Assembly (NCBI GenBank): GCA_017410365.1
Contig: JAFQQY010000016.1
Location: 1-64,000 of the forward strand
DNA: 64,000 bases
Source: Prevotella sp.
GTDB taxonomy: Bacteria > Bacteroidota > Bacteroidia > Bacteroidales > Bacteroidaceae
Reading direction: 5' to 3'
The position numbers and the translations under genes were made by a program. The stretch's first letter is position 1; the number at the start of each line of letters is the position of its first letter. Shown here one piece after another: positions 1 through 64,000 of the stretch. The notes under the pieces were generated by a model that made no database searches, was not told the DNA's origin, and saw only the letters and a list, made by a program, of their open reading frames with translations.

Positions 1-107
1 CAAGTGCCAGAAAGGCACTCGCTTCTTGTACTACTATTCGTATCTGTCTATGTAAATCTTTCAAAGAACTCTTTTCTTCAGCGCAATCGCCAATTTCAAG
101 GCGAAAG
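1..107 (-). other. 5' leader of an rRNA operon (16S lies beyond the left edge)
   Basis: Read on the minus strand, this stretch follows a strong promoter and resembles the transcribed leader that precedes 16S rRNA in Bacteroidales: a segment around 'TTCTTTGAAAGATTTACATA', then 'AGTAGTACAAGAAGC', ending at the window edge with a hairpin (AGTGCC/GGCACT, about 3-19). No open reading frame fits here. The resemblance to known rrn leaders is from memory of the family. The 16S gene itself is outside the window, so the call is an inference. Confidence 0.6.
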
Positions 108-113
108 CGGATG

Positions 114-145
114 CAAAGGTAAAGACTTTTGCAATACCATGCAAA
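114..145 (-). promoter_or_regulatory. Strong rRNA-type promoter
   Basis: On the minus strand there is a perfect TACCTTTG (-7 box, 121 to 114) and a TTTG (-33 box, 145 to 142) separated by 20 bp, the Bacteroidota sigma-ABfr consensus. Upstream, about 146-190 is a run of A and T tracts of the kind found before rRNA promoters. Transcription would run left into the leader at 1-107. Confidence 0.7.
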
Positions 146-231
146 TATTTTTCAAACTTTTTCTTTAAATTTTTAAAAGTTTTCGGTTTTCTTTACAAAA
201 CCGCAGAATTAAAGCTTGTATCATTCGCTTT

Positions 232-336
232 ATTTCTTCCCCACCATCGATACTTGCCTTATATTATTCATATATTTCTTCCCCACCATCGATACTTGCC
301 TTATATTATTCATATATTTCTTCCAAATCATCGATA
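232..336. repeat. 42-bp tandem repeat spanning the PBP1A stop codon
   Basis: Units starting at 232, 274 and 316 repeat with an exact 42-bp period. The first two are essentially identical. The third, which lies inside the gene's 3' end, matches at its start and around 'atcgata' and then diverges. The unit contains the last codons and the TAA stop (306-308) of the minus-strand PBP gene, so copies of the gene's tail lie downstream of the real stop, including a duplicate in-frame stop at 264-266. Confidence 0.85.
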
Positions 337-2621
337 TCCGTCATGTCGTCAATAAAAGACTCGCACGGATTGTAGCCTCTTGGCATATCGAAGACAGCCT
401 TAGGACTGTACCCTACTTCTGGATTAGCAAATATCTTCTTCATATAATATGCAAATATTGGAAGAGCCATTGTAGCGCCCTGCCCCATCTGAGTGGTGTC
501 GAAGTGGATATCCCTATCATCACCACCGACCCAAACGCCGCTGACCAATGTCGGGGTAACGCCGATGAACCATGCATCGCTATTATTATTGGTAGTACCA
601 GTCTTGCCACCCATCTCGCAGTTAAGGTTGTATCTGAAACGCAATCTTCCTGCCGTACCACCTTCTACAACACCTTTGAGCATATAAAGCATCTTATTGG
701 CGCTTTCATCACTGATTACCTCATTCATGCGAGGCTGGAAATGAGTGATTACTGCACCCTCGCTATCTTCTATTCGGGTGACAAACAGCGGAGCACTTCT
801 GATTCCATGATTTGCAAATGCGGTGTAAGCACTTACCATTTCGCCCACAGATATGTCACATGGTCCGAGACACAAAGACATAGAAGGATGAATTTCCGGA
901 TTTACAATACCATACTCTCTGAGCAGCGATACGAACGCCTCTGGGTTGAGCTTGCTCATGAGATATGCCGAAATCCAGTTGTTAGACTGCGCTAATCCCC
1001 ATTTCAGAGAAACCATTTCGCCGTATCTTCTTCTGCTGCCGTTTCTTGGTGTCCATGGCTTGTTGCCCTCGACATAAGTCTGCTGAACATTTGGTACAGA
1101 ATCGCAAGGAGAGAAGCCGTTTTCCATTGCCAACGAATACAGCAACGGCTTGATGGTAGAACCCACCTGGCGCTTTCCGTCCATACACATATCATAATTA
1201 AAGTGCGTGAAGTCAACGCCACCGACATACGCCTTTACCGCACCGTTCTTCGGGTCCATGCTCATGAATCCGCAGCGCAGGAACGACTTGTAGTGCCTGA
1301 TTGAATCGATTGGAGTAAGCACCGTGTCTACGTCGCCGTGGTATGTGAAGACAGTCATTTCCACAGGAGTATTGAAAGCCTTCTTTATTTCTGCATCAGA
1401 AGCGCCATACTCCTTCATTACCCTGTATCGCTCACTTTGCGTTACCGACCTTTGAAGAATCTTGTTGATGGCCTCGGCAGACAATCTGCCTGAGTAAGGA
1501 GCATTCTTCTGTCCTCTGTTTTCCTTGTCGAAAGCAGGCTGCAGATAGTTTACCACATGCTCGTAGACAGCCTCTTCTGCATATTTCTGCATGCGCGAAT
1601 CAAGCGTTGTGTACACCTTCAGACCATCAGTATATATATTATAAGGTCTGCCGTCTTTGTTGAGATTCTTGTTGCACCATCCGAATAGGGGGTCGTTAAT
1701 CCAGCGCAGAGAATCCTGGAAATACTTTACGTTGTTCCACGATGCATAGTTAGACCTGACAGGCTTCTTGGCCGTCATATATTTGCGCAGGAACTCCCTG
1801 TAGTAAGTGCCCAGCCCTTCCTTATGGTCAGCCACATGGAACTTCAGTTCCAGAGGTTTCTGCGACAGCGAGTCGTACTGCTCTTGTGTGAGGAAATCGG
1901 CCTTTACCATCTGCTTCAGAACCACATTTCTTCTTGAGCGGCAACGTTCAGAATATCTTACGGGATTGAAGTAAGAAGGATTCTTGCAGAGTCCCACGAG
2001 AGTGGCCGATTCGAGAACCGTCAAATCCTTCGGGTCTTTGCTGAAGTATGTGTTTGAAGCCGTCTTGATGCCCACGGCATTATGCAGGAAGTCGAAGTAG
2101 TTGAGATAGAGCATGATAATCTCTTCCTTTGTGTAGTGACGCTCCAGCTGAACGGCAATCACCCACTCTATAGGCTTCTGCAGCAGACGCTCGGTTACGC
2201 TTCCTGCCGTGCTTGAATACAACTGCTTTGCCAACTGCTGAGTAATGGTAGAACCACCACCAGCGCTAGCCTGCCCCAAGATACCCCTTTTGACGATGGC
2301 ACGCCCCAGAGCTATGAAGTCAATGCCCGAATGCTCGTAGAAACGCACATCCTCAGTAGCCACAAGAGCATTTACCAGCGACGGAGGCAGGTCGGAGTAT
2401 TCGACACTCACCCTGTTTTCGCGGTTATAGTTCCACGTGCCCAGTATCTTTCCGTCGGCAGAATATATCTGCGTGGCAAATCGGTTGATAGGATTCTGCA
2501 GGTCTTCAACAGGCGGCACATACCCCACCCAACCTTTAGCGATGGCCGTAAAAGCCACAGCAACGCCAACAATAACCAGTATCAATAATGTCCAAAGGAA
2601 ACGGACAAAAACCTTTCTCAT
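306..2621 (-). CDS. Penicillin-binding protein 1A (bifunctional transglycosylase/transpeptidase)
   Basis: Class A PBP of 771 residues that polymerises and cross-links peptidoglycan at the inner membrane. An N-terminal membrane anchor (about residues 8-28) is followed by a GT51 domain with the catalytic glutamate in 'ATEDVRFYEHSGID' (E90) and 'GGGSTITQQLAKQL'. The transpeptidase domain shows all three motifs: STIK (S488-K491), SNN (S546-N548) and KTGT (K673-T676). Length is normal for the family. It appears monocistronic, with a TAATTTTG -7 box at 2676-2669. The C-terminal tail is acidic (DDMTDIDDLEEIYE) and its last codons lie in a 42-bp tandem repeat. I am sure of the class but not of which paralogue of the genome this is. 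Confidence 0.95.
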   Translation of the reverse strand: MRKVFVRFLWTLLILVIVGVAVAFTAIAKGWVGYVPPVEDLQNPINRFATQIYSADGKILGTWNYNRENRVSVEYSDLPPSLVNALVATEDVRFYEHSGIDFIALGRAIVKRGILGQASAGGGSTITQQLAKQLYSSTAGSVTERLLQKPIEWVIAVQLERHYTKEEIIMLYLNYFDFLHNAVGIKTASNTYFSKDPKDLTVLESATLVGLCKNPSYFNPVRYSERCRSRRNVVLKQMVKADFLTQEQYDSLSQKPLELKFHVADHKEGLGTYYREFLRKYMTAKKPVRSNYASWNNVKYFQDSLRWINDPLFGWCNKNLNKDGRPYNIYTDGLKVYTTLDSRMQKYAEEAVYEHVVNYLQPAFDKENRGQKNAPYSGRLSAEAINKILQRSVTQSERYRVMKEYGASDAEIKKAFNTPVEMTVFTYHGDVDTVLTPIDSIRHYKSFLRCGFMSMDPKNGAVKAYVGGVDFTHFNYDMCMDGKRQVGSTIKPLLYSLAMENGFSPCDSVPNVQQTYVEGNKPWTPRNGSRRRYGEMVSLKWGLAQSNNWISAYLMSKLNPEAFVSLLREYGIVNPEIHPSMSLCLGPCDISVGEMVSAYTAFANHGIRSAPLFVTRIEDSEGAVITHFQPRMNEVISDESANKMLYMLKGVVEGGTAGRLRFRYNLNCEMGGKTGTTNNNSDAWFIGVTPTLVSGVWVGGDDRDIHFDTTQMGQGATMALPIFAYYMKKIFANPEVGYSPKAVFDMPRGYNPCESFIDDMTDIDDLEEIYE

Positions 2622-2729
2622 AACCGCAAAAGAAATATATAAAAATATGTTTGTACGAATTTCAAGTGCAAAATTAGGAATTTTCTCTCATATATTAAAG
2701 AAATAATATGTTTTTCTAGCATTACCTCA

Positions 2730-2759
2730 TTGACAAATCAGATTTTTTGCTTACCTTTG
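2730..2759 (+). promoter_or_regulatory. pyrB promoter
   Basis: TTG at 2730-2732 and TACCTTTG at 2752-2759 are spaced 19 bp, a near-perfect Bacteroidota -33/-7 pair. Transcription would start about 2764, roughly 30 nt before the pyrB start codon. I see no pyrimidine attenuator or leader peptide in that short leader. Confidence 0.7.
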
Positions 2760-2793
2760 AAGACGATTTCAAACCACAAACAAAATACATCAG

Positions 2794-3741
2794 ATGGAAA
2801 AACATGATTTCGTAACTATCGCAAATCTGACCAAAGAGAAAATACTCTACATGATAGAGATGGCGAAGGAGTTTGAAGAGCACCCAAACAGAGAGATTCT
2901 TAAGGGAAAGGTTGTGGCCACGCTGTTTTTCGAACCCTCTACAAGAACACGCCTGAGCTTTGAGACAGCAGCCAACCGCCTAGGAGCGCGCGTGATAGGA
3001 TTTGCAGACCCTAAGATAACGAGCGGCACCAAGGGAGAGACCCTGAAAGACACCATTTCGATGGTTGCCAACTATGCCGACGTGATAGTGATGCGCCACT
3101 TCATCGAGGGTGCAGCCCAATATGCATCTGAGGTAACAGAGGTGCCTATCGTGAACGCTGGCGACGGAGCGCACCAACACCCATCGCAGTGCATGCTAGA
3201 CCTCTATTCGATATACAAGACGCAGGGCACGCTAGACAATCTGAACATCTATCTGGTGGGCGACTTGAAGTACGGCAGAACCGTCCACTCGCTGATTATG
3301 GCCATGCGTCATTTCAACCAAACGTTCCATTTCGTGGCGCCACAAGAACTGGCCATGCCAAATGAATACAAGATGTATTGTCAGGAGCACGGCATAAAAT
3401 ATGTAGAACACACAGACTTCAACGAAGACGTGATAGCCGATGCCGACATCATATACATGACACGCGTACAGAAAGAGCGCTTCTCAGACCTCATGGAGTA
3501 CGAGCGAGTGAAGAACGTCTACATACTCAAGGCCAGCATGCTTGAAAACGCAAAGCCGAACATGAAGATACTGCACCCGCTGCCACGAGTGAACGAGATA
3601 GCCTACGACGTGGACGAGAACCCGCATGCCTACTACATACAGCAGGCTGGAAACGGACTCTTTGCCCGCGAGGCAATATTCTGCGACTGTCTGGGAATAA
3701 CACTGGACGAAGTGAAGAACGACAAAACAATAATCAGCTAA
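2794..3741 (+). CDS. pyrB: Aspartate carbamoyltransferase, catalytic subunit
   Basis: Forms N-carbamoyl-L-aspartate from carbamoyl phosphate and aspartate, the committed step of pyrimidine synthesis. The 315-residue protein shows the carbamoyl-phosphate site '[12 protein letters not shown]' (about 50-61), '[12 protein letters not shown]' and the aspartate-side 'HPLPRVNEI' near residue 267. Length is typical. The regulatory chain follows 14 bp downstream, so the product should be the allosteric class B holoenzyme (catalytic trimers joined by regulatory dimers). Confidence 0.97.
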
Positions 3742-3755
3742 CCCCCACGACTAGT

Positions 3756-4211
3756 ATGGAAAAGAACAAGATGCTTGTAGCCGCCATCCAGAACGGCACC
3801 GTCATAGACCACATACCAAGCGAAAAGACATATCAGGTGGCCACACTGCTCGAACTAGACCAGATGACCAATCCCGTCACCATAGGCTACAACCTACGCT
3901 CAAAGAAGCTTGGCAGCAAGGGAATAATAAAGATTGAAGACAAGTTCTTCAGCGACGAAGAGATAAGCCGCCTAAGCGTAGTAGCCCCAAACATAGTGCT
4001 CAACATCATACGCGACTATGAAGTTGTAGAAAAGAAAACAGCCACCACGCCCGACGTGCTGAAAGGCATTGTGAAGTGCAACAACCCAAAGTGCATCACC
4101 AACAACGAGCCGATGCTGACCATCTTCCATGCCATCGACAAGGAACAGGGAGTGCTCCGCTGCCACTACTGCGAAAAAGAGCAAGACATAAATAAAGTTG
4201 AGCTAGTCTAG
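3756..4211 (+). CDS. pyrI: Aspartate carbamoyltransferase, regulatory subunit
   Basis: 151 residues with the PyrI layout: an N-terminal nucleotide-binding allosteric domain ('[15 protein letters not shown]', '[21 protein letters not shown]') and a C-terminal zinc domain with four cysteines ('KCNNPKC' and 'RCHYCEKE') that docks on PyrB. In the family it transmits CTP/ATP feedback to PyrB. It is co-transcribed with pyrB (14-bp gap). After its stop there is a copy of an intergenic palindromic repeat (4218-4275). Confidence 0.95.
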
Positions 4212-4217
4212 GGTTTG

Positions 4218-4275
4218 GGCATTCGTCCTCTATCTTCGCCGCTGAAAGCGGCATATCTTCCTTTAACTCCTTAAT
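4218..4275. repeat. Dispersed palindromic element, unit A, inverted copy
   Basis: The reverse complement of this stretch matches the A unit of the array at 26852-27210: 'gaggacgaatgc', 'gcggcgaagata' and a perfect hairpin GCCGCT-GAA-AGCGGC (4238-4252), followed by 'cttcctttaactcc'. It lies between the pyrI stop and the glyA promoter, like other copies that sit at gene ends. Confidence 0.85.
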
Positions 4276-4318
4276 GGATTAAAGATTAAGGATTAAAGAT
4301 TAATTCAAAAAAAATTAC

Positions 4319-4326
4319 TATCTTTG
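4319..4326 (+). promoter_or_regulatory. glyA -7 promoter element
   Basis: TATCTTTG matches TAnnTTTG and is followed by GC. No convincing TTTG at the -33 position is visible. It gives a leader of about 37 nt for glyA. I looked for a glycine riboswitch in the leader and saw none. Confidence 0.5.
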
Positions 4327-4367
4327 CAGCCAAATTAAGAAAGTAAATCAAAAACTAAATAAAAACG

Positions 4368-5648
4368 ATGAAAAGAGACAACCAGATTTTTGAACTTATC
4401 GAGAAAGAACACCAGCGTCAGCTGAAGGGTATCGAACTGATAGCCAGCGAAAACTTCGTTAGCGAACAAGTGATGGAAGCCATGGGTTCATACCTTACGA
4501 ACAAGTATGCCGAAGGCTACCCAGGAAAGCGCTACTATGGCGGTTGCCAAGTAGTAGACCAAGTAGAACAGCTGGCCATAGACCGCGTATGCGAACTCTT
4601 TGGCGCTGAATACGCAAACGTACAGCCACACTCAGGAGCACAGGCCAACGCAGCCGTACTTCTGGCCGTGCTTAAGCCAGGCGACACATTCATGGGATTG
4701 AACCTTGACCACGGCGGCCATCTCAGCCACGGTTCACTCGTTAACACATCTGGTATACTATACAAGGCCGTGGGCTACAACCTCAACAAGGAAACAGGCC
4801 GCGTAGACTACGACGAAATGGAGCAGCTAGCACTCGAGCACAAGCCAAAGCTCATCATCGGCGGAGGTTCTGCATACAGCCGTGAATGGGACTACAAACG
4901 TATGCGCGAGATTGCCGACAAGGTTGGCGCACTTCTCATGATAGACATGGCACACCCAGCAGGACTCATAGCAGCAGGCCTGCTTGAAAACCCAGTAAAA
5001 TACGCACACATCGTAACCTCAACCACCCACAAGACCCTTCGCGGACCACGCGGCGGCATCATCCTCATGGGCAAGGACTTCGAAAACCCATGGGGTTACA
5101 CCACACCAAAGGGCGTAGTAAAGATGATGTCAACACTGCTCAACAGCGCCGTATTCCCAGGTCAGCAGGGCGGTCCATTGGAGCACGTCATAGCAGCCAA
5201 GGCAGTAGCCTTTGGCGAAGCCCTACAGCCAGAGTTCAAGCAGTGGGCAGAGCAAGTGCAGAAGAACGCCAAGGTATTGGCAGAAGAGCTGGTAAAGCGC
5301 GGATTCACCATCGTAAGCGGCGGCACCGACAACCACTCAATGCTCGTAGACCTCCGTTCTAAGTACCCAGAGCTTACAGGCAAGGTGGCAGAGAACGCCT
5401 TGGTAGCAGCCGACATCACCGTAAACAAGAACATGGTGCCATTCGACTCACGCAGTGCCTTCCAGACCTCAGGCATCCGCCTCGGCACACCAGCCATCAC
5501 CACACGTGGCGCTAAGGAAGACCTCATGGTAGAGATAGCAGCCTTGATAGAAGAGGTGCTCAACGACCCAGAGAACGAGGCTGTAATAAGCAGCGTGCGT
5601 GAGCGTGTTAACGAGCGCATGAAGAGCTATCCTCTGTTTGCTTATTAA
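4368..5648 (+). CDS. glyA: Serine hydroxymethyltransferase
   Basis: PLP enzyme that interconverts serine + THF and glycine + methylene-THF, the main source of one-carbon units. 426 residues, standard length. Visible motifs: 'ELIASENF' (23-30), '[15 protein letters not shown]' (46-60), '[14 protein letters not shown]', the PLP lysine in '[13 protein letters not shown]' (K222) and '[11 protein letters not shown]'. It is monocistronic with its own promoter and a strong terminator 30 bp downstream. Codon use is the G+C-richer style of the core genome, in contrast to the island that follows. Confidence 0.97.
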
Positions 5649-5676
5649 ACACAACTCTTATATATATAATAAGGTG

Positions 5677-5707
5677 GAGACGTCATTATTTGGCGTCTCT
5701 TTTTTTT
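5677..5707 (+). terminator. Intrinsic terminator after glyA
   Basis: GAGACG (5677-5682) pairs with CGTCTC (5694-5699) around an A/T-rich loop, followed by a run of eight T. Confidence 0.85.
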
Positions 5708-6230
5708 GACAGGTGTACGGTTCTGACAGGAGGACATGAGGACTTTTTTTGACATAAAGACAAAAGGTTTTAAAGACAGAAAGACAGATTTTTCTTGGAT
5801 AAAAATCCTTAAAATCCCGAAATTCCTAGACATAAAGACAAAAATCCTTAGACATAAAGACACATGCAATCCTTAGAAATAAAGATACAGACAATATTTA
5901 GACATATAGAAGTCCCAAAATTTTTAAAAATCAATTTTCTCATACATCCTACATTTTTGCATGTAAGACATTAAGCCATAGAGCGTTAAGTGCAGTGTAG
6001 GAGGATTTCATTCCTACATTTTTTGCCCGTTTTTCGGTGCATTTTGGTAATTTTAACAAATTTAGGTTGTAAAGATTGGTATTTCTAAACGGCCGTTTTA
6101 GACTTCTGAAAGGGCGTTTTAGGTATCGTAAATGGGCCATTTGGGTGTCAAAAGTGATGCATTTAGGTGTGCTAACCGCACCACTTTTAGGAAAAGCCTC
6201 TCCCTCCAAATTAAAAATTTCTCGACTTTA
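5708..6230. repeat. Intergenic repeat debris with about 22-bp periodicity
   Basis: No gene is recognisable here. In 5750-5880 the motif 'tagacataaagaca' recurs at 5827 and 5849 (22 bp apart) and then degenerates. In 6091-6170 four units built around 'ggcCgttttag'/'gggccattt' recur every 21-22 bp. An open frame on the minus strand (5949-6209) is made mostly of these repeat units and I do not regard it as a gene. Similar 22-bp-period repeats occur at 31310-31375 and 62298-62341 with different unit sequences. Confidence 0.6.
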
Positions 6231-6236
6231 AACTTA

Positions 6237-6590
6237 CTGCGTTACAAACACTCTCCAACTACCATCTTTTTCACCGCGCTCAACATATTTCTTTTGGATT
6301 AGTTGGTCGAGCAGTTTTTGAATGGCTGCGATGCTGATCAATGCGTTTGTTCACCATGTTGGAAGGAACGAATGTCTTCAACGTTATGCTGTTCTCTTCC
6401 AGCAATGTAAACCTTACAATGCAGATGATCATGCCAGACGGCATCCTTCAACCAAACCACATCATTATACCTGTAATGATATGTACGAGGCGAAGACTTG
6501 AACTTCACGTCGTACACACCATTACCGCCCATCTGGAACTGCTCTATCTGCAAAGCCTTGGGCTGACCTTTAATGATTATGAATGAGTTT
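6237..6590 (-). pseudogene. Frameshifted, 5'-truncated gene remnant
   Basis: On the minus strand the upstream frame reads 'PNSFIIIKGQPKALQIEQF' then a compact segment with 'YHYRYNDVVWLKD' and 'CKVYIAGREQHNVEDIRSF', and stops at 6338. It has no ATG and is closed upstream by a stop at about 6600. A second frame just downstream (to 6237) reads 'ISIAAIQKLLDQLIQKKYVE' then 'GSWRVFVTQ' and stop, a plausible winged-helix C-terminus. Together they look like the decayed end of one or two accessory genes. I cannot name the family. The intact relatives could be ATPase- or Fic-associated proteins, but that is a guess. Confidence 0.4.
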
Positions 6591-6725
6591 GGTATTCTTA
6601 TTTATGCATATATAAATCTGCATTTCTCTTTTGGGGCCTTTTCTTCTTTAATTATCACCTTTGATGTCATTGTATATAACTCCATACCCTTTGATATTCA
6701 TATCGCCGAGAACGAGGGGTAGATA

Positions 6726-7052
6726 TTATATTGGCCTTCCCCTTTTACTGCCTCCTGGGTCTGGATGACCTTCAATCTTTGTATAGGTCTCATATTCACT
6801 CAAAGTATCCCTTATCCTATGTTTCTCTTCATAATACTCATCTAAGAGTTTATCAACCTCTTCCATACTGATTTCACCCTCTATATTTTTTTGAGCAAGT
6901 TCCAGCAGGTAGTCGGAGACCTTCAGACCATCCACAGCCTGCAAACCAATAGCCACGCGCCAAGCTTCAGCCCTATCTTTCTTCAGAGGATCACCCTGGC
7001 GTAAATACTCGTCAAAGTTCAAGTATAGTTCCTTATCGTTCTTTTCTCTCAT
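6726..7052 (-). CDS. VbhA/Fic-antitoxin-like small protein, orphan
   Basis: 108 residues. The core 'AWRVAIGLQAVDGLKVSDYL' followed by 'NIEGEISMEEVDKLLDEYYEE' has the helical pattern of the VbhA-type antitoxin domain that binds Fic AMP-transferases. In Bacteroidota the same domain is often fused to the N-terminus of Fic proteins. Where the canonical inhibitory motif is S/TxxxE(G/N), this protein aligns as L-Q-A-V-D-G, so the inhibitory Ser and Glu appear to be Leu and Asp. No Fic domain (HPFxxGNG) is present nearby. It may be a solitary antitoxin, a remnant of a Fic fusion, or a partner acting in trans. Recognition is from motif memory only. Confidence 0.55.
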   Translation of the reverse strand: MREKNDKELYLNFDEYLRQGDPLKKDRAEAWRVAIGLQAVDGLKVSDYLLELAQKNIEGEISMEEVDKLLDEYYEEKHRIRDTLSEYETYTKIEGHPDPGGSKRGRPI

Positions 7053-7187
7053 ATCTAGTCTTACTTTATTCTTATAATGTTTTTGTTCTGTCCTAATTTC
7101 CGTGAATCCTTATATTCGAAGTCCGTAAATCCGTAATACTTTCAGCCATCTTCAGCGGATCAAAGAACCGTCCCGTGATTCACTAAA

Positions 7188-7454
7188 TTAGCGTAATGAG
7201 TCCCGTATATTTATCCCAATTTCAGGAAATAGATTAAGTATTAATGCTAAAGCGGCAATTACGACTGCAACAATGGCCCCAAATATTTGCCAATTTGCTT
7301 TTGTTATGGTTTGGATATGTTTTTTATCCGTATCCTTTGCCTGTTTCTTCATCTCATCCATCATAGCTGTTAGGAGATTGATTTCATCATCGTAGTGCTT
7401 ATTAATGTCCTGCATAGGATTATTGTCCTGCATTTCCCTTGCAAGTTTAGCCAC
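7188..7454 (-). CDS. Small single-pass membrane protein, function unknown
   Basis: 88 residues (GTG start; an internal ATG at Met8 is an alternative). The N-terminal 50 residues are charged and likely helical ('NLLTAMMDEMKKQAKDTDKK'), followed by one hydrophobic segment 'IFGAIVAVVIAALALILNLF' (about 57-76) and a short tail. It is the last gene of the minus-strand block that includes the GIY-YIG protein, 88 bp downstream of it, so it may be co-transcribed. I do not recognise a family. Confidence 0.5.
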   Translation of the reverse strand: MAKLAREMQDNNPMQDINKHYDDEINLLTAMMDEMKKQAKDTDKKHIQTITKANWQIFGAIVAVVIAALALILNLFPEIGINIRDSLR

Positions 7455-7542
7455 TTGCTCTTTATTTAATTAATGGCCGTCATCTAAAAACCGTAATTAT
7501 TCATTTGTATTTCGTTTATTATTCACATGAGACAATATATTT

Positions 7543-10116
7543 TTACTTATCTTTATACTTCCATAAATACCCTTTATATGGTTCGCCATTTTGTATATGC
7601 TCCCACATTCGGTTCCTTGGAACATTAATAGCTTTGGCAGCAGCTGAAATTGACGGATAAGTAGCGATTTCTACTTCATCCATTAATTGTACTACTTTAC
7701 GATTTCTCAAATTGGGCCAACCATTCAATTCGTACAAGTCTATACCCCTTTTCCTACAATAGTTATCTATATCCTTCCTTGCTTTGCTTAGTTCTAGTAA
7801 ACTGCTATATGGAGCACAAATCTCCTTTATTTCATCGATGGAATATTGGTATGGTGCATGTTGTACTCTTTTCAATGGTTCCAACAAATCATTCCAATGA
7901 TTCTTTTTGATTACATTATACACGTTAGGCTCATTATTCACTAAATCTCTGAGGAATGTATATTTCCTCACGATTCTTTCACAAGCTGCTCGTGTCCACT
8001 TAGTGGTACTTCCATAACAAAAGCCCTTCAATTCCTCATGCCAGCCTTGTTTTTTTGCTATTCTGTAGATATGCGCAAAGCGATTTTTCAAATCAAAAAC
8101 GAAGGTGCATTGCTCATATACCTTCTTGCATTGTTCAAAATCAACTTCTATAATTTCTTCTTTGGGCTTTTCCGTTTTTGGAGTTTTTGTCCTTTTAGGT
8201 TTTTCTACCTTTTCACTTTTGGCTACATATTTGAAAGGTTTGGGATAACGTTCTCTTAAAAGACCAGCATCTCTTAATAAATGATAAGCTTTTTTGGAAT
8301 AGTTACTCAGTTCTTTTATGTTTTTGAAGTACTGAGATATATCCCATGCTTCTTCAACGGTCTTAATCCTACCATGCATAACAATAGTTGGTCTTAATTC
8401 GTTGAAAAGATTATTCTTTTTCAAATAGGTCCATAAAGTATGGTTCTTTAGTCTAATTATTTCTATAGACTTGTAATTGTCTGCCTCCCTTAGTGCCTCT
8501 TCCCTCGTATATTCTTTGGGTTTCCCAAAAACATCGTCGAGCATCTTATTATCGAAAAGGACTCTGTATGCCCATAAGCAATCAAATCTCAATTGGCTGC
8601 GATTTGTGTAGTGCCCCTTCTTTACTACAAGTAGTGCATCTTCAATTGTATGATGAGTATGGATGAGTCTATTGGGAAAAAGCTCATTAAGCAATCCTTT
8701 ATAACGTGTTAGTATAGCACCATATGCACCAGGATGTTGTTCCATTAATAGAGAAAGGTCATAACCACATTCTTTTGCCTTTTCTCTAATTGCCTTCTTG
8801 TTCCATTTTAATGGAAAAGATGCTCCAATAGAACTCTCACGTTCACCAGTTTTTGCCCTATTGAGTAGCATCCATTTTTGCTCCTTGTAGTATTCCACCC
8901 AAAAGGATTCTCTTTTTCCGCTTTCATGAATTGGTACGCTATCTTCTAATTGTTTAGGGGAAGGAATTTCACAATTGTATTCTTGAGCAAATTTAAAAAC
9001 GGCAGAGTCGTTACTGTGACGATGTTGCCAATCTCTTCTTATCAAACTGTTTGTCAATCCCACATATACAGCTCTTTGTTTCAAAAACTCATATGCATAG
9101 ATGTATTTTGTATCTTTATCGTAATCTGCAGTTTTAGGCGGCATTTTTCTCAACCATGTATAATCCTTTAGCCACCCCATGCGTTGGGCCATATTGCACG
9201 CGCCGCCACTTCTAACCCTAAAATCAAAAATATACTCATATTTACGTGCTTCTTGCTCGCAAGTTTCCTTGTTCCATTTTTTTGCATTACCAGAACAAGA
9301 TGGGCAACCTTGACCTTTCAAATGATTGGTTGGAATCTGCCAGAAGTCACCATGTATTGGACACACAATACACACTTTTGTGCTTGTGTTAATGTAGTTG
9401 ACTTTGTGATAATCATATATACCGCCATGAACCTTATTCGCCTCTTCAATAAACTTTTCAAGAGGCTTTCGCTGGAGCCTAATTCTATTCTCTTTGGAAC
9501 ATTTGGGGCACTCTTGATGACTTGAGAAGATATTGACAGGACGCATAGAAAACTCGCCATGCTCAACGCCATTTTCATCTTTCTCATGACAAACAAGGAT
9601 GATGGGAACCTTCATGGCCTTATATATAACCTTTTCGAAACTATAACGTTCACCAAAAAGAGAACGAATCTTATCAATTATTTCTTCTTGACTATAAATA
9701 TGTCTTTGTCTGTCACCTTTATAGGCGCATTTTGGACATCCGTGTCCATTCAAATGAATATATGGGGCCTGCCAAAACTCACCATGCTTTTTGCAGATTA
9801 TGCAAACCTTCGTTGAAGTATTTTTATACTTCACATTAGAATAGTCATACTTATCCCCATGTAATTTTCTCGCTTCATCAATAAACTGATCTAACGTTTT
9901 TCTGCGAGATTCTACATTTTTAATTTTACCACACTCAGAACACTCATGACCCTTTAAATGATCTAAAGGCCTCTGCCAAAACTCACCATGCTCTTTGCAG
10001 ATTATGCAGACTTTGGTTTGGTTGTTGACATACTCCACCTTGGAATAATCATACTTATCCCCATGCACCTCTCGGGCTTTCTTGATGAATTCTTCGGTGG
10101 TTAGCTTCTGGCTCAT
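7543..10116 (-). CDS. Large modular GIY-YIG nuclease with four zinc-ribbon modules and NUMOD-like C-terminus
   Basis: 857 residues, four kinds of module in order. (1) Four copies (about 5-65, 75-132, 140-208, 217-276) of a DUF723-like unit, roughly 'A..vHGdkYDYs.v.Y.n..tKVcIIC..HGeFwq.p..Hl.g..Cp.C', each with two Cys pairs or near-pairs that could bind zinc. Copy 3 is divergent. (2) A GIY-YIG nuclease core (337-421): KYIYAYEF, AVYVGLT, Arg360/361, a likely catalytic Glu403 in 'RESFWVEYY' and 'LLNR'. (3) Six or more degenerate 45-residue helical repeats beginning 'W(N/T)..a' (one before the nuclease at 281-325, the rest at 439-790). (4) A NUMOD1-like segment 'SISAAAKAINVPRNRMWEHI' with 'GYLWKY' (805-857). 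These parts are typical of homing-endonuclease and phage-type proteins that recognise long DNA sites. It starts 19 bp after the exonuclease gene, so an operon is likely. Substrate and role are unknown. Composition is visibly A+T-rich. Confidence 0.8.
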   Translation of the reverse strand: MSQKLTTEEFIKKAREVHGDKYDYSKVEYVNNQTKVCIICKEHGEFWQRPLDHLKGHECSECGKIKNVESRRKTLDQFIDEARKLHGDKYDYSNVKYKNTSTKVCIICKKHGEFWQAPYIHLNGHGCPKCAYKGDRQRHIYSQEEIIDKIRSLFGERYSFEKVIYKAMKVPIILVCHEKDENGVEHGEFSMRPVNIFSSHQECPKCSKENRIRLQRKPLEKFIEEANKVHGGIYDYHKVNYINTSTKVCIVCPIHGDFWQIPTNHLKGQGCPSCSGNAKKWNKETCEQEARKYEYIFDFRVRSGGACNMAQRMGWLKDYTWLRKMPPKTADYDKDTKYIYAYEFLKQRAVYVGLTNSLIRRDWQHRHSNDSAVFKFAQEYNCEIPSPKQLEDSVPIHESGKRESFWVEYYKEQKWMLLNRAKTGERESSIGASFPLKWNKKAIREKAKECGYDLSLLMEQHPGAYGAILTRYKGLLNELFPNRLIHTHHTIEDALLVVKKGHYTNRSQLRFDCLWAYRVLFDNKMLDDVFGKPKEYTREEALREADNYKSIEIIRLKNHTLWTYLKKNNLFNELRPTIVMHGRIKTVEEAWDISQYFKNIKELSNYSKKAYHLLRDAGLLRERYPKPFKYVAKSEKVEKPKRTKTPKTEKPKEEIIEVDFEQCKKVYEQCTFVFDLKNRFAHIYRIAKKQGWHEELKGFCYGSTTKWTRAACERIVRKYTFLRDLVNNEPNVYNVIKKNHWNDLLEPLKRVQHAPYQYSIDEIKEICAPYSSLLELSKARKDIDNYCRKRGIDLYELNGWPNLRNRKVVQLMDEVEIATYPSISAAAKAINVPRNRMWEHIQNGEPYKGYLWKYKDK

Positions 10117-10135
10117 AATCTGATTAAGTTATGTG

Positions 10136-12058
10136 CTAATTCTCAACTTTTGACGTTTCCCTATACGCATAATTCTCCTTTGCTGCTGCTAATTCTTCTT
10201 CGCTCAAAGGAGTATTGGAATATCTGAAGATGTAGCCATTATACTGAGGCTTGCCAGCAGATAAACATCTCCTTACACCTTCAGTTTGTATACCATACGC
10301 CACTGTGCAATCTGTTATCTTCAGAAATACATTGAGATAATTTCCGTCAAGGTCGAATACATATATAGGCCGTTTCGCCTCTTTCGTCAATGGTGCACCT
10401 TCGATTTTCAGAATTGGTTGTTCTGTTGTCGCATAAATGAAAATATAGCCATTGAGATTATATGTTATCTTGTCTTGGCGAAGTATGGTTTTTATGGGAC
10501 TATCACCAGCAAAGCCCAACTCGGTAACAATGTCGGAAATGCTCTCATACCTTTTCAAGAAATCACCATCCTTGGAATAGCAATCAATGAGCCGCTTTCC
10601 ATAGGTGAAGTCACGATCTATCTTCGTTTGTGGTTCTTCTTCATGAGCTCGGAAACCATATTCACCTAACCAACTCTTTTCTAGTGTGGCATTCGCAATC
10701 TTCTTTTGTGTTAAAGACGATGCTAATCCAGCGCATTCTTCCAATGTCTTGGTGAAAAGGAATTCACCAGTCGTTCTGGAATATACGTCAATAAGGCGTT
10801 TCCCATAATAGATATCAGGTTCTATTTTTCCTATCGAATCTTCATGCAGCCTTATGCCATAATCGGTTGTCCACAAAGTTTCCTCTAAATCTTTTACCGT
10901 AGAATATGACACATAGATTCCCTTCTCGGCACATTGCCTTATGGTTTTCGTGAACAGGAACTCACCTGTTAAGCGAGAATAAACGTCAAGTTCCAGCATG
11001 TTTTGCTCTATGTAAGACTCAAGCTTCACTCCATTTCTATAGAGATTGGAATGTATGTCATCAACAGATTTGCCAACAGGTTTTCCTTCGTTATTGAAGT
11101 AAATTTTGCGAAGCACAAAATTGGTAGCGTCACAGTCCTTTATTGCTTCATGAAAACAGCCTCCTTCAAACCCAAAATGTTCCGAAATGGTTCCCAACTT
11201 TTTGTTTTCTGTTGGCAATGCTAGTTTTCTAACCATTGCAAGAACATCGCACACAGGATTTGTCGGCAGAGGTATGTTAACCATTTCGCATGTAGATTTC
11301 AAGAATCGCATATCAAAAGGTGCATTGTATGCAAAAAGAGGACAAGTGCCTATAAACTCCATGAATGCATTGATGCCTTCCTTCTTGGAATCTCCTGTTT
11401 GCTTCAACTTTTCTATATCTATACCATTTACACGCAAAGCCGTCGGTTCTATTACACATTGAGGGGATGGTTTTATGTAGATACTTCGTGTATCTATTAC
11501 TTCCCCCGTCTGCGTGCTGTATTTGACGGCTCCAATTTGAAGAATCTCATGGCCTTGCTGAGGTGACAATCCGGAAGTCTCGGTATCAAATACAACATAG
11601 TATTCATATTTCGACAAATCAGGTATATATGACTCAATGGGTGTTTCGATGTCTGTTGGAGAGGATGAAATAATTTTAATCTCAAATCCTGAGGCTGGTG
11701 AAACATGACAGAGATCTTCTGTCTCATGCGTGTCATTGCTTAACAATTGAGACAGTTCACTTTCGGAGATATTGGCATTAACCAGCACATTAAGAGCATT
11801 ATCAATAATTCCTTTCTGCTGAAGTTGTGATATCAAACTTCCAGATAGTTTATAACCTATTTGGAAGTGTCTTTGGATATCAGCCCCCTTACATATGCCT
11901 TTTTGGATGACAAAACGAGCCACGTTCTCTAAAGATGGAGTGTTGCCTACTGGACAATAAGTGTTTGCAGACTTATCCTCAACCACGTTTGCATTCTGAT
12001 TGGTTTTTTCATTAGAATCTCCACCAAACAGACCTTTTATGAAATCAATTATCGACAT
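10136..12058 (-). CDS. DEDDh (DnaQ-like) exonuclease with winged-helix N-terminus and NUMOD-like repeats
   Basis: About 640 residues. I start it at the ATG at 12058; the in-frame TTG two codons earlier looks spurious. Residues about 45-108 ('ADIQRHFQIGYKLSGSLISQ' and 'LQQKGIID') resemble the FtsK gamma winged helix that reads short DNA motifs. Residues about 152-320 are a complete DEDDh 3'-5' exonuclease: 'VVFDTETSG' (D158, E160), 'NAPFDMRFL' (D249), 'HEAIKD' (H303, D308). The remaining 280 residues contain three to four repeats of the type 'DVYSRLTGEFLFTKTIRQCA' followed by 'GYIFRY'-like ends, related to NUMOD1 modules. The next gene, the GIY-YIG protein, shares that C-terminal type. Combination and context suggest a two-nuclease system, but function is inferred only. 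Confidence 0.8.
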   Translation of the reverse strand: MSIIDFIKGLFGGDSNEKTNQNANVVEDKSANTYCPVGNTPSLENVARFVIQKGICKGADIQRHFQIGYKLSGSLISQLQQKGIIDNALNVLVNANISESELSQLLSNDTHETEDLCHVSPASGFEIKIISSSPTDIETPIESYIPDLSKYEYYVVFDTETSGLSPQQGHEILQIGAVKYSTQTGEVIDTRSIYIKPSPQCVIEPTALRVNGIDIEKLKQTGDSKKEGINAFMEFIGTCPLFAYNAPFDMRFLKSTCEMVNIPLPTNPVCDVLAMVRKLALPTENKKLGTISEHFGFEGGCFHEAIKDCDATNFVLRKIYFNNEGKPVGKSVDDIHSNLYRNGVKLESYIEQNMLELDVYSRLTGEFLFTKTIRQCAEKGIYVSYSTVKDLEETLWTTDYGIRLHEDSIGKIEPDIYYGKRLIDVYSRTTGEFLFTKTLEECAGLASSLTQKKIANATLEKSWLGEYGFRAHEEEPQTKIDRDFTYGKRLIDCYSKDGDFLKRYESISDIVTELGFAGDSPIKTILRQDKITYNLNGYIFIYATTEQPILKIEGAPLTKEAKRPIYVFDLDGNYLNVFLKITDCTVAYGIQTEGVRRCLSAGKPQYNGYIFRYSNTPLSEEELAAAKENYAYRETSKVEN

Positions 12059-12178
12059 ATACAACCTATTATCGTTTTTATTAATTCGACTGTGTACTCA
12101 AGGATTTTTCCCATCTCCGAACAATCTACGAGCCATCTTCGAAGGCATAAGCTTGCATCAACCCATGCTCACTCTATG

Positions 12179-12379
12179 CTACATGCGTAAAAGTTCATTG
12201 ACATTAATTTCTAAGCATCTTGCTATCTCCATCAGGTTCTCCAAGTTGGGTTGTGCACTATTGGTACACCATTTGGACACCGTGGCTTGGTCAACGCCTA
12301 TTTGCTCGGCTAACCACTTGTTGGTGCGCTTCTTCTCCGCAAGTACCACTTTCAGTCGGTTTAAATCTTTACCTTCCAT
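12179..12379 (-). CDS. Small Xre-family HTH regulator
   Basis: 66 residues, almost entirely a Cro/CI-type helix-turn-helix: 'LAEQIGVDQATVSKWCTN' (recognition helix) followed by 'PNLENLMEIARCLEINVNEL'. It is the first gene of the minus-strand block and probably controls its own promoter (CATCTTTG at 12414-12407) and the exonuclease/GIY-YIG genes that start 120 bp downstream. The size is that of phage-repressor-like regulators of toxin-antitoxin and defence loci. Confidence 0.8.
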   Translation of the reverse strand: MEGKDLNRLKVVLAEKKRTNKWLAEQIGVDQATVSKWCTNSAQPNLENLMEIARCLEINVNELLRM

Positions 12380-12704
12380 GTTATACGTTATTACATAATA
12401 CTGGGTACAAAGATGGCAATTTTTTATCAGAAATGATTATGTTTTGCTAAAAATATGTGCACAGAGGCAAAAATATTTGTCTTTTAACAAATTCTCGCTT
12501 CAAATTATCAATACCATCATTATACTTAAACACAATTGATGTGTCTTTTATGAGGCAAATTTTATAGTCGTAAAAATTTACAGCCATAAAATTTCATAAA
12601 GAGGTCCTATGAAGATGTACTCATCGATTGTTAATCGACAAAATTGCAGGTATCTATAGAAAAAAGCCCCCAAAAGAGTAGCCTAAACAGATTATTTGAT
12701 AAAA
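12380..12704. other. A+T-rich divergent intergenic region with a palindrome
   Basis: No gene is visible in this region between the xre gene and hipB. It contains a perfect palindrome TCGATT-gtt-AATCGA at 12624-12638, which could be an operator or a small hairpin, and otherwise only A+T-rich sequence. Confidence 0.5.
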
Positions 12705-12738
12705 TGTTTGTTATATTAAACATTTTTATATATATTTG
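12705..12738 (+). promoter_or_regulatory. hipBA promoter with overlapping inverted repeat
   Basis: TTTG at 12707-12710 and TATATTTG at 12731-12738 are 20 bp apart, a full Bacteroidota promoter. TGTTT (12705-12709) and AAACA (12718-12722) form an inverted repeat covering the -33 box and spacer, a plausible binding site for the HipB-like repressor encoded immediately downstream. Confidence 0.65.
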
Positions 12739-12757
12739 CACCCGATAAGATACAATT

Positions 12758-13057
12758 ATGGGAAAGAATACATTCGGTAAAACGATGCCAAGGGCATTGA
12801 GCCAGAACCTAAAAATCATGGGCGAGCAAATCATGTTGGCCCGCAAGCGTAGGCATCTGTCTATGCAGGATATTGCAGACAGAGCTACGGTGACACGACT
12901 GACTGTCTCAAAGGTTGAACATGGTGACCCAACGGTTTCTATGGGTATCTATGCGCGTGTACTCTTTGCACTTAATTTGGAAAAGGATATCACCCTGTTG
13001 GCTGCTGACGACGCTCTTGGCAGACAGCTTCAGGATGCAGAATTACTAAGAAAATGA
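12758..13057 (+). CDS. HipB-type antitoxin / Xre repressor
   Basis: 99 residues. The HTH 'MQDIADRATVTRLTVSKVEH' followed by 'DPTVSMGIYARVLFALNLEK' is the standard Xre fold of HipB-like antitoxins. Its stop overlaps the start of the HipA-type kinase by 4 bp (ATGA, 13054-13057), the usual arrangement of these pairs. It should neutralise the kinase and repress the promoter at 12705-12738. The N-terminal extension (about 25 residues) before the HTH is longer than in E. coli HipB. Confidence 0.85.
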   Translation: MGKNTFGKTMPRALSQNLKIMGEQIMLARKRRHLSMQDIADRATVTRLTVSKVEHGDPTVSMGIYARVLFALNLEKDITLLAADDALGRQLQDAELLRK

Positions 13058-14304
13058 AGAGGATTACAGTTTACGCAGATTTTGACTTTCTCTCTGCTCC
13101 ACAGGAGGTTGGAACTTTAGGCTACGAACACGTTCGCGGCAAGGACCATTTTGTCTTTGAGTATTCGCGCCAGTGGTTGAAACAGCATGGCGGCATTCTG
13201 CTGAGCGGTGACTTGATGAATGTTCCTTCGTTGCAGCATCCTCGTGGTAATGATAATGTATTTGGTTTCGTCAAGGATTCTTTCCCCGATCGTTGGGGAC
13301 GTTTATTGCTTGACCGCAGAGAGCGACTGACTGCTCAACAGGAAGGTAGGCCGAAACGAATGCTCACTAATTACGACTATCTCATAGGGATTGAAGACTT
13401 TACGCGCATGGGTGGCATACGTTACAAAGAGGAAGAAGGTGATGACTACATCAACGCGAGTGCAAAATATCTTGTTCCCCCTATTGAGAGTCTTCGCGCC
13501 CTATGCGATGCTTGCCATGAGATTGAGTTGGCAGAGGAGCGTAATGAATTACCGGAACAACGCTGGCTCGACCAGTTGATTGATCCGGGAACCTCACTCG
13601 GTGGTGCTCGCCCTAAGGCCAACGTGGTTGATACTGACGGAAAACTGTACGTGGCAAAGTTCCCATCAAAAAAGGATCTGGAGAATACTGAATTTATTGA
13701 GCACTTCTCGCATCAACTTGCGGCAAAGGCAGGTATCAACGTGGCAAAGACGCGCACCATCAAGATTTCAAAAGACCGTGACTTGCTTCTTTCTGAACGC
13801 TTCGATAGAACAGCAGAGGGCCGTCGCATTCATTTTGCTTCCGCTATGTCGTTGCTTGGTCTTGATGATGGAGCTGGCAGCAGCACAGGTAACGGCTATC
13901 TTGACATCGTTGATTTCATCCTTCGTGGGTGTACCAATGTACGGCAGAATCTCCGTGAGCTCTATCGCAGAGTGGCCTTCAACGTCATGTTTGGCAACAC
14001 CGATGACCACTTCCGTAATCATGGATTCCTGCTCACTCCAAAAGGCTGGACACTATCGCCTGCATACGACATCAATCCAGGAGCGAAGTCACATCAATGC
14101 TTGCTTATTGACTCATACACAGAAGAGTCAGACATCAACGCGTTACTCTCTGCAAGTGAAAGCTACATGCTTGAACACCAAGAAGCATCAGAGATTATTA
14201 AGGAGGTTCGTGCTGCCATCAAAGACTGGCGCAAGACCGCTACTGAACAGCAAATACCCGCAAAGTTGTTAGAATCATATTCTATACGTTGGGATGAACT
14301 ATAA
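13054..14304 (+). CDS. HipA-type serine/threonine kinase toxin
   Basis: 416 residues, a full-length HipA-like kinase. It carries the N-terminal domain ('VFGFVKDSFPDRWGRLLLDR'), the glycine-rich nucleotide loop 'DPGTSLGGARPK' (178-188; Ser181 is the likely autophosphorylation position by analogy), 'LYVAKFPS' and the catalytic stretch 'NTDDHFRNHGFL' (315-326), then 'AYDINPG'. In E. coli the homologue phosphorylates glutamyl-tRNA synthetase and causes dormancy; other HipA proteins use other tRNA synthetases, so the target here is open. All catalytic residues appear present, so the toxin looks intact. It lies in the accessory island, divergent from the xre gene. Confidence 0.85.
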   Translation: MKRITVYADFDFLSAPQEVGTLGYEHVRGKDHFVFEYSRQWLKQHGGILLSGDLMNVPSLQHPRGNDNVFGFVKDSFPDRWGRLLLDRRERLTAQQEGRPKRMLTNYDYLIGIEDFTRMGGIRYKEEEGDDYINASAKYLVPPIESLRALCDACHEIELAEERNELPEQRWLDQLIDPGTSLGGARPKANVVDTDGKLYVAKFPSKKDLENTEFIEHFSHQLAAKAGINVAKTRTIKISKDRDLLLSERFDRTAEGRRIHFASAMSLLGLDDGAGSSTGNGYLDIVDFILRGCTNVRQNLRELYRRVAFNVMFGNTDDHFRNHGFLLTPKGWTLSPAYDINPGAKSHQCLLIDSYTEESDINALLSASESYMLEHQEASEIIKEVRAAIKDWRKTATEQQIPAKLLESYSIRWDEL

Positions 14305-14547
14305 AAAAGTAGCACATTCTGCACGTTTTCCGTGAAAAAATACCTTCAGACGAGAAATTCTCAAATCGAGCAAAAAGGCGCGGTACAAGTCAAAACGGCA
14401 AGGTGTTAATTATCAAGCATTTACACTTTCGCTTACTTTCAAAAAACTTTCGAAAAATAGCCATGTACCGATTAAATTCACTGAACGCTGATATTCAATT
14501 GATTGTCGATGGTGCATCGGAAAATTTGTCTTTATGTCAAATAATAA
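14305..14547. other. Intergenic region after hipA without a supported gene
   Basis: A+T-rich sequence between two gene ends. An open frame on the plus strand (14403-14753) runs through the terminator and the GH51 coding region and is not credible. I see nothing else here. Confidence 0.5.
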
Positions 14548-14569
14548 GGGCAGACCAACAGATCTGCCC
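14548..14569 (-). terminator. Hairpin between hipA and the GH51 gene
   Basis: GGGCAGA (14548-14554) pairs with TCTGCCC (14563-14569). On the minus strand it is followed by a T-rich stretch (TTATTATTT), so it probably ends the GH51 transcript and may also serve hipA. Just after it, 'gtactcatgtctaaa' occurs twice (14591-14622). Confidence 0.6.
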
Positions 14570-14618
14570 ACTATTATATAAAAGTCCTCATGTACTCATG
14601 TCTAAAACGTACTCATGT

Positions 14619-17225
14619 CTAAAGACTGATAACCCAGAAGCTATAAGGCGGCATGGTGATGGCCGAAGCATCGGTTATTTCGCCTGTCTCCAACTTAACA
14701 CGCTGCTGACCTGGCTTGCCCGCGAAACCTTGCCATTTCATTGTGGCGGATGACGGAGTGATGCCACTGAGCGAGAAGCTTACTTCTACAGGCGATACGT
14801 TGGCTATCTTCAAGTATTGCTTACCAGTCTTGCTGTCTCTTACCACACTTGCAGCCAAACGGTTTTGGAGTGAGGAGTTTGGAGTGAGGAGTGAGGAGTG
14901 AGGAGTTTGGAGTGAGGAGTTAGGGGTTAGGAGTTCTACGGCGGTAGACAGGTATGTGTCGCCACTATAGTTGCCGAACAGCCATTGTGTCCAGTAACTT
15001 GGTGTCTTATCTACATGGTGATTGTCGAAGTACATCATGTCGGGACTCCAGTTGCTATGGCCGTTCTTTGACAGCAGCGGTGCATAGCTTGTCATGGTTA
15101 CGACGTCGGCGTTTCGCTCAATGCTACAGAGATAGGCAGCCTCGGCAAGTGCACAGTCAACCCCACCCTTGCCCACTCTAACTGCATACTCGCCAAGATA
15201 TACCTTTGGCGCCGTGCGGTCGTAGTTGTCGTAGTAGTCTTGATTGTTGAGGAACCAGCCCACGCTTTCGTAGTAGTGCTCATCCACCATGTCGAACACG
15301 TCGCGATGTTTGTTGGCAAACTTCCAACCCTCAATGTAGTCGCTGCTTGGGTAGTGGAAAGGACCAACCGTTCCGCAGACCTCAATGTCTGGATATTTCT
15401 CTTTAATGGCCTTGCTAATCATTAGGCATCGCTCTTCGAAAACGGTTGAAAGCAAGTCTTCATTGCCCACGCCTATATACTTGAGGTTGAAAGGCTTAGG
15501 ATGCCCCGCATCTGCCCTCATCTTAGCCCACTTGCTAGTGGCTGGGTCGCCGTTTGCCCATTCTATCAAATCAAGGAACTCTTGGATATACGCAGGCATG
15601 TCTTCCATAGGAATACCGCCCTGCTGACCGCCATAGCCATGTTCGTCGGGACCTGAGTTTTGGCATGGCACTCCAGCCGCAAGCACTGGCAGCGGTTCTG
15701 CACCTATGTCTTCGCAGAACTGGAAGTACTCGTAGAAACCTAGTCCGCGCGTCTGATGATAGTTCCAGATGTTTCGGTCTGGCGTTCTTTCGTGAAGCGG
15801 TCCTACGGTGTGTTGCCAGTGGTATATGTTTTCAAGTCCGTCGCCATGCGTCATGCATCCGCCTGGGAATCTTACGAATCGTGGTTTCAAATCGGCTATG
15901 GCCTGAGCAATATCCTTTCTTAGTCCGTTCTTATGGTTGTGGAATGTTTCTTGCGGGAAGAGGCTAATCATATCCATTGCCACGCTGCCCTTGCCTTCGG
16001 TGATGAGCATGAACTGTGCTGCCTTGCTACTGGCATTTGCCTTCAGCGTGGTCTGATATTGCTTCCATTCGCCTATTTTGCCCTTTGTCTTTATCTGTGT
16101 CTGTGCGAGCACGTTGTTTCCATCTACCAGAGCCACAGTGAGTTTCTTGCTCTTCACGTCTTTTGGGCTAAGCCATAGCGAGAAGTCGTAGAGCGCACCT
16201 TGGTCAACGCGTATGCCATCCCATCCCGAGTTGTAGATAGTATCGGCGGCAGCCACCACGATATGGTGCTTGTTAACGAGACTAAGAGGGTTGTCGGTAG
16301 CGAGCGTCATGTGTCCCTTAGCCGAGCGCCATGCAAAGAGCGGTCCCCACTGCTTGTCTCTGCCTTCGCCTTTACGATATTCGAAGTCGCGGTTCTGAAT
16401 GAGTTCGGCATAAAGTCCTCCATCGGCGGCATAGCTAATGTCTTCGAAGAACACGCCAATGAGCTTGTCGCTAATCTTCTTCTGCTGCTGCGGATTAACG
16501 TTTATCCTTGCTTTCAGTTGCTTGCCCATGATGCTTTCGAAGCGCTTTGGGTCGTCTCTTAGCGACTCGGCATTCTCCTTGTTGAACTCATCAATCATCT
16601 TGAAGTGGTCGAAGATATGGTCGGCTGGCTTTTGGGTCGAGAACGTGTAACCCTCGTATTTCTTTCCGTCTACAACTGCCGTTTCTATCTTCTGCCTGCA
16701 TGTCGTGTAGTAGTCATGCTTATCTTTAGAAGCCTCTACGTCGGGCGTGAAATGGCGGAAGTCATGGTTGGTGGTGGTTTGGCGCACCTTGCCGTCCTTG
16801 GTCTTGAACAGCACCACATACTGGTCCTTCTCATCGTCATAGTAGACAACTGGCGCTATACAAGTGGTTGACATGCGCGGATAGTCTTGCGGTCGCCACG
16901 TAACTAAATCGTCGCTTACGGCAACGGCAAAGCATGGGCTGTAGTCGTTAACCTGAAACACAGCAACGAAGCCGCCCTTTTTTCTTTGAATCATCATAGG
17001 AGAGTACATCTTCTTCTCGCTGCCCCATCGAGAGTAGTCGCTGGAGAAGAGCTGCCCTAAGTGCTTGTATGTGCTGTCCGTATCAGCATAGGCCAAATGA
17101 TAGCCATGAGCGGGACCAGGTGAATAGTGGAAAAACTTAACGGATTTGCTATCCTCGGCATTGACCAGCGTAGCCATAGCCAGCGATGCAAGGAGCATGG
17201 TTGCCTTATTTCTGTAGTTTATCAT
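14619..17225 (-). CDS. GH51 alpha-L-arabinofuranosidase with N-terminal GH43-like segment
   Basis: 868 residues with signal peptide 'MLLASLAMATLVNA'. Residues about 30-210 look like a partial five-bladed propeller segment ('LFSSDYSRWGSEKKMYSPMM', 'VAVSDDLVTW'), common at the front of Bacteroidota GH51 enzymes. The GH51 barrel follows, with 'PRFVRFPGGCMTHGDGLENI', the acid/base glutamate in 'YIGVGNED' (near 588) and the nucleophile in 'YLGEYAVR' (near 679). It should remove arabinose side chains from arabinan or arabinoxylan in the periplasm. Near residues 763-786 it carries an in-frame low-complexity insert (LTPNSSLQ repeats) encoded by a GGAGT-rich intergenic-type repeat. A TAACTTTG box lies at 17274-17267. 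The divergent regulator next door probably controls it. Confidence 0.88.
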   Translation of the reverse strand: MINYRNKATMLLASLAMATLVNAEDSKSVKFFHYSPGPAHGYHLAYADTDSTYKHLGQLFSSDYSRWGSEKKMYSPMMIQRKKGGFVAVFQVNDYSPCFAVAVSDDLVTWRPQDYPRMSTTCIAPVVYYDDEKDQYVVLFKTKDGKVRQTTTNHDFRHFTPDVEASKDKHDYYTTCRQKIETAVVDGKKYEGYTFSTQKPADHIFDHFKMIDEFNKENAESLRDDPKRFESIMGKQLKARINVNPQQQKKISDKLIGVFFEDISYAADGGLYAELIQNRDFEYRKGEGRDKQWGPLFAWRSAKGHMTLATDNPLSLVNKHHIVVAAADTIYNSGWDGIRVDQGALYDFSLWLSPKDVKSKKLTVALVDGNNVLAQTQIKTKGKIGEWKQYQTTLKANASSKAAQFMLITEGKGSVAMDMISLFPQETFHNHKNGLRKDIAQAIADLKPRFVRFPGGCMTHGDGLENIYHWQHTVGPLHERTPDRNIWNYHQTRGLGFYEYFQFCEDIGAEPLPVLAAGVPCQNSGPDEHGYGGQQGGIPMEDMPAYIQEFLDLIEWANGDPATSKWAKMRADAGHPKPFNLKYIGVGNEDLLSTVFEERCLMISKAIKEKYPDIEVCGTVGPFHYPSSDYIEGWKFANKHRDVFDMVDEHYYESVGWFLNNQDYYDNYDRTAPKVYLGEYAVRVGKGGVDCALAEAAYLCSIERNADVVTMTSYAPLLSKNGHSNWSPDMMYFDNHHVDKTPSYWTQWLFGNYSGDTYLSTAVELLTPNSSLQTPHSSLLTPNSSLQNRLAASVVRDSKTGKQYLKIANVSPVEVSFSLSGITPSSATMKWQGFAGKPGQQRVKLETGEITDASAITMPPYSFWVISL
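14868..14937. repeat. GGAGT-rich repeat inserted in frame in the GH51 gene
   Basis: About 70 bp of repeated 'ggagtgagga'/'ggagtttgga' units, encoding LTPNSSLQ-type repeats on the minus strand. Such purine-rich units are otherwise seen in the intergenic arrays of this window (compare 'ggagttaagaaggagttaga' at 26922-27180). The reading frame stays open on both sides. Confidence 0.8.
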
Positions 17226-17426
17226 TTTAGAAAAACAATTATAATTAGTAGTTCAATATATTCTTGCAAAGTTATAGCAATTATGACGAAAACACAAGAA
17301 ACGGGCGGTTAATCATTGTTAACTGACAGTAAAACACAACTTTTTCGCATAAATGCTTTTCTATTTGAAAATAAATGGTTAACTTTACACAAACTTTAAA
17401 TTAATGCAAATTAATAATATAAAACT

Positions 17427-20417
17427 ATGGTAAATTACACAAAGAAACTAATAACGCTACTACTGTTGTTCGCTGCCATGCACACCAATGCACAGCAGAC
17501 ACAAATCCTGCAAGCATCGCTTCAGCACTACTCTACCGACGACGGTCTGCCAAGCAATGCCATCGGCGACATCAAGCAGGATGGATTCGGATACATCTGG
17601 TTTGCCACATGGAACGGTCTTTCTCGTTTCGACGGCTACCACTTCTACAACTACGACACTGGCCCAGGCAGTGGCGTCGACCTGCTGCACAACCGTATAT
17701 CGGAGATGGCCATCGACAAGCAGAACAACGTTTGGATGAAGATGTACGACTCTCGTGTGTTTGTGCTTAACCGTCAGACAGACAAGATACAGAATGCCTT
17801 CGAGGGCATCACGGGATTCGAGGATTTCAAGACCTTCTGCCCTATCACCATCACCTCGTCGGGCGATGTGTTCGTAATAGTAGAGGGCATCGGCATCTAC
17901 AAGCTGAAACTGAAAGAAGACAACACCATAAGCAGCGAGCTCATAACCACAGGCAAACTTAAGGTGAGGGGCATTGTAGAGGGCTACAAGAACGACCTCT
18001 GGGTGTCTACAAACAACGGCATACACCGCATGAGCGTAAGCAACGGCAACGTGGAGCAAGACGGCATATTCAATGGCGAAGACATAAGCAGCATCTACTC
18101 TAACGGCTTCAATATCTTTGCGGGCACAAGCACAGGAAAGGTGCTCACATTTGCTTACGGACAGCCTCCTAAGCAGGTTTACCAAGACGAAGAACCGATA
18201 ACCTCTATCTTCGTAGACTCGCACAACATAGTGTGGTTTACAGCAAACAGAAACGGAGTTTCACGCCTTAACATAGAAAGCGGCGAAAGAAAAGACTTCA
18301 ATCAGGTGGTGCCTGCTCCAGAACCAGACGTGCTCGGTGCCATATGGAGCGAGGTGAACGGCACGCTATGGATAAAGATGAACCATGGCGGTTTCGGCTA
18401 TTACAACCGTGATACCGACGAGATAGAATACTTCCACAACGACCCAGCCAACTCATGGAACATAAGCAACACGCTGGATGCCTACTATGTGGTGTCAGAG
18501 GGCGTGGTTTGGGAAACAACAACACGAAGAGGTATCGAAAAGCTCGAACTGCTGAAGAACACCATCAGCCGAACACTGGTCATCGACAACCCACAGAGTC
18601 CTAACGACAACGAAATCAGAGCCTTGTTCTACGACGAGCAGGAAAAAATGATGATGGTGGGAAACAAGAAAAGCCAGCTGATATTGATTAAAGACGGACA
18701 GAAAACCATAATAACAGGCGATGGCACTAACAGCTTCGGACGTATTTACGGCATAAGCAAAGACAGCAGCGGCAACTATTGGATTTGTACCAAGGGCAAC
18801 GGACTGTTCAGAATGACTCCTAACGGCGACGGTACATTTGCATTCAGACACTACTGGCACAAGCCAGACGACAAGGCCACGCTGAACCACAACAACGTCT
18901 ACAAGGTGATAGAAGACGACAACGGCAACCTTTGGGTGGCTACATTCATGGGTGGCGTGAACCTGATGATAAAGCAGAAAGACGGTAGGTTCAAGATTAT
19001 GAACAAAGACAACGGAATACCTAACTACCCTATCAACGCCTTCCACAAGGTGAGAGCCATAGCAAAGGACAAGGAGGGAAGAATATGGGCTGGCACTACC
19101 GACGGTCTGCTAATAATGGAATACGAGAACGAACAGGTAAGCGTAAAGCCTGTGCTTGGCACTGCATTCACACAAAACTCTCTGAGAAGCAACGACATCG
19201 TTAGCTTGGCATGCGACCCTCAGGGCACGATGTGGATAGGTACAAACGGTGGCGGATTGAGCCACTTCACTGGCATCGACGAACAAGGCAACTGGACTTT
19301 TGAAACCTTCGAAGGCAAGGACGGACTGCCATCAGAAGAGGTTAAGAGCATCACATTCGACAAGCGAGGCAACGTGTGGTTTGCAACGGAACACGTAATC
19401 TGTTCGTTCGACACACAGAAGAAGATTCTTTCTACATTCTCAATGCTCGACGGTGTAGACAACACACTGTGTTCAGAGGGTGCCGCACTTACACTGCCAA
19501 ACGGAAACATTCTGTTCGGTACGCTAAACGGATACTACACCGTAGACCTTGACCAACTGGTTACTCCTAGCGCTTCGATGATGAAACTGAAGATTACCGA
19601 TTTCTTCATTGACGACGTGCTGGTAAGTCCAAGACATGACGTACTCTACAAGAACTACATACCAGACAGCAAAGAGGTGACACTGCCAAGAAGCAACAGC
19701 GTGTTCGGATTCAGATTTGCAGCACTCAACTATCAGCTTCAGCACCGCATACACTATCAGTATATGCTTGAGGGATATGATAAGGACTGGAAAAATGCCG
19801 ACAAGACCAGAACAGCCACTTATGCCAACCTGCCTGCAGGCACATATACGTTTAAGGTAAAGGCCTTCTTGCTCGAATCGCCAGAGAAGTCTGACATGAG
19901 AACAATAGAGGTAACCGTGCCTCATCACTTCCTGCTCTCGGCTGGTGCACTATGGATTTATGCTCTCATTCTTATTATCATAGGTTGTGCATACTACATG
20001 TGGAACAAGAAGAGAAAGCAGCAATACAAGAATCTGCACGTGGTGAAGATGGATGCTGACGGCATGGCATTAAAGCATGAGGATGACTTTAGCTTCGTGA
20101 AGAACCAGATGGATTGGCTCGAACAGAACTACACTAATCCGAACCTAAAGACTGAAGACCTCATAGCCAACTCTAAGCTTGACCGCACGGCATACACGAA
20201 CCAGTTGAAGGCTCTTACCGGATTCACACCGAAAGAACTGATTGAGGACTTCCGCATAAAGAAGGCCATTATCTATCTGGAAACAAGCAACAAGCCTGTG
20301 ACCGAGATTACACAGACGTGCGGCTTCACCGATTCTATGTACTTCACCACTCTATTCAAAGAGAAGACGGGAATGACTCCTAACAACTATAGAGAGGCAA
20401 AGAAGACGGAGGGGTAA
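17427..20417 (+). CDS. Transmembrane one-component regulator (propeller, Y_Y_Y, AraC) resembling a hybrid two-component sensor without the kinase
   Basis: 996 residues. A signal peptide (1-22) leads into a periplasmic sensor made of two-component-regulator propeller repeats (for example 'DDGLPSNAIGDIKQDGFGYI', 'LWVSTNNGIHRM', 'MWIGTNGGGLSHF') and a Y_Y_Y domain (about 745-815). One membrane segment follows at about 832-856, then a cytoplasmic AraC-type HTH (about 890-993, 'ITQTCGFTDSMYFTTLFKEK', 'TGMTPNNYR'). There is no HisKA, HATPase or receiver domain between membrane and HTH, so signalling must pass directly from sensor to DNA-binding domain. Being divergent from the GH51 gene (202-bp gap), it probably senses an arabinose-containing oligosaccharide. 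A hairpin GGAGGGG/CCCCTCC overlaps its stop codon. Confidence 0.88.
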   Translation: MVNYTKKLITLLLLFAAMHTNAQQTQILQASLQHYSTDDGLPSNAIGDIKQDGFGYIWFATWNGLSRFDGYHFYNYDTGPGSGVDLLHNRISEMAIDKQNNVWMKMYDSRVFVLNRQTDKIQNAFEGITGFEDFKTFCPITITSSGDVFVIVEGIGIYKLKLKEDNTISSELITTGKLKVRGIVEGYKNDLWVSTNNGIHRMSVSNGNVEQDGIFNGEDISSIYSNGFNIFAGTSTGKVLTFAYGQPPKQVYQDEEPITSIFVDSHNIVWFTANRNGVSRLNIESGERKDFNQVVPAPEPDVLGAIWSEVNGTLWIKMNHGGFGYYNRDTDEIEYFHNDPANSWNISNTLDAYYVVSEGVVWETTTRRGIEKLELLKNTISRTLVIDNPQSPNDNEIRALFYDEQEKMMMVGNKKSQLILIKDGQKTIITGDGTNSFGRIYGISKDSSGNYWICTKGNGLFRMTPNGDGTFAFRHYWHKPDDKATLNHNNVYKVIEDDNGNLWVATFMGGVNLMIKQKDGRFKIMNKDNGIPNYPINAFHKVRAIAKDKEGRIWAGTTDGLLIMEYENEQVSVKPVLGTAFTQNSLRSNDIVSLACDPQGTMWIGTNGGGLSHFTGIDEQGNWTFETFEGKDGLPSEEVKSITFDKRGNVWFATEHVICSFDTQKKILSTFSMLDGVDNTLCSEGAALTLPNGNILFGTLNGYYTVDLDQLVTPSASMMKLKITDFFIDDVLVSPRHDVLYKNYIPDSKEVTLPRSNSVFGFRFAALNYQLQHRIHYQYMLEGYDKDWKNADKTRTATYANLPAGTYTFKVKAFLLESPEKSDMRTIEVTVPHHFLLSAGALWIYALILIIIGCAYYMWNKKRKQQYKNLHVVKMDADGMALKHEDDFSFVKNQMDWLEQNYTNPNLKTEDLIANSKLDRTAYTNQLKALTGFTPKELIEDFRIKKAIIYLETSNKPVTEITQTCGFTDSMYFTTLFKEKTGMTPNNYREAKKTEG

Positions 20418-20425
20418 AAGCCCCT
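20406..20425 (+). terminator. Hairpin overlapping the regulator's stop codon
   Basis: GGAGGGG (20406-20412) pairs with CCCCTCC (20419-20425) around a 6-nt loop containing the TAA stop. The following T tract is weak (ttccc), so termination efficiency is uncertain. Confidence 0.45.
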
Positions 20426-20484
20426 CCTTCCCATTACTTCTAATAAAGAAATCTCTGGTTTAACTTCTTTAACGTCTTAACTTC

Positions 20485-20513
20485 TTGACTCAAGAAAAAA
20501 ATAAGTAACTTTG
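20485..20513 (+). promoter_or_regulatory. Promoter of the structured RNA / ribE leader
   Basis: TTGAC at 20485-20489 and TAACTTTG at 20506-20513 form a near-consensus pair, predicting a start near 20519. The first pairing strand of the structured RNA begins 27 nt later, and ribE starts 240 nt later. Confidence 0.7.
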
Positions 20514-20545
20514 CACCCCAGAAAATAAAACAGAACAAAGACATT

Positions 20546-20734
20546 GGGTCGTATCGGTTAGATCGGGATACTCATCAATAAATCAGAAAACCGAGATAAG
20601 TTCTCTTGCCAATGGCGGGCCACAAACCGTTATGGTAGCACAAAACATTGAGCCGGTGGATTACAAAAGCAGAGAACCCTCAAACCTTATAACAAAGGAG
20701 TTTTCATCACATCATCGGTACGACCCGTTTTTTT
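20546..20734 (+). ncRNA. Structured RNA with closing helix and poly-U end, upstream of ribE
   Basis: Helices found by eye: P1 pairs GGGTCGTATCG (20546-20556) with CGGTACGACCC (20716-20726), 11 pairs including one G-U, directly followed by seven T (20728-20734). P2 TCGGTT/AACCGA pairs 20554-20559 with 20589-20594 and competes with the inner end of P1. P3 GTTCTCT/AGAGAAC pairs 20600-20606 with 20671-20677, with CAATG/CATTG (20610-20614 with 20645-20649) inside it. P4 CCTT/AAGG pairs 20685-20688 with 20695-20698. This is a multi-branched fold closed by a long-range helix, 189 nt long, with its own promoter and a U tract. It could be a stand-alone RNA (a 6S-like RNA has similar size and closing helix) or a cis-acting leader of riboflavin synthase. 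It lacks the conserved sequences of the FMN riboswitch. I do not recognise the class. Confidence 0.6.
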
Positions 20735-20760
20735 ATTTCTTTCATAATCAACAAAGCAAT

Positions 20761-21360
20761 ATGTTTTCCGGAATAATAGAAGAGTTTGCCACCGTCGTGG
20801 CCATCAAGAAAGATAGAGACAACATCGACTTTACACTCAACTGCTCGTTTGTAAGCGAACTGAAGATTGACCAAAGTGTTGCACACAATGGCGTGTGCCT
20901 TACTGTGGTATCAATAGACAACGGCAACTATACCGTTACTGCCATGAAGGAAACACTGGAAAGAAGCAATCTCGGACTGCTTAAGGTTGGCGATAAGGTG
21001 AATGTAGAGCGTTCTATGCTGATGAACGGACGTCTGGACGGACATATTGTTCAAGGCCATGTAGACCAGACAGCCATCTGCACATGCGTGGAAGATGCCA
21101 ACGGAAGCACATATTTCACCTTCGAATATGCCGCTGACAGGGAAATGGCTAAGCGCGGATATTTTACCGTAGACAAGGGAAGCGTTACCGTAAACGGCGT
21201 TTCACTGACCGTATGCAACCCTACCCTAAACAGCTTCCAAGTGGCAATAATACCCTACACCTTCGAGCACACAAACTTCTGCGACATAAAGGTGGGCAGT
21301 ACTGTCAATCTGGAGTTCGACATCTTAGGCAAGTATATAGCAAGATTACAGCAGTTGTAA
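20761..21360 (+). CDS. ribE: Riboflavin synthase, alpha chain
   Basis: Dismutates two 6,7-dimethyl-8-ribityllumazine molecules to riboflavin. I start it at 20761 ('MFSGIIEEFATVV'), giving 199 residues, the family length. A longer in-frame reading from 20632 would run through the structured RNA and is artificial. The two internally similar lumazine-binding halves are visible: 'SVAHNGVCLTVVSIDNGNYT' with 'MLMNGRLDGHIVQGHVD', and 'DKGSVTVNGVSLTVCNP' with 'VNLEFDILGKYIARL'. Its 3' end overlaps the convergent HAD gene by 15 bp. No promoter lies between the RNA terminator and the gene, so expression seems to depend on read-through of the RNA. Confidence 0.95.
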   Translation: MFSGIIEEFATVVAIKKDRDNIDFTLNCSFVSELKIDQSVAHNGVCLTVVSIDNGNYTVTAMKETLERSNLGLLKVGDKVNVERSMLMNGRLDGHIVQGHVDQTAICTCVEDANGSTYFTFEYAADREMAKRGYFTVDKGSVTVNGVSLTVCNPTLNSFQVAIIPYTFEHTNFCDIKVGSTVNLEFDILGKYIARLQQL

Positions 21361-21984
21361 AGGATTTTCTAAAAACTCGGAAGCTCCGTTCGCAATCAGA
21401 AAGTCTCTATCGCGGAAACCCCAAAGCACACTGATGCAAGGCAAGTCGCTGTTCTTGGCTGTGAGTATGTCTACATCGCTGTCGCCTATATACACGGCCT
21501 CAGCCGAACTGACACCCAACAGCCTTAGAGCTTCATTGATGCCGTCTGGCGATGGTTTGCGTGCCACGGTATCGCTCTCGCCTATAGCCACGTCAACATA
21601 ACTGCCGAAGTACTGGCTACATAGTTCTTTTGTAGCGGCATCAAACTTATTGCTTACCACCGCTATTAGCTTTCCTCTAGACTTCAGTTCTCTTAGCAAC
21701 TCCATTATGCCATCGTAAGGACGGGTATTGTCGGAAGAATGCAAGAGATAGTAGCTGCGGAAGGTGGAAAGCGCCTCGTCAATAGTGGTTTCCGATGTTC
21801 CTTCAGGCACAGCCCGCTCCATCAGTTTTCTTACTCCATTGCCCACAAAGCGCCTTACCTCATCAACGGTTCTTACGGGCATTGCCATGCTGCCAAGGGC
21901 ATAGTTGACACTGGCAGCCAAATCGTCGAGAGTATTTAGCAAGGTGCCGTCAAGGTCGAAGATATATGCCTTATAGTCTTTCAT
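21346..21984 (-). CDS. HAD-family phosphatase (phosphoglycolate phosphatase-like)
   Basis: 212 residues with the four HAD motifs: nucleophile 'FDLDGTLLNT' (9-18), 'VVSNK', a lysine in 'ARKPSPDG' and 'YIGDSDVDI'. The cap domain is the small helical type of Gph-like enzymes. Substrate cannot be told from sequence; small phosphorylated metabolites are likely. Its start overlaps the malQ stop by 4 bp (ATGA at 21981-21984), so the two are co-transcribed. Its end overlaps ribE tail-to-tail by 15 bp. Confidence 0.88.
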   Translation of the reverse strand: MKDYKAYIFDLDGTLLNTLDDLAASVNYALGSMAMPVRTVDEVRRFVGNGVRKLMERAVPEGTSETTIDEALSTFRSYYLLHSSDNTRPYDGIMELLRELKSRGKLIAVVSNKFDAATKELCSQYFGSYVDVAIGESDTVARKPSPDGINEALRLLGVSSAEAVYIGDSDVDILTAKNSDLPCISVLWGFRDRDFLIANGASEFLENPLQLL

Positions 21985-24596
21985 CGCTTGCTACGTTTAA
22001 TCATCAGACTCAACTTGCCGTTGTATTTCTCTTCCTTCATCAATTGTTCTATGGTAACAGGCATCCTGTACTTCCACTTGTTGTATGGGTCGCTAGGAAC
22101 GTTTATCCTCTCCTCACGCACATTCTTGCCGCAAAGGCCGCTTTCCATGGCCAACCAGTCTTGCAACGATAGCAAGCAAAGCATCGACGGGCAATAGAGG
22201 TGGCGCGCTATTATCTCTTCCGCTATGTGCGAAGGAATTGTTTCTGGTGCGCATCCTTCTTTCTGAAGCATTGTAACATAGTAGCGCTGTGTTCTTTCAG
22301 GACTCTCCTGCCACCATAGTCTAAGAGGCGACATGTCGTGCGTGGAGAATGTGGCCACGCTTCTGTAAGGATTGCTGTCTATGTGGGCAAACTCCTGACC
22401 TGTTTGCTTTGGCATGGTCTGTATTTCAAGCGTAAGTATCTTCAAGGCGTCAAGAACAGGCTGCACGCAACCAGGCAGCATGCCCAAGTCTTCAGCACAC
22501 ACCAGCATGCGCGTATCGCCAAGCACCTGAGGCAGATGCTTCATGGCCCAATTGCCCCAATACATGTTATGGCGCTGATAGTAGTAGTTGTTGTAGAGTC
22601 GCATGAAGGCCTCCTTCTCTTCTTCTCCAAGCACTTCAAACACGGGGTCGTTGTAGACGGCTATTCTAGGATGATACATATCCGCACGCTGATGGTCTTC
22701 CACAAACAGCACGTTGCTTATCAGCCTGTACAGTCCGTCTCTTATCCACAGGCTGTTTTCGTCTGTCTTTCCAGCGAAGTGCGCCTCTACCTTCTTCTGC
22801 GTGTTGTAGTCGGCCTTCAATGCATAGAGACCGTATGATTTCCTTATCAGGAAGTTGTCGCGCACATAAGGCGCATGCATGCCGAAGAATCTGTTTAGCA
22901 CATTGTCGTTGATGAAAGGCATGGTAAAGAACTCCTTGCGGAACTGGAGTCCGAAGTATTCAATCTCGCCCGCTGTAAGTGGCAATGATGGCGAGAAGTG
23001 GCCCAACAACCCATGCACGGCATCAGAAGGTATCTCCCATATTCTGAAGAATCCCAACACATGGTCTATGCGGAAAGCATCGAAATATTGTTCCATCTGC
23101 TTGAACCGCTGCTTCCACCACTTACATCCGTCAGCATCCATTGCCTGCCAGTTGTATGTTGGGAATCCCCAGTTCTGACCGTTATGCGAAAAGGCATCTG
23201 GCGGTGCTCCCGTCTGCATGTCCAGGTTGAAGAGATGCGGCTGTTTGAGTGCCTCCACACTATCGCGTGAAATGCCTATAGGTATGTCACCCTTTAGTAT
23301 CACTCCCTTGCTTCTGGCATACTCGGCGGCGGCTTTCAACTGCTTGTGCAATAGATATTGCACATAATGGTAGTAGCCTGCATCCGTCTCGCCGTCGCGC
23401 TTGCAACAATATTCGGCATAGTCGGCAAGCCACGCTTCACTATCCTCGAGAAACTTCTTATATCCTTCTTCTTTCTCCACCTTTTCGTGCTGCAAGGCAT
23501 AGAGGTCTTTCAGATAAGCTGTCTTTACCTTGTCTACGGCTTCATAGTCGCTATACGAAAGGCTGTTCAGTTCTCTCTGTTTTCTGCGATAGTCGTTCAT
23601 CTTTGCCTTATCCTTGAGCAATCCTGCCGCGCTGAGGTCTACATAGTGCGGATGAAGGGCATATACGGAAATTGCATTATAGGGATAGGAATCGCTCCAG
23701 TCGCCATGTTTTGACGTGTCGTTGACAGGAAGCAGTTGGATAACCTTCATGCCTACGGATGAAACCCAGTCGACCATGCGTTTCAAATCGCCGAAGTCGC
23801 CCACGCCGTATGACTGCTCACTACGCAGCGAAAACACAGGCACCACTACTCCAGCCGCTCTCCAAAGGTCTTCCATCAGACGAATGGTTCCGCCGTCTAG
23901 CACAACCACCTGTCCGTCTTCTATCAACGAATCGGAGGTCGAGCGGTTGTCGCCTTCTTCCCATGCCACGAAATCGCCGTTAGAATCGTCTACGACCACG
24001 TACTTATACTCTAGCGGAAGCATCATGTCGGCCATGTTGACAGCCAATATCCAACGTTGTTGACCTGCATACTGCATTTTCAGATAGCGCGAGGTGTTCC
24101 AGCAACCTACAGCGGGATGACTGCCACAGACGGCAACACTCTGTCCGCGTTTCAGTTGCGGTGCCAGTACGACAAAGAGCAGGGTCTTCCTATAGAGCGG
24201 TATGCGCAGGGCTTGCGTAGTCTCATTGCGCACTCCTCCTATCGTAGTGAGATATGCATTGGTATAGAGGTGTTGCTGCACCGGTATGTCTCGCCATGCG
24301 TCTGTAAAGATGAAATCCTTGGTAGAATCGAAGGCATAGAGCCTTGCCACCATATCCCACTCTTTACGAAGCACATTGCCCTCTGAGTCTTCTATCTGAT
24401 AGTAATACCTGAACGACTCTATAGGGTGCTGACGCGATTCCATGGCTGCCACTTCCAGTGTCCACCACTGTCCGTCTTGGGTGTTCATCTGGTGGTTATG
24501 GCGCTTCACATTGCCGTCCTTACGCTTATATTCTATCACCACATGGACATTCTCGCCCCACGCAGTTCCGTATTGTATGCCGAATCTTAGTTTCAT
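21981..24596 (-). CDS. malQ: 4-alpha-glucanotransferase (amylomaltase) with starch-binding domains
   Basis: GH77 enzyme of 871 residues that transfers glucan segments between maltodextrins. The first about 250 residues contain one or two CBM20-type domains ('VAVCGSHPAVGCWNTSRYLK'), the two-domain layout typical of Bacteroidota and plant DPE2. The GH77 barrel follows with 'SLRSEQSYGVGDFGDLKRMV', 'LPVNDT', 'YPYNAISVYALHP', 'FDAFRIDHVLGFFRIWEIP' (nucleophile Asp), 'AEDLGMLP' (acid/base Glu) and 'FSTHDMSPLR'. There is no signal peptide, so it acts in the cytoplasm. A TATTTTTG box at 24608-24601 lies only 5 nt before the ATG, predicting a leaderless mRNA. Confidence 0.93.
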   Translation of the reverse strand: MKLRFGIQYGTAWGENVHVVIEYKRKDGNVKRHNHQMNTQDGQWWTLEVAAMESRQHPIESFRYYYQIEDSEGNVLRKEWDMVARLYAFDSTKDFIFTDAWRDIPVQQHLYTNAYLTTIGGVRNETTQALRIPLYRKTLLFVVLAPQLKRGQSVAVCGSHPAVGCWNTSRYLKMQYAGQQRWILAVNMADMMLPLEYKYVVVDDSNGDFVAWEEGDNRSTSDSLIEDGQVVVLDGGTIRLMEDLWRAAGVVVPVFSLRSEQSYGVGDFGDLKRMVDWVSSVGMKVIQLLPVNDTSKHGDWSDSYPYNAISVYALHPHYVDLSAAGLLKDKAKMNDYRRKQRELNSLSYSDYEAVDKVKTAYLKDLYALQHEKVEKEEGYKKFLEDSEAWLADYAEYCCKRDGETDAGYYHYVQYLLHKQLKAAAEYARSKGVILKGDIPIGISRDSVEALKQPHLFNLDMQTGAPPDAFSHNGQNWGFPTYNWQAMDADGCKWWKQRFKQMEQYFDAFRIDHVLGFFRIWEIPSDAVHGLLGHFSPSLPLTAGEIEYFGLQFRKEFFTMPFINDNVLNRFFGMHAPYVRDNFLIRKSYGLYALKADYNTQKKVEAHFAGKTDENSLWIRDGLYRLISNVLFVEDHQRADMYHPRIAVYNDPVFEVLGEEEKEAFMRLYNNYYYQRHNMYWGNWAMKHLPQVLGDTRMLVCAEDLGMLPGCVQPVLDALKILTLEIQTMPKQTGQEFAHIDSNPYRSVATFSTHDMSPLRLWWQESPERTQRYYVTMLQKEGCAPETIPSHIAEEIIARHLYCPSMLCLLSLQDWLAMESGLCGKNVREERINVPSDPYNKWKYRMPVTIEQLMKEEKYNGKLSLMIKRSKR

Positions 24597-24662
24597 AATG
24601 CAAAAATAAGAAAAATTATCTAGAAACGGATACTATTATACCAGTGCAAATGTTTTTTTTAT

Positions 24663-24670
24663 TAACTTTG
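24663..24670 (+). promoter_or_regulatory. mltG -7 promoter element
   Basis: TAACTTTG followed by C, a perfect -7 box, 38 bp before the mltG start. The -33 element is not clear. Confidence 0.5.
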
Positions 24671-24707
24671 CGGAAGAAAAGAATAAGATAGAACGAATAT
24701 CCCGGAT

Positions 24708-25742
24708 ATGCAGAAAAGACACAAACTCATTGCGATAGTTGCCTCATCCGTAGTTTTATGCCTGCTCATAGCTATTGGCATTGCCTACTATTATCTCTAC
24801 ACACCAGTATCGGCAAAGGCTGAAACCACATATTTATATATAGACAGCGACGACGATGCCGATTCCGTATACACCAAGCTACAGGCGTGTTGCGAGACGC
24901 AGAGCCTGAAGGGTGTGAAGCCGATGGCCAACTACTACGACTACCAGAACAACATACGCACCGGAAGATATGAAATAGGTACCAGTGATAATGCCCTGAC
25001 GATAGTGAGACGACTGAAAACGGGCAACCAGACACCTATCAATCTGACCATACCCGAGGCCAAGACACTGGACAGACTGGCTGGCAAGCTGGCAAAGAAG
25101 CTTATGGTAGACAGCCTTACTCTGGTTAGCCTGTTCTGCGATTCTGCTGTTTGTGCCGACTATGGATATAGCATAGAAACGATGCCTGCCATGTTCGTGC
25201 CAAACACTTACAGCGTATATTGGGATACTAGTGCCGAACAGCTTATGAAGCGCATAAGCAAGGAGCATAAGGCTTTCTGGAACAAAGACGGAAGAATGGA
25301 AAAGGCCGAGAAGATAGGGCTAACACCTGTCGAGGTGGCAACGCTGGCAAGCATCGTAGATGAGGAAACGGCAAACAAAGGCGAGAAACCCATGGTGGCA
25401 GGCATGTATATCAACCGACTGAGAATAAAGATGCCGCTACAGGCTGACCCAACCATAAAGTTCGCACTGAAGAACTTCGCGCTTAGAAGAATATACAACA
25501 GCATGCTAAAGGCTGACAATCCTTATAACACATACAAGAACGCAGGCTTGCCTCCCGGACCGATAAAGATAGCATCGATAGCAGGCATAGATGCCGTGCT
25601 TAACCATGCCGAGCATCCATACCTATATATGTGTGCCAAGGAAGATTTCTCGGGCACTCACAACTTTGCAAAGACTTATCGTGAGCATCTGCAGAATGCG
25701 GCAAGATACCGTAAGGCTCTTAACGAAAGAAACATCAAGTAA
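24708..25742 (+). CDS. mltG: Endolytic murein transglycosylase
   Basis: 344 residues, YceG/MltG family. Cleaves nascent glycan strands at the inner membrane and so sets their length. It has an N-terminal membrane anchor (about 8-30), a LysM-like region, then the catalytic domain with 'LASIVDEETANKGEKPMVAG' (the Glu of this stretch is the general acid in the family), 'YINRLRIKMPLQADPTIKFA', 'NTYKNAGLPPGPIKIAS' and 'FSGTHNFAKTYREH'. Length matches the family. Confidence 0.93.
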   Translation: MQKRHKLIAIVASSVVLCLLIAIGIAYYYLYTPVSAKAETTYLYIDSDDDADSVYTKLQACCETQSLKGVKPMANYYDYQNNIRTGRYEIGTSDNALTIVRRLKTGNQTPINLTIPEAKTLDRLAGKLAKKLMVDSLTLVSLFCDSAVCADYGYSIETMPAMFVPNTYSVYWDTSAEQLMKRISKEHKAFWNKDGRMEKAEKIGLTPVEVATLASIVDEETANKGEKPMVAGMYINRLRIKMPLQADPTIKFALKNFALRRIYNSMLKADNPYNTYKNAGLPPGPIKIASIAGIDAVLNHAEHPYLYMCAKEDFSGTHNFAKTYREHLQNAARYRKALNERNIK

Positions 25743-25950
25743 GACCAAAGCAGTTCATATTGCTTCACTTGTTTACTATCTTCAACTATCACAATTCATG
25801 TTCTTTAGATTTCTGATTTGGTTGTTCTGACATAAGAATGACCTCTTTTTCGTGTTCATTATGTTATATTTTCGGTTTGTTATTACCGCCACTTCCCTTT
25901 TCGGACATTTTTAAGGAATAATAGAAATGCATAGACTAGCGGATTATGTG

Positions 25951-25958
25951 TATATTTG
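25951..25958 (+). promoter_or_regulatory. -7 box of the AraC-type gene
   Basis: TATATTTG followed by C, 17 bp before the start codon at 25976, predicting a leader of only about 12 nt. No TTTG at -33 is evident. Confidence 0.5.
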
Positions 25959-25975
25959 CATTCAAATAATTACCT

Positions 25976-26845
25976 ATGATAAGCGAATTAGAAAAGCAGA
26001 AAGCTAAAGAAAAGAACATAATCATCGACTATTCAGACGATGACATAATAATCGTAGACAACATAAAGAGCCTGAAAGGTCAGCACACCAAAAGGATACC
26101 TATAAACATCATACTTCTATGTACAAACGGAATGATGCAGGCTGATGTAAAGGGCAACAGAATAGTGCTTCACAAACATGAGATTCTGATTATATCGCCC
26201 AACACGTTCTTGGAAAACACCATGTCGAGCGACGATTTTGAATGCAAGGCCATGGGACTGACCAACAAGATAATCCATTCGTTCCTAAGACCACACGTGA
26301 ACATCTGGAACAAGATGATGTACCTTAACAAGTCGAGGGTAAGAAAGATTGAAGCTCACGATGCCATGATTTCATTGAAGTTCTACGAACTCATTGACAT
26401 GCTAAAGCAAATGGAAAACAAGAAATACAAGAACCTCATTATGCAATCGCTCGTAAAAGCTGGCATATTGGGCATTTGCGGTTCGATAGACAAGGTGATT
26501 GATGAAGAGGAAAGCAACAATCAGCAAGGCGATGTCATATTCAGAAGGTTTCTTGACATACTAGGCAACAGCAGCGTGAAGCGACAAAAGGTGGAATACT
26601 ACGCCGAAAGGTTGTTCATTACACCCAAATACCTGTCCGTGGTTTGCAAGACATGCTCTGGCAAAACGGCATTACAATGGATTCAGGAGTATGTAAACGA
26701 CGAAGTGGGTTACTATCTAAAGCAGACAGACCTATCAATAAAGGAAATATCAGACAAGCTTGGCTTTCCAAACGCTTCGTTCTTTGGCAGATACGTAAAA
26801 CAACACTTCGGTGCCTCGCCAAAGAGCATAAGGGCTAAAAAATAA
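25976..26845 (+). CDS. AraC-family transcription regulator
   Basis: 289 residues. The N-terminal half is a cupin-like sensing domain ('IVLHKHEILIISPNTFLENT'). The C-terminal about 100 residues are the double HTH of the family: 'VEYYAERLFITPKYLSVVCK' and 'SIKEISDKLGFPNASFFGRY' with 'FGASPKSIR'. The type is common in Bacteroidales, often near efflux or redox genes, but no obvious target is adjacent here. The gene stands alone between mltG and the repeat array. Confidence 0.88.
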   Translation: MISELEKQKAKEKNIIIDYSDDDIIIVDNIKSLKGQHTKRIPINIILLCTNGMMQADVKGNRIVLHKHEILIISPNTFLENTMSSDDFECKAMGLTNKIIHSFLRPHVNIWNKMMYLNKSRVRKIEAHDAMISLKFYELIDMLKQMENKKYKNLIMQSLVKAGILGICGSIDKVIDEEESNNQQGDVIFRRFLDILGNSSVKRQKVEYYAERLFITPKYLSVVCKTCSGKTALQWIQEYVNDEVGYYLKQTDLSIKEISDKLGFPNASFFGRYVKQHFGASPKSIRAKK

Positions 26846-26851
26846 ATTAAG

Positions 26852-27380
26852 AAGTTAGAGGAAGTTAAAGGAAGATATGCCGCTTTCGGCGGCGAAGATA
26901 GAGGACGAATGCTTTCTTTTTAAGGAGTTAAGAAGGAGTTAGAAGGAAGTTATCGCTTCGCTGAGGAAGTTAGAGGACGAATGCTTTCTTTTTTAAGGAG
27001 TTATAGGGAGTTAAAGGAAGATATGCCGCTTTCAGCGGCGAAGATAGAGGACGAATGCCTTCTTTTTTAAGGAGTTAAGAAGGAGTTAGAAGGAAGTTAT
27101 CGCTTCGCTGAGGAAGTTAGAGGACGAATGCTTTCTTTTTAAGGAGTTAAGAAGGAGTTAGAAGGAAGTTATCGCTTCGCGGAGGAAGTTAGAGGACGAA
27201 TGCCTTTTTCAATCCTTCAATTTTTCAATCCTTCAATTCTTCAATCCTTCAACCCTTCACGTGTTGATGAGCATTAGCGAGTAATTTTTCAATCTTTCAA
27301 TTCTCCTGTATCCAAGACAAATGTCTTCTATCTCCTTATATCTCCTTCTACCTTCTTCTACCTTCTTCTATCTCCTTATA
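26852..27380. repeat. Composite repeat array: five 73-bp units (A-B-A-B-B) plus C and D tails
   Basis: The end motif 'gaggacgaatgc' occurs at 26901, 26973, 27047, 27120 and 27192, so units are 72-74 bp. A units contain the hairpin GCCGCTTTCxGCGGC with 'gaagatagaggacg'. B units contain 'aaggagttatcgcttcgctgaggaag'-type sequence (written here in part). They alternate A-B-A-B-B. After the last unit come a C segment of 'tcaatccttcaa' repeats (27210-27295) and a D segment with the palindrome AGACA-AA-TGTCT and 'tctatctcc' repeats (27310-27380). No gene is present. It lies exactly between two converging gene ends. Confidence 0.9.
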
Positions 27381-27387
27381 TAAAAAA

Positions 27388-27744
27388 CTATCTTATTCTA
27401 TCCGCTGCCCTAACAAGACGTTCGTCTGCCATGATGCCTCTACGGGCAAGGACGTAGCATAGCAACGAGAGTAGCGGCAAGGCAACGGGCCACTGGGCTG
27501 TTGCGCCAAAGAACTGATACATGACGAAATAGAGTATGTACCAGCCTACGAGCAGCATGATGTTGAACATGCAGAACTTGGCCTGCTGCTTGCGGTTGTT
27601 GTAAACGAAGATTGTGTATATGCCAAACAAGGCCGACACAACGAGCAGCGCCATTGGCAACCATAAGCCCCATAGACAGACCGCACAAACTATACTCAAT
27701 ATGGCTCCTGCCAACAAGTATAATGACTGAACACGCTGAATCAT
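27388..27744 (-). CDS. DUF4293-family integral membrane protein
   Basis: 118 residues with four hydrophobic segments, beginning 'MIQRVQSLYLLAGAILSIVC', the signature start of DUF4293. The function is unknown. In Bacteroidota it commonly follows rpoZ, as here (15-bp gap). It is the last gene of the bamD-rpoZ-DUF4293 operon. Confidence 0.85.
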   Translation of the reverse strand: MIQRVQSLYLLAGAILSIVCAVCLWGLWLPMALLVVSALFGIYTIFVYNNRKQQAKFCMFNIMLLVGWYILYFVMYQFFGATAQWPVALPLLSLLCYVLARRGIMADERLVRAADRIR

Positions 27745-27759
27745 CTTGATGCAGTAATA

Positions 27760-28104
27760 TTACTCAACAGGCTTCTGACCCTCACGCTGTGGCTCACGCC
27801 AGTAAACTCTGTCTTCTACGAACTCCTGTGTAGCCAGAAGCGATGGCTTTGGCAACTTCTCGTAGTAACGTGAAATCTCTATTTGCTCGCGGTTTTCAAA
27901 AACCTCTTCCAATGTATCATTATATGAAGCAAACTCAGCAAGCTTCTTGCTAAGGTCTTCCTTTATCTGAGCGGAAATCTGGTTGGCGCGCTTTGAGATG
28001 ATAGCCACGCTTTCGTAGATGTTTCCTGTCTCATCACATAAATCCATAATGTTACGAGTAACGGTGTTTACCGGTGCCTTTGATTTCTTGTAATCCATTG
28101 TCAT
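27760..28104 (-). CDS. rpoZ: RNA polymerase omega subunit (Bacteroidota type)
   Basis: 114 residues, 'MTMDYKKSKAPVNTVTRNIM' then 'GNIYESVAIISKRANQISAQ', the Rpb6/omega fold core that clamps the beta' C-terminus. It lies between bamD (9-bp gap) and the DUF4293 gene, conserved synteny in the phylum. A second ATG two codons in (28098) is an equally possible start. Confidence 0.88.
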   Translation of the reverse strand: MTMDYKKSKAPVNTVTRNIMDLCDETGNIYESVAIISKRANQISAQIKEDLSKKLAEFASYNDTLEEVFENREQIEISRYYEKLPKPSLLATQEFVEDRVYWREPQREGQKPVE

Positions 28105-28113
28105 ATTTTATTA

Positions 28114-28941
28114 TTAATTCTTTGTTATCTTTTTACATTTTTCTATATATTCTTCTGCCAAGCCGCGCGACTTGCTGTCTGGAAACTCATTGAGGAATCC
28201 ATAGCACTCGTCTTCGGCATCGCGATAGCGCTCAAGCTTCTTGCTCTCAACACTCTGGCGTGCCAGTTCAAATTTGCTCTTCATTATGAGCAGCGAGAAA
28301 TCTTCGCGCATCTTGGTGTATGGATAGTCTTTCAGGGCATTCTGAGCCGTAACGATGCATGCCTCGAAATTAGAACCGCCATAGTTGCAATTGCCGAAGT
28401 AGTCGCCAAGATTGTAGTATAGCTCGGCTGAAATATATTCCTTCATCACAAGCTTGTCTTGCAGTTCAAACAGCCTGTCCTGTGCCTTTGGCTTTAGGTC
28501 GGAAGCAGGGAAATAGTCAAGGAACTGCTGGAATGCATTTATGGCTCCAATGGTTGGAGTCTGGTCGAGTCGCGGCTCTGGCGTACTCTGATAGAGCGAC
28601 TGACCTATGTAGTAGCATGCCTGCTCTGCATAGATTCCCTTGGGATAGGAAGAGAAGTATTTCCTGAATGTTTCTGCCGCACTCTCATAGTCGCTGATGC
28701 CATATTCAGCCATTCCCAACATGTATAGACACTCTTCGCCGTTGTCGGTACCTTTCATGATGGTTACCAATTCCTGCAACAAAGAAATGGCTTGCGAATA
28801 TTTGCCTCTTGCAAAGCATTCTTTTGCATATTCATACTTATATGCATAGTCGGTTGTCTTGTAAACTCTGTTGAACTCTGCTGCACAACTGCACATCAGC
28901 AGAACGAATCCAAACAAAAGAAATATATGTTTCTTCATCAT
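28114..28941 (-). CDS. bamD: Outer membrane assembly lipoprotein BamD
   Basis: 275 residues. A lipoprotein signal peptide ends at the lipobox 'LLMCSCA' (Cys about 19). The rest is a stack of TPRs: 'AKECFARGKYSQAISLLQEL', 'MLGMAEYGISDYESAAETFR', 'QACYYIGQSLY', 'AINAFQQFLDYFP'. BamD is the essential scaffold of the BAM complex that inserts beta-barrel proteins. A TATTTTTG box at 28993-28986 serves as promoter, back-to-back with the uvrB promoter. Confidence 0.93.
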   Translation of the reverse strand: MMKKHIFLLFGFVLLMCSCAAEFNRVYKTTDYAYKYEYAKECFARGKYSQAISLLQELVTIMKGTDNGEECLYMLGMAEYGISDYESAAETFRKYFSSYPKGIYAEQACYYIGQSLYQSTPEPRLDQTPTIGAINAFQQFLDYFPASDLKPKAQDRLFELQDKLVMKEYISAELYYNLGDYFGNCNYGGSNFEACIVTAQNALKDYPYTKMREDFSLLIMKSKFELARQSVESKKLERYRDAEDECYGFLNEFPDSKSRGLAEEYIEKCKKITKN

Positions 28942-29078
28942 TAAAAAATCGCGCCCAATTTGCTCGTTAACTGAATTTCAAGATGCAAAAATAATGATTT
29001 TCCGCCTAATTTCAAAGTATTTAAAATGTTTTTTAGCAAATTAAGCCTCTTTATAACGTTTATTACATGAGAAATGAT

Positions 29079-29086
29079 TAATTTTG
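29079..29086 (+). promoter_or_regulatory. uvrB -7 box directly before the start codon
   Basis: TAATTTTG ends 7 nt before the ATG at 29094. With transcription starting about 5-7 nt after the box, the uvrB mRNA would have almost no leader. Confidence 0.5.
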
Positions 29087-29093
29087 CGCTAAT

Positions 29094-31130
29094 ATGAAAG
29101 AATTTAAGCTGACATCAAGATACAAACCGACTGGCGACCAACCCGAGGCAATAAGGGAACTGACCGAGGGACTGATGAGGGGCGACAAGGCTCAGGTACT
29201 GCTTGGCGTGACGGGGTCGGGCAAGACCTTTACCGTGGCCAATGTCATAGCCAACGTAAACCGCCCTACCCTAATCTTGAGCCACAACAAGACTCTGGCG
29301 GCGCAGTTGTACGAGGAGATGAGGGGATTCTTTCCCGACAATGCCATAGAGTATTATGTCAGCTACTACGACTACTATCAGCCTGAGGCGTATCTGCCAA
29401 GTTCCGACACGTATATCGAGAAAGACCTGGCCATCAACGAAGAGATAGACAGGCTGCGCCTGCGTGCCGTATCCTCGCTATTGTCTGGACGCAAGGATGT
29501 TATCGTGGTGTCATCGGTAAGCTGCATCTACGGTATGGGCAGTCCTATCGCCTTGTCTGAGAATGTCATCGAACTGAAAAAAGGTCAGATTCTAGACAGG
29601 AACGCATTGCTCAGAAAGCTTGTTCAGGCTCTGTATCTGCGGAACGACATAGAACTGCAAAGGGGCAACTTCCGCGTGAAGGGCGACACCGTAGACATAG
29701 CCATGGCATATAGCGAAGCTATTCTTAGGATAACATTCTGGGACGACGAGATTGACGCCATTGAGGAGATGGATTCAGTAACCATGAAGCGCATGGCATC
29801 GTTTGAAGAGTACAAGCTCTACCCCGCCAACCTCTTCATGACCACTCAGGAACAGACAAACATAGCCATAAGAAACATACAGGAGGACTTGCTAAAGCAG
29901 ATTGACTTCTTCAACGAAGTGGGCGACCAGATAAAGGCAGAAAGAATAAAGGAGCGCGTGGAGTACGACATGGAGATGATTAAGGAACTGGGACATTGCT
30001 CTGGCATCGAGAACTATTCGAGATACTTTGACGGGCGAGAACCGAACGAAAGACCATACTGCCTGCTCGACTTCTTCCCCGACGACTATCTTATGGTGAT
30101 TGACGAAAGCCACGTAAGCGTGCCGCAGATTAGTGCGATGTATGGCGGCGACAGGGCAAGAAAGACCAACCTCGTGGAGTATGGTTTCCGTCTGCCCGCA
30201 GCCTTCGACAACCGTCCGCTCATGTTCGAGGAGTTCAAGGAAATGACCAATCAGGTAATCTACGTGTCTGCCACGCCTGCCGACTACGAACTGGCTGAGA
30301 CAGAAGGTATTGTGGTTGAACAGATAATACGTCCAACGGGACTGCTTGACCCCGAAATATCAGTCCGACCGACCGAGAACCAGATTGACAACCTGATGGA
30401 GGAAATCATCACACGATGCGAAAAGGGCGAACGAACATTAGTAACCACGCTGACAAAGCGAATGGCGGAAGAGCTGACGGAGTATCTTCTGAACCACGGC
30501 ATATCAACGGCTTACATACATAGCGACGTGGCTACGCTCGACCGCGTGCAGATACTTGATGACTTAAGAAACGGCAAATACGACGTGCTCGTGGGTGTCA
30601 ATCTGCTAAGAGAAGGACTAGACCTGCCCGAGGTATCGCTTGTTGCCATTCTCGATGCCGACAAAGAGGGATTCTTGCGCAGCCATAGAAGTCTTACGCA
30701 GACGGCTGGTCGTGCGGCAAGAAATGTGAACGGTTTGGTAATCATGTATGCCGACAAGATAACGGCAAGCATGCAGCTTACCATAGACGAGACGTACAGG
30801 CGAAGAACAAAGCAGTTGAAGTACAACGAGGAGCACAGCATTACTCCAACGCAAATCAAGAAAAACCTGAAGAACAGCGACTTAACATTTGAGCTAAGCA
30901 AAGACAAAGCCAACGGCGCTGCATCTTCAAAATCATACAGCACGACAGACCAGCACCCTCACTTCGCCGCCGACCCGATAATACAAGGAATGACGCGCCA
31001 GCAGTTGGAAAAGAGCATTGCCAACACCACAAAACTGATGAAAGAGGCGGCCAAGAATCTCGACTTCCTACAAGCTGCACAATATCGCGACGAAATAATA
31101 AAGCTGCAAAAAGAACTGGAACTGAAGTAG
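29094..31130 (+). CDS. uvrB: UvrABC excinuclease subunit B
   Basis: 678 residues, full length. UvrB verifies damage handed over by UvrA and recruits UvrC in nucleotide excision repair. It shows Walker A 'GVTGSGKTFTVANV' (39-52), the damage-binding beta-hairpin 'YYDYYQPEAYLPSSDTYIEK', 'DESHVSVPQISAMYGGDRAR', helicase motifs 'GVNLLREGLDLPEVSLVAIL' and 'QTAGRAARN', and a C-terminal UVR coiled-coil ('KLMKEAAKNLDFLQAAQYRD') that binds UvrC. Confidence 0.97.
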   Translation: MKEFKLTSRYKPTGDQPEAIRELTEGLMRGDKAQVLLGVTGSGKTFTVANVIANVNRPTLILSHNKTLAAQLYEEMRGFFPDNAIEYYVSYYDYYQPEAYLPSSDTYIEKDLAINEEIDRLRLRAVSSLLSGRKDVIVVSSVSCIYGMGSPIALSENVIELKKGQILDRNALLRKLVQALYLRNDIELQRGNFRVKGDTVDIAMAYSEAILRITFWDDEIDAIEEMDSVTMKRMASFEEYKLYPANLFMTTQEQTNIAIRNIQEDLLKQIDFFNEVGDQIKAERIKERVEYDMEMIKELGHCSGIENYSRYFDGREPNERPYCLLDFFPDDYLMVIDESHVSVPQISAMYGGDRARKTNLVEYGFRLPAAFDNRPLMFEEFKEMTNQVIYVSATPADYELAETEGIVVEQIIRPTGLLDPEISVRPTENQIDNLMEEIITRCEKGERTLVTTLTKRMAEELTEYLLNHGISTAYIHSDVATLDRVQILDDLRNGKYDVLVGVNLLREGLDLPEVSLVAILDADKEGFLRSHRSLTQTAGRAARNVNGLVIMYADKITASMQLTIDETYRRRTKQLKYNEEHSITPTQIKKNLKNSDLTFELSKDKANGAASSKSYSTTDQHPHFAADPIIQGMTRQQLEKSIANTTKLMKEAAKNLDFLQAAQYRDEIIKLQKELELK

Positions 31131-31603
31131 CGTTGTTTTGCCACGAAAGTCATCCACTTAGGCTACCTAAATGGCGCGATTGTCTTTTTACGTTCCCATC
31201 TCTTAGCAAGAGACGCAAAACCGCCCTTATCTAGGCACACTAAACAAGCAAGAAAACATAGTTTAAAATCAGTCAGATTGGCTTCTGACTGCCAGTTTTT
31301 GGCCTTAAAACTGCGAGTAAGTGGCGTTAAGACTGTTAGTAAGTGGCGATAAAACTGCTAGTAAGTGGCGCACTTACTGGAATAAAGGGCTCAATCTAGC
31401 TTCGCAAAGAAGATATAGGAAGTTAAAAGAAGATATGCCGCATCTGCGGCGAAGGTAGAGGACGAATGCGCCAAGACTAATGTCTTCTATCTTCTTCTAT
31501 CTTCATCTACCTCCGTCTATCTCCTTAAATCTAGAACCACCTCCTTCTACAAAGCAAGTGAAGCTTGCGAAAGTCAAAAGAAATAAACTTTTTTATATTA
31601 TTT
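31131..31603. repeat. Repeat-rich intergenic region (22-bp repeats, one A and D unit)
   Basis: No gene seen. Three perfect-period units of 22 bp start at 31310, 31332 and 31354 (core 'agtaagtggcg'). From about 31404 to 31530 there is an A unit ('gaagatatgccgcatctgcggcgaa' region with 'gaggacgaatgc') joined directly to a D segment (AGAC-TAAT-GTCT, 'ctatcttcttctatc'). A hairpin TCTCTT-AGC-AAGAGA lies at 31199-31213 and recurs as its reverse complement at 31652-31666. Confidence 0.75.
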
Positions 31604-31666
31604 TTTGGTCAATTCACTACAAAACATTACTTTTGCAAAATAAATAATGTGTCTCTTGCTAAGAGA
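31604..31666 (+). promoter_or_regulatory. Promoter and 5'-UTR hairpin of the large secreted protein gene
   Basis: TTTG at 31604-31607 and TACTTTTG at 31628-31635 are 20 bp apart. The leader of about 90 nt begins with a hairpin TCTCTT-GCT-AAGAGA (31652-31666), whose twin lies 450 bp upstream. A role in mRNA stability or regulation is possible. Confidence 0.6.
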
Positions 31667-31731
31667 TGCAATAATATATATACCTACTACCAAGGAATTA
31701 TTTTTTACAACTAACTAAATAACAATTAATT

Positions 31732-34700
31732 ATGAAAAAACTTAAGCTTTTATTGACTGCTTGTGCAATCGCATTTGGCGGTCTTAGTCAAGCTTTCGCT
31801 GCTGACTGGTCAGCTGCAACGCTTGAAGCAGGCAAGCATTATTTCCTCAATGTTGGGGCAAATAAATGGTGGGGAGCGGGCAATTCATGGGGTACTCAAG
31901 CCTCTTTATTACCTAATCCTGAGTATCTGACTTTAATAGTTGATGGCTCTAATTATAAAATTGAGTCTCAGGTATCTAATGGCGGTACACAGTATTATTT
32001 TAATGGCAGTTACATGGACAATGGTTCTCCTGTTAGCCTGACTATTGAAACTGATGGTACAAATTATTCCATTGCAAATGGTACCACTTATTATGGTTAT
32101 GATGGTTCCACAACTGTTTTGGGAACATCTGGTAGTAGAGACACCGACAATTTTAAGTGGCAAATCTATTCAGAAGCACAAATGCTTGAGATGTTAAACG
32201 CAGCAACCTCAGAGAATCCTGTTGATGCTACTTTCCTTATTCTCAATCAAGGTTTTGGACGCAACAATAGAAATTCCTCTGCTTGGACAATGGTAGCTGA
32301 TGACCAAAATATGTCAGGAGGAAATAATATCAACAACTGTGCAGAATCTTATCATTCAACATTTACGTTGACTCAAACATTGAGTAATGTTCCAAACGGA
32401 CTTTACACTCTTACTGCTCAGGGATTTCATAATGCTTCAGACAATACTGATCTTCCTTATTTCTATATCAATGATGAGACATGCACATTCCCTGCTAAGA
32501 CTGGCTCTGAGGGCACCATGACAGATGCCTCTGTATCTTTCACAAATGGATTATACACAATAGACCCGATAAAGGTGACTGTAACAGACGGCACAATCAA
32601 GGTTGGTGCAAAGAACGAGACCAGAACAGATCTTTGGTGTATTTTCGATAATTTTGTGCTGAAATTCTACGGAGATCCTATAAAAGCATTGCAGCAATTA
32701 TTAAAAGAAAGTGCAAATAATGCAATAGCAGAGATAAATGCAATGGATATTCCAGAAGCAGCAAAAACAGCATGCCTTGAAATTATTTATGCCAACGACA
32801 ATAGCGAAGGAACATTTACTGAAGAATCACAATTTACAGAGGCCACATCAAATATTGATGGTGCACTCAAAAAGGCAAACATTTATAAAGGCGTAAACGA
32901 ATACCTCACAAAGATGAAGGCTATTCTTGACAATACAAATGTTTATACAGCAGCCTCTTATAAAACATACTATCAAGACATCAAGGGTAGATATGATAGT
33001 AGTACACTTGATGAAACAGCAGATGCTGTATATACAGCAAACAGTGCATATAGTACAGGATGGCATTCTGCCAACTATATAGATGATATTTTGCTATCTA
33101 CATGGACTATTAGTGGTGAGTCGGCTTCTAATTATGACAAGAAGTTGTATATTAACACTTGGTCAATAGAAGGAAATACCGACGGTTCTGAGTTCCTTGC
33201 TCCTTTCTTTGAGTATTGGGTTGCAGATGCAAGTGTTTTAGCAGCAAATACTATTGTGTCAACAATAACAGGTTTAGAAGCTAATACAAACTATTCATTC
33301 ACAATTCGTGCACGTGTTCGTGAGACCAACGAAAAAACAAAGATTACCAATGGTATCACGATGAAGGTTGGCGAGGGTGAAGCTGTAGATATAAGCGCAG
33401 GTGCACAGTTCAATGCTGGCCAATACTACATTGGCAACTTCTCTGCTATGGGCGAAACAGATGCTGAGGGCAATTTGACTGTAACTATTACCGTTGCAGA
33501 GAACTCTAATATCAGCTGGCTATCATTCTACAATTGTAAATACAGTGAGGGCGAAGACCTCTCCGCATATATTGCTGACTATGAGTTTGCATTAAACAAC
33601 CTTAAGGCTATCGAAGGTAAGCCTGTAGATCCAAACTATGTTTCTGAAATAAGCGAAGCAATAACTGAATATAGCACTGTTGACAATACTAACAAGGAGG
33701 CACTGATAGCAGCAAAAGAAGCTATAGATGCTGTTCTTGAGAAAGTGAACCCAAGCATTGCCGCACTTGCAGGAAGCGCCATCAAATCATGGACAACAAC
33801 TACAAACAATGGCGAATTCAAAGTTAACACATGGTCAACAGAAGGAAATTCTGACGGTTCAGGCATGACAACACCATTTATGCAGAACTGGATAGCCAGT
33901 GGAACTGTCCTTAATGATGCAACAATGTCATATACATTAGAGAATCAGAAGGCTGGCTACTATAAGGTAACAGGTCTTGTTCGTGTTCTTGATGAGTCAA
34001 AGACAGCCACTCCAGCAGGCGTATTCCTTTCTGCCAACGATGCTATAGAGCGTGCTTACGGTGCTAACGCTATGGATTGTACAAATGGCGTGTATGGTAA
34101 TCCTGTAGTATATGGCCTTGTTGGTGATGATGGCAAACTTACTATCAGCATCAAGATTATAAATACAAATGTCAACTGGATTTCATGGAAGAACCTGTCA
34201 GTTGAATATATCGGCGAGTCACTTACTCAGGAAATAGCAGACAACCTGACAGAAGAAGCTCGTGTATTTGCAAACGACCCAGTAGCAAAGGCAACACAGG
34301 CAAATGCTATTGAAGCCCTAAGCACACTTTCTGATGCGAACTACATAGCTGCGGCTAAGGCAATTGAAGCAGCTTATAAGGCAGAAGACAGAGATGTTGT
34401 AGATTACTCTCAATTGCAAACCGCATTCGATAATTTCGAAGTTAAAGAAAACTTAGGATTTGAAGAAGGCGAATATGCGCCTTACACTAATGCAACATTG
34501 CTCAAGGCTTATGCTGATGCTGCAGCAATGCTGGAAGATGAGACTGCTATAACTCAGGAAGAGGCTAATGATCTGGCATCAACTCTATCAAATCTAACTT
34601 GGGTTGCTAATACAGAAGAGGTGAATGCAGTAGCAAATGGTGATTTCTCTAATACACCATCAGCATCAGCCGATTTCTATAAGACAGGTTGGGTTAGAAC

Positions 34701-35748
34701 AAATGGTTGGGGACAGATTCGCAGTGATGCTACACTTGCATCTGCAGGATATGCATATTACAACCAAGGAGGAAGCCTCACATATGGAAACTCGGAACTT
34801 CCAGGCTATACAATGCCATTAAAGGCTAATACTGTTTACCAACTGTCATTCAAATATGCTCAATGGGATAAGGAAACTACTATTACTGCTTCCGTTCTTA
34901 ACGCAAATAATGAAGGACTATCTGCCCGTAGCTATACGCCAAACGCAAAATATAATGTCGAATTCCCAACAGCAACAGTCTTATTCAAAACTGGTGAAGC
35001 AGGCAACTATGTATTAACACTTGCAGGAACTCAAAATTATGTTGTTACCGACGTCGTTATCAAGAAAGCCGTTGCTGAAGATTTGACAATCAATGAAGAC
35101 GAAAAATACACTCCAGCAGAGAAGTATGCTAACGTAACATTCAACCGTACGCTTGTTGAGGGTTGGAACGGATTGGTATTGCCATTCGACATGACCATAG
35201 ATGACTTTAAGAATACATTCAGCGCAACAGCAGTAAAGGCATTCAGCGGTATTACTGAAGGTGCTGACTTTGTCACACTGTCATTTGAAGACGCAACAGA
35301 GATTAAGGCTGGCGTACCAGTAATGGTTAAGGCAGCTGCCGGAACAGAATATACTATCAATAATGTCTTTGTACCAGCAACAGGTCTGCAGACAGTTGCT
35401 AAGGAAGATGGCAATGCTAAGTTCGTATTTACAGGTACATACGCACCTACTACACTTACAGATGTTAGCTTTGTACTTATTAACGGAACAAAGTATTACT
35501 ATCATGAGGCAGGCACTACAGCAACAAGCGCAAAGGCATTCCGTGGTTACTTTGTAGATGAGTCAACAGAGGCATCTGCAGCCAAGTCTGTTATCTTTGA
35601 TTTCAACGAGGCTACAGGCATCGAAAACGTAAATGCAGCTATCAACAATGCTGATAATGGCGCTGTATACGATTTGCAAGGTCGTCGCGTTGTTAAGCCA
35701 TCTAAGGGTATTTATGTTGCAAATGGCAAGAAAGTAGTAATCAAGTAA
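31732..35748 (+). CDS. Large secreted multi-module protein with sorting-type C-terminal tail
   Basis: 1338 residues with signal peptide 'LLLTACAIAFGGLSQAFA'. At least two related modules of about 150 residues each contain 'NTWS.EGN.DGS....PF...W' (about residues 475-600 and 690-820), followed by spacer helices rich in Ala/Glu. A further galactose-binding-like module ('VANGDFSN', 'GGSLTYGNSELPGY') lies near 975-1120. The tail 'AVYDLQGRRVVKPSKGIYVA' then 'NGKKVVIK' is the C-terminal domain seen on many secreted Prevotella proteins and resembles type IX secretion signals. Function is unknown; surface adhesion or glycan binding is my inference. Codons are A+T-richer than neighbours. A small gene follows 26 bp downstream. 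Confidence 0.75.
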   Translation: MKKLKLLLTACAIAFGGLSQAFAADWSAATLEAGKHYFLNVGANKWWGAGNSWGTQASLLPNPEYLTLIVDGSNYKIESQVSNGGTQYYFNGSYMDNGSPVSLTIETDGTNYSIANGTTYYGYDGSTTVLGTSGSRDTDNFKWQIYSEAQMLEMLNAATSENPVDATFLILNQGFGRNNRNSSAWTMVADDQNMSGGNNINNCAESYHSTFTLTQTLSNVPNGLYTLTAQGFHNASDNTDLPYFYINDETCTFPAKTGSEGTMTDASVSFTNGLYTIDPIKVTVTDGTIKVGAKNETRTDLWCIFDNFVLKFYGDPIKALQQLLKESANNAIAEINAMDIPEAAKTACLEIIYANDNSEGTFTEESQFTEATSNIDGALKKANIYKGVNEYLTKMKAILDNTNVYTAASYKTYYQDIKGRYDSSTLDETADAVYTANSAYSTGWHSANYIDDILLSTWTISGESASNYDKKLYINTWSIEGNTDGSEFLAPFFEYWVADASVLAANTIVSTITGLEANTNYSFTIRARVRETNEKTKITNGITMKVGEGEAVDISAGAQFNAGQYYIGNFSAMGETDAEGNLTVTITVAENSNISWLSFYNCKYSEGEDLSAYIADYEFALNNLKAIEGKPVDPNYVSEISEAITEYSTVDNTNKEALIAAKEAIDAVLEKVNPSIAALAGSAIKSWTTTTNNGEFKVNTWSTEGNSDGSGMTTPFMQNWIASGTVLNDATMSYTLENQKAGYYKVTGLVRVLDESKTATPAGVFLSANDAIERAYGANAMDCTNGVYGNPVVYGLVGDDGKLTISIKIINTNVNWISWKNLSVEYIGESLTQEIADNLTEEARVFANDPVAKATQANAIEALSTLSDANYIAAAKAIEAAYKAEDRDVVDYSQLQTAFDNFEVKENLGFEEGEYAPYTNATLLKAYADAAAMLEDETAITQEEANDLASTLSNLTWVANTEEVNAVANGDFSNTPSASADFYKTGWVRTNGWGQIRSDATLASAGYAYYNQGGSLTYGNSELPGYTMPLKANTVYQLSFKYAQWDKETTITASVLNANNEGLSARSYTPNAKYNVEFPTATVLFKTGEAGNYVLTLAGTQNYVVTDVVIKKAVAEDLTINEDEKYTPAEKYANVTFNRTLVEGWNGLVLPFDMTIDDFKNTFSATAVKAFSGITEGADFVTLSFEDATEIKAGVPVMVKAAAGTEYTINNVFVPATGLQTVAKEDGNAKFVFTGTYAPTTLTDVSFVLINGTKYYYHEAGTTATSAKAFRGYFVDESTEASAAKSVIFDFNEATGIENVNAAINNADNGAVYDLQGRRVVKPSKGIYVANGKKVVIK

Positions 35749-35774
35749 TAACATTAATTATATATTAAATATTT

Positions 35775-35948
35775 ATGAACAAGAAAATGTATGTTGCACC
35801 ACTTATTGAGGTGACAGAAATAGAATTAGAAAGCCTTATGGCTGCTTCAACTCCAGTGGCATTCGAAGGATTGGATGATTTAGAGAAAGGAGATGAGACT
35901 CCTGCAGAATTCTCTAAGCACCATGACATTTGGGATTTTGAAGAATAA
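35775..35948 (+). CDS. 57-residue protein linked to the secreted protein
   Basis: ATG at 35775, TAA at 35946-35948. The product starts 'MNKKMYVAPLIEVTEIELES' and continues with 'LMAAST', then an acidic C-terminus ending 'DIWDFEE'. Short Bacteroidales proteins of the form 'MKKKY..P..EV..I..E.LL..S' are frequent beside secreted proteins. Their function is not known to me; some have been viewed as secreted peptides or leader-type precursors. It shares the transcript of the upstream gene and is followed by a strong terminator, which supports it being real. Confidence 0.7.
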   Translation: MNKKMYVAPLIEVTEIELESLMAASTPVAFEGLDDLEKGDETPAEFSKHHDIWDFEE

Positions 35949-35974
35949 AACAATAATTCCATAATTCAAAGATT

Positions 35975-36006
35975 GGGGGTTGCCATTAGAGGCAGCCCCC
36001 TCTTTT
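35975..36006 (+). terminator. Terminator of the secreted protein / small protein operon
   Basis: GGGGGTTGCC (35975-35984) pairs with GGCAGCCCCC (35991-36000), ten pairs including one G-U, followed by TCTTTTT. Confidence 0.9.
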
Positions 36007-36181
36007 TATCCCCTCGCCTCGCTATTTAAAAGGATTGAAGCGTTCTTATGTCTTAAAACTTATGTCTTTTTGTCTACAGAATAATGTTGCAAAAGAATGA
36101 AATATTTATAATTAAATATAAAGAAAGAGGCATAAAAACAAGTTTTTTGAAAAACTATGCCATAAATAATCAGATATTTTG

Positions 36182-36189
36182 TAATTTTG
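36182..36189 (+). promoter_or_regulatory. -7 box of the DUF4468-like gene / porin operon
   Basis: TAATTTTG followed by C, 27 bp before the start at 36217. The -33 element is unclear. Confidence 0.45.
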
Positions 36190-36216
36190 CCAAAATAAAC
36201 AAATAGTGAAATAGAC

Positions 36217-36828
36217 ATGAAGAAATTTTTCATTGCAATAATGATGTGCCTGCCTATGATGGCTGGAGCACAGAACACATGGGAACAGACTGAGGTTGAC
36301 GTAACGGGCAAGGTGGTAAATCCTGACCAGAAATACTTAGTAGGAGCAGTGCCAGTGGTAGACGGCAAGGTGGTGTTTACAACAACAATAGAAGCACCGG
36401 GCAAAAGCGCCGACCAGATATACGGCATCATCTTAGACTACATGAAGAAAATGACTACGGAGCCTAATCAGTTTGAGCAAAGCCGAATAGTGATGAACGA
36501 CTCTGTGAAGAAGGAAATATGCGGCTCTTATCAGGAATGGCTCGTGTTCAAGAACAAGCCACTGGTGCTTGACCGCACACGTCTGTTCTACAACCTGCTG
36601 GCCAGTTGCGAAGACGGCAAGGCAAAGATTACGCTTACACGCATCTATTATCTCTATGACGAAGAGCGCCAGCCGCAGACATACAAGGCAGAAGACTGGA
36701 TTACGGACGAGTACGGCCTGAAGAAGAACAAGCAAAAGCTATCAAGAGTGACAGGCAAGTTCCGCAAGAAGACCATCGACCGCAAAGACTATCTGTTCGG
36801 CAAGCTGAAATCTCTATTGAATCAATAA
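36217..36828 (+). CDS. DUF4468-type exported protein
   Basis: 203 residues with signal peptide 'FFIAIMMCLPMMAGA'. The segment 'YLVGAVPVVDGKVVFTTTIE' and following about 90 residues resemble the TBP-like-fold DUF4468 domain of Bacteroidota, here ending in a basic tail. The function is unknown. It heads a tight operon with the 80-residue membrane protein (6-bp gap) and the porin, so an envelope role is likely. Confidence 0.65.
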   Translation: MKKFFIAIMMCLPMMAGAQNTWEQTEVDVTGKVVNPDQKYLVGAVPVVDGKVVFTTTIEAPGKSADQIYGIILDYMKKMTTEPNQFEQSRIVMNDSVKKEICGSYQEWLVFKNKPLVLDRTRLFYNLLASCEDGKAKITLTRIYYLYDEERQPQTYKAEDWITDEYGLKKNKQKLSRVTGKFRKKTIDRKDYLFGKLKSLLNQ

Positions 36829-36834
36829 AGCGAT

Positions 36835-37077
36835 ATGGACAATAAGGATTTTGAAACGGAGAGCAGCTATCCCAATTATCGTCGCCGCCACAAGAACACC
36901 AAAGATAAGGATTTGATATTCAAGCTACGCAACATACTGAATATCATATTCATAATAGGTGCCGTTGTCGGAATGATATACTACTTTTTCGTAGACGATT
37001 ACATAGGAACATTCATCATTTTAGGAGCCATGTGTTTCAAGTTTACAGAGGCTACCATCAGACTATTAAAGATTTAA
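36835..37077 (+). CDS. Small two-pass membrane protein
   Basis: 80 residues: a charged N-terminus ('YRRRHKNTKDKDLIFK') then two hydrophobic segments ('ILNIIFIIGAVVGMIYYFFV' and 'IGTFIILGAMCF'). Its stop codon is directly followed by the ATG of the porin gene (TAAATG), implying translational coupling. I recognise no named family. Confidence 0.65.
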   Translation: MDNKDFETESSYPNYRRRHKNTKDKDLIFKLRNILNIIFIIGAVVGMIYYFFVDDYIGTFIILGAMCFKFTEATIRLLKI

Positions 37078-39426
37078 ATGAAAAAGGCACTCCTCGCTAT
37101 ATTATCTCTTTGCTTACTGCCACAGGCTGGTTACGGTCAGGATTTCAACCAGATAGACGATTCGGGACAGATAACCCAAAGGGGCGGCAGCAACAAGAAC
37201 TTCAACAAGCACAACAACGACACTACAAAGAATAAGGAAATACCGAAGGGCATCTACGTGTGGACGGTGGACAGGAAGTTTGGCGACATAAGGCCAGCCA
37301 CGGTTGACACCCTGCAACACTTGTTTCAAAACTCGATATTCAGCACCGGCAGGTATGGAGAGTACAACACTACCGGCAATAACTACACGGCAAGACAAAA
37401 CAGAATAGTTATAGACCGACCGCTGACAAGCCAATTCCTCTTCACACAGCCATACGACTATGTAATGCTTGAACCCGACGAACTGCATTACACCAACACT
37501 CTGTCGCCAATAACAAACATCACATATGACAATTGCGGCGACAAGACCAACGGCGAAGACCATATAGACGCTAAGTTTGCCGTGAACGCAGGAAAGAAGC
37601 TTGGCGTAGGCTTCGACCTCAACTATGCATACGCACGAGGATACTACAGCAACCAAAGCACGTCGCACTTCGGAGCTACCCTCTATGCATCATATCTTGG
37701 CGACCGCTACAACATGCATGCCATGTTCTCAACATATCACCAGAAAGTGGCTGAGAACGGAGGTATAACAAGCGACAACTACATCACCCACCCCGAAACG
37801 TTCGACGATTCTTACATAGAGAACGAGATTCCTACGGTGCTGGAACAGAACTGGAACAGAAACGACAACCAGCACTTATTCTTCACCCATAGATATAGTC
37901 TTGGCTTCTACAAGAAGGTGAAGATGACGGAAGAGGAAATAAAGGCAAGGAAATTTGCCGAGGAGTCGAAGAAAGAGCAAGAGGCAAAGGCTCAGCTTAA
38001 AGGCAAGGAGGAAGATGGCAGTGACAGCAAGCGAAACGACAAGGCTAAGGCTGAACCTGCGGGACGACCAGACAACGCCGTGATAGCCGACCATGCTCCG
38101 GGCAAGACAGCCGTAGACGACAGCACACGCATAAAGGTAAAATCTAACGAGCAGATGGATAGTCTGCTTCGAGCACAAGCACAGGCCGACTCTATAGACG
38201 CCACGATGAAAGACGTGTTCGTGCCGGTAACGAGCTTCATCCACTCGCTTGACGTAAACAACTACAAGCGTCTGTATCAGGCTTACAGCAGTCCGCAGAA
38301 CTACTACAACGACACATACTACATGTATAGATACGACAACACCTATGGCGACGATTCCATTTACGACCAGACCAAGATGATGTCTATCAAGAACACCTTT
38401 GCCATAGCTTTGCTTGAAGGTTTCAACAAGTATGCCAAGGCGGGATTGAAAGTGTTTGCAAGTCATGAATACAGGAAGTTCCAGATGCCTAACCTGACAT
38501 TCGAGGACAACAACGACGCCTATGCAATGGAAAGTTGGAAAGAGCATTCCGTAAGCATCGGAGGACAATTGAGCAAGACCCAGGGCAAGACGCTACACTA
38601 CAACCTCATGGCTGAGGCATGGCTGACGGGTGAAGATGCCGGTCAGCTGAAGATTGACGCCAGCACAGACCTCAACTTTCCGCTCTTTGGCGACACCGTG
38701 ACACTGGCAGCAAAAGCGTATTTCTACAGACTGACACCTACTTTCTTCCAAAGAAACTACCACTCAAAGCATCTGTGGTGGGACAATGAAGACATGAGCA
38801 AGGAGACAAGAACCCGACTTGAGGGTTTGTTTACATACAAGAAGACCAAGACCAGCCTGCGTGTTGCCGTAGAAGAGATTCAGAACTATACGTACTTCGG
38901 CATGAGCTACAACGACGTGAACGAGAAGCGCACTAACATGACGGCTGGCGTGAGACAATGCGGCAGCAACATAAGTATGCTTACTGCTCAGTTGCGTCAG
39001 GACTTCAAGCTAGGTCCATTGAATTGGGAGAACGTGATTACATACCAGAACTCAAGCAACGAAGATGCTCTTCCGGTGCCATCGCTCAATGTGTTCACAA
39101 ACCTTTATCTGAAGTTCAAGATTGTCAACGAACTGTCTGTAGAGCTTGGTGCCGATGCATACTACTTTACGGAGTACAACGCGCCTGACTTCTGTCCGCA
39201 ACTGAATCAGTTTGCAGTTCAGGAGAATGCAGACAGCCGTGTTGAGATAGGTGGCTATCCGTTCGTTGATGTATATGCGAACATGCATCTGAAGCGCACC
39301 CGCTTCTTCATCATGTACAGCCACGCCAATGCAGGCAAGGGCAACCGAATGTATTTCCTAGCTCCTCACTATGCACAGAACAGCAGTGTAATACGCTTCG
39401 GCCTGTCATGGAACTTCTTTAATTAG
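37078..39426 (+). CDS. Putative porin of the Bacteroidota Porin_10 type
   Basis: 782 residues with signal peptide 'ALLAILSLCLLPQAGYG'. The protein alternates polar and aromatic residues as in an outer-membrane beta-barrel ('LGVGFDLNYAYARGYYSNQS', 'YNMHAMFSTYHQKVAENGG') and ends with 'SVIRFGLSWNFFN', the aromatic C-terminus recognised by BAM. A charged insertion (about 290-370, rich in Lys/Glu) interrupts the barrel. Conserved position before engB fits the family. Confidence 0.8.
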   Translation: MKKALLAILSLCLLPQAGYGQDFNQIDDSGQITQRGGSNKNFNKHNNDTTKNKEIPKGIYVWTVDRKFGDIRPATVDTLQHLFQNSIFSTGRYGEYNTTGNNYTARQNRIVIDRPLTSQFLFTQPYDYVMLEPDELHYTNTLSPITNITYDNCGDKTNGEDHIDAKFAVNAGKKLGVGFDLNYAYARGYYSNQSTSHFGATLYASYLGDRYNMHAMFSTYHQKVAENGGITSDNYITHPETFDDSYIENEIPTVLEQNWNRNDNQHLFFTHRYSLGFYKKVKMTEEEIKARKFAEESKKEQEAKAQLKGKEEDGSDSKRNDKAKAEPAGRPDNAVIADHAPGKTAVDDSTRIKVKSNEQMDSLLRAQAQADSIDATMKDVFVPVTSFIHSLDVNNYKRLYQAYSSPQNYYNDTYYMYRYDNTYGDDSIYDQTKMMSIKNTFAIALLEGFNKYAKAGLKVFASHEYRKFQMPNLTFEDNNDAYAMESWKEHSVSIGGQLSKTQGKTLHYNLMAEAWLTGEDAGQLKIDASTDLNFPLFGDTVTLAAKAYFYRLTPTFFQRNYHSKHLWWDNEDMSKETRTRLEGLFTYKKTKTSLRVAVEEIQNYTYFGMSYNDVNEKRTNMTAGVRQCGSNISMLTAQLRQDFKLGPLNWENVITYQNSSNEDALPVPSLNVFTNLYLKFKIVNELSVELGADAYYFTEYNAPDFCPQLNQFAVQENADSRVEIGGYPFVDVYANMHLKRTRFFIMYSHANAGKGNRMYFLAPHYAQNSSVIRFGLSWNFFN

Positions 39427-39690
39427 GAGAAGGAATAAGAAGATAAAAGGAGATAGAAGAAGATAGAAGGAGATAAAAGGAGATAGAAGACATTTGTCTT
39501 GGATACAGGAGAATTGAAAGATTGAAAAATTGATGGGTTGAAGGGTTGAAGGATTGAAAAAGGCATTCGTCCTCTAACTTCCTCAGCGAAGCGATAACTT
39601 CCTTCTAACTCCTTCTTAACTCCTTAAAAAAGAAAGCATTCGTCCTCTATCTTCGCCGCTAAAAGCGGCATATCTTCCTTTAACTTCCAA
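39424..39690. repeat. Inverted copy of the composite repeat (D-C-B-A)
   Basis: The reverse complement runs in the same order as the array at 26852-27380: one A unit (hairpin GCCGCT-TTT-AGCGGC), one B unit, a C segment of 'tcaatccttcaa' type and the D segment with AGACAAATGTCT and 'tctatctcc' repeats. Identity by eye is very high over about 260 bp. It follows the porin stop directly and ends just before engB. Confidence 0.9.
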
Positions 39691-39718
39691 AAAAAATAAG
39701 AATTAAGCATTACTAAAT

Positions 39719-40315
39719 ATGGAAATAAAAACAGCCGAGTTTACACTGAGCGCACCAAGCGTTGGCATGTGCCCAGCGGACACAAAACCAGAATATGCAT
39801 TCATAGGCCGAAGCAACGTGGGCAAGTCGAGCCTTATAAACATGCTTTGCCGCAATAAGAAACTGGCTAAGACATCGGCCACTCCGGGCAAGACCATGCT
39901 CATAAACCACTTCATCATCAACAGAGAGTGGTATCTGGTCGACCTTCCCGGCTATGGATATGCCAAACGCTCTAAGTCGGAACTAAAGAAACTTGAGCAG
40001 ATGATAAACGGCTACATCCTGCAACGCGAACAACTAATGAACGTGTTCCTGCTAGTAGACATACGACTTGAACCGCAGAAGATAGACCTCGAGTTCATCA
40101 ACTGGCTCGGAGCAAGCAGCGTACCTTTCTGCATAGTATTCACTAAAGCAGACAAACTGACTAACGCCAAGATACAAGCGAACGTTGCCGCATACAAGCG
40201 CAAACTTAGTGAAACATGGGAAGACCTTCCTCCTATGTTCATCACGTCGTCTGACTCACGCCTAGGCAGAGAAGAAGTGCTTGATTATATAGATATGATT
40301 AACAAGAGCGTATAA
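39719..40315 (+). CDS. engB: Ribosome biogenesis GTPase EngB (YihA/YsxC)
   Basis: 198 residues with complete GTPase motifs: G1 'GRSNVGKSS' (30-38), G2 Thr in 'ATPGKT', G3 'DLPGYG', G4 'TKAD' and G5 'ITSS'. EngB is an essential GTPase for large-subunit maturation. The following ABC-F gene starts immediately after its stop (TAAATG). Confidence 0.95.
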
Positions 40316-42124
40316 ATGGCAAAGGAAATACCATATCTCGACGTCCAAAACCTTTGCAAATCGTTTGGAGCTCAAGTACTGTTCGAGAACCTTAGTTTCA
40401 GCATTGCCGAAGGACAGAAGGTTGGACTGATAGCCAAGAACGGCATCGGCAAGTCTACCCTGCTCTCCATCATCTCGGGCAAGGAAGGCATGGACAAGGG
40501 CGACATCATCTTCAGGCGCGACCTGAAAGTGGCCATACTTGAGCAATCGCCAGTCTTCAATCCCGAGGACTCTGTCTTAGACGCTTGCTTCAACCACAAG
40601 GGCAACGACGAGATGGTGCTAAGGGCAAAGCAGGTACTAACAAGACTGAAGATAAAAGACCTCAACCAACCTATGGGACAGTTGTCTGGCGGACAACAGA
40701 AGCGCGTGGCCTTGGCAAACGTACTGATTACCGAACCAGACCTGCTCATACTAGACGAGCCGACAAACCATCTGGACCTAGACATGATAGAATGGCTTGA
40801 GGGTTATCTGAACAGAGGCAACAAGACACTGCTGATGGTTACCCACGACCGTTTCTTCCTTGACAGGGTGTGTAGCGTAATCCTTGAGATTGACGACAGG
40901 CAGATGTATACCTACAGAGGCAACTACTCTTACTATCTGGAAAAGCGTCAGGAACGCATAGATGCCAAGAGGGCAGAGATAGCAAGGGCAAACAACCTCT
41001 ATCGCACCGAACTGGAATGGATGAGACGCATGCCACAAGCCAGAGGCCACAAGGCAAAGTATAGAGAAGATGCATTCTACGAACTGGAGAAAGTGGCAAA
41101 GCAGCGCATCGAAGACCGACAGATAAGGCTCAAGCAAAGCAACGTCTACATAGGAAGCAAGATATTCGAATGCCAATACATATCAAAGGCATGGTCGGAC
41201 GAGTGTGTGGTGATGAAAGATTTCTACTACAACTTCTCGCGCTTCGAAAAGATGGGCATCGTTGGCAACAACGGCACAGGCAAGTCTACATTCATCAAGA
41301 TGCTGCTCGGACAGGTGCAACCAGACAACGGGCGTATCGTTATCGGCGATACCGTAAGGTTCGGCTATTTCTCACAAGAAGGACTGAAGTTCGATGACTC
41401 GCAGAAGGTGATTGACGTAATAACAGACATCGCCGACTATATAGACTTGGGACAAGGCAGACACATGACTGCATCGCAGTTTTTGCAGCACTTCATGTTC
41501 ACACCTGAGCAACAGCACAACTACGTCTACAAGCTGAGCGGTGGCGAAAAGCGCAAGCTATACCTTTGCACGGTGCTAATGAAGAATCCAAACTTCCTCG
41601 TGCTCGACGAGCCCACCAACGACCTCGACATCGTTACGCTGCAGATACTTGAGGAATACTTGCAAGACTTCCCCGGTTGCGTCATCGTGGTCAGCCATGA
41701 CAGATACTTCATGGACAAGGTTGTCGACCATCTGCTAGTGTTCAAGGGCGATGGCGTGATAAAGGATTTCCCTGGAAATTACACCCAATACCGTTTATAC
41801 GAGGCAAACGACAGCAAGGAAGTCAAGGAGCAAAAGGACAGCAAGACGGCAAAGGAGCAAAAGACACCGGCAGACAACGCTAAAGAAGCATCCAAGAACA
41901 CCACAAAGCGCAAGCTTACCTACAAGGAGAAGAGCGAGTTTGAAAGGTTGGAGAAAGAAATAGCTGCACTAGAAGAAGAGCAGCAACGCATAGAGACGGC
42001 ATTGTGTGGCGGAAGCATCTCAATAGAAGAGATAACGGAGATGAGCAAGAGACTGCCACTGCTGAAAGATGAAATAGACGAAAAGAGCATGAGATGGCTC
42101 GAACTGAGCGAGTATAGCAACTAA
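40316..42124 (+). CDS. ABC-F ATPase (Uup-like)
   Basis: 602 residues, soluble, with two ATP-binding cassettes. Walker A 'AKNGIGKSTL' and 'GNNGTGKSTF', signatures 'LSGGQQKRVALA' and 'LSGGEKRKLYL', Walker B 'LLILDEPTNHLDL' and 'FLVLDEPTNDLDI'. A linker of about 80 residues lies between the cassettes, and a lysine-rich coiled-coil C-terminal domain (about 520-602) follows. The lack of membrane segments and that C-terminal domain match Uup, a ribosome- or DNA-junction-associated protein. A resistance role is less likely. Confidence 0.88.
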   Translation: MAKEIPYLDVQNLCKSFGAQVLFENLSFSIAEGQKVGLIAKNGIGKSTLLSIISGKEGMDKGDIIFRRDLKVAILEQSPVFNPEDSVLDACFNHKGNDEMVLRAKQVLTRLKIKDLNQPMGQLSGGQQKRVALANVLITEPDLLILDEPTNHLDLDMIEWLEGYLNRGNKTLLMVTHDRFFLDRVCSVILEIDDRQMYTYRGNYSYYLEKRQERIDAKRAEIARANNLYRTELEWMRRMPQARGHKAKYREDAFYELEKVAKQRIEDRQIRLKQSNVYIGSKIFECQYISKAWSDECVVMKDFYYNFSRFEKMGIVGNNGTGKSTFIKMLLGQVQPDNGRIVIGDTVRFGYFSQEGLKFDDSQKVIDVITDIADYIDLGQGRHMTASQFLQHFMFTPEQQHNYVYKLSGGEKRKLYLCTVLMKNPNFLVLDEPTNDLDIVTLQILEEYLQDFPGCVIVVSHDRYFMDKVVDHLLVFKGDGVIKDFPGNYTQYRLYEANDSKEVKEQKDSKTAKEQKTPADNAKEASKNTTKRKLTYKEKSEFERLEKEIAALEEEQQRIETALCGGSISIEEITEMSKRLPLLKDEIDEKSMRWLELSEYSN

Positions 42125-42162
42125 GAGAGTGAAACGAACATACGCACACGTAATATAAAGAA

Positions 42163-42783
42163 ATGGAACAACGCTACCCTTCCCTACTCTTAGACAAGGC
42201 CGTAAGCGAACTGTCGCGCCTTCCAAGCATCGGTCGCAAGACAGCTCTCCGACTGGCTCTGCATCTGTTGCGTCAGGATGTTGAAGATGTCGACGATCTG
42301 GCAGATGCCATAAAGAGTCTGAGGCACAACGTGAAGTATTGCCGCATGTGTCACAACATCAGCGACAACGATGTGTGCGAGATATGTTCCGACCCAAGAC
42401 GCGACGCATCTGTGGTATGTGTAGTTGAGAATATCAGAGACGTGATGGCTGTAGAAGCCACGCAACAGTACCATGGCCTTTACCACGTGCTCGGTGGCGT
42501 AATATCGCCAATGGACGGTATCGGCCCTTCCGACATAGAAATAGAGTCGCTGGTTGAGCGCGTAGGCCGCGAACAGATAAGCGAGGTAATACTTGCGCTA
42601 AGTTCTACAATGGAAGGCGACACCACCAACTTCTACATTTTCCGCAAGCTCGCGCATACAGGAGTAAAGATAAGTGTAATAGCACGAGGCATTTCCGTAG
42701 GCGACGAACTCGAATATACCGACGAGGTGACGCTCGGACGCTCAATAATGAACAGAACAGTTTTTGAAGGCAAACAATTATGA
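42163..42783 (+). CDS. recR: Recombination mediator RecR
   Basis: 206 residues: N-terminal helix-hairpin-helix ('[18 protein letters not shown]'), a four-cysteine zinc finger '[19 protein letters not shown]' and a Toprim domain ('[20 protein letters not shown]'). It acts with RecO/RecF to load RecA on gapped DNA. Its TGA overlaps the next start by 4 bp. Confidence 0.96.
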
Positions 42784-43208
42784 ACAATACAATCAAGATA
42801 CTCAAGACAATATTCTACTTAGAGCTGGCTGTGGCACTAGCCATAGTAGTCCTATACGAATCAGACGTACTTCCAGCAGGCTGCTTTACCCAGCATAGCA
42901 CATCAGAATTTGTGCTGCTCACGGTGATGGAACTGCTCACGGTGATACTCATCCCGCTGGCACTCCGTCTATTCAAGTTCAAGAAGATAGCAGCTGACCT
43001 GTCCGAGCGAAAGCAAGCAGCACTAGCCAGGTGGGGAACAATCAGAATAGAGATGCTGGCCATGCCACTTTTGGCCAACACTCTGCTCTACTACCTCTAC
43101 ATGTCAACCACCTTTGGCTACATGGCAATCATACTGCTCATCTGCATGGTGTTCATATATCCGAGCAAGGACAAGTGCTACTTTGAAACCAGAGACCAGG
43201 AAGAATGA
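42780..43208 (+). CDS. Integral membrane protein, function unknown
   Basis: 142 residues with about four hydrophobic segments ('[18 protein letters not shown]', '[19 protein letters not shown]', '[20 protein letters not shown]', '[14 protein letters not shown]'). It is translationally coupled by 4-bp overlaps to recR and to the glycosyltransferase. Many Bacteroidales have such a protein here; I know no function. Confidence 0.7.
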
Positions 43209-44392
43209 AACTTACGGTAATCATAGTCAACTACAACGTGAAGTTTTTCGTTGAGCAGTGTCTCGACAGTCTCGAAAGGGCTCTCGATGGCATTGACAGT
43301 GAGGTGTTTGTCGTTGACAACCACTCGTCCGACGGGTCAATAGAATACCTGAAGCCACGCTTCCCTAAGGTCATATTCATAGAAAGCAACCACAATCTGG
43401 GCTTTGCCCGCGCCAACAACATGGCAATCAGACAAGCCGAGGGACAATACGTCTTGTTGCTTAATCCCGACACCTTTGTAGGCGAGCAAACCATCAAGCA
43501 AGCCATCGAGTTCATGGACCAGCATCCAAAGGTAGGTGGCGCGGGTGTCAAAATGTTCAACACCGATGGCACCAAGGCACTAGAATCCAGAAGAGGATTG
43601 CCTACTCCACTCACCTCTTTCTACAAGATGTGCGGACTATGCTCAAAGTTTCCCGAAAGCCGACGTTTCGGCAAGTACTACATGGGCTATCTCAGTTGGG
43701 ACAAACCCGAACGCATCGACATCATCAGCGGAGCTTTCTGTCTCATGCGCAAGGAAGCGCTCGACAAGGCTGGACATCTCGACGAAGACTTCTTCATGTA
43801 CGGCGAAGACATCGACCTCTCATATCGTCTGCTAAAGGCTGGATACGACAACTGGTATCTGCCTCTACCCATACTCCACTACAAGGGCGAGAGCACACAT
43901 AAGAGCTCGTTCCGTTACGTCCACGTGTTCTATCAAGCCATGCTCATCTTCTTCAAGAAGCACTACGGCCACATGCACCTTTGGGTGACACTGCCTATTA
44001 AGGCAGCCATCTACGTGCGCTCGGCTATGGCTTTGGTCAGCATGCTAACCGACAAGGCAAAGAAATCGCTGGGTTTTGTAGACACTAAACGGAAGTTCCG
44101 CAAATACGTTTTCATAGGAACCGACCAAATGCTTGGACAATGCAGACAGATAGCTTATAAAAAAGGTCTAGATGCAACTTTCCATCTGGCAGACGAGAAC
44201 ATTCAGCAACATGGGCATAATGCCCTGCAACTAGATGACAAGAGCCAATTGGTGGTTGTCTACGACCTTCAACTCTTCAGCTATGAGAAGGTGCTAGCCA
44301 TCATGTCTACAAAGCCCGACAAACAAATCACACTGGGCACGTTCAACGCCAACAACGGCATCATAATAACCCATAAGGAAACGCTAAGATGA
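43205..44392 (+). CDS. Family 2 glycosyltransferase
   Basis: 395 residues. The GT-A fold is clear: 'LTVIIVNYNVKFFVEQCLDS', 'VVDNHSSDGS', 'NLGFARANNMAIRQAEGQYV', the DxD-like 'LLNPDT', 'GAFCLMRKEAL' and 'DEDFFMYGEDIDLSYRL'. The type is the rhamnosyl-transferase-like group of envelope polysaccharide synthesis. The C-terminal about 120 residues hold an amphipathic or membrane-adjacent helix and a domain that I cannot assign. It overlaps both neighbours by 4 bp. Confidence 0.88.
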   Translation: MKLTVIIVNYNVKFFVEQCLDSLERALDGIDSEVFVVDNHSSDGSIEYLKPRFPKVIFIESNHNLGFARANNMAIRQAEGQYVLLLNPDTFVGEQTIKQAIEFMDQHPKVGGAGVKMFNTDGTKALESRRGLPTPLTSFYKMCGLCSKFPESRRFGKYYMGYLSWDKPERIDIISGAFCLMRKEALDKAGHLDEDFFMYGEDIDLSYRLLKAGYDNWYLPLPILHYKGESTHKSSFRYVHVFYQAMLIFFKKHYGHMHLWVTLPIKAAIYVRSAMALVSMLTDKAKKSLGFVDTKRKFRKYVFIGTDQMLGQCRQIAYKKGLDATFHLADENIQQHGHNALQLDDKSQLVVVYDLQLFSYEKVLAIMSTKPDKQITLGTFNANNGIIITHKETLR

Positions 44393-44901
44393 ACACAGCC
44401 CCAACTATAAGCCTAAGAGCAATGGAGCCAGAAGATCTGGACCTGCTTTACACTCTTGAGAACTATCAAGAGTTGTGGGAAGTGGGATGCACCAACGTGC
44501 CATTCTCCAGATATGCCCTCACCGACTATCTTGCCAACACGACCTACGACATATACAAGGACCTGCAGGTTCGTCTGATCATAGAGAATGAAGAGCATCG
44601 CGTCGTTGGCATTATAGACCTGACCTGCTTCGACCCCAAGCACCAAAGGGCTGAACTGGGAATCGTCATACTGAAGGACCTACGCCAACAAGGCTACGCC
44701 ACAGCTGCCATTGAGGCCATCAGCACCTATGCCCTTCATACATTACACCTGAATCAGCTCTACGCCATAATCAACGAGACCAACCAAGCATCGCTCAATT
44801 TGTTCAGAAAAGCCGGTTTTACCGATGATACAACACTCCGCAACTGGCTATACGACGGCAAAAACTACCATAATGCTATAGTAGCACAAAAATTTTTATA
44901 A
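44389..44901 (+). CDS. GNAT-family N-acetyltransferase
   Basis: 170 residues of RimJ/RimL/SpeG type: 'ISLRAMEPEDLDLLYTLENY' at the start, acetyl-CoA loop 'ILKDLRQQGYATAAIEAIST' and 'INETNQASLNLFRKAGF'. It may acetylate a polyamine, an antibiotic or a protein N-terminus; sequence alone does not decide. It is the last gene of the recR operon. Confidence 0.85.
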   Translation: MNTAPTISLRAMEPEDLDLLYTLENYQELWEVGCTNVPFSRYALTDYLANTTYDIYKDLQVRLIIENEEHRVVGIIDLTCFDPKHQRAELGIVILKDLRQQGYATAAIEAISTYALHTLHLNQLYAIINETNQASLNLFRKAGFTDDTTLRNWLYDGKNYHNAIVAQKFL

Positions 44902-44917
44902 AAAAGTCGATAAAAAC

Positions 44918-44948
44918 TTTGCATATTCAGAAAATATGTGTACCTTTG
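44918..44948 (+). promoter_or_regulatory. tRNA-Asp promoter
   Basis: TTTG at 44918-44921 and TACCTTTG at 44941-44948 with a 19-bp spacer, perfect consensus, 23 bp before the tRNA. Confidence 0.75.
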
Positions 44949-44971
44949 CACCCGCAATCAGAAATAAGATT

Positions 44972-45045
44972 GGTGCGTTAGTTCAGTTGGTTAGAATGCC
45001 TGCCTGTCACGCAGGAGGTCACGGGTTCGAGTCCCGTACGCACCG
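44972..45045 (+). tRNA. tRNA-Asp (anticodon GTC)
   Basis: Cloverleaf by eye: acceptor GGTGCGT (44972-44978) with ACGCACC (45038-45044) and discriminator G. The anticodon arm CTGC-CTGTCAC-GCAG gives anticodon GTC, and the T arm is ACGGG-TTCGAGT-CCCGT. CCA is not encoded. 74 nt. Confidence 0.97.
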
Positions 45046-45052
45046 CTTAAGA

Positions 45053-45077
45053 AGTCTGCAACAGCAGGCTTTTTTTG
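45053..45077 (+). terminator. Terminator after tRNA-Asp
   Basis: AGTCTGC (45053-45059) pairs with GCAGGCT (45064-45070), loop AACA, followed by seven or more T. Confidence 0.85.
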
Positions 45078-45204
45078 TTTATCGCCTTTACTACTCTACT
45101 CACAGCAAAACAATCATTACCATCATGAAACTACTATTCAAGAATGCACTCAGGTATGAGAGTAGAGAAAGAGAGGATGAAAAATGAAAAAGGAGGATGA
45201 GAAA

Positions 45205-45234
45205 CAAAAAAGGGGGAGTTGCTTCGTCTCCCCC
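45205..45234 (-). terminator. Terminator of the leu operon
   Basis: On the minus strand GGGGGAG (45234-45228) pairs with CTCCCCC (45218-45212), followed by a run of T (A tract at 45206-45211 on the plus strand). It lies just after the leuB stop. Confidence 0.85.
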
Positions 45235-45245
45235 AATATATAAAA

Positions 45246-46307
45246 TTACTTCTTGCTTATATAGTCGACAATCCAAGCGCCGACCTCCTTTGTACCGAAC
45301 TTGCCGGCACCTTCAACCTGAATTTCGGGCGTGCGGACATTAGCATCAAGAGATGCATCGACAGCCTCACGGATAAGTGCTCCCTCTGCCTTGAGGTCAA
45401 AATACTCAAACAACATAGCCACAGAAAGAATCTGAGCCAAAGGATTGGCAATGTTCAAGCCCTTAGCTTGTGGCCAGCTGCCGTGGATTGGTTCAAATAC
45501 AGGTGTGCTCTCGCCTGTTGATGCAGATGGGAGCAAGCCCATAGAACCGCTTATTACAGAACCCTCGTCGGTAAGGATGTCGCCGAAGGTATTTTCCGTT
45601 ACCATCACGTCGAAGAATGTAGGTTCCTGAATCATGCGCATAGCAGCATTATCCACATACATATAATCGGTATTAACCTCTGGATAGTTTGGAGCCATCT
45701 CCTGAGCTATCTGACGCCACAGGCGACTAGATGCCAAGACGTTTGCCTTATCAACCACTGTGAGATGCTTGTTGCGCTTCATGGCATACTCGAAGCCAAC
45801 CTTCAGAATGCGCTCTATCTCAGGGCGTGTGTAGTAATTGGTATCATACGCCTTGTCATTGTCTTGATATTTCTCGCCGAAGTACATGCCACCTGTCAAC
45901 TCGCGAATACAGATGAAGTCAGCATTCTCAACAAGTTCTGCACGCAGCGGTGACTTGTGGATAAGACACTTGAAAGTCTGCACAGGACGGATATTTGCAA
46001 ACAGGCCAAGTTTCTTGCGCATAGCAAGAAGTCCCTGCTCTGGACGAACCTTTGCCGTTGGGTCATTGTCGAACTTTGGGTCACCCACTGATGCGAAAAG
46101 AACGGCATCAGCTTCCTTGCATATCTGGAATGTCTCTTCAGGGAATGGGTCACCCACCTCATCGATAGCATGAGCTCCGCACAATGCCTGTTTGTACTCC
46201 ACTTCGTGGCCGAACTTGCTTGCCACGGCATTCATTACGGCTACGCCCTGTTCCATGATTTCAGGTCCGATGCCATCGCCAGGCAAAACTGCTATTTTCA
46301 GTTTCAT
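45246..46307 (-). CDS. leuB: 3-isopropylmalate dehydrogenase
   Basis: 353 residues; oxidatively decarboxylates 3-isopropylmalate with NAD. Motifs: '[15 protein letters not shown]' at the start, '[19 protein letters not shown]', the catalytic Lys/Asp regions ('[16 protein letters not shown]', 'DNAAMRMI') and '[20 protein letters not shown]', then NAD-binding '[20 protein letters not shown]'. It is the last gene of the leu operon, 15 bp after the leuA-like gene. Confidence 0.97.
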
Positions 46308-46322
46308 AATTCTATTATTGTT

Positions 46323-47855
46323 TTATTGATTAATACTTTCCTCTATAATATTAAGCATCTTGAACGTGGCCTTAATAGCCGCCTCAGTCTGGTCGGCATC
46401 GAGTCCGCGTGTCTTGAACAGTTTGTCGCCATTGCGCCATGTGATGACGGTCTGCACCAAAGCATCGGTACGTCCGCCCGGTGGTATGCTTACGGCGTAG
46501 TTGGTGAGCACGGGGAAAGAACGACCGAGTTCGTCTTTATAAATCTTTCTAAGCGCCTTTACAAAGGCATCGTACTGACCGTCACCTGTCGAGTCGGTTT
46601 CATATTGGTTACCATTTATTTCTACCTTGACGCTGGCTATTGGTTTGAGACCGTAGGCCAACGATACCATGTAACTAACCAATTTTACGCGCTCATCGGG
46701 TACAGCATGCTTGAGCACGTCGCTGACAATGAACGGCAGGTCTTCGGGCGTAACAATCTCCTTTCGGTCACCAAGTTCGGTAATACGTCGTGTGACGCGA
46801 CTGGTCTGTTCTGGTGTAAGTTCAAGACCCAGTTCCTGTAGATTACGTGCAATATTAGCCTTGCCACTAGTCTTGCCCAAGGCATATTCGCGCTTGCGTC
46901 CGAAACGTTCGGGCACGAGTTCATTGCAATATAGGTTGTTCTTATTGTCTCCATCTGCATGTACGCCAGCCACTTGTGTGAACACGTTCTCGCCTACGAT
47001 TGGCTGATTTGGTGCCACGGCAATGCTCGAATAGCCTTCTACCAATCGGCTGATGTCATTGAGTTTATTCTCACAAATGCCTGTATTGGCGTGGAAATGG
47101 TCTTTCAATATTGCCTGCACACTGGCCAATGGGGCGTTTCCGCATCGCTCACCCAGTCCATTGACCGTAACATGTAATCCACGTGCACCACTAAACACGG
47201 CTGCCAACGAGTTGCTTACTGCAAGGTCATAGTCGTTGTGGGCATGGAAATCGAAGTGCAGTTGCGGATAGCGCTTTATCATCTTGCGGAAAAACTCAAG
47301 CACCTGTAAAGGATTCATGATGCCGAGTGTATCGGGCAACATAAAACGCTTAATGCCAGTATCGCTGAGGGCATCTACAAGTTGGAAGACATAGTCTGGC
47401 GAGTCCTTCATGCCATTACTCCAATCTTCAAGATAGATATTGACAGCGATGTCCTTGCTTTGAGCGTAGTAGATAGATGTAAGTATGTCGGCTATGTGTT
47501 CACCCGGTGTTTTCTTGAGTTGGTGCTGGCAATGCTTCAGCGAGCCTTTAGCCAAAAGATTAATGGTCTTGCAACCACAATCGTCAATCCAGTCTATTGA
47601 TTGCTCACCATCGACAAATCCCAACACCTCTACCCTATCCAACTTGCCTATCTGCTTGGCGTAGCGACAAATCATCTTTACAGCTTCCTTCTCACCGTCT
47701 GAAACGCGTGCCGAGGCTACTTCTATACGGTCTACATTGACTTCGTTTAGCAGCATACGGGCAATCATAAGTTTCTCATGCGGCAGAAAAGAGACTCCAC
47801 TGGTCTGTTCTCCGTCGCGCAAGGTGCAGTCCATTATTTCAATGTACGACTGCAT
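46323..47855 (-). CDS. Second 2-isopropylmalate/citramalate synthase-like enzyme
   Basis: About 510 residues from the ATG at 47855, which I prefer because an upstream ATG at 47891 lies inside leuD. HMGL-type barrel: 'IMDCTLRDGEQTSGVSF', 'DFHAHNDYDLAVSNSLAAVF', 'VNGLGERCGNAPL'. A C-terminal LeuA dimer/regulatory domain follows ('VKVEINGNQYETDSTGDGQY'). It differs markedly from the leuA at 49914-51416, and its insertion between leuD and leuB suggests a distinct acyl-CoA substrate. Citramalate synthase (pyruvate-derived, toward isoleucine) is one candidate and an alternative isopropylmalate synthase is another. The sequence does not let me decide. Confidence 0.8.
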   Translation of the reverse strand: MQSYIEIMDCTLRDGEQTSGVSFLPHEKLMIARMLLNEVNVDRIEVASARVSDGEKEAVKMICRYAKQIGKLDRVEVLGFVDGEQSIDWIDDCGCKTINLLAKGSLKHCQHQLKKTPGEHIADILTSIYYAQSKDIAVNIYLEDWSNGMKDSPDYVFQLVDALSDTGIKRFMLPDTLGIMNPLQVLEFFRKMIKRYPQLHFDFHAHNDYDLAVSNSLAAVFSGARGLHVTVNGLGERCGNAPLASVQAILKDHFHANTGICENKLNDISRLVEGYSSIAVAPNQPIVGENVFTQVAGVHADGDNKNNLYCNELVPERFGRKREYALGKTSGKANIARNLQELGLELTPEQTSRVTRRITELGDRKEIVTPEDLPFIVSDVLKHAVPDERVKLVSYMVSLAYGLKPIASVKVEINGNQYETDSTGDGQYDAFVKALRKIYKDELGRSFPVLTNYAVSIPPGGRTDALVQTVITWRNGDKLFKTRGLDADQTEAAIKATFKMLNIIEESINQ

Positions 47856-47869
47856 GCGGTTGCCTGGTG

Positions 47870-48466
47870 TTACTTGTTCGCCTGTTCCCATTGTTCAATC
47901 TTACCCTTGTTTTCAACTAAGAAGTCAATGTCGTCAAGGGCGTTCATCAAGCAATATTTCTTATAGCCGTTTATCTCGAATTTCTCGCTCTTACCTGTAG
48001 AAAGATTGGTTACAGTCTGATTAGGTAAATCTACCGTGACTTGTGTCTTGGGGTCAGCGTTGATTGATGCGAACAATTCTGCAAGGAATACCTCGCTTAC
48101 CACTACAGGCAGCACAAAATTGTTCAGTTCATTGTTCTTGTGTATGTCAGCAAAGAAACTGCTTATGACAACTCTGAATCCGTAACCGGCAATGGCCCAT
48201 GCAGCATGCTCACGACTGGAACCAGAACCGAAGTTCTTACCAGCAACGAGAATGCAACCACCATAGGTTGGATTGTTCAGCACGAAGTCCTTATTGAGCG
48301 AACCGTCAGGATTGTAACGCCAGTCGCGGAATAGGTTGTCACCGAAGAAACTCTCTTCGCGTGTTGTTGCCTTGAGGAATCTAGCAGGTATTATCTGGTC
48401 TGTGTCAACATTTTCCAATGGCAATGGGACACATGTACTCGTAATAGTATCAAACTTTTGCTTCAT
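47870..48466 (-). CDS. leuD: 3-isopropylmalate dehydratase, small subunit
   Basis: 198 residues with the swivelling-domain signatures 'PLPLENVDTDQIIPARFLKA' and 'ILVAGKNFGSGSSREHAAWA'. It joins LeuC to isomerise 2- to 3-isopropylmalate. It lies 46 bp after leuC. The same enzyme can serve citramalate, which fits the extra synthase next door. Confidence 0.96.
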   Translation of the reverse strand: MKQKFDTITSTCVPLPLENVDTDQIIPARFLKATTREESFFGDNLFRDWRYNPDGSLNKDFVLNNPTYGGCILVAGKNFGSGSSREHAAWAIAGYGFRVVISSFFADIHKNNELNNFVLPVVVSEVFLAELFASINADPKTQVTVDLPNQTVTNLSTGKSEKFEINGYKKYCLMNALDDIDFLVENKGKIEQWEQANK

Positions 48467-48512
48467 GACAATTACTATTATATGTCGTTCAAATAAATGT
48501 TTCTAAATATGA

Positions 48513-49907
48513 TTAAATCAGTTTACGCGGGTCGGTAATGACTCCTGTAACAGCAGCAGCCGCTGCTACGAGCGGTGAAGCAAGAACTGTACGAGCGCCC
48601 GGTCCCTGACGTCCTTCGAAATTACGGTTGGATGTTGACACAGAGAGTTTTCCTGCAGGTATCTTGTCGTCGTTCATGGCCAAGCAGGCAGAACAACCAG
48701 GCTGGCGGATTTCAAAACCGGCAGATTCAAGTATCTTGTCGAGACCTTCCTGACGTATCTGTGCATCTACCATCCATGAACCAGGCACAAGCCATGCCAC
48801 GATGTCTGCTGCCTTTTGGCGCCCCTTGACTATTGAGGCAAAGGCACGGAAGTCCTCTATACGGCCATTAGTACATGCACCGAGGAAAACGTAGTCAACC
48901 TTCTTGCCAAGCATTTGCTCACCTGGTTTGAAACCCATATAGTCTAATGACTTGATATATGATTGGCGACCAGCCTCGTCGATAGTGTCGAGCGACGGAA
49001 TGCCCTCCGTAATGCCCATGCCCATACCAGGATTGGTTCCATAAGTAACCATTGGTTCTATATCTTCAGCATTGAAAGTCAGTTCCTTGTCGAACACAGC
49101 ATCCTCACCACTCTTGAGCAGCTTCCACTGCTCTACTGCCTTATCCCAATCTTCACCCTTTGGAGCGTACTCGCGACCCTTGATATATTCGAAAGTAACA
49201 TCATCGGGAGCTATGAATCCGCCTCGTGCTCCCATCTCAATAGAGAGATTACAGAGTGTCAGACGACCTTCCATCGAGAGGTTGCGAACAGCTTCGCCTG
49301 CATACTCAATGAAATAGCCAGTACCGCCAGAGGTGGTCAGTTTTGACATGAGATAGAGCGCTACGTCTTTAGCAGTAACACCCTTGCCCAACTTACCTTC
49401 TATGTTTATGCGCATTGACTTTGGCTTCTGCTGAAGTATGCACTGAGAAGCCATAACCATCTCAACCTCAGAGGTTCCGATGCCGAAAGCTACAGCTCCC
49501 ATGGCTCCGTGAGTAGAAGTATGTGAGTCACCACAGACAATAGTCATACCCGGCAGAGAAAGACCGCGCTCTGGACCAACCACATGGATGATACCGTTAC
49601 GCTTATCCATCATACCAAAATGCATCAGACCAAAGTCTGAAGCGTTCTTTGCCAATGTATCTACCTGAGTTTTACTTATAGGGTCTTCTATCGGTTTGTC
49701 CTGATCGTGGGTAGGTGTATTATGGTCTGGCATGCAGAATATCTGGTCCGGACGGAAACACTTTAAACCACGGGCACGCATGCCTTCAAAAGCCTGAGGA
49801 CTGGTCACTTCATGGCAATAAAGCCTGTCGATATATAGTTGAGTGGGACCGTCTTCTACGTTCTGAACCACGTGTGAATCCCAAATCTTGTCAAAAAGAG
49901 TATTCAT
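48513..49907 (-). CDS. leuC: 3-isopropylmalate dehydratase, large subunit
   Basis: 464 residues, aconitase family, [4Fe-4S] enzyme. Cluster cysteines are visible in '[13 protein letters not shown]' and '[10 protein letters not shown]', with the substrate motifs '[20 protein letters not shown]' and 'DEAGRQ' typical of LeuC. It lies 6 bp after leuA. Confidence 0.96.
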
Positions 49908-49913
49908 ATTTCT

Positions 49914-51416
49914 TTAACGCTTGAATTTATTGATACAATCGATATATGCTTCAACAGAAGCTGTCACTATGTCGGTATTGGCACCAAAACCATAGTACAT
50001 AGAGCCCTCGTACTCAACCTGCATGTGTACCTTACCTACGTCATCAGAACCCTTGCTAATGGCCTGAATGGTAAACTCTTTCAGCACCATGTGACGCTTG
50101 ATAATGTTCTTTAGAGCTTTGATAGCTGCATCGACAGGACCGTTTCCGCTGGCTGATGCCTCGAATTTCTCGCCTGCAATGTCGAGTCCGATACATGCAA
50201 CGCTCTTTACTCCCATACCTGTAGTTACTTGCAGGTAGTCAAGCTTGATTCCGTTGGTTGAAGCACGGTCGGCTCCAGCAAGCATCAAGATATCGTCATC
50301 GTTAACTTCCTTCTTCTTGTCTGCAAGTTTCAAGAATTCCTGATATACTGCATCTAGGCGCTCTCCGTCTATTTCAACTCCAAGGACGCTGAGGCGATGC
50401 TTCAAGGCTGCACGACCGCTACGTGCTGTGAGAACGATGGCATTGTCGTCGATACCTACATCTTTAGGGTCCATGATTTCGTAAGTCTGAACGTTCTTCA
50501 GGACACCATCTTGATGAATACCTGACGAATGGGCAAAGGCATTACGTCCTACAACGGCCTTATTAGGCTGAACCGGCATGTTCATGAGACTTGAAACGAG
50601 ACGGCTGGTAGGATAAATCTTCTGGGTATTAATATTAGTATCGACATTGATACCTCTGTGGCACTTAAGAATCATTGCCACCTCCTCGAGCGAGGTATTA
50701 CCGGCACGCTCACCAATACCGTTGATGGTAACCTCAGCCTGACGGGCACCGTTCATGATGCCTGCTATTGTGTTGGCAGTGGCCATACCGAGGTCATTAT
50801 GGCAATGGGTTGAGAGAATGGCCTTGCCTGCGCTCAAACCATCAACATGTTCCATGAGGTACTTGATTTTAGCTCCAAACTCTGCAGGCAGACAATATCC
50901 TGTGGTGTCTGGAATATTGATTACAGTTGCACCTGCCTTAACCACAGCATCAACTACACGAGCAAGGTATTCATTGTCGGTACGTCCAGCATCTTCGGCG
51001 TAAAACTCAACATCTTCTACGTACCGCTTTGCGTACTTAACAGCAGCAACTGCACGTTCGATGATTTCCTCTCGATTGGAATTAAACTTATATTTGATAT
51101 GACTGTCAGATGTACCGATACCTGTGTGGATGCGCTTATGCTTTGCATATTGAAGAGCCTCATTAGCCACATCTATATCTTTCTGAACGGCACGGGTCAA
51201 GGCGCATATCGTTGGCCATGTAACAGCCTTTGAGATTTCTATAACAGAATTGAAATCGCCTGGGCTTGATATCGGGAAACCAGCCTCGATAACATCTACT
51301 CCTAATTGCTCTAACTGTTTGGCTACCTGAATCTTCTCTACGGTGTTCAACTGGCAGCCAGGCACTTGCTCGCCATCGCGAAGCGTTGTGTCAAAAATAA
51401 ATAATCTGTCGCTCAT
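49914..51416 (-). CDS. leuA: 2-isopropylmalate synthase
   Basis: 500 residues; condenses acetyl-CoA with 2-oxoisovalerate. Barrel motifs '[19 protein letters not shown]', '[19 protein letters not shown]', '[20 protein letters not shown]', then the C-terminal leucine-binding regulatory domain ('[20 protein letters not shown]', '[18 protein letters not shown]'). First structural gene of the operon, directly behind the attenuator. Leucine feedback on the C-terminal domain is expected from the family. Confidence 0.96.
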
Positions 51417-51436
51417 ATCTAATATTATTTTTTACT

Positions 51437-51477
51437 AAAAAAAGAACCTTCCTCACAATTGGAAGTGAGAAAGGTTC
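51437..51477 (-). terminator. Attenuator terminator of the leu operon
   Basis: On the minus strand GAACCTTtCTCAC pairs with GTGAGgAAGGTTC (51477-51444; two strands of about 13 nt with one mismatch), followed by seven T. It lies between the leader peptide and leuA, 20 bp before the leuA start. The 5' strand of this hairpin also pairs with the leader-peptide region (see the leader entry). Confidence 0.85.
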
Positions 51478-51498
51478 AATATATATACTATATTCTGA

Positions 51499-51579
51499 CT
51501 ACATGCATACCTCATCACTTCCGGCCGTTCTACGAAGTCGGATAATATTAATAATATGTAGTAGACTTGAATAATTCAT
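51499..51579 (-). CDS. Leu-operon leader peptide
   Basis: 26 codons, ATG at 51579, TAG ending at 51499. The peptide contains 'LLHIINIIRLRR': three Leu (two tandem CTA) and four Ile codons within twelve. RNA pairing supports attenuation: segment 1 ACTTC (51538-51534, over the third Leu codon) can pair with segment 2 GAAGT (51521-51517). Segment 2, as GGAAGTGA (51522-51515), can instead pair with TCACTTCC (51468-51461), the 5' half of the terminator. A ribosome stalled at the Leu codon would cover segment 1 and favour the antiterminator. A strong promoter lies 24 bp upstream. Confidence 0.8.
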   Translation of the reverse strand: MNYSSLLHIINIIRLRRTAGSDEVCM

Positions 51580-51602
51580 ACTGCTTTTTTTAAAAATCGC
51601 TG

Positions 51603-51634
51603 CAAAGTTAGTCAAATATTAGCAAACAGACAAA
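51603..51634 (-). promoter_or_regulatory. leu operon promoter
   Basis: On the minus strand TTTG (51634-51631) and TAACTTTG (51610-51603) with a 20-bp spacer, perfect consensus. Transcription should start near 51597, about 18 nt before the leader peptide. Confidence 0.8.
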
Positions 51635-51704
51635 TAAATTGTAAGTTTTTTATTCATTATTGTAACAAATACTTCACTTTATGTGATTTTTATTAACAAA
51701 ATGA

Positions 51705-53648
51705 TTAAAACTCTTTTGTCATCTCTGCACATTCGTCGTTAATCTTCTTAGCGAAGTCAGCCATTGACATTACCGACTGTTCACCACCGCCCTGCGGACG
51801 AACGGCAACGGTTCCGTCAGCCTGCTCCTTCTCGCCCACGATAAGCATGTAAGGAATGCGCTTCAACTCGTTGTCACGAACCTTGCGACCAATCTTTTCG
51901 TTGCGGGCATCGATAGTGGCACGAACACCAACTGAATCGAAGTACTTAGCCACCTCAGCTGCATAGTCGTTATACTTCTCTGAAATAGGAAGAATAGCAA
52001 CCTGATCTGGAGTGAGCCACAATGGGAAGTGACCGGCTGTATGCTCGATGAGCACAGCACAGAAACGCTCCATAGAACCGAATGGCGCACGGTGAATCAT
52101 AACCGGAGTCTTCTTAGTATTGTCCTCATCGGTATATTCCAGTTGGAATCGCTTAGGCAGGTTATAGTCAACCTGGATCGTACCCAACTGCCAACGACGG
52201 CCAATGGCATCCTTTATCATGAAGTCGAGCTTAGGTCCGTAGAATGCAGCCTCGCCATACTCCACTTTCGCAGGCAAGCCCTTCTCCTTACAAGCCTCAA
52301 CGATAGCCTTCTCTGCCAGTGCCCAGTCTTCGTCTGTACCTACATACTTCTCATGGTCGTTAGGGTCGCGAAGCGAAATCTGTGCCTCGAAGTTGAAACC
52401 GAAGGCTGTAAGCACGATATTGATAATGTCCATAACATTGAGGAACTCCTGCTTAACCTGATCTGGACGGCAGAAAATGTGAGCATCGTCCTGAGTGAAC
52501 GAGCGAACACGTGTAAGTCCATGAAGCTCACCGCTCTGCTCATATCGATAAACCGTTCCGAACTCGGCCAGACGCAATGGCAGGTCTTTGTAAGAACGTG
52601 GCTTCCAACCGAACACCTCACAATGGTGAGGACAGTTCATTGGCTTCAACATGTACTCCTCGCCCTCTTCCGGTGTGGTGATTGGACGGAAAGAGTCCTT
52701 GCCATAATGTGCGTAGTGACCAGATGTAATATAAAGGTGCTTATTACCGATATGCGGAGTGATTACCTCTTTATAACCGAAACGAGTCTGAACCTTGCGC
52801 AGATGGTCTTGCAAGCGAAGACGGAGTTCTGTACCCTTTGGCAACCATATAGGCAATCCCTTACCCACTTTTTCAGAGAACATGAAGAGTTCCATCTCCT
52901 TACCAATCTTACGATGGTCACGCTTCTTGGCTTCTTCAATCATAACAAGGTACTCATCGAGCATCTTCTTCTTAGGGAAAGAGATACCATATAGACGTTG
53001 CATCTGTTCACGGGTTGCATCGCCACGCCAGAATGCTCCGGCAACACTGGTCAACTTAATTGCCTTGATGGCACCTGTGTTGAGCAAGTGCGGACCCTTG
53101 CAAAGGTCTGTGAACGCCCCCTGAGTGTATGTTGTGATAGAACCGTCTTCCAAGTCCTGCTCTATGTGTTCACACTTATATGTCTGTCCGGCAGCGGCAA
53201 ACTCCTTAAGAGCATCAGCCTTAGCAACTTCTTTGCGGACAACTGGTTCTTTCTTGCCTGCTAACTCCTTCATCTTAGCTTCAATCTTGTCGAAGTCACC
53301 TTCCTTGATTGACTCGCCGTTTGGAAGCAGCACATCGTAGAAGAAACCATTTTCGATAGCCGGACCGAATCCGAACTGTATGCCAGGATAGAGCTCCTGC
53401 AATGCCTCAGCCAGCAAGTGGGCAGAGGTATGCCAGAAAGCATGCTTTCCTTGTTCATCGTCCCACTTATAGAGAGCAATCTTGCTATCCTCCATTATTG
53501 GGCGGTTCAACTCTATCGTCTCACCATTCACACCGCAAGCAATTACGTCGCGTGCCAAAGCTGGTGATATGCTTTCGGCAATCTGAAGACCCGTTACGCC
53601 CTGCTCATACGAGCGAACAGATCCGTCGGGAAAAGTAATGTTTATCAT
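51705..53648 (-). CDS. thrS: Threonine--tRNA ligase
   Basis: 647 residues, class II synthetase with all ThrRS domains: TGS (about 1-60), the editing domain with '[17 protein letters not shown]' and a second half-site '[11 protein letters not shown]'/'[10 protein letters not shown]', and the catalytic core with 'MKPMNCPHH' (zinc Cys), '[20 protein letters not shown]' and '[11 protein letters not shown]'. It ends with an anticodon-binding domain. A TAATTTTG box lies at 53687-53680. No T-box leader is seen. The infC-rpmI-rplT genes that often follow thrS are absent; the leu operon comes next. Confidence 0.97.
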
Positions 53649-53785
53649 ATCTACAATATATGTTTTGTTTAAATCTCCGCAAAATTAGTATAAAAAGATA
53701 TAACGGCAAAATAAATTTTTGATTTTTTCTCATATCCAGAAGCAACGTCTGCGTTATCGGAAGATAAACGTGATAAAACAGTAGG

Positions 53786-55729
53786 CTACTTACTATATTT
53801 CTTAATTACAGAATAGGCTGTGTAAAGACCTAGTTCGCCTGCTTTGCTCAAATCAGCTATGCCCACAGAGATGTCATTGTTCATGATATGGGCTATACCT
53901 CTATTATAATATGCCTCTGGAATGTTGGGGTCAATCTGTAGAGCCTTGGTATAGTCAGCTATAGCTGCAGCATAGTCGGAACGCTTCGCATTGACATTGC
54001 CGCGATTATAGTATAGGTACGGTGAAGAATTGAAGCCAATTGCTGCCGTGAGATCGGAAGTGATTTTAGCTAAACGGATTCCACCTTCGGCTCCTTCTGT
54101 TTGACTGAAATTACTCTGTCGGAATAGACAAGCTGCACGTTGCCAAAGAGCCATAACCGAAGTGCTGTCAATGTCAAGGCATACGGTGAGGTCGGCAATG
54201 GCATTTTCCTGGTCTTGAACGACAGAATAGGCCAATGCACGCTTCAAACATGATTTCGTGTCGTTGGGATTATTATGGAGAATAATAGTCAGAGAGTCAA
54301 TTTGTCTAAAATACTTAGCCGATTCTTGCTCCGTTAGACGGCTGGGTTCCGAATTTATATAAACCTTCTGACCATCAGCATATTTTGCATTGAACTCATC
54401 AATAATCCTATCATAGGCGACGTAGGTCTTAAGCTCACCTTCATATGGTTCAAGGGTCAACTCATACATTGGCATAAAGTCGAGCGTTGCTTTACGATTC
54501 TGCACACGGCCTCTGTATGCATTTTCATACTCTATTTCCATCTCGTCGCTATCGTCGACGACAAGTTGGTTGTATTTATCCGGGTCCTTATCGTCATGGC
54601 GCTTTCGGGTGGTCTTAGTCTTTTTGGACACAGAACCGTAGCGACGGTCCATCTGAGCCTTGTAAACGCGGAACTCATCCATTTCAGCCTGCCTGTTCAT
54701 GCCCAGTTTTCTATACGACTCGGCCCTATGCTGATAGCCGGCAAGGAAGTCAGGATAGTGTTCAAGTACTTTAGTGTAGTCTCTTATGGCTGAGCGAATA
54801 TCGCCAGTCTTGTCAAGAAGCAGCGCACGGTTGAAGAGCGCCATCATATTATCTGGTTCTTGCGTGAGAACGAAATCAAAGTCGACAATGGCACGATTGT
54901 CATCACCCACCTGAGCACGAAGAAGTCCTCGGTTGTAGTGGCCAAGAAAGTTGTTGGGGTCAATGTCAAGCGCCATGTCATAGTCAGCCATTGCTCCTCT
55001 TAGGTTGCTTTGGTGGTATCTAGAAAGAGCACGATTAATATAGTTGCCGGTATTCTTTGGCAGTAGGTGGATAGCCTTATCTAGATGCTTTTCGGCATCG
55101 AACCATTGACTTTTGCCCATATCGATAATGGCACGCATAGACCACGTTGAGCCATTGTAAGCATCAAGCTGTATACTCTTGTCGAGGGCTACTATTGCAT
55201 TTGCCGTATCCTTCTGCAACATGTATACTTCAGCTCTCATGGCGTATGCACGTGCATAGTTTTTCCAATGGGTCATCACCGTATCCAGATCTGCATGAGC
55301 TGCCTCATAGTTCTTCTGTTGTATTCGGCATAAAACACGATTATGCCATAGGCTTCTATTCATTGGGTCGTATTTCAACGCCTGACTATAGTCGGCAACT
55401 GCATCTTCAAATCTTTCTTGTCTGATACGTGTCAGACCTCGCAACTCGTAGACGTTGATAACATAAGGATTGCGCTGAATGGCTTCAGTGCAATCTGCTT
55501 CAGAACCCACGAAGTCGTCAAGATAATACTTTGCCACCGCACGCAAAAACCATGGTTCATAAAGGTATGGTTTGGCACCGATGGCCTGATTAAAATACTG
55601 CATAGAAAGAACATAATCTTCATAATAGAGCGCCGAGCGACCTATTCTCAGCAACCTATCTGTGTTATACTGTGCAAAGCATAGCACGGGAAGCCAAAAC
55701 AATATTATGAAAACAATCTTTCTGAACAT
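53786..55729 (-). CDS. Exported TPR-repeat protein
   Basis: 647 residues with signal peptide 'IVFIILFWLPVLCFA'. About ten TPR units fill the protein, for example 'SALYYEDYVLSMQYFNQAIG', 'AVADYSQALKYDPMNRSLWH', 'GAMADYDMALDIDPNNFLGH', 'AAIADYTKALQIDPNIPEAY', interrupted by a charged segment (about 370-400, 'KKTKTTRKRHDDKDPDKY'). A protein-protein scaffold in the periplasm or outer membrane is likely. Conserved position beside def and thrS is known for Bacteroidales, but no function is established to my knowledge. Confidence 0.85.
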   Translation of the reverse strand: MFRKIVFIILFWLPVLCFAQYNTDRLLRIGRSALYYEDYVLSMQYFNQAIGAKPYLYEPWFLRAVAKYYLDDFVGSEADCTEAIQRNPYVINVYELRGLTRIRQERFEDAVADYSQALKYDPMNRSLWHNRVLCRIQQKNYEAAHADLDTVMTHWKNYARAYAMRAEVYMLQKDTANAIVALDKSIQLDAYNGSTWSMRAIIDMGKSQWFDAEKHLDKAIHLLPKNTGNYINRALSRYHQSNLRGAMADYDMALDIDPNNFLGHYNRGLLRAQVGDDNRAIVDFDFVLTQEPDNMMALFNRALLLDKTGDIRSAIRDYTKVLEHYPDFLAGYQHRAESYRKLGMNRQAEMDEFRVYKAQMDRRYGSVSKKTKTTRKRHDDKDPDKYNQLVVDDSDEMEIEYENAYRGRVQNRKATLDFMPMYELTLEPYEGELKTYVAYDRIIDEFNAKYADGQKVYINSEPSRLTEQESAKYFRQIDSLTIILHNNPNDTKSCLKRALAYSVVQDQENAIADLTVCLDIDSTSVMALWQRAACLFRQSNFSQTEGAEGGIRLAKITSDLTAAIGFNSSPYLYYNRGNVNAKRSDYAAAIADYTKALQIDPNIPEAYYNRGIAHIMNNDISVGIADLSKAGELGLYTAYSVIKKYSK

Positions 55730-55742
55730 TAATTTCTAACTC

Positions 55743-56306
55743 TCAACGCACTGGTGCAGCCTTGTACTTGTAAGCACAACGGAATCTGCCCTGCAAGAGA
55801 GCACGCAATTTACTCTTAATCAACTGTTTACGCAATGGGGAAATATGGTCAATGAACATCTTGCCTTCAAGATGGTCAAACTCGTGCTGCATAACACGTG
55901 CTAGATAACCCTCAACCCACTCATCGTGTGGTTGCATATCCTCATCAAGATATGTAACATGTATGCGCTTAGAACGGGTTACCTTTTCATGAATAGCCGG
56001 CAAACTGAGGCAACCTTCTTCTGAAGTGTCAGTATCCGTCTCGTCCACCTCTACAATATGAGCATTTATAAAAGCTTTGCGGAAACCTTTATACTCAGGA
56101 AAATCTTCTGATAATACATCGAGGTCTATTACAACCAAACGTATTGCCTTACCTATTTGCGGAGCTGCAAGACCAATGCCCTCGGATTCATCCATTGTCT
56201 CGTACATATCATTGATTAACTCCTTAAGATTAGGATAGTCTGCAGGAATGTCTTCAGCCACCTTTCTCAAAACGGGCTGACCATAAATGTATATCGGTAA
56301 AATCAT
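55743..56306 (-). CDS. def: Peptide deformylase
   Basis: 187 residues; removes the formyl group from new proteins. The three metal-site motifs are intact: '[10 protein letters not shown]' (43-52), 'EEGCLSLP' (Cys99) and 'QHEFDHLEG' (His141, Glu142, His145). It is tightly linked to ruvX and the TPR gene on the same strand (21 and 13 bp). Confidence 0.97.
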
Positions 56307-56327
56307 TTTTATGCTTAATGGTTTTTC

Positions 56328-56744
56328 TCAATGCCTTCTTGACTCCATATAATTCTGGAGTATTATCGTAGCACTAATCTCATCGACAAGAGCCTTGTTC
56401 TGACGGTCCTTCTTCTTCAATCCTCCTTCTAACATCGCCCTATGGGCCAAGACTGAAGTAAACCGCTCGTCATAATAATTAATAGGTATATGAGGAACCG
56501 CTCTTCGCCAACGGTTTACAAACTGCTGGACACGCTCTAGATTCTCGCTAGGCATGCCATTGGGCTGTTTCGGTTCGCCTATAACTATACACTCGACCTG
56601 TTCGCGAGCTATATAGTCTTGAAGAAACTGAAACAATTCATGTGTAGGAACCGTTGCCAAGCCCCCTGCAATAATCTGCAGGGGGTCTGTGACAGCCAGT
56701 CCTGTTCGTTTCTTTCCGTAATCTATAGAAAGAATTCTTGCCAC
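56328..56744 (-). CDS. ruvX: Holliday junction resolvase-like protein YqgF
   Basis: 138 residues, RNase H-like fold: 'ARILSIDYGKKRTGLAVTDP' (catalytic Asp7), 'ECIVIGEPKQPNG' and 'YYDERFTSVLAHRAM'. In other bacteria YqgF processes 16S rRNA precursor ends and is essential. Length is normal. Confidence 0.94.
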   Translation of the reverse strand: MARILSIDYGKKRTGLAVTDPLQIIAGGLATVPTHELFQFLQDYIAREQVECIVIGEPKQPNGMPSENLERVQQFVNRWRRAVPHIPINYYDERFTSVLAHRAMLEGGLKKKDRQNKALVDEISATIILQNYMESRRH

Positions 56745-56760
56745 TATATATTAGATAATA

Positions 56761-57258
56761 TTAGTTTGCATTATAGAGCAACCATGCGTCTGGATACTGA
56801 GAACGCAACTGGTCGCGACTTGCTGCTGCATCAGCCTTATTGGCAAATGTGCTAGCCACAACGCGATACATATTTCGGTCTACATTCTTAACTACCTGAG
56901 CAGCATAGCCTGCATCCTTCAAACGCTGCTGAAGACCATCGGCATTAGCCTTTACACCGAATGAACCAACAACAACGCTATATTCCTTCAAACCTGCGCC
57001 GTCTACAAGAGATACCTTCTCCTGACGAACCTGTATGTTATCATTATTGTCAACAACCTTTGTTTCTGTTACAGGAGTCTGCTGAAGAGGAGCAACTACA
57101 TTTGTCTCTGGCTGCTCTGTTACAGTTGGCTGCTGCTGAACAGCCTGCTGAGCCTTTGCCTTTTCGTATGCTTTCTTATAAGCGCTCTCACTTGACTTAC
57201 AACCTGTAAACACCATTGCTGCGCACAAACATGCGCACAAAACCATGCTTTTCTTCAT
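56761..57258 (-). CDS. SPOR-domain lipoprotein
   Basis: 165 residues. The signal peptide ends at the lipobox 'VFTGCKS' (Cys20), then a Gln/Ala/Val/Thr-rich linker and a C-terminal SPOR domain ('EYSVVVGSFGVKANADGLQQ', 'YRVVASTFANKADAAASRDQ') that binds denuded glycan strands. It probably works at the division septum or cell wall. It is followed 16 bp later by ruvX. Confidence 0.88.
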   Translation of the reverse strand: MKKSMVLCACLCAAMVFTGCKSSESAYKKAYEKAKAQQAVQQQPTVTEQPETNVVAPLQQTPVTETKVVDNNDNIQVRQEKVSLVDGAGLKEYSVVVGSFGVKANADGLQQRLKDAGYAAQVVKNVDRNMYRVVASTFANKADAAASRDQLRSQYPDAWLLYNAN

Positions 57259-57436
57259 TTCTAAAAATATTATTATAATTAAACGTTTGATTATTATCGA
57301 AATAAATTTCTGCGAAGTTACAAAATAATGGGCAAATCTAGTGAAAAAACGTGCATAAAGTTTGTTAAATGCAAAAAATAGGTAGGTTTTAACAAAAAAT
57401 GATAGTGTATTAACACCAATGTATTAGTTGTTTCCC

Positions 57437-57444
57437 TATTTTTG
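57437..57444 (+). promoter_or_regulatory. -7 box of the YtxH operon
   Basis: TATTTTTG followed by C. It excludes a start codon at 57428 and places the gene start at 57461 or 57488. Confidence 0.5.
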
Positions 57445-57460
57445 CTCTCGACAAAACATT

Positions 57461-57700
57461 ATGTCTAACTATAAAAAAAGATTGTTTATGAAAAACTTAG
57501 GATTCATTAGCGCATTCCTCGGCGGAGCTATTGCCGGGACTGCTTTGGGTATTTTACTTGCTCCGGCAAAGGGTGCTGACACACGCAACAATATCGCGGC
57601 TTCAGTTGATAAATTCCTGAAGAAGCACAACATCAGCATGAGTAAAAAACAGGTGGCAGACTTGGTAGAAAATATCAAGGAAGCAGAACCAACCATTTAA
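57461..57700 (+). CDS. YtxH-domain small envelope protein
   Basis: 79 residues from the ATG at 57461 (an ATG at 57488, 'MKNLGFISAFLGGAIAGTAL', gives 70 and is also plausible). One glycine-rich hydrophobic segment followed by 'LLAPAKGADTRNNIAASVDK' is the YtxH signature, a stress-associated membrane protein family. It heads a three-gene operon with a holin-like membrane protein and a small soluble protein. Confidence 0.8.
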   Translation: MSNYKKRLFMKNLGFISAFLGGAIAGTALGILLAPAKGADTRNNIAASVDKFLKKHNISMSKKQVADLVENIKEAEPTI

Positions 57701-57716
57701 CTTAACGCCGACAAAG

Positions 57717-58067
57717 ATGCTATCGAACGACAAAAACATAGAGACGTTAGGCCTGTTGGTTGAGAGCATAAAAGACTACATCGGACTTCAGAAAGAGCAT
57801 CTGAAGTTCGATGTCACCGAAAAGGTTGTACGCATGGCCAGTTTGCTGACTATAGGCGTAATAGTCATTACACTGTCGGCCGTTACCCTATTCTACGTCT
57901 CTATGGCTGCTATTCATTGGATATCACCAATAATCGGCATGGCAGAAGCATACATAGTAGCTTCGGCTGTACACCTACTACTAATACTTATCATCTACTG
58001 GCTACGCAAGCCTCTAGTAATAAATCCATTGGCAAGGCTCATCACTAAAATACTAATATGCAAATGA
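57717..58067 (+). CDS. Phage-holin-3-like membrane protein (YqjE/ PF07332 type)
   Basis: 116 residues. An amphipathic N-terminus ('LGLLVESIKDYIGLQKEHLK') is followed by two hydrophobic hairpin segments ('ASLLTIGVIVITLSAVTLFY', 'AEAYIVASAVHLLLILIIYW'), the pattern of the holin-superfamily-III members found in non-phage operons with YtxH. Probably a stress or envelope protein rather than a lysis holin. It lies 16 bp after the YtxH gene. Confidence 0.75.
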   Translation: MLSNDKNIETLGLLVESIKDYIGLQKEHLKFDVTEKVVRMASLLTIGVIVITLSAVTLFYVSMAAIHWISPIIGMAEAYIVASAVHLLLILIIYWLRKPLVINPLARLITKILICK

Positions 58068-58324
58068 CATCAGACAATAAGGCAATAAGACAAAATGCAT
58101 CGAACGATTACAAAACGCTTGACGACATAATAGCTCAAAGAAACATCCTTGCACAAGAAATCGAGAATAGCGCCAGCAAGATTGCCAACCACTGGGAACA
58201 GTTGACCAAACCTCCTGCCACAAACAGCAAGGCAGAAAAGGCGGCTGCTATAATAAGCAATTGTCTGACGGCATACGATGCTTTCATGCTAGTAAGAAAA
58301 ATTACCAAACGATATGCAGGTTAA
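58064..58324 (+). CDS. Small soluble protein of the YtxH operon
   Basis: 86 residues from the ATG at 58064, which overlaps the upstream stop by 4 bp (ATGA); an ATG at 58058 is possible but less likely. It is mostly helical and charged ('LDDIIAQRNILAQEIENSAS', 'WEQLTKP') and has no membrane segment. Family not recognised. The stop is followed by a strong hairpin terminator. Confidence 0.7.
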   Translation: MTSDNKAIRQNASNDYKTLDDIIAQRNILAQEIENSASKIANHWEQLTKPPATNSKAEKAAAIISNCLTAYDAFMLVRKITKRYAG

Positions 58325-58367
58325 TCATATTCCAAGCATTCCAAGCATATATTGGGAGACAACAAAA

Positions 58368-58402
58368 AAGATGGTTACAATTTTTGCAACCATCTTCTTT
58401 TT
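58368..58402. terminator. Bidirectional terminator
   Basis: AAGATGGTT (58368-58376) pairs with AACCATCTT (58388-58396), followed by CTTTTT on the plus strand and preceded by an A tract that gives T on the minus strand. It separates the YtxH operon from the convergent peptidase gene. Confidence 0.85.
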
Positions 58403-58426
58403 AAACATTATACTCTTAAATATCTA

Positions 58427-59629
58427 TTAGATACCCAGTTTCTTGCGAATATCCTTAGGTAGAGCGTTCTTGTTGAGCATCATATCCATAAGCTTATATG
58501 TAACGAAAGCCTTGGTCATATACCATGTGCCCTTATAATCGCCATACTCGCCCCATGAGTTCTTAACCATGTAATACTCACGTCCGTTCTGGTCTTTTGC
58601 TATACCGTAGATGTGCATACCGTGGTCGTCGGTTGTCTCCCAGTTGTCATAAGCCACCTGACGCATCTCCTGAGTAGGAACAAGCTCTGGAGCATTAACA
58701 CCCAGAGAGTCGTACTTCTCAGATTTCTTTGTTGCAGGCAGGCGCAACCAGCGTGCAGCATCACTTCCGCTCAGGCTCTGAACAAGCTTAGCATCGTAAG
58801 CAATACCAAGTCCCTTACGGGTGAAACCATCTTCAGAAACGTCACCACCCCACATGATTGTATAACCTTCGTTGATTGCAGTATCGATGATACGTGTCAG
58901 TTCTTCTATTGGCACGTTGTAGCTCTGATGCCAACGCCAGTTATCCTGTACTTCAACGACAAATGGTTTCCAGAATGGATGATGTGTGTAGCTTGTAATG
59001 CTCACATAGTCGTCAAGGTTCAAGCCAAGGCTTTCTGTAAACGATTTTGGAGTATACTTCTTTCCTTCATACTCAAACTCTGTTGGTTTTTCTCCAAGAT
59101 ATGCATCGATAATGCCTTGCAAACCCTTCTGCCATACCGGAGTGAGTTTCTTTGCATCGCTCTTGGCAAGAGCCTCAACGTATGGTGTCATCACAGTGAA
59201 AAACTCATTGTAGTTGTTCAGAGAGTCGCCGATTGGTGTTCCTGGCAATGCCATAGCCTCTTCAGGACAAATACCATAATTCTGCAAGCAATAGATTGGG
59301 TCGTAAGCACTACCACCTTGTGAGAATGATACGTCACCATGCATGCGTACTGTCTTTATTGCTCGGTCCATATATGTGTGACTCACAACGAATGTCTCAC
59401 AGAGGTCGTATGTCTTTCCGCTGTTCTTAAGAATTTCGCTTTCCAAAAATGACAATGTTGAATAAGCCCAGCATGTACCGCTACGGTTCTGGTCCTTAAT
59501 GCTTGTAATAGGATTAGCCTTGATTGTTGTAAACACAGGCTTGTTTGATTTAGCAGAATCCTTTGGTTCTGCAGCATTCGCGCCAGCAGCAAGCATAGCT
59601 GCGAATGAAAGTGCTAAAATCTTCTTCAT
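58427..59629 (-). CDS. Exported C1-family cysteine peptidase (bleomycin-hydrolase-like)
   Basis: 400 residues with signal peptide 'ILALSFAAMLAAGANA'. The catalytic triad is clear: Cys53 in 'NRSGTCWAYSTLSFLE', His in 'DDHGMHIYG' and Asn in 'YMVKNSWGEYG'. The spacing and insertions match the PepC/BLMH (C1B) aminopeptidase group, which Bacteroidales secrete to the periplasm. It likely trims peptides taken up as nutrients. Confidence 0.9.
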   Translation of the reverse strand: MKKILALSFAAMLAAGANAAEPKDSAKSNKPVFTTIKANPITSIKDQNRSGTCWAYSTLSFLESEILKNSGKTYDLCETFVVSHTYMDRAIKTVRMHGDVSFSQGGSAYDPIYCLQNYGICPEEAMALPGTPIGDSLNNYNEFFTVMTPYVEALAKSDAKKLTPVWQKGLQGIIDAYLGEKPTEFEYEGKKYTPKSFTESLGLNLDDYVSITSYTHHPFWKPFVVEVQDNWRWHQSYNVPIEELTRIIDTAINEGYTIMWGGDVSEDGFTRKGLGIAYDAKLVQSLSGSDAARWLRLPATKKSEKYDSLGVNAPELVPTQEMRQVAYDNWETTDDHGMHIYGIAKDQNGREYYMVKNSWGEYGDYKGTWYMTKAFVTYKLMDMMLNKNALPKDIRKKLGI

Positions 59630-59656
59630 TGATTATATGTTTTATAGTTATAATTA

Positions 59657-61054
59657 TCATTTAGTGTTCATAAACTCTTCAACATCTTTGGCATGATAAG
59701 GTATGCGCTTGCTTCCCAAGAAACGGCATCCGTCCTTTGTAATCAGCACATCGTCTTCTATTCTTATACCGCCAAAGTCCTTATATGTCTCCAGCATATC
59801 GAAATTCAGATATTCCGCACAATGGCCTTTGCTGCGCCAGTCATCGATAAGTGCCGGTATGAAATAGATTCCCGGTTCGTCAGTAATAACGAATCCCTCT
59901 TCCAGACGGCGTCCCATGCGCAAGCAGTTAGTACCGAACTGTTCGAGGTTCGGGCGTGTCTCTTCGTCAAAGCCTACGTAAATCTGCCCAAGTCCTTCCA
60001 TATCATGTACATCCATACCCATCATGTGACCTAATCCATGAGGCAAGAACATTGCATGGGCTCCTGCACGTACAGCATCTTCTGTATTACCCTTCATCAA
60101 GCCTATCTCTTTCAGACGTTCAGTCATGCGACGACACACTTCCATATGTACGTCCATATATTTTACACCCGGACGGGCTACGTCTAATACGTAGTCGTGA
60201 CATTCAACTACAATATTGTAGATATCAAGCTGGCGCTGGGTAAACTTGCCATTCACAGGATATGTTCGTGTATGGTCACTACAATAGTCATCCAACTCAC
60301 AGCCGGCATCACAGAGCACAAGCCTTCCGTCTTCCAACAAAGCTGTTGACGGGTTTCCATGCATAATCTCGCCATGCTGACTGAATATCGTTGCGAAACT
60401 CACTTTTGATGCCAATGAATTAGCAGTACCGTCAACTATGCCACCGACATATCTCTCAGAAAGCCCCGCGCGAACAGTGCGCATAGCTGTGGTATGCATC
60501 AAATAGCCGACATCACATGCACGTTCTATAGCCTCTATCTCTTGCTGTTCTTTTGTAGAGCGCATCTTTACCACTGCCTTTATCAGAGTAAGAGATGCAG
60601 CATCTTTCTGCTTGCTTGGATGAATGCCAAGCAAATCCATTATCTGTATCTTGGTGTCATGACGATAAGGTGGCAGAAAATGAATCTCCCTGCCGCTTGC
60701 TTTTGCTTTGTCGCAAATGACCTGAAGTTCACTCATCGGAGCAGTATTGACAACTCCAACTTGCGCTGCCAGTTCTGCCACACAATCTACAGAACCATAC
60801 CACACGATATCTTCTATGTCTATATCGTCTCCTATAAGTATATCTTTGTCGTTATCTATATCTATGACTCCAACAAGTCCATCGCGATGCTGGCCGAAGT
60901 AGTAAAGGAATGACGAATCCTGACGAAATGGCGAATAGCCGTTGGCAGGATAGTTGGCAGGCGCCTCATTGTTGCCAAAGAGTATCACCAGACCTCCGCC
61001 AACAAGTTTTTTCAGTTCCGCTCTGCGTCTTAGATAGGTTTCTTTGTTAAACAT
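59657..61054 (-). CDS. Xaa-Pro aminopeptidase (M24)
   Basis: 465 residues, aminopeptidase P family. An N-terminal creatinase-like domain precedes the pita-bread domain, whose dinuclear metal ligands are all visible: 'CDAGCELDDYCSDHTRTYPV' (two Asp), 'LPHGLGHMMGMDVHD' (His), 'FVITDEPGIYFIP' (Glu) and 'GIRIEDDVLI' (Glu). No signal peptide, so cytosolic. Removes N-terminal residues before proline. Confidence 0.92.
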   Translation of the reverse strand: MFNKETYLRRRAELKKLVGGGLVILFGNNEAPANYPANGYSPFRQDSSFLYYFGQHRDGLVGVIDIDNDKDILIGDDIDIEDIVWYGSVDCVAELAAQVGVVNTAPMSELQVICDKAKASGREIHFLPPYRHDTKIQIMDLLGIHPSKQKDAASLTLIKAVVKMRSTKEQQEIEAIERACDVGYLMHTTAMRTVRAGLSERYVGGIVDGTANSLASKVSFATIFSQHGEIMHGNPSTALLEDGRLVLCDAGCELDDYCSDHTRTYPVNGKFTQRQLDIYNIVVECHDYVLDVARPGVKYMDVHMEVCRRMTERLKEIGLMKGNTEDAVRAGAHAMFLPHGLGHMMGMDVHDMEGLGQIYVGFDEETRPNLEQFGTNCLRMGRRLEEGFVITDEPGIYFIPALIDDWRSKGHCAEYLNFDMLETYKDFGGIRIEDDVLITKDGCRFLGSKRIPYHAKDVEEFMNTK

Positions 61055-61091
61055 ATTATATTTGAATTGGTTAGATGATTTTTATATAAAA

Positions 61092-61775
61092 TTAATCCGT
61101 CTCACGTAGCAGATCTGGACGAAGCAGCTTTGTTCGCTCCATTGCTTGGTCAAACTCCCATTGCTTTATCTTCGCCTCATTGCCGCTGAGCAATATCTCT
61201 GGAACCTTCCACCCCTTGTAATCGGCTGGACGAGTATAAATCGGTGCCGATAGCATGTCATCCTGGAAACAATCAGACAAAGCGCTCTGCTCATCACCAA
61301 TAACGCCCGGAACAACTCTAACTATAGCATCTGCCATAACAGCCGCAGCCAGTTCTCCACCCGTCAGCACATAGTCGCCAATGCTTATCTCACGAGTTAT
61401 CAGGTGTTCACGTATACGGTGGTCAATACCCTTATAGTGACCACAAAGAATAATAATGTTTCCTTTCAGCGATAAATCGTTAGCTATATGTTGGTCAAAC
61501 TGTTCACCGTCAGGCGATGTATATATCACCTCGTCATAATCACGCTCTTCTTTGAGAGCCGTTATACACCTGTCTATTGGTTCACACTGCATAACCATGC
61601 CAGCAAAGCCTCCATAGGGATAATCGTCTACACGCTTCCACTTGTCTAGTGTGTAATCGCGGAGATTGTGTAGATGTATTTCAGCCAATCCTTTTTTCTG
61701 AGCACGCGCCAAAATAGACTCTCGGACGAAACCCTCAAGCATCTCTGGCAATACAGTTATTATATCTATCCTCAT
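61092..61775 (-). CDS. trmD: tRNA (guanine-37-N1)-methyltransferase
   Basis: 227 residues from the ATG at 61775 ('[15 protein letters not shown]'); an upstream in-frame TTG falls inside the promoter box and is rejected. The SPOUT trefoil-knot motifs are present: '[16 protein letters not shown]', '[17 protein letters not shown]', '[17 protein letters not shown]'. It methylates G37 and prevents +1 frameshifting. A TAATTTTG box (61789-61782) ends 6 nt before the ATG, predicting a leaderless mRNA. Confidence 0.95.
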
Positions 61776-61877
61776 AGGGTGCAAAATTACTAAAAAATGT
61801 TTAATTCAGTGCTTTAAATCACTTAATAATTCTAAAAACATGGCAGATTGTAAAATCGGCAAACGGACTTTTTTTAT

Positions 61878-61885
61878 TAAATTTG
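61878..61885 (+). promoter_or_regulatory. -7 box of the coiled-coil protein gene
   Basis: TAAATTTG followed by C, 32 bp before the start at 61918. The -33 element is not clear. Confidence 0.5.
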
Positions 61886-61917
61886 CTATGGATTTAACAA
61901 TATAAACAAATAGAATT

Positions 61918-62229
61918 ATGTCAAAAACAATTGATTTACAAATTGAGAAAAGCCGCGTGCTTATTGATGGTATCAGAAAGAATCTTGGCGTTCTTGAGGA
62001 CAAAGGATTCAACAATGAAGAATTAGACCTGATGTGCCAAGAACTTAATGCACTAAAGGCCGCTAATGACGAGTGTGATGCTATGCGCGAACAGTTGTCT
62101 GCAAAGGTCAAGAACATGAACAGCATACTTAAGAGGGTGAAAGATGTATTTGCCGAAAAGAAGAGAATAATTAAAGGCTACTATCCACAGGAAGAATGGA
62201 TAAGATATGGTGTTCAAGACAAAAGATAG
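61918..62229 (+). CDS. Small coiled-coil protein, function unknown
   Basis: 103 residues, almost entirely helical with heptad-like Leu/Ile spacing ('LIDGIRKNLGVLEDKGFNNE', 'LNALKAANDECDAMREQLSA'), ending in a basic and aromatic tail ('IIKGYYPQEEWIRYGVQDKR'). It has its own promoter. I know the protein as a conserved hypothetical of Bacteroidales but not its function. Confidence 0.7.
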   Translation: MSKTIDLQIEKSRVLIDGIRKNLGVLEDKGFNNEELDLMCQELNALKAANDECDAMREQLSAKVKNMNSILKRVKDVFAEKKRIIKGYYPQEEWIRYGVQDKR

Positions 62230-62244
62230 CGAAACTAAATAATT

Positions 62245-62362
62245 GTTCAAAAAAAAGTATAAGGGCGAAATACTAACTGTATTTGGGCCAAATACAAGGT
62301 ATAAAAGGGCGTAATACGAGGTGTAAAAGGGCGTAATACACTTCTAAAACGCCCATTTACAT
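62245..62362. repeat. Intergenic repeats with 22-bp period
   Basis: 'ggtataaaagggcgtaatac' at 62298 recurs as 'ggtgtaaaagggcgtaatac' at 62320, exactly 22 bp later, flanked by further degenerate 'gggcgaaatac'/'gggccaaatac' units and an inverted 'acgccc'. No gene here. Confidence 0.75.
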
Positions 62363-62384
62363 TAAGCATTAGACGTAATATATT

Positions 62385-63224
62385 TCAGTCTTTTAGGATT
62401 TCATCAATTTTCTTTAATGCTGCTTCACGTCCTAGTTCGTAGATTCGCTGCATCTCGTCGGCATTAATAGAAAAATGACCTATGTTGATTGGCGCTTCCG
62501 GACGTATGACAATGCAACGTCCTTGGGCTTCCTCGCTTCTGACGTATGCCGTCTGCTCGTTATACATAACATGACGATTCTGCATGGCTGCCACCATTTC
62601 TGGATATTTACGCAATGACCACTTCACCAACGGCATGGCTTTTAGCGGACGCTTCACATAATCTATTGGTTGTGTAAGTATAACAACATTGTCAGTGTAA
62701 CCCTGTTGTTGGAAAAAGCGAAGTGGTATGGAATCTGACACACCGCCGTCAAGTAGTTTAAGCCCGCCTACTTCAACCACCGTCGAGACAACAGGCATGG
62801 AAGCAGATGCCCTTATCCATTCAAGCATCTCGTGGTCAAAGCGCTCACACTTTTTGTAAACAGCCTTTCCCGTAGTTATGTCCGTGCATACAACATAATA
62901 CTCCATTGGGTTTGCCGCATAGGCATCGGCATCAAAAACATCATATTGCGTCGGTACTATATGATAGGCAAATTCTGCATTGTAATAGTTGCCGGTTTTT
63001 ATCAGAGAACCAAAGCCACAATATCTGCCGTCGCCTGCAAACTGCTTGTTATACCTGATGGCTCTTCCATGCTGGCGCGATTTATAGTTACAGCCGAAGC
63101 ATGCTCCTGCCGACACACCTACGATGCCGTCAAAATGCACGCCATATTCCATCATAACATCCATGGCACCAGCGGAAAACAATCCGCGCATCGCTCCACC
63201 TTCAAGCACTAGCCCCCTCTTCAT
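62385..63224 (-). CDS. Patatin-like phospholipase family protein
   Basis: 279 residues. The oxyanion loop 'LVLEGGAMRGLFSAGA', the catalytic Ser38 in 'GVSAG' and Asp in 'LLDGGVSDSIPLRFF' form the Ser-Asp dyad of bacterial patatins (YjjU-like). No signal peptide. Substrate is probably an acylglycerol or phospholipid. Its start overlaps the MFS gene's stop by 4 bp, so they are co-transcribed. Confidence 0.9.
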   Translation of the reverse strand: MKRGLVLEGGAMRGLFSAGAMDVMMEYGVHFDGIVGVSAGACFGCNYKSRQHGRAIRYNKQFAGDGRYCGFGSLIKTGNYYNAEFAYHIVPTQYDVFDADAYAANPMEYYVVCTDITTGKAVYKKCERFDHEMLEWIRASASMPVVSTVVEVGGLKLLDGGVSDSIPLRFFQQQGYTDNVVILTQPIDYVKRPLKAMPLVKWSLRKYPEMVAAMQNRHVMYNEQTAYVRSEEAQGRCIVIRPEAPINIGHFSINADEMQRIYELGREAALKKIDEILKD

Positions 63225-64000
63225 TTGTTTGTCTTGATTCTGTTTCTATTCATGAAATGCTTTTTCGTAATAGCAAAGAACATGGCAACACCCATGCCAT
63301 TGATAGCAGATACCGACCAAAATGCCGCATTATATCCTATATGCTCCGCAATAATACCTCCTAAAAGTATTCCGAGGCCTATACCCACGTCCCAAGCAAC
63401 AAGCAGAGTTGAATTTGCCGCTCCATGTTCTTTTTCACTAGCGGTACTGATAATCATATTGAGGAATGCGGGCCAAAGATGGCCATTTCCAAGTCCTATA
63501 AGTATTGCGGAAAGATAATAGCTGATATGTGTTGGCCATGCCACGAAGATGAAATAGCCGACTAAAGATATCAGCATGCCTTCGGCTGCATTGTGAGTGA
63601 GTCTTCCCTGCTGCAAAGCCTTACGTCCGAAAAGCCTGGACACTATCAATCCACATGACAGCAACATGAAATATGTACCGGTTCCTCCTGTGATGCCTAA
63701 AGACTCTTTGCTATAGATTGCCAGATAATTGCTGAGTACGCCAAAGCAGAAACCGAAGAAAACCATGTTTACACCTATTGCCCAACCTTTAGTATAGAAA
63801 AGCCTTGAGAAAACCGTAGAGCTCTTATCTGACTGATTAGAAGAAGGCGGCAACGGTTCCACTTTAACAGTAGCATCAATCACCATTCCCAGCAAAGCCA
63901 CCACTAATGCTATCCAGAAAAGCAAGTCAAAACTTGAAGTACTTCGATATACATACAATCCAATGGTTGGGGCTAATGCCATAGCCAGGTTGTTGCTCAA
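63221..64000 (-). CDS. MFS transporter, partial (N-terminus beyond the window)
   Basis: The last 259 residues of a major facilitator; the 5' end lies past 64000. Eight or so hydrophobic helices are visible, including 'LLFWIALVVALLGMVIDATV', 'FYTKGWAIGVNMVFFGFCFG' and 'AWDVGIGLGILLGGIIAEHI', with a basic C-terminus. Small-molecule efflux is the likely role (drug- or sugar-efflux type). It is the upstream gene of the patatin operon. Confidence 0.85.
   Translation of the reverse strand: MSNNLAMALAPTIGLYVYRSTSSFDLLFWIALVVALLGMVIDATVKVEPLPPSSNQSDKSSTVFSRLFYTKGWAIGVNMVFFGFCFGVLSNYLAIYSKESLGITGGTGTYFMLLSCGLIVSRLFGRKALQQGRLTHNAAEGMLISLVGYFIFVAWPTHISYYLSAILIGLGNGHLWPAFLNMIISTASEKEHGAANSTLLVAWDVGIGLGILLGGIIAEHIGYNAAFWSVSAINGMGVAMFFAITKKHFMNRNRIKTNK

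Follow-up and report, generated by a model that had tools for sequence, protein, structure and literature searches.

Two nuclease genes that lie 19 bp apart on a Prevotella chromosome, one for a DEDDh exonuclease (EXO) and one for a zinc-finger GIY-YIG protein (GIY), raise the question of whether they act together and what such a pair would do for its host. The window, as the whole stretch of 64,000 nucleotides analyzed is called here, carries them in a segment that a first-pass annotation had described as four genes on one strand (Xre, exonuclease, GIY-YIG protein and a small membrane protein), A+T-richer than their surroundings and next to hipBA and an orphan Fic antitoxin. Strand, spacing and composition are confirmed: GC content is 0.380 at 7188-12379, against 0.483 at 306-5648, 0.477 at 13054-20417 and 0.447 for the window as a whole, and all of the genes concerned lie on the minus strand except hipB (12758) and hipA (13054). 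The features are as follows:

6726..7052, minus strand: VbhA-like open reading frame (ORF) (Pfam VbhA 5.3e-5, just below cut-off)
7188..7454, minus strand: 88-aa ORF with a GTG start and one hydrophobic segment (from ORF and hydrophobicity)
7543..10116, minus strand: GIY, starting 19 bp past the EXO stop
10027..10116, minus strand: conserved head of GIY, its first 30 codons (DNA identity across four EXO loci)
10117..10135, minus strand: 19-bp spacer between EXO and GIY, identical in the window, L087, L089 and L092
10136..12064, minus strand: EXO, DEDDh exonuclease (Pfam and an alignment of eight loci)
12179..12379, minus strand: Xre-type HTH regulator, 66 aa (Pfam HTH_26 4.9e-11)
12758..14304, plus strand: hipB-hipA pair, divergent neighbor (HipA_C 1.2e-48)

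As judged by comparison with related loci, the real block consists of Xre, EXO and GIY. The 88-aa membrane ORF is excluded because, among 143 sequences compared, it matches itself alone (in the window and in L001, the same locus), and it is probably incidental to the nuclease pair. The window Xre matches Xre genes adjoining AlbA_2-type genes in L089, L097 and L132 at 58% over 60 aa, and the L087 Xre at 42% over 31 aa. The adjacency of hipBA stands, and neither hipA nor hipB is present in the examined flanks of the other EXO loci (L087-L093). The supposed orphan antitoxin probably represents what is left of a truncated one-chain VbhA-Fic protein, since it matches, at 67.5%, only residues 1-77 of such a protein of 399 aa in L089. 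Among the seven proteins of 6726-14304 neither a methyltransferase nor a recombinase is matched in Pfam, and EXO gives an insignificant row with PADLOC MTase_II (E 0.011). A recombinase or tRNA as island boundary was considered and rejected, there being no recombinase in that interval and the sole tRNA in the window lying at 44972. Inverted short repeats around 5.7-14.6 kb were likewise not taken as module ends, because their core has 16 exact copies in the genome and near-copies in only two of the seven other EXO loci examined.

EXO comprises a winged helix (residues 44-89), a DEDDh exonuclease domain (157-314) and, at ~355-617, an array of about four NUMOD1-like repeats; for the first two of these the call comes from aligning them to each other only. 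RNase_T (8e-23) and FtsK_gamma (1.2e-7) score above the Pfam cut-off and NUMOD1 (0.0046) below it; the latter is also backed by TIGR01453 (below cut-off), phrog_20162 and PADLOC homing-endonuclease models. Residues D160, E162, D251, H305 and D310, which we presume to be catalytic from their counterparts in DnaQ, are invariant in all eight EXO loci. EXO shares its catalytic domain and these five residues with the DnaQ/PolC exonucleases, to which that domain is closest, and differs from them in the added winged helix, which is like FtsK gamma, and NUMOD array. In PADLOC only the exonuclease domain and the NUMOD-like part find matches, including CRISPR-associated DEDDh and candidate PDC-S48 models. 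Six of seven relatives begin at an ATG two codons further in than the start called in the window. EXO is under purifying selection, with a dN/dS of 0.135 across the eight loci, and its NUMOD array is the most constant part (0.081).

GIY consists of four treble-clef modules, each a Cys-pair module (residues 1-275), a GIY-YIG domain (~336-432), further repeats and a NUMOD1-like end (816-841). Pfam places DUF4379 above cut-off (8.7e-6) and NUMOD1 below it (0.019) and gives no GIY-YIG match at E<=0.1. That domain is recognized through relatives, in which Pfam GIY-YIG scores at cut-off in L093 (1.3e-4) and below it in L094 (0.009) and L089 (0.024), and through a profile that returns it at E 1.3e-45 and whose alignment includes the window protein itself. 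The catalytic-type residues Y340, Y351, R361, H365, E403 and N419 are present, with roles that we assume by correspondence to I-TevI. CapR and DUF723 are found in L087, and GIY matches 0 PADLOC families at E<=0.1. The earlier assignment of a DEDDh exonuclease and a multi-zinc-ribbon GIY-YIG protein, both with NUMOD1-like ends, is borne out, the ends at scores below the Pfam cut-off.

EXO is carried by 5 of 398 genomes of the genus and is known from eight distinct loci overall (the window and L087-L093), whose surroundings are largely non-homologous. Its relatives have 83-89% amino acid identity to the window EXO and DNA identities of 0.83-0.96. All seven other records are uncultured or MAG assemblies of Prevotella-type bacteria, four of them in the genus of the window, and the known carriers are therefore a narrow sample of close kin. 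A search of 199 relatives of G716 returned three matches, none new; in 393 genomes of the order, at 1e-12, nothing of EXO-like architecture was found beyond the catalytic domain, the only matches being EXO itself and one of residues 152-319 in an 845-aa frame. We also rejected the idea that EXO came from a phage or plasmid: no phage or plasmid relative covers 80% of it, and viral contigs have none of full length; matches in these searches center on the exonuclease domain. Relatives of GIY are present in 25 of 399 family genomes, with a close EXO in the window's own genome only, and two bodies akin to that of the window (G383/L094, 72%; G556/L132, 74%) have no EXO in the stretch examined. Phage records match GIY in 735 of 50,697 cases and relatives also occur in viral contigs; among the 20 phage matches listed of the 735, at most residues 1-441 are covered, chiefly repeats. 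Bodies of the L092 kind are also found in seven viral contigs.

GIY is thus routinely unlinked from EXO, but the reverse does not hold. A GIY-YIG gene lies directly downstream of EXO in five of the eight loci (the window, L087, L089, L092 and L093), in L093 without the treble-clef head and 76 bp away, and L088 retains a 20-codon GIY stump. This association is more than chance, though four of the five GIY-bearing loci share one inherited joint. Spacer identity to the window is 0.95 in L088 and 0.84 in L090, where a RhuM gene occupies the joint position behind EXO. The first 30 GIY codons have a mean pairwise DNA identity of 0.972 across four EXO loci, followed by a sharp drop. The joint is inherited, and the GIY body has changed behind it: three body types stand behind its near-identical spacer and head in the four loci, so at least two replacements have taken place, by alleles known from EXO-free settings as well. 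The window GIY shares 24-33% identity with the other GIY proteins found behind EXO; the L089 and L092 bodies are 62% alike. The glycine codon GGG is used in 17 of 21 modules called first and 7 of 20 others (background 0.11), in rows that are related by descent and with modules called by a loose pattern, one of the 21 (L133) being internal by position. A single clade of the five EXO-linked GIY-YIG domains is rejected (p-AU 5e-50), these being intermingled with EXO-free ones. EXO linkage changes on supported branches at least three times in a first tree of 15 rows and at least four times in a second, from which the long branch L024 was dropped and to which five loci were added; partial domains such as L020 are in neither.

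Neither gene needs the other, since EXO is intact in L090 and L091, where the flanks examined hold no GIY relative, and GIY is intact without EXO in L132 and L094. From the constancy of EXO beside variable GIY genes, the mixed clades and the EXO-free island of L132, we therefore read the pair as real, not obligate, with GIY as the exchanged part. The first-pass proposal that both nucleases share targeting modules fails on the same contrast: with the EXO array constant and the GIY proteins so divergent, recognition of one common site by both is improbable.

Further nuclease genes occur upstream of EXO. L092 has an intact HNH-motif gene (motif recognized by eye) on that side, of which L087, L089 and L091 keep decayed forms, and a remnant is also present in L132, an island of similar layout with a gap of 13 bp. 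L092 is the sole locus of the eight in which EXO lies between intact HNH-motif and GIY-YIG genes; the window EXO has a nuclease gene on one side only, and upstream of EXO in L088 is the end of a YhcG nuclease, below cut-off and cut by the contig end. The HNH-motif gene has no match in phages and one in viral contigs. Neighbors at the loci, typed by Pfam and PADLOC scans of chosen proteins, include AbiH, HEPN (Apea-like), Fic/VbhA, Schlafen/AlbA_2 and RhuM/BRO genes, with hipBA in the window; a nuclease pair that recurs near defense and toxin-antitoxin type genes is supported.

In the available part of their paper, Barth, Dunham and Seed (2023; PMC10448857) describe T5orf172/GIY-YIG homing endonucleases with CapR, DUF723 and DUF4379 zinc-finger repeats and an exchange of domains among alleles at repeated DNA, together with HEG-islands carrying such nucleases, and propose that flanking nucleases spread phage cargo. 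By its sequence GIY fits this phage family of homing-endonuclease-like proteins, having zinc-finger modules, a GIY-YIG domain with R, E and N, and modular exchange between alleles; unlike the phage members as presented there, it sits behind a conserved exonuclease gene in a bacterial chromosome. The EXO loci partly resemble HEG-islands, so far as these are outlined in that text, in that nucleases flank a conserved putative cargo gene at different places, though with both of them intact in L092 only and with close kin as the known carriers; the exonuclease that would be the cargo here is rare and belongs to accessory DNA of the chromosome, in place of an essential phage module. Odn, a chimeric nuclease of phage ICP1 placed in the T5orf172 class in the same text (PMC10448857), gives sequence-specific immunity to a phage, according to the abstract of PMC8263062, and attacks a rival element by sequence through an exchanged DNA-binding part, as GIY would; it is, however, a phage gene directed against satellites, and that abstract names no exonuclease partner. 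SNIPE turns a GIY-YIG nuclease against phage DNA, but in the available portion of its description (PMC13190303) it is one membrane protein with a transmembrane segment, DUF4041 and GIY-YIG, whereas GIY has no Pfam DUF4041 match and the hydrophobic segment here belongs to the separate, unconserved 88-aa ORF. Restriction-modification differs in its paired methyltransferase, found nowhere among the seven proteins of 6726-14304. A match to a described phage or homing element, which the first-pass annotation had named as a ground for refuting its proposal, thus exists for GIY; as to the pair itself, none of the open-licence papers listed by term searches deals with it.

A constant EXO beside a replaced GIY suggests either that the pair is a weapon whose aim at foreign DNA can be changed or that it is a nuclease cluster on the move. 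We lean, with less than even confidence, toward the former: EXO and GIY may be a defense-type module of accessory islands in Prevotella-type bacteria, with a constant exonuclease and an exchangeable endonuclease. GIY, which represents the homing-endonuclease-like GIY-YIG family with zinc-finger repeats on the chromosome, would read a long DNA site through its treble clefs, further repeats and NUMOD1 and cut incoming phage or mobile DNA bearing it, EXO would degrade from the ends, and the host, lacking the long site, would escape self-damage and need no methyltransferase. The target would change with replacement of the GIY body. Conservation of EXO at differing sites, the joint, the swapped bodies, the upstream endonucleases, the defense-type neighbors and the phage immunity given by Odn, a nuclease of this class, count for this reading; the integrity of each gene alone, the lack of a PADLOC model for GIY, the L092-kind bodies in viral contigs, as ordinary homing genes would show, and the narrow sample of carriers count against it. 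A more specific form, which we consider doubtful, is modification-free, retargetable restriction in which the EXO 3' end, the spacer and the first 30 codons would serve as a docking joint for homing-type bodies, recombination giving lineages further long sites at which to attack phages, in the manner of an exchanged specificity subunit.

A strong rival, which we rate as possible though somewhat unlikely, holds that the locus is a HEG-island in which the upstream HNH and downstream GIY-YIG genes are selfish homing endonucleases spreading EXO as cargo, as proposed for phages. The arrangement in L092, the frequent decay of the nuclease genes (the HNH gene in four loci, the GIY stump in L088), conservation of EXO DNA in different places, the EXO-free L132 island, the abundance of GIY relatives in phages and their presence in viral contigs all agree with it, as do the islands and nucleases described in the available part of PMC10448857. 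Against it, the loci lie near toxin-antitoxin and defense-type genes at largely non-homologous sites, which leave little flanking homology for classical homing; both flanking nucleases are intact in one locus of eight; and EXO, being rare, is not an essential gene of the kind such phage islands carry. The two genes could instead be independent single-gene defense or mobile elements in a shared insertion hotspot, their joint kept by descent with no joint function. That each is intact alone and that RhuM occupies the same joint in L090 would be expected under such co-residence, but the fact that four loci retain the exact 19-bp joint although the body was replaced at least twice, and the headless GIY-YIG gene behind EXO in L093, make it unlikely. 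Very improbable, finally, is a role for EXO as a repair- or replication-associated exonuclease directed to host sites by its NUMOD array, with GIY unrelated: the DnaQ/PolC-like catalytic domain and FtsK gamma-like winged helix would suit it, but EXO is patchy and lies in accessory DNA, and hence is not a housekeeping factor.

Should the defense reading prove true, homing-type endonucleases would serve bacteria as interchangeable immune components that read sequence and are built around an unchanging exonuclease, with self-protection that does not depend on methylation, and this would account for the retention of such nuclease genes in bacterial chromosomes. The loci would also provide a natural allele set from which to work out how treble-clef arrays read DNA, and the question of whether these nucleases are selfish or domesticated would become testable through natural alleles with or without EXO.

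The four minus-strand genes that the first-pass annotation had grouped in one block are all present at those positions, and the block has a GC content of 38.0% compared with about 48% on either side. Two of its genes, EXO (the DEDDh exonuclease gene) and GIY (the GIY-YIG gene behind it), encode the following parts:

EXO, 10136-12064, minus strand: three-part protein
EXO residues 44-89: winged helix, FtsK-gamma-like
EXO residues 157-314: DEDDh exonuclease domain
EXO C-terminal part: NUMOD1-like repeat array
GIY, 7543-10116, minus strand: treble-clef modules, GIY-YIG domain, further repeats, weak NUMOD1-like end

Within EXO four stretches of ~56 residues are mutually alignable, the first two being 50% identical and the others weakly so. 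GIY contains four treble-clef type modules within residues 1-275, and its GIY-YIG domain has the Tyr, Arg, His, Glu, and Asn residues that such a domain should carry. Pfam makes no GIY-YIG domain call at E≤0.1 on the window protein itself, and calls the domain in three relatives (one at the cut-off, two below). The domains of GIY place it in a described family. The part that appears new is the EXO architecture (winged helix, DEDDh domain, and NUMOD array) and the pairing of EXO with exchanged GIY-YIG genes, neither of which was found in the open-licence PubMed Central literature searched.

EXO is rare. Matches at E≤1e-20 occur in 5/398 genus genomes, the genome of the window included, and among 393 genomes at the order level the window's own copy is the only close EXO. 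At E≤0.001 matches are found in 188/399 family genomes, the best outside the own genome being no better than 4e-13; the family matches listed fall in the exonuclease domain, with a few in the winged helix. Scanning an 84,980-species genome collection with six EXO peptide patterns, an exact-peptide method that can overlook relatives, gave 18 candidates and seven true EXO loci (L087-L093), 83-89% identical over nearly full length. Four of these are the four other genus genomes with EXO, as matched by coordinates, and the distinct loci total eight with the window. GIY relatives occur in 25/399 family genomes, and the matches listed cover GIY only partially, except in the own genome and G383.

EXO is under purifying selection, with a mean dN/dS of 0.135, lowest in the NUMOD array (0.081) and highest in the N-terminal 150 residues (0.281). 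It is conserved yet found in different places. The flanks compared between loci (3 kb upstream, 5 kb downstream) are non-homologous for the most part, and by product names read by eye EXO adjoins parC/gyrA-type genes in L087, ispG in L090, and a DNA ligase region in L091. Exceptions are 1.9 kb upstream of EXO in L087 and L089, about 0.2 kb upstream (the end of an HNH-motif gene) common to L087, L089, L092, and L091, the GIY gene itself (L089 and L092 share 1.2 kb at 69%), the VbhA region in the window and L089, and short pieces shared with L093. The HNH gene is intact in L092 (7088-7948, upstream of EXO), where its product is 286 aa long, shows an HNH-type motif by eye, and has no significant match in Pfam or PADLOC; copies in L087, L089 (94 aa each), and L091 are shortened. 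One full-length relative (35%) lies in viral contig L135, and none was found in phages. A YhcG nuclease end, truncated where the contig stops and scoring under the Pfam cut-off, precedes EXO in L088. Upstream of EXO in L091 (1606-3765) is a DUF4236, FtsK_gamma, and AAA protein, the FtsK_gamma part of which weakly resembles the winged helix of EXO.

Behind EXO a joint is preserved and the gene body changes. A gene starting MSQKLTTEEF lies exactly 19 bp behind EXO in the window, L087, L089, and L092. Across these four loci mean pairwise DNA identity, gaps excluded, is 1.00 for the bin covering stop codon and spacer and 0.972 for the first 30 GIY codons (the head), a value that is high and not unique, 70/612 90-nt windows within EXO being equally high. 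Beyond codon 30 identity falls to about 0.6, then to 0.3-0.4 by about codon 63, with indels accounting for part of the drop. L093 has a GIY-YIG gene of different make 76 bp behind EXO, L088 retains the initial head codons alone before a stop after 20 codons, L090 retains the spacer (0.84) followed by a RhuM gene, and L091 has other ORFs. Compared with the window's GIY protein, the other four with an EXO link show 29, 33, 29, and 24% identity. Those of L089 and L092 are 62% alike, and that of L087 is 22-33% like the other EXO-linked ones; there are therefore three body types behind the shared joint. The L093 protein is 42-47% like those of L089 and L092. GIY bodies have thus been replaced at least twice behind a preserved joint.

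DNA-level conservation of the head extends outside EXO loci, four unlinked genes matching it at 75-92% of 72 nucleotides. The conserved Gly is a GGG codon in 17/21 modules called first (one of which, in L133, is actually internal) versus 7/20 others; across the long ORFs of these loci GGG makes up 11% of Gly codons. The head pattern, with 3 mismatches allowed, occurs in 6/200 genus genomes, two of them EXO-linked (the own genome and G429, which carries L087), and one viral contig has an exact match. The head would be the usual crossover point.

A tree of 19 GIY-YIG domains (5 EXO-linked, 14 EXO-free) groups the window with L094 and L132 (100/99), and L089 and L092 with EXO-free L096 and L131 (96/98); L093 falls in a wider fork around both groups, and L087 elsewhere. 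EXO-free status was checked in at least 9 kb for nine rows and in about 3 kb or less for five, in addition to the genome-wide EXO search of the family. Forcing the EXO-linked domains into a single clade lowers the log-likelihood by 172 and is rejected (p-AU 5e-50). The EXO-link label changes at least 4 times on supported branches and is no more clustered than when shuffled (178/500 shuffles as low).

EXO-free L132 (G556) has the order Xre (93% to L089 Xre), AlbA_2/ATPase gene (family as in L089, only 29% alike over 184 residues), HNH remnant (57 residues, 93%), and, 13 bp past the remnant's stop, a GIY gene that shares 74% identity with that of the window along its full length. Its DNA matches L087, L089, and L092 at 89-92% on the HNH side and 75-93% on the GIY side, with no EXO between. 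This is compatible with either EXO insertion or EXO loss. In some genomes EXO and GIY are independent of one another, and this mutual independence weakens the case for a two-component system in which each gene needs the other.

Neighbour calls were made on chosen proteins and are a description rather than an enrichment. L089 has AbiH, VbhA-Fic, and Schlafen/AlbA_2; L087 has HEPN and a Fic fragment; RhuM stands in L090 and BRO-N/RhuM in L093; the AAA protein of L091 gives weak PADLOC matches; the window has hipBA and a VbhA remnant; L088 has another RNase_T protein, a small one; and none of three L092 neighbours tested has a defence call. What had been annotated as an orphan antitoxin corresponds to the beginning of a one-chain VbhA-Fic protein, the Fic part of which was not found in the window. 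Related stretches are:

Window, 6726-7052: VbhA-Fic-related stretch
L089, 12832-14031: one-chain VbhA-Fic protein, 399 aa, PADLOC candidate PDC-S72 at 7.7e-128
L087, 13808-14608: VbhA-Fic-related stretch

Inverted short-repeat clusters (core GACATAAAGACAAA) at window positions 5691-5887 and 14525-14636 bracket the whole accessory segment. The exact core has 16 copies in the genome (reversed control 0); such clusters also flank, on both sides, a pair resembling AbiEi/AbiEii by eye in L143, and occur in single orientation only in L145 and L146. In EXO-free L130 (5478-8689) and EXO-linked L093 (9994-13196) the GIY-YIG gene is followed by a ~252-aa gene of unassigned family, with 77% identity from one locus to the other. 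A different unassigned gene (231-247 aa) stands behind the GIY genes of L096 and L097; in L131 a shorter ORF looks similar by eye. These are possible partner or immunity genes of the GIY bodies.

In a defence role, GIY would cut at a long DNA site, EXO would degrade the product of that cleavage, and exchange of the GIY body would retarget the pair. The main rival, a homing island as presented by Barth et al. (PMC10448857), accounts for turnover, decay, and bracketing, and seven viral contigs with L092-type bodies fit it as well; the chromosomal setting and neighbours are better explained by defence. The two views are compatible if homing nucleases have been domesticated.
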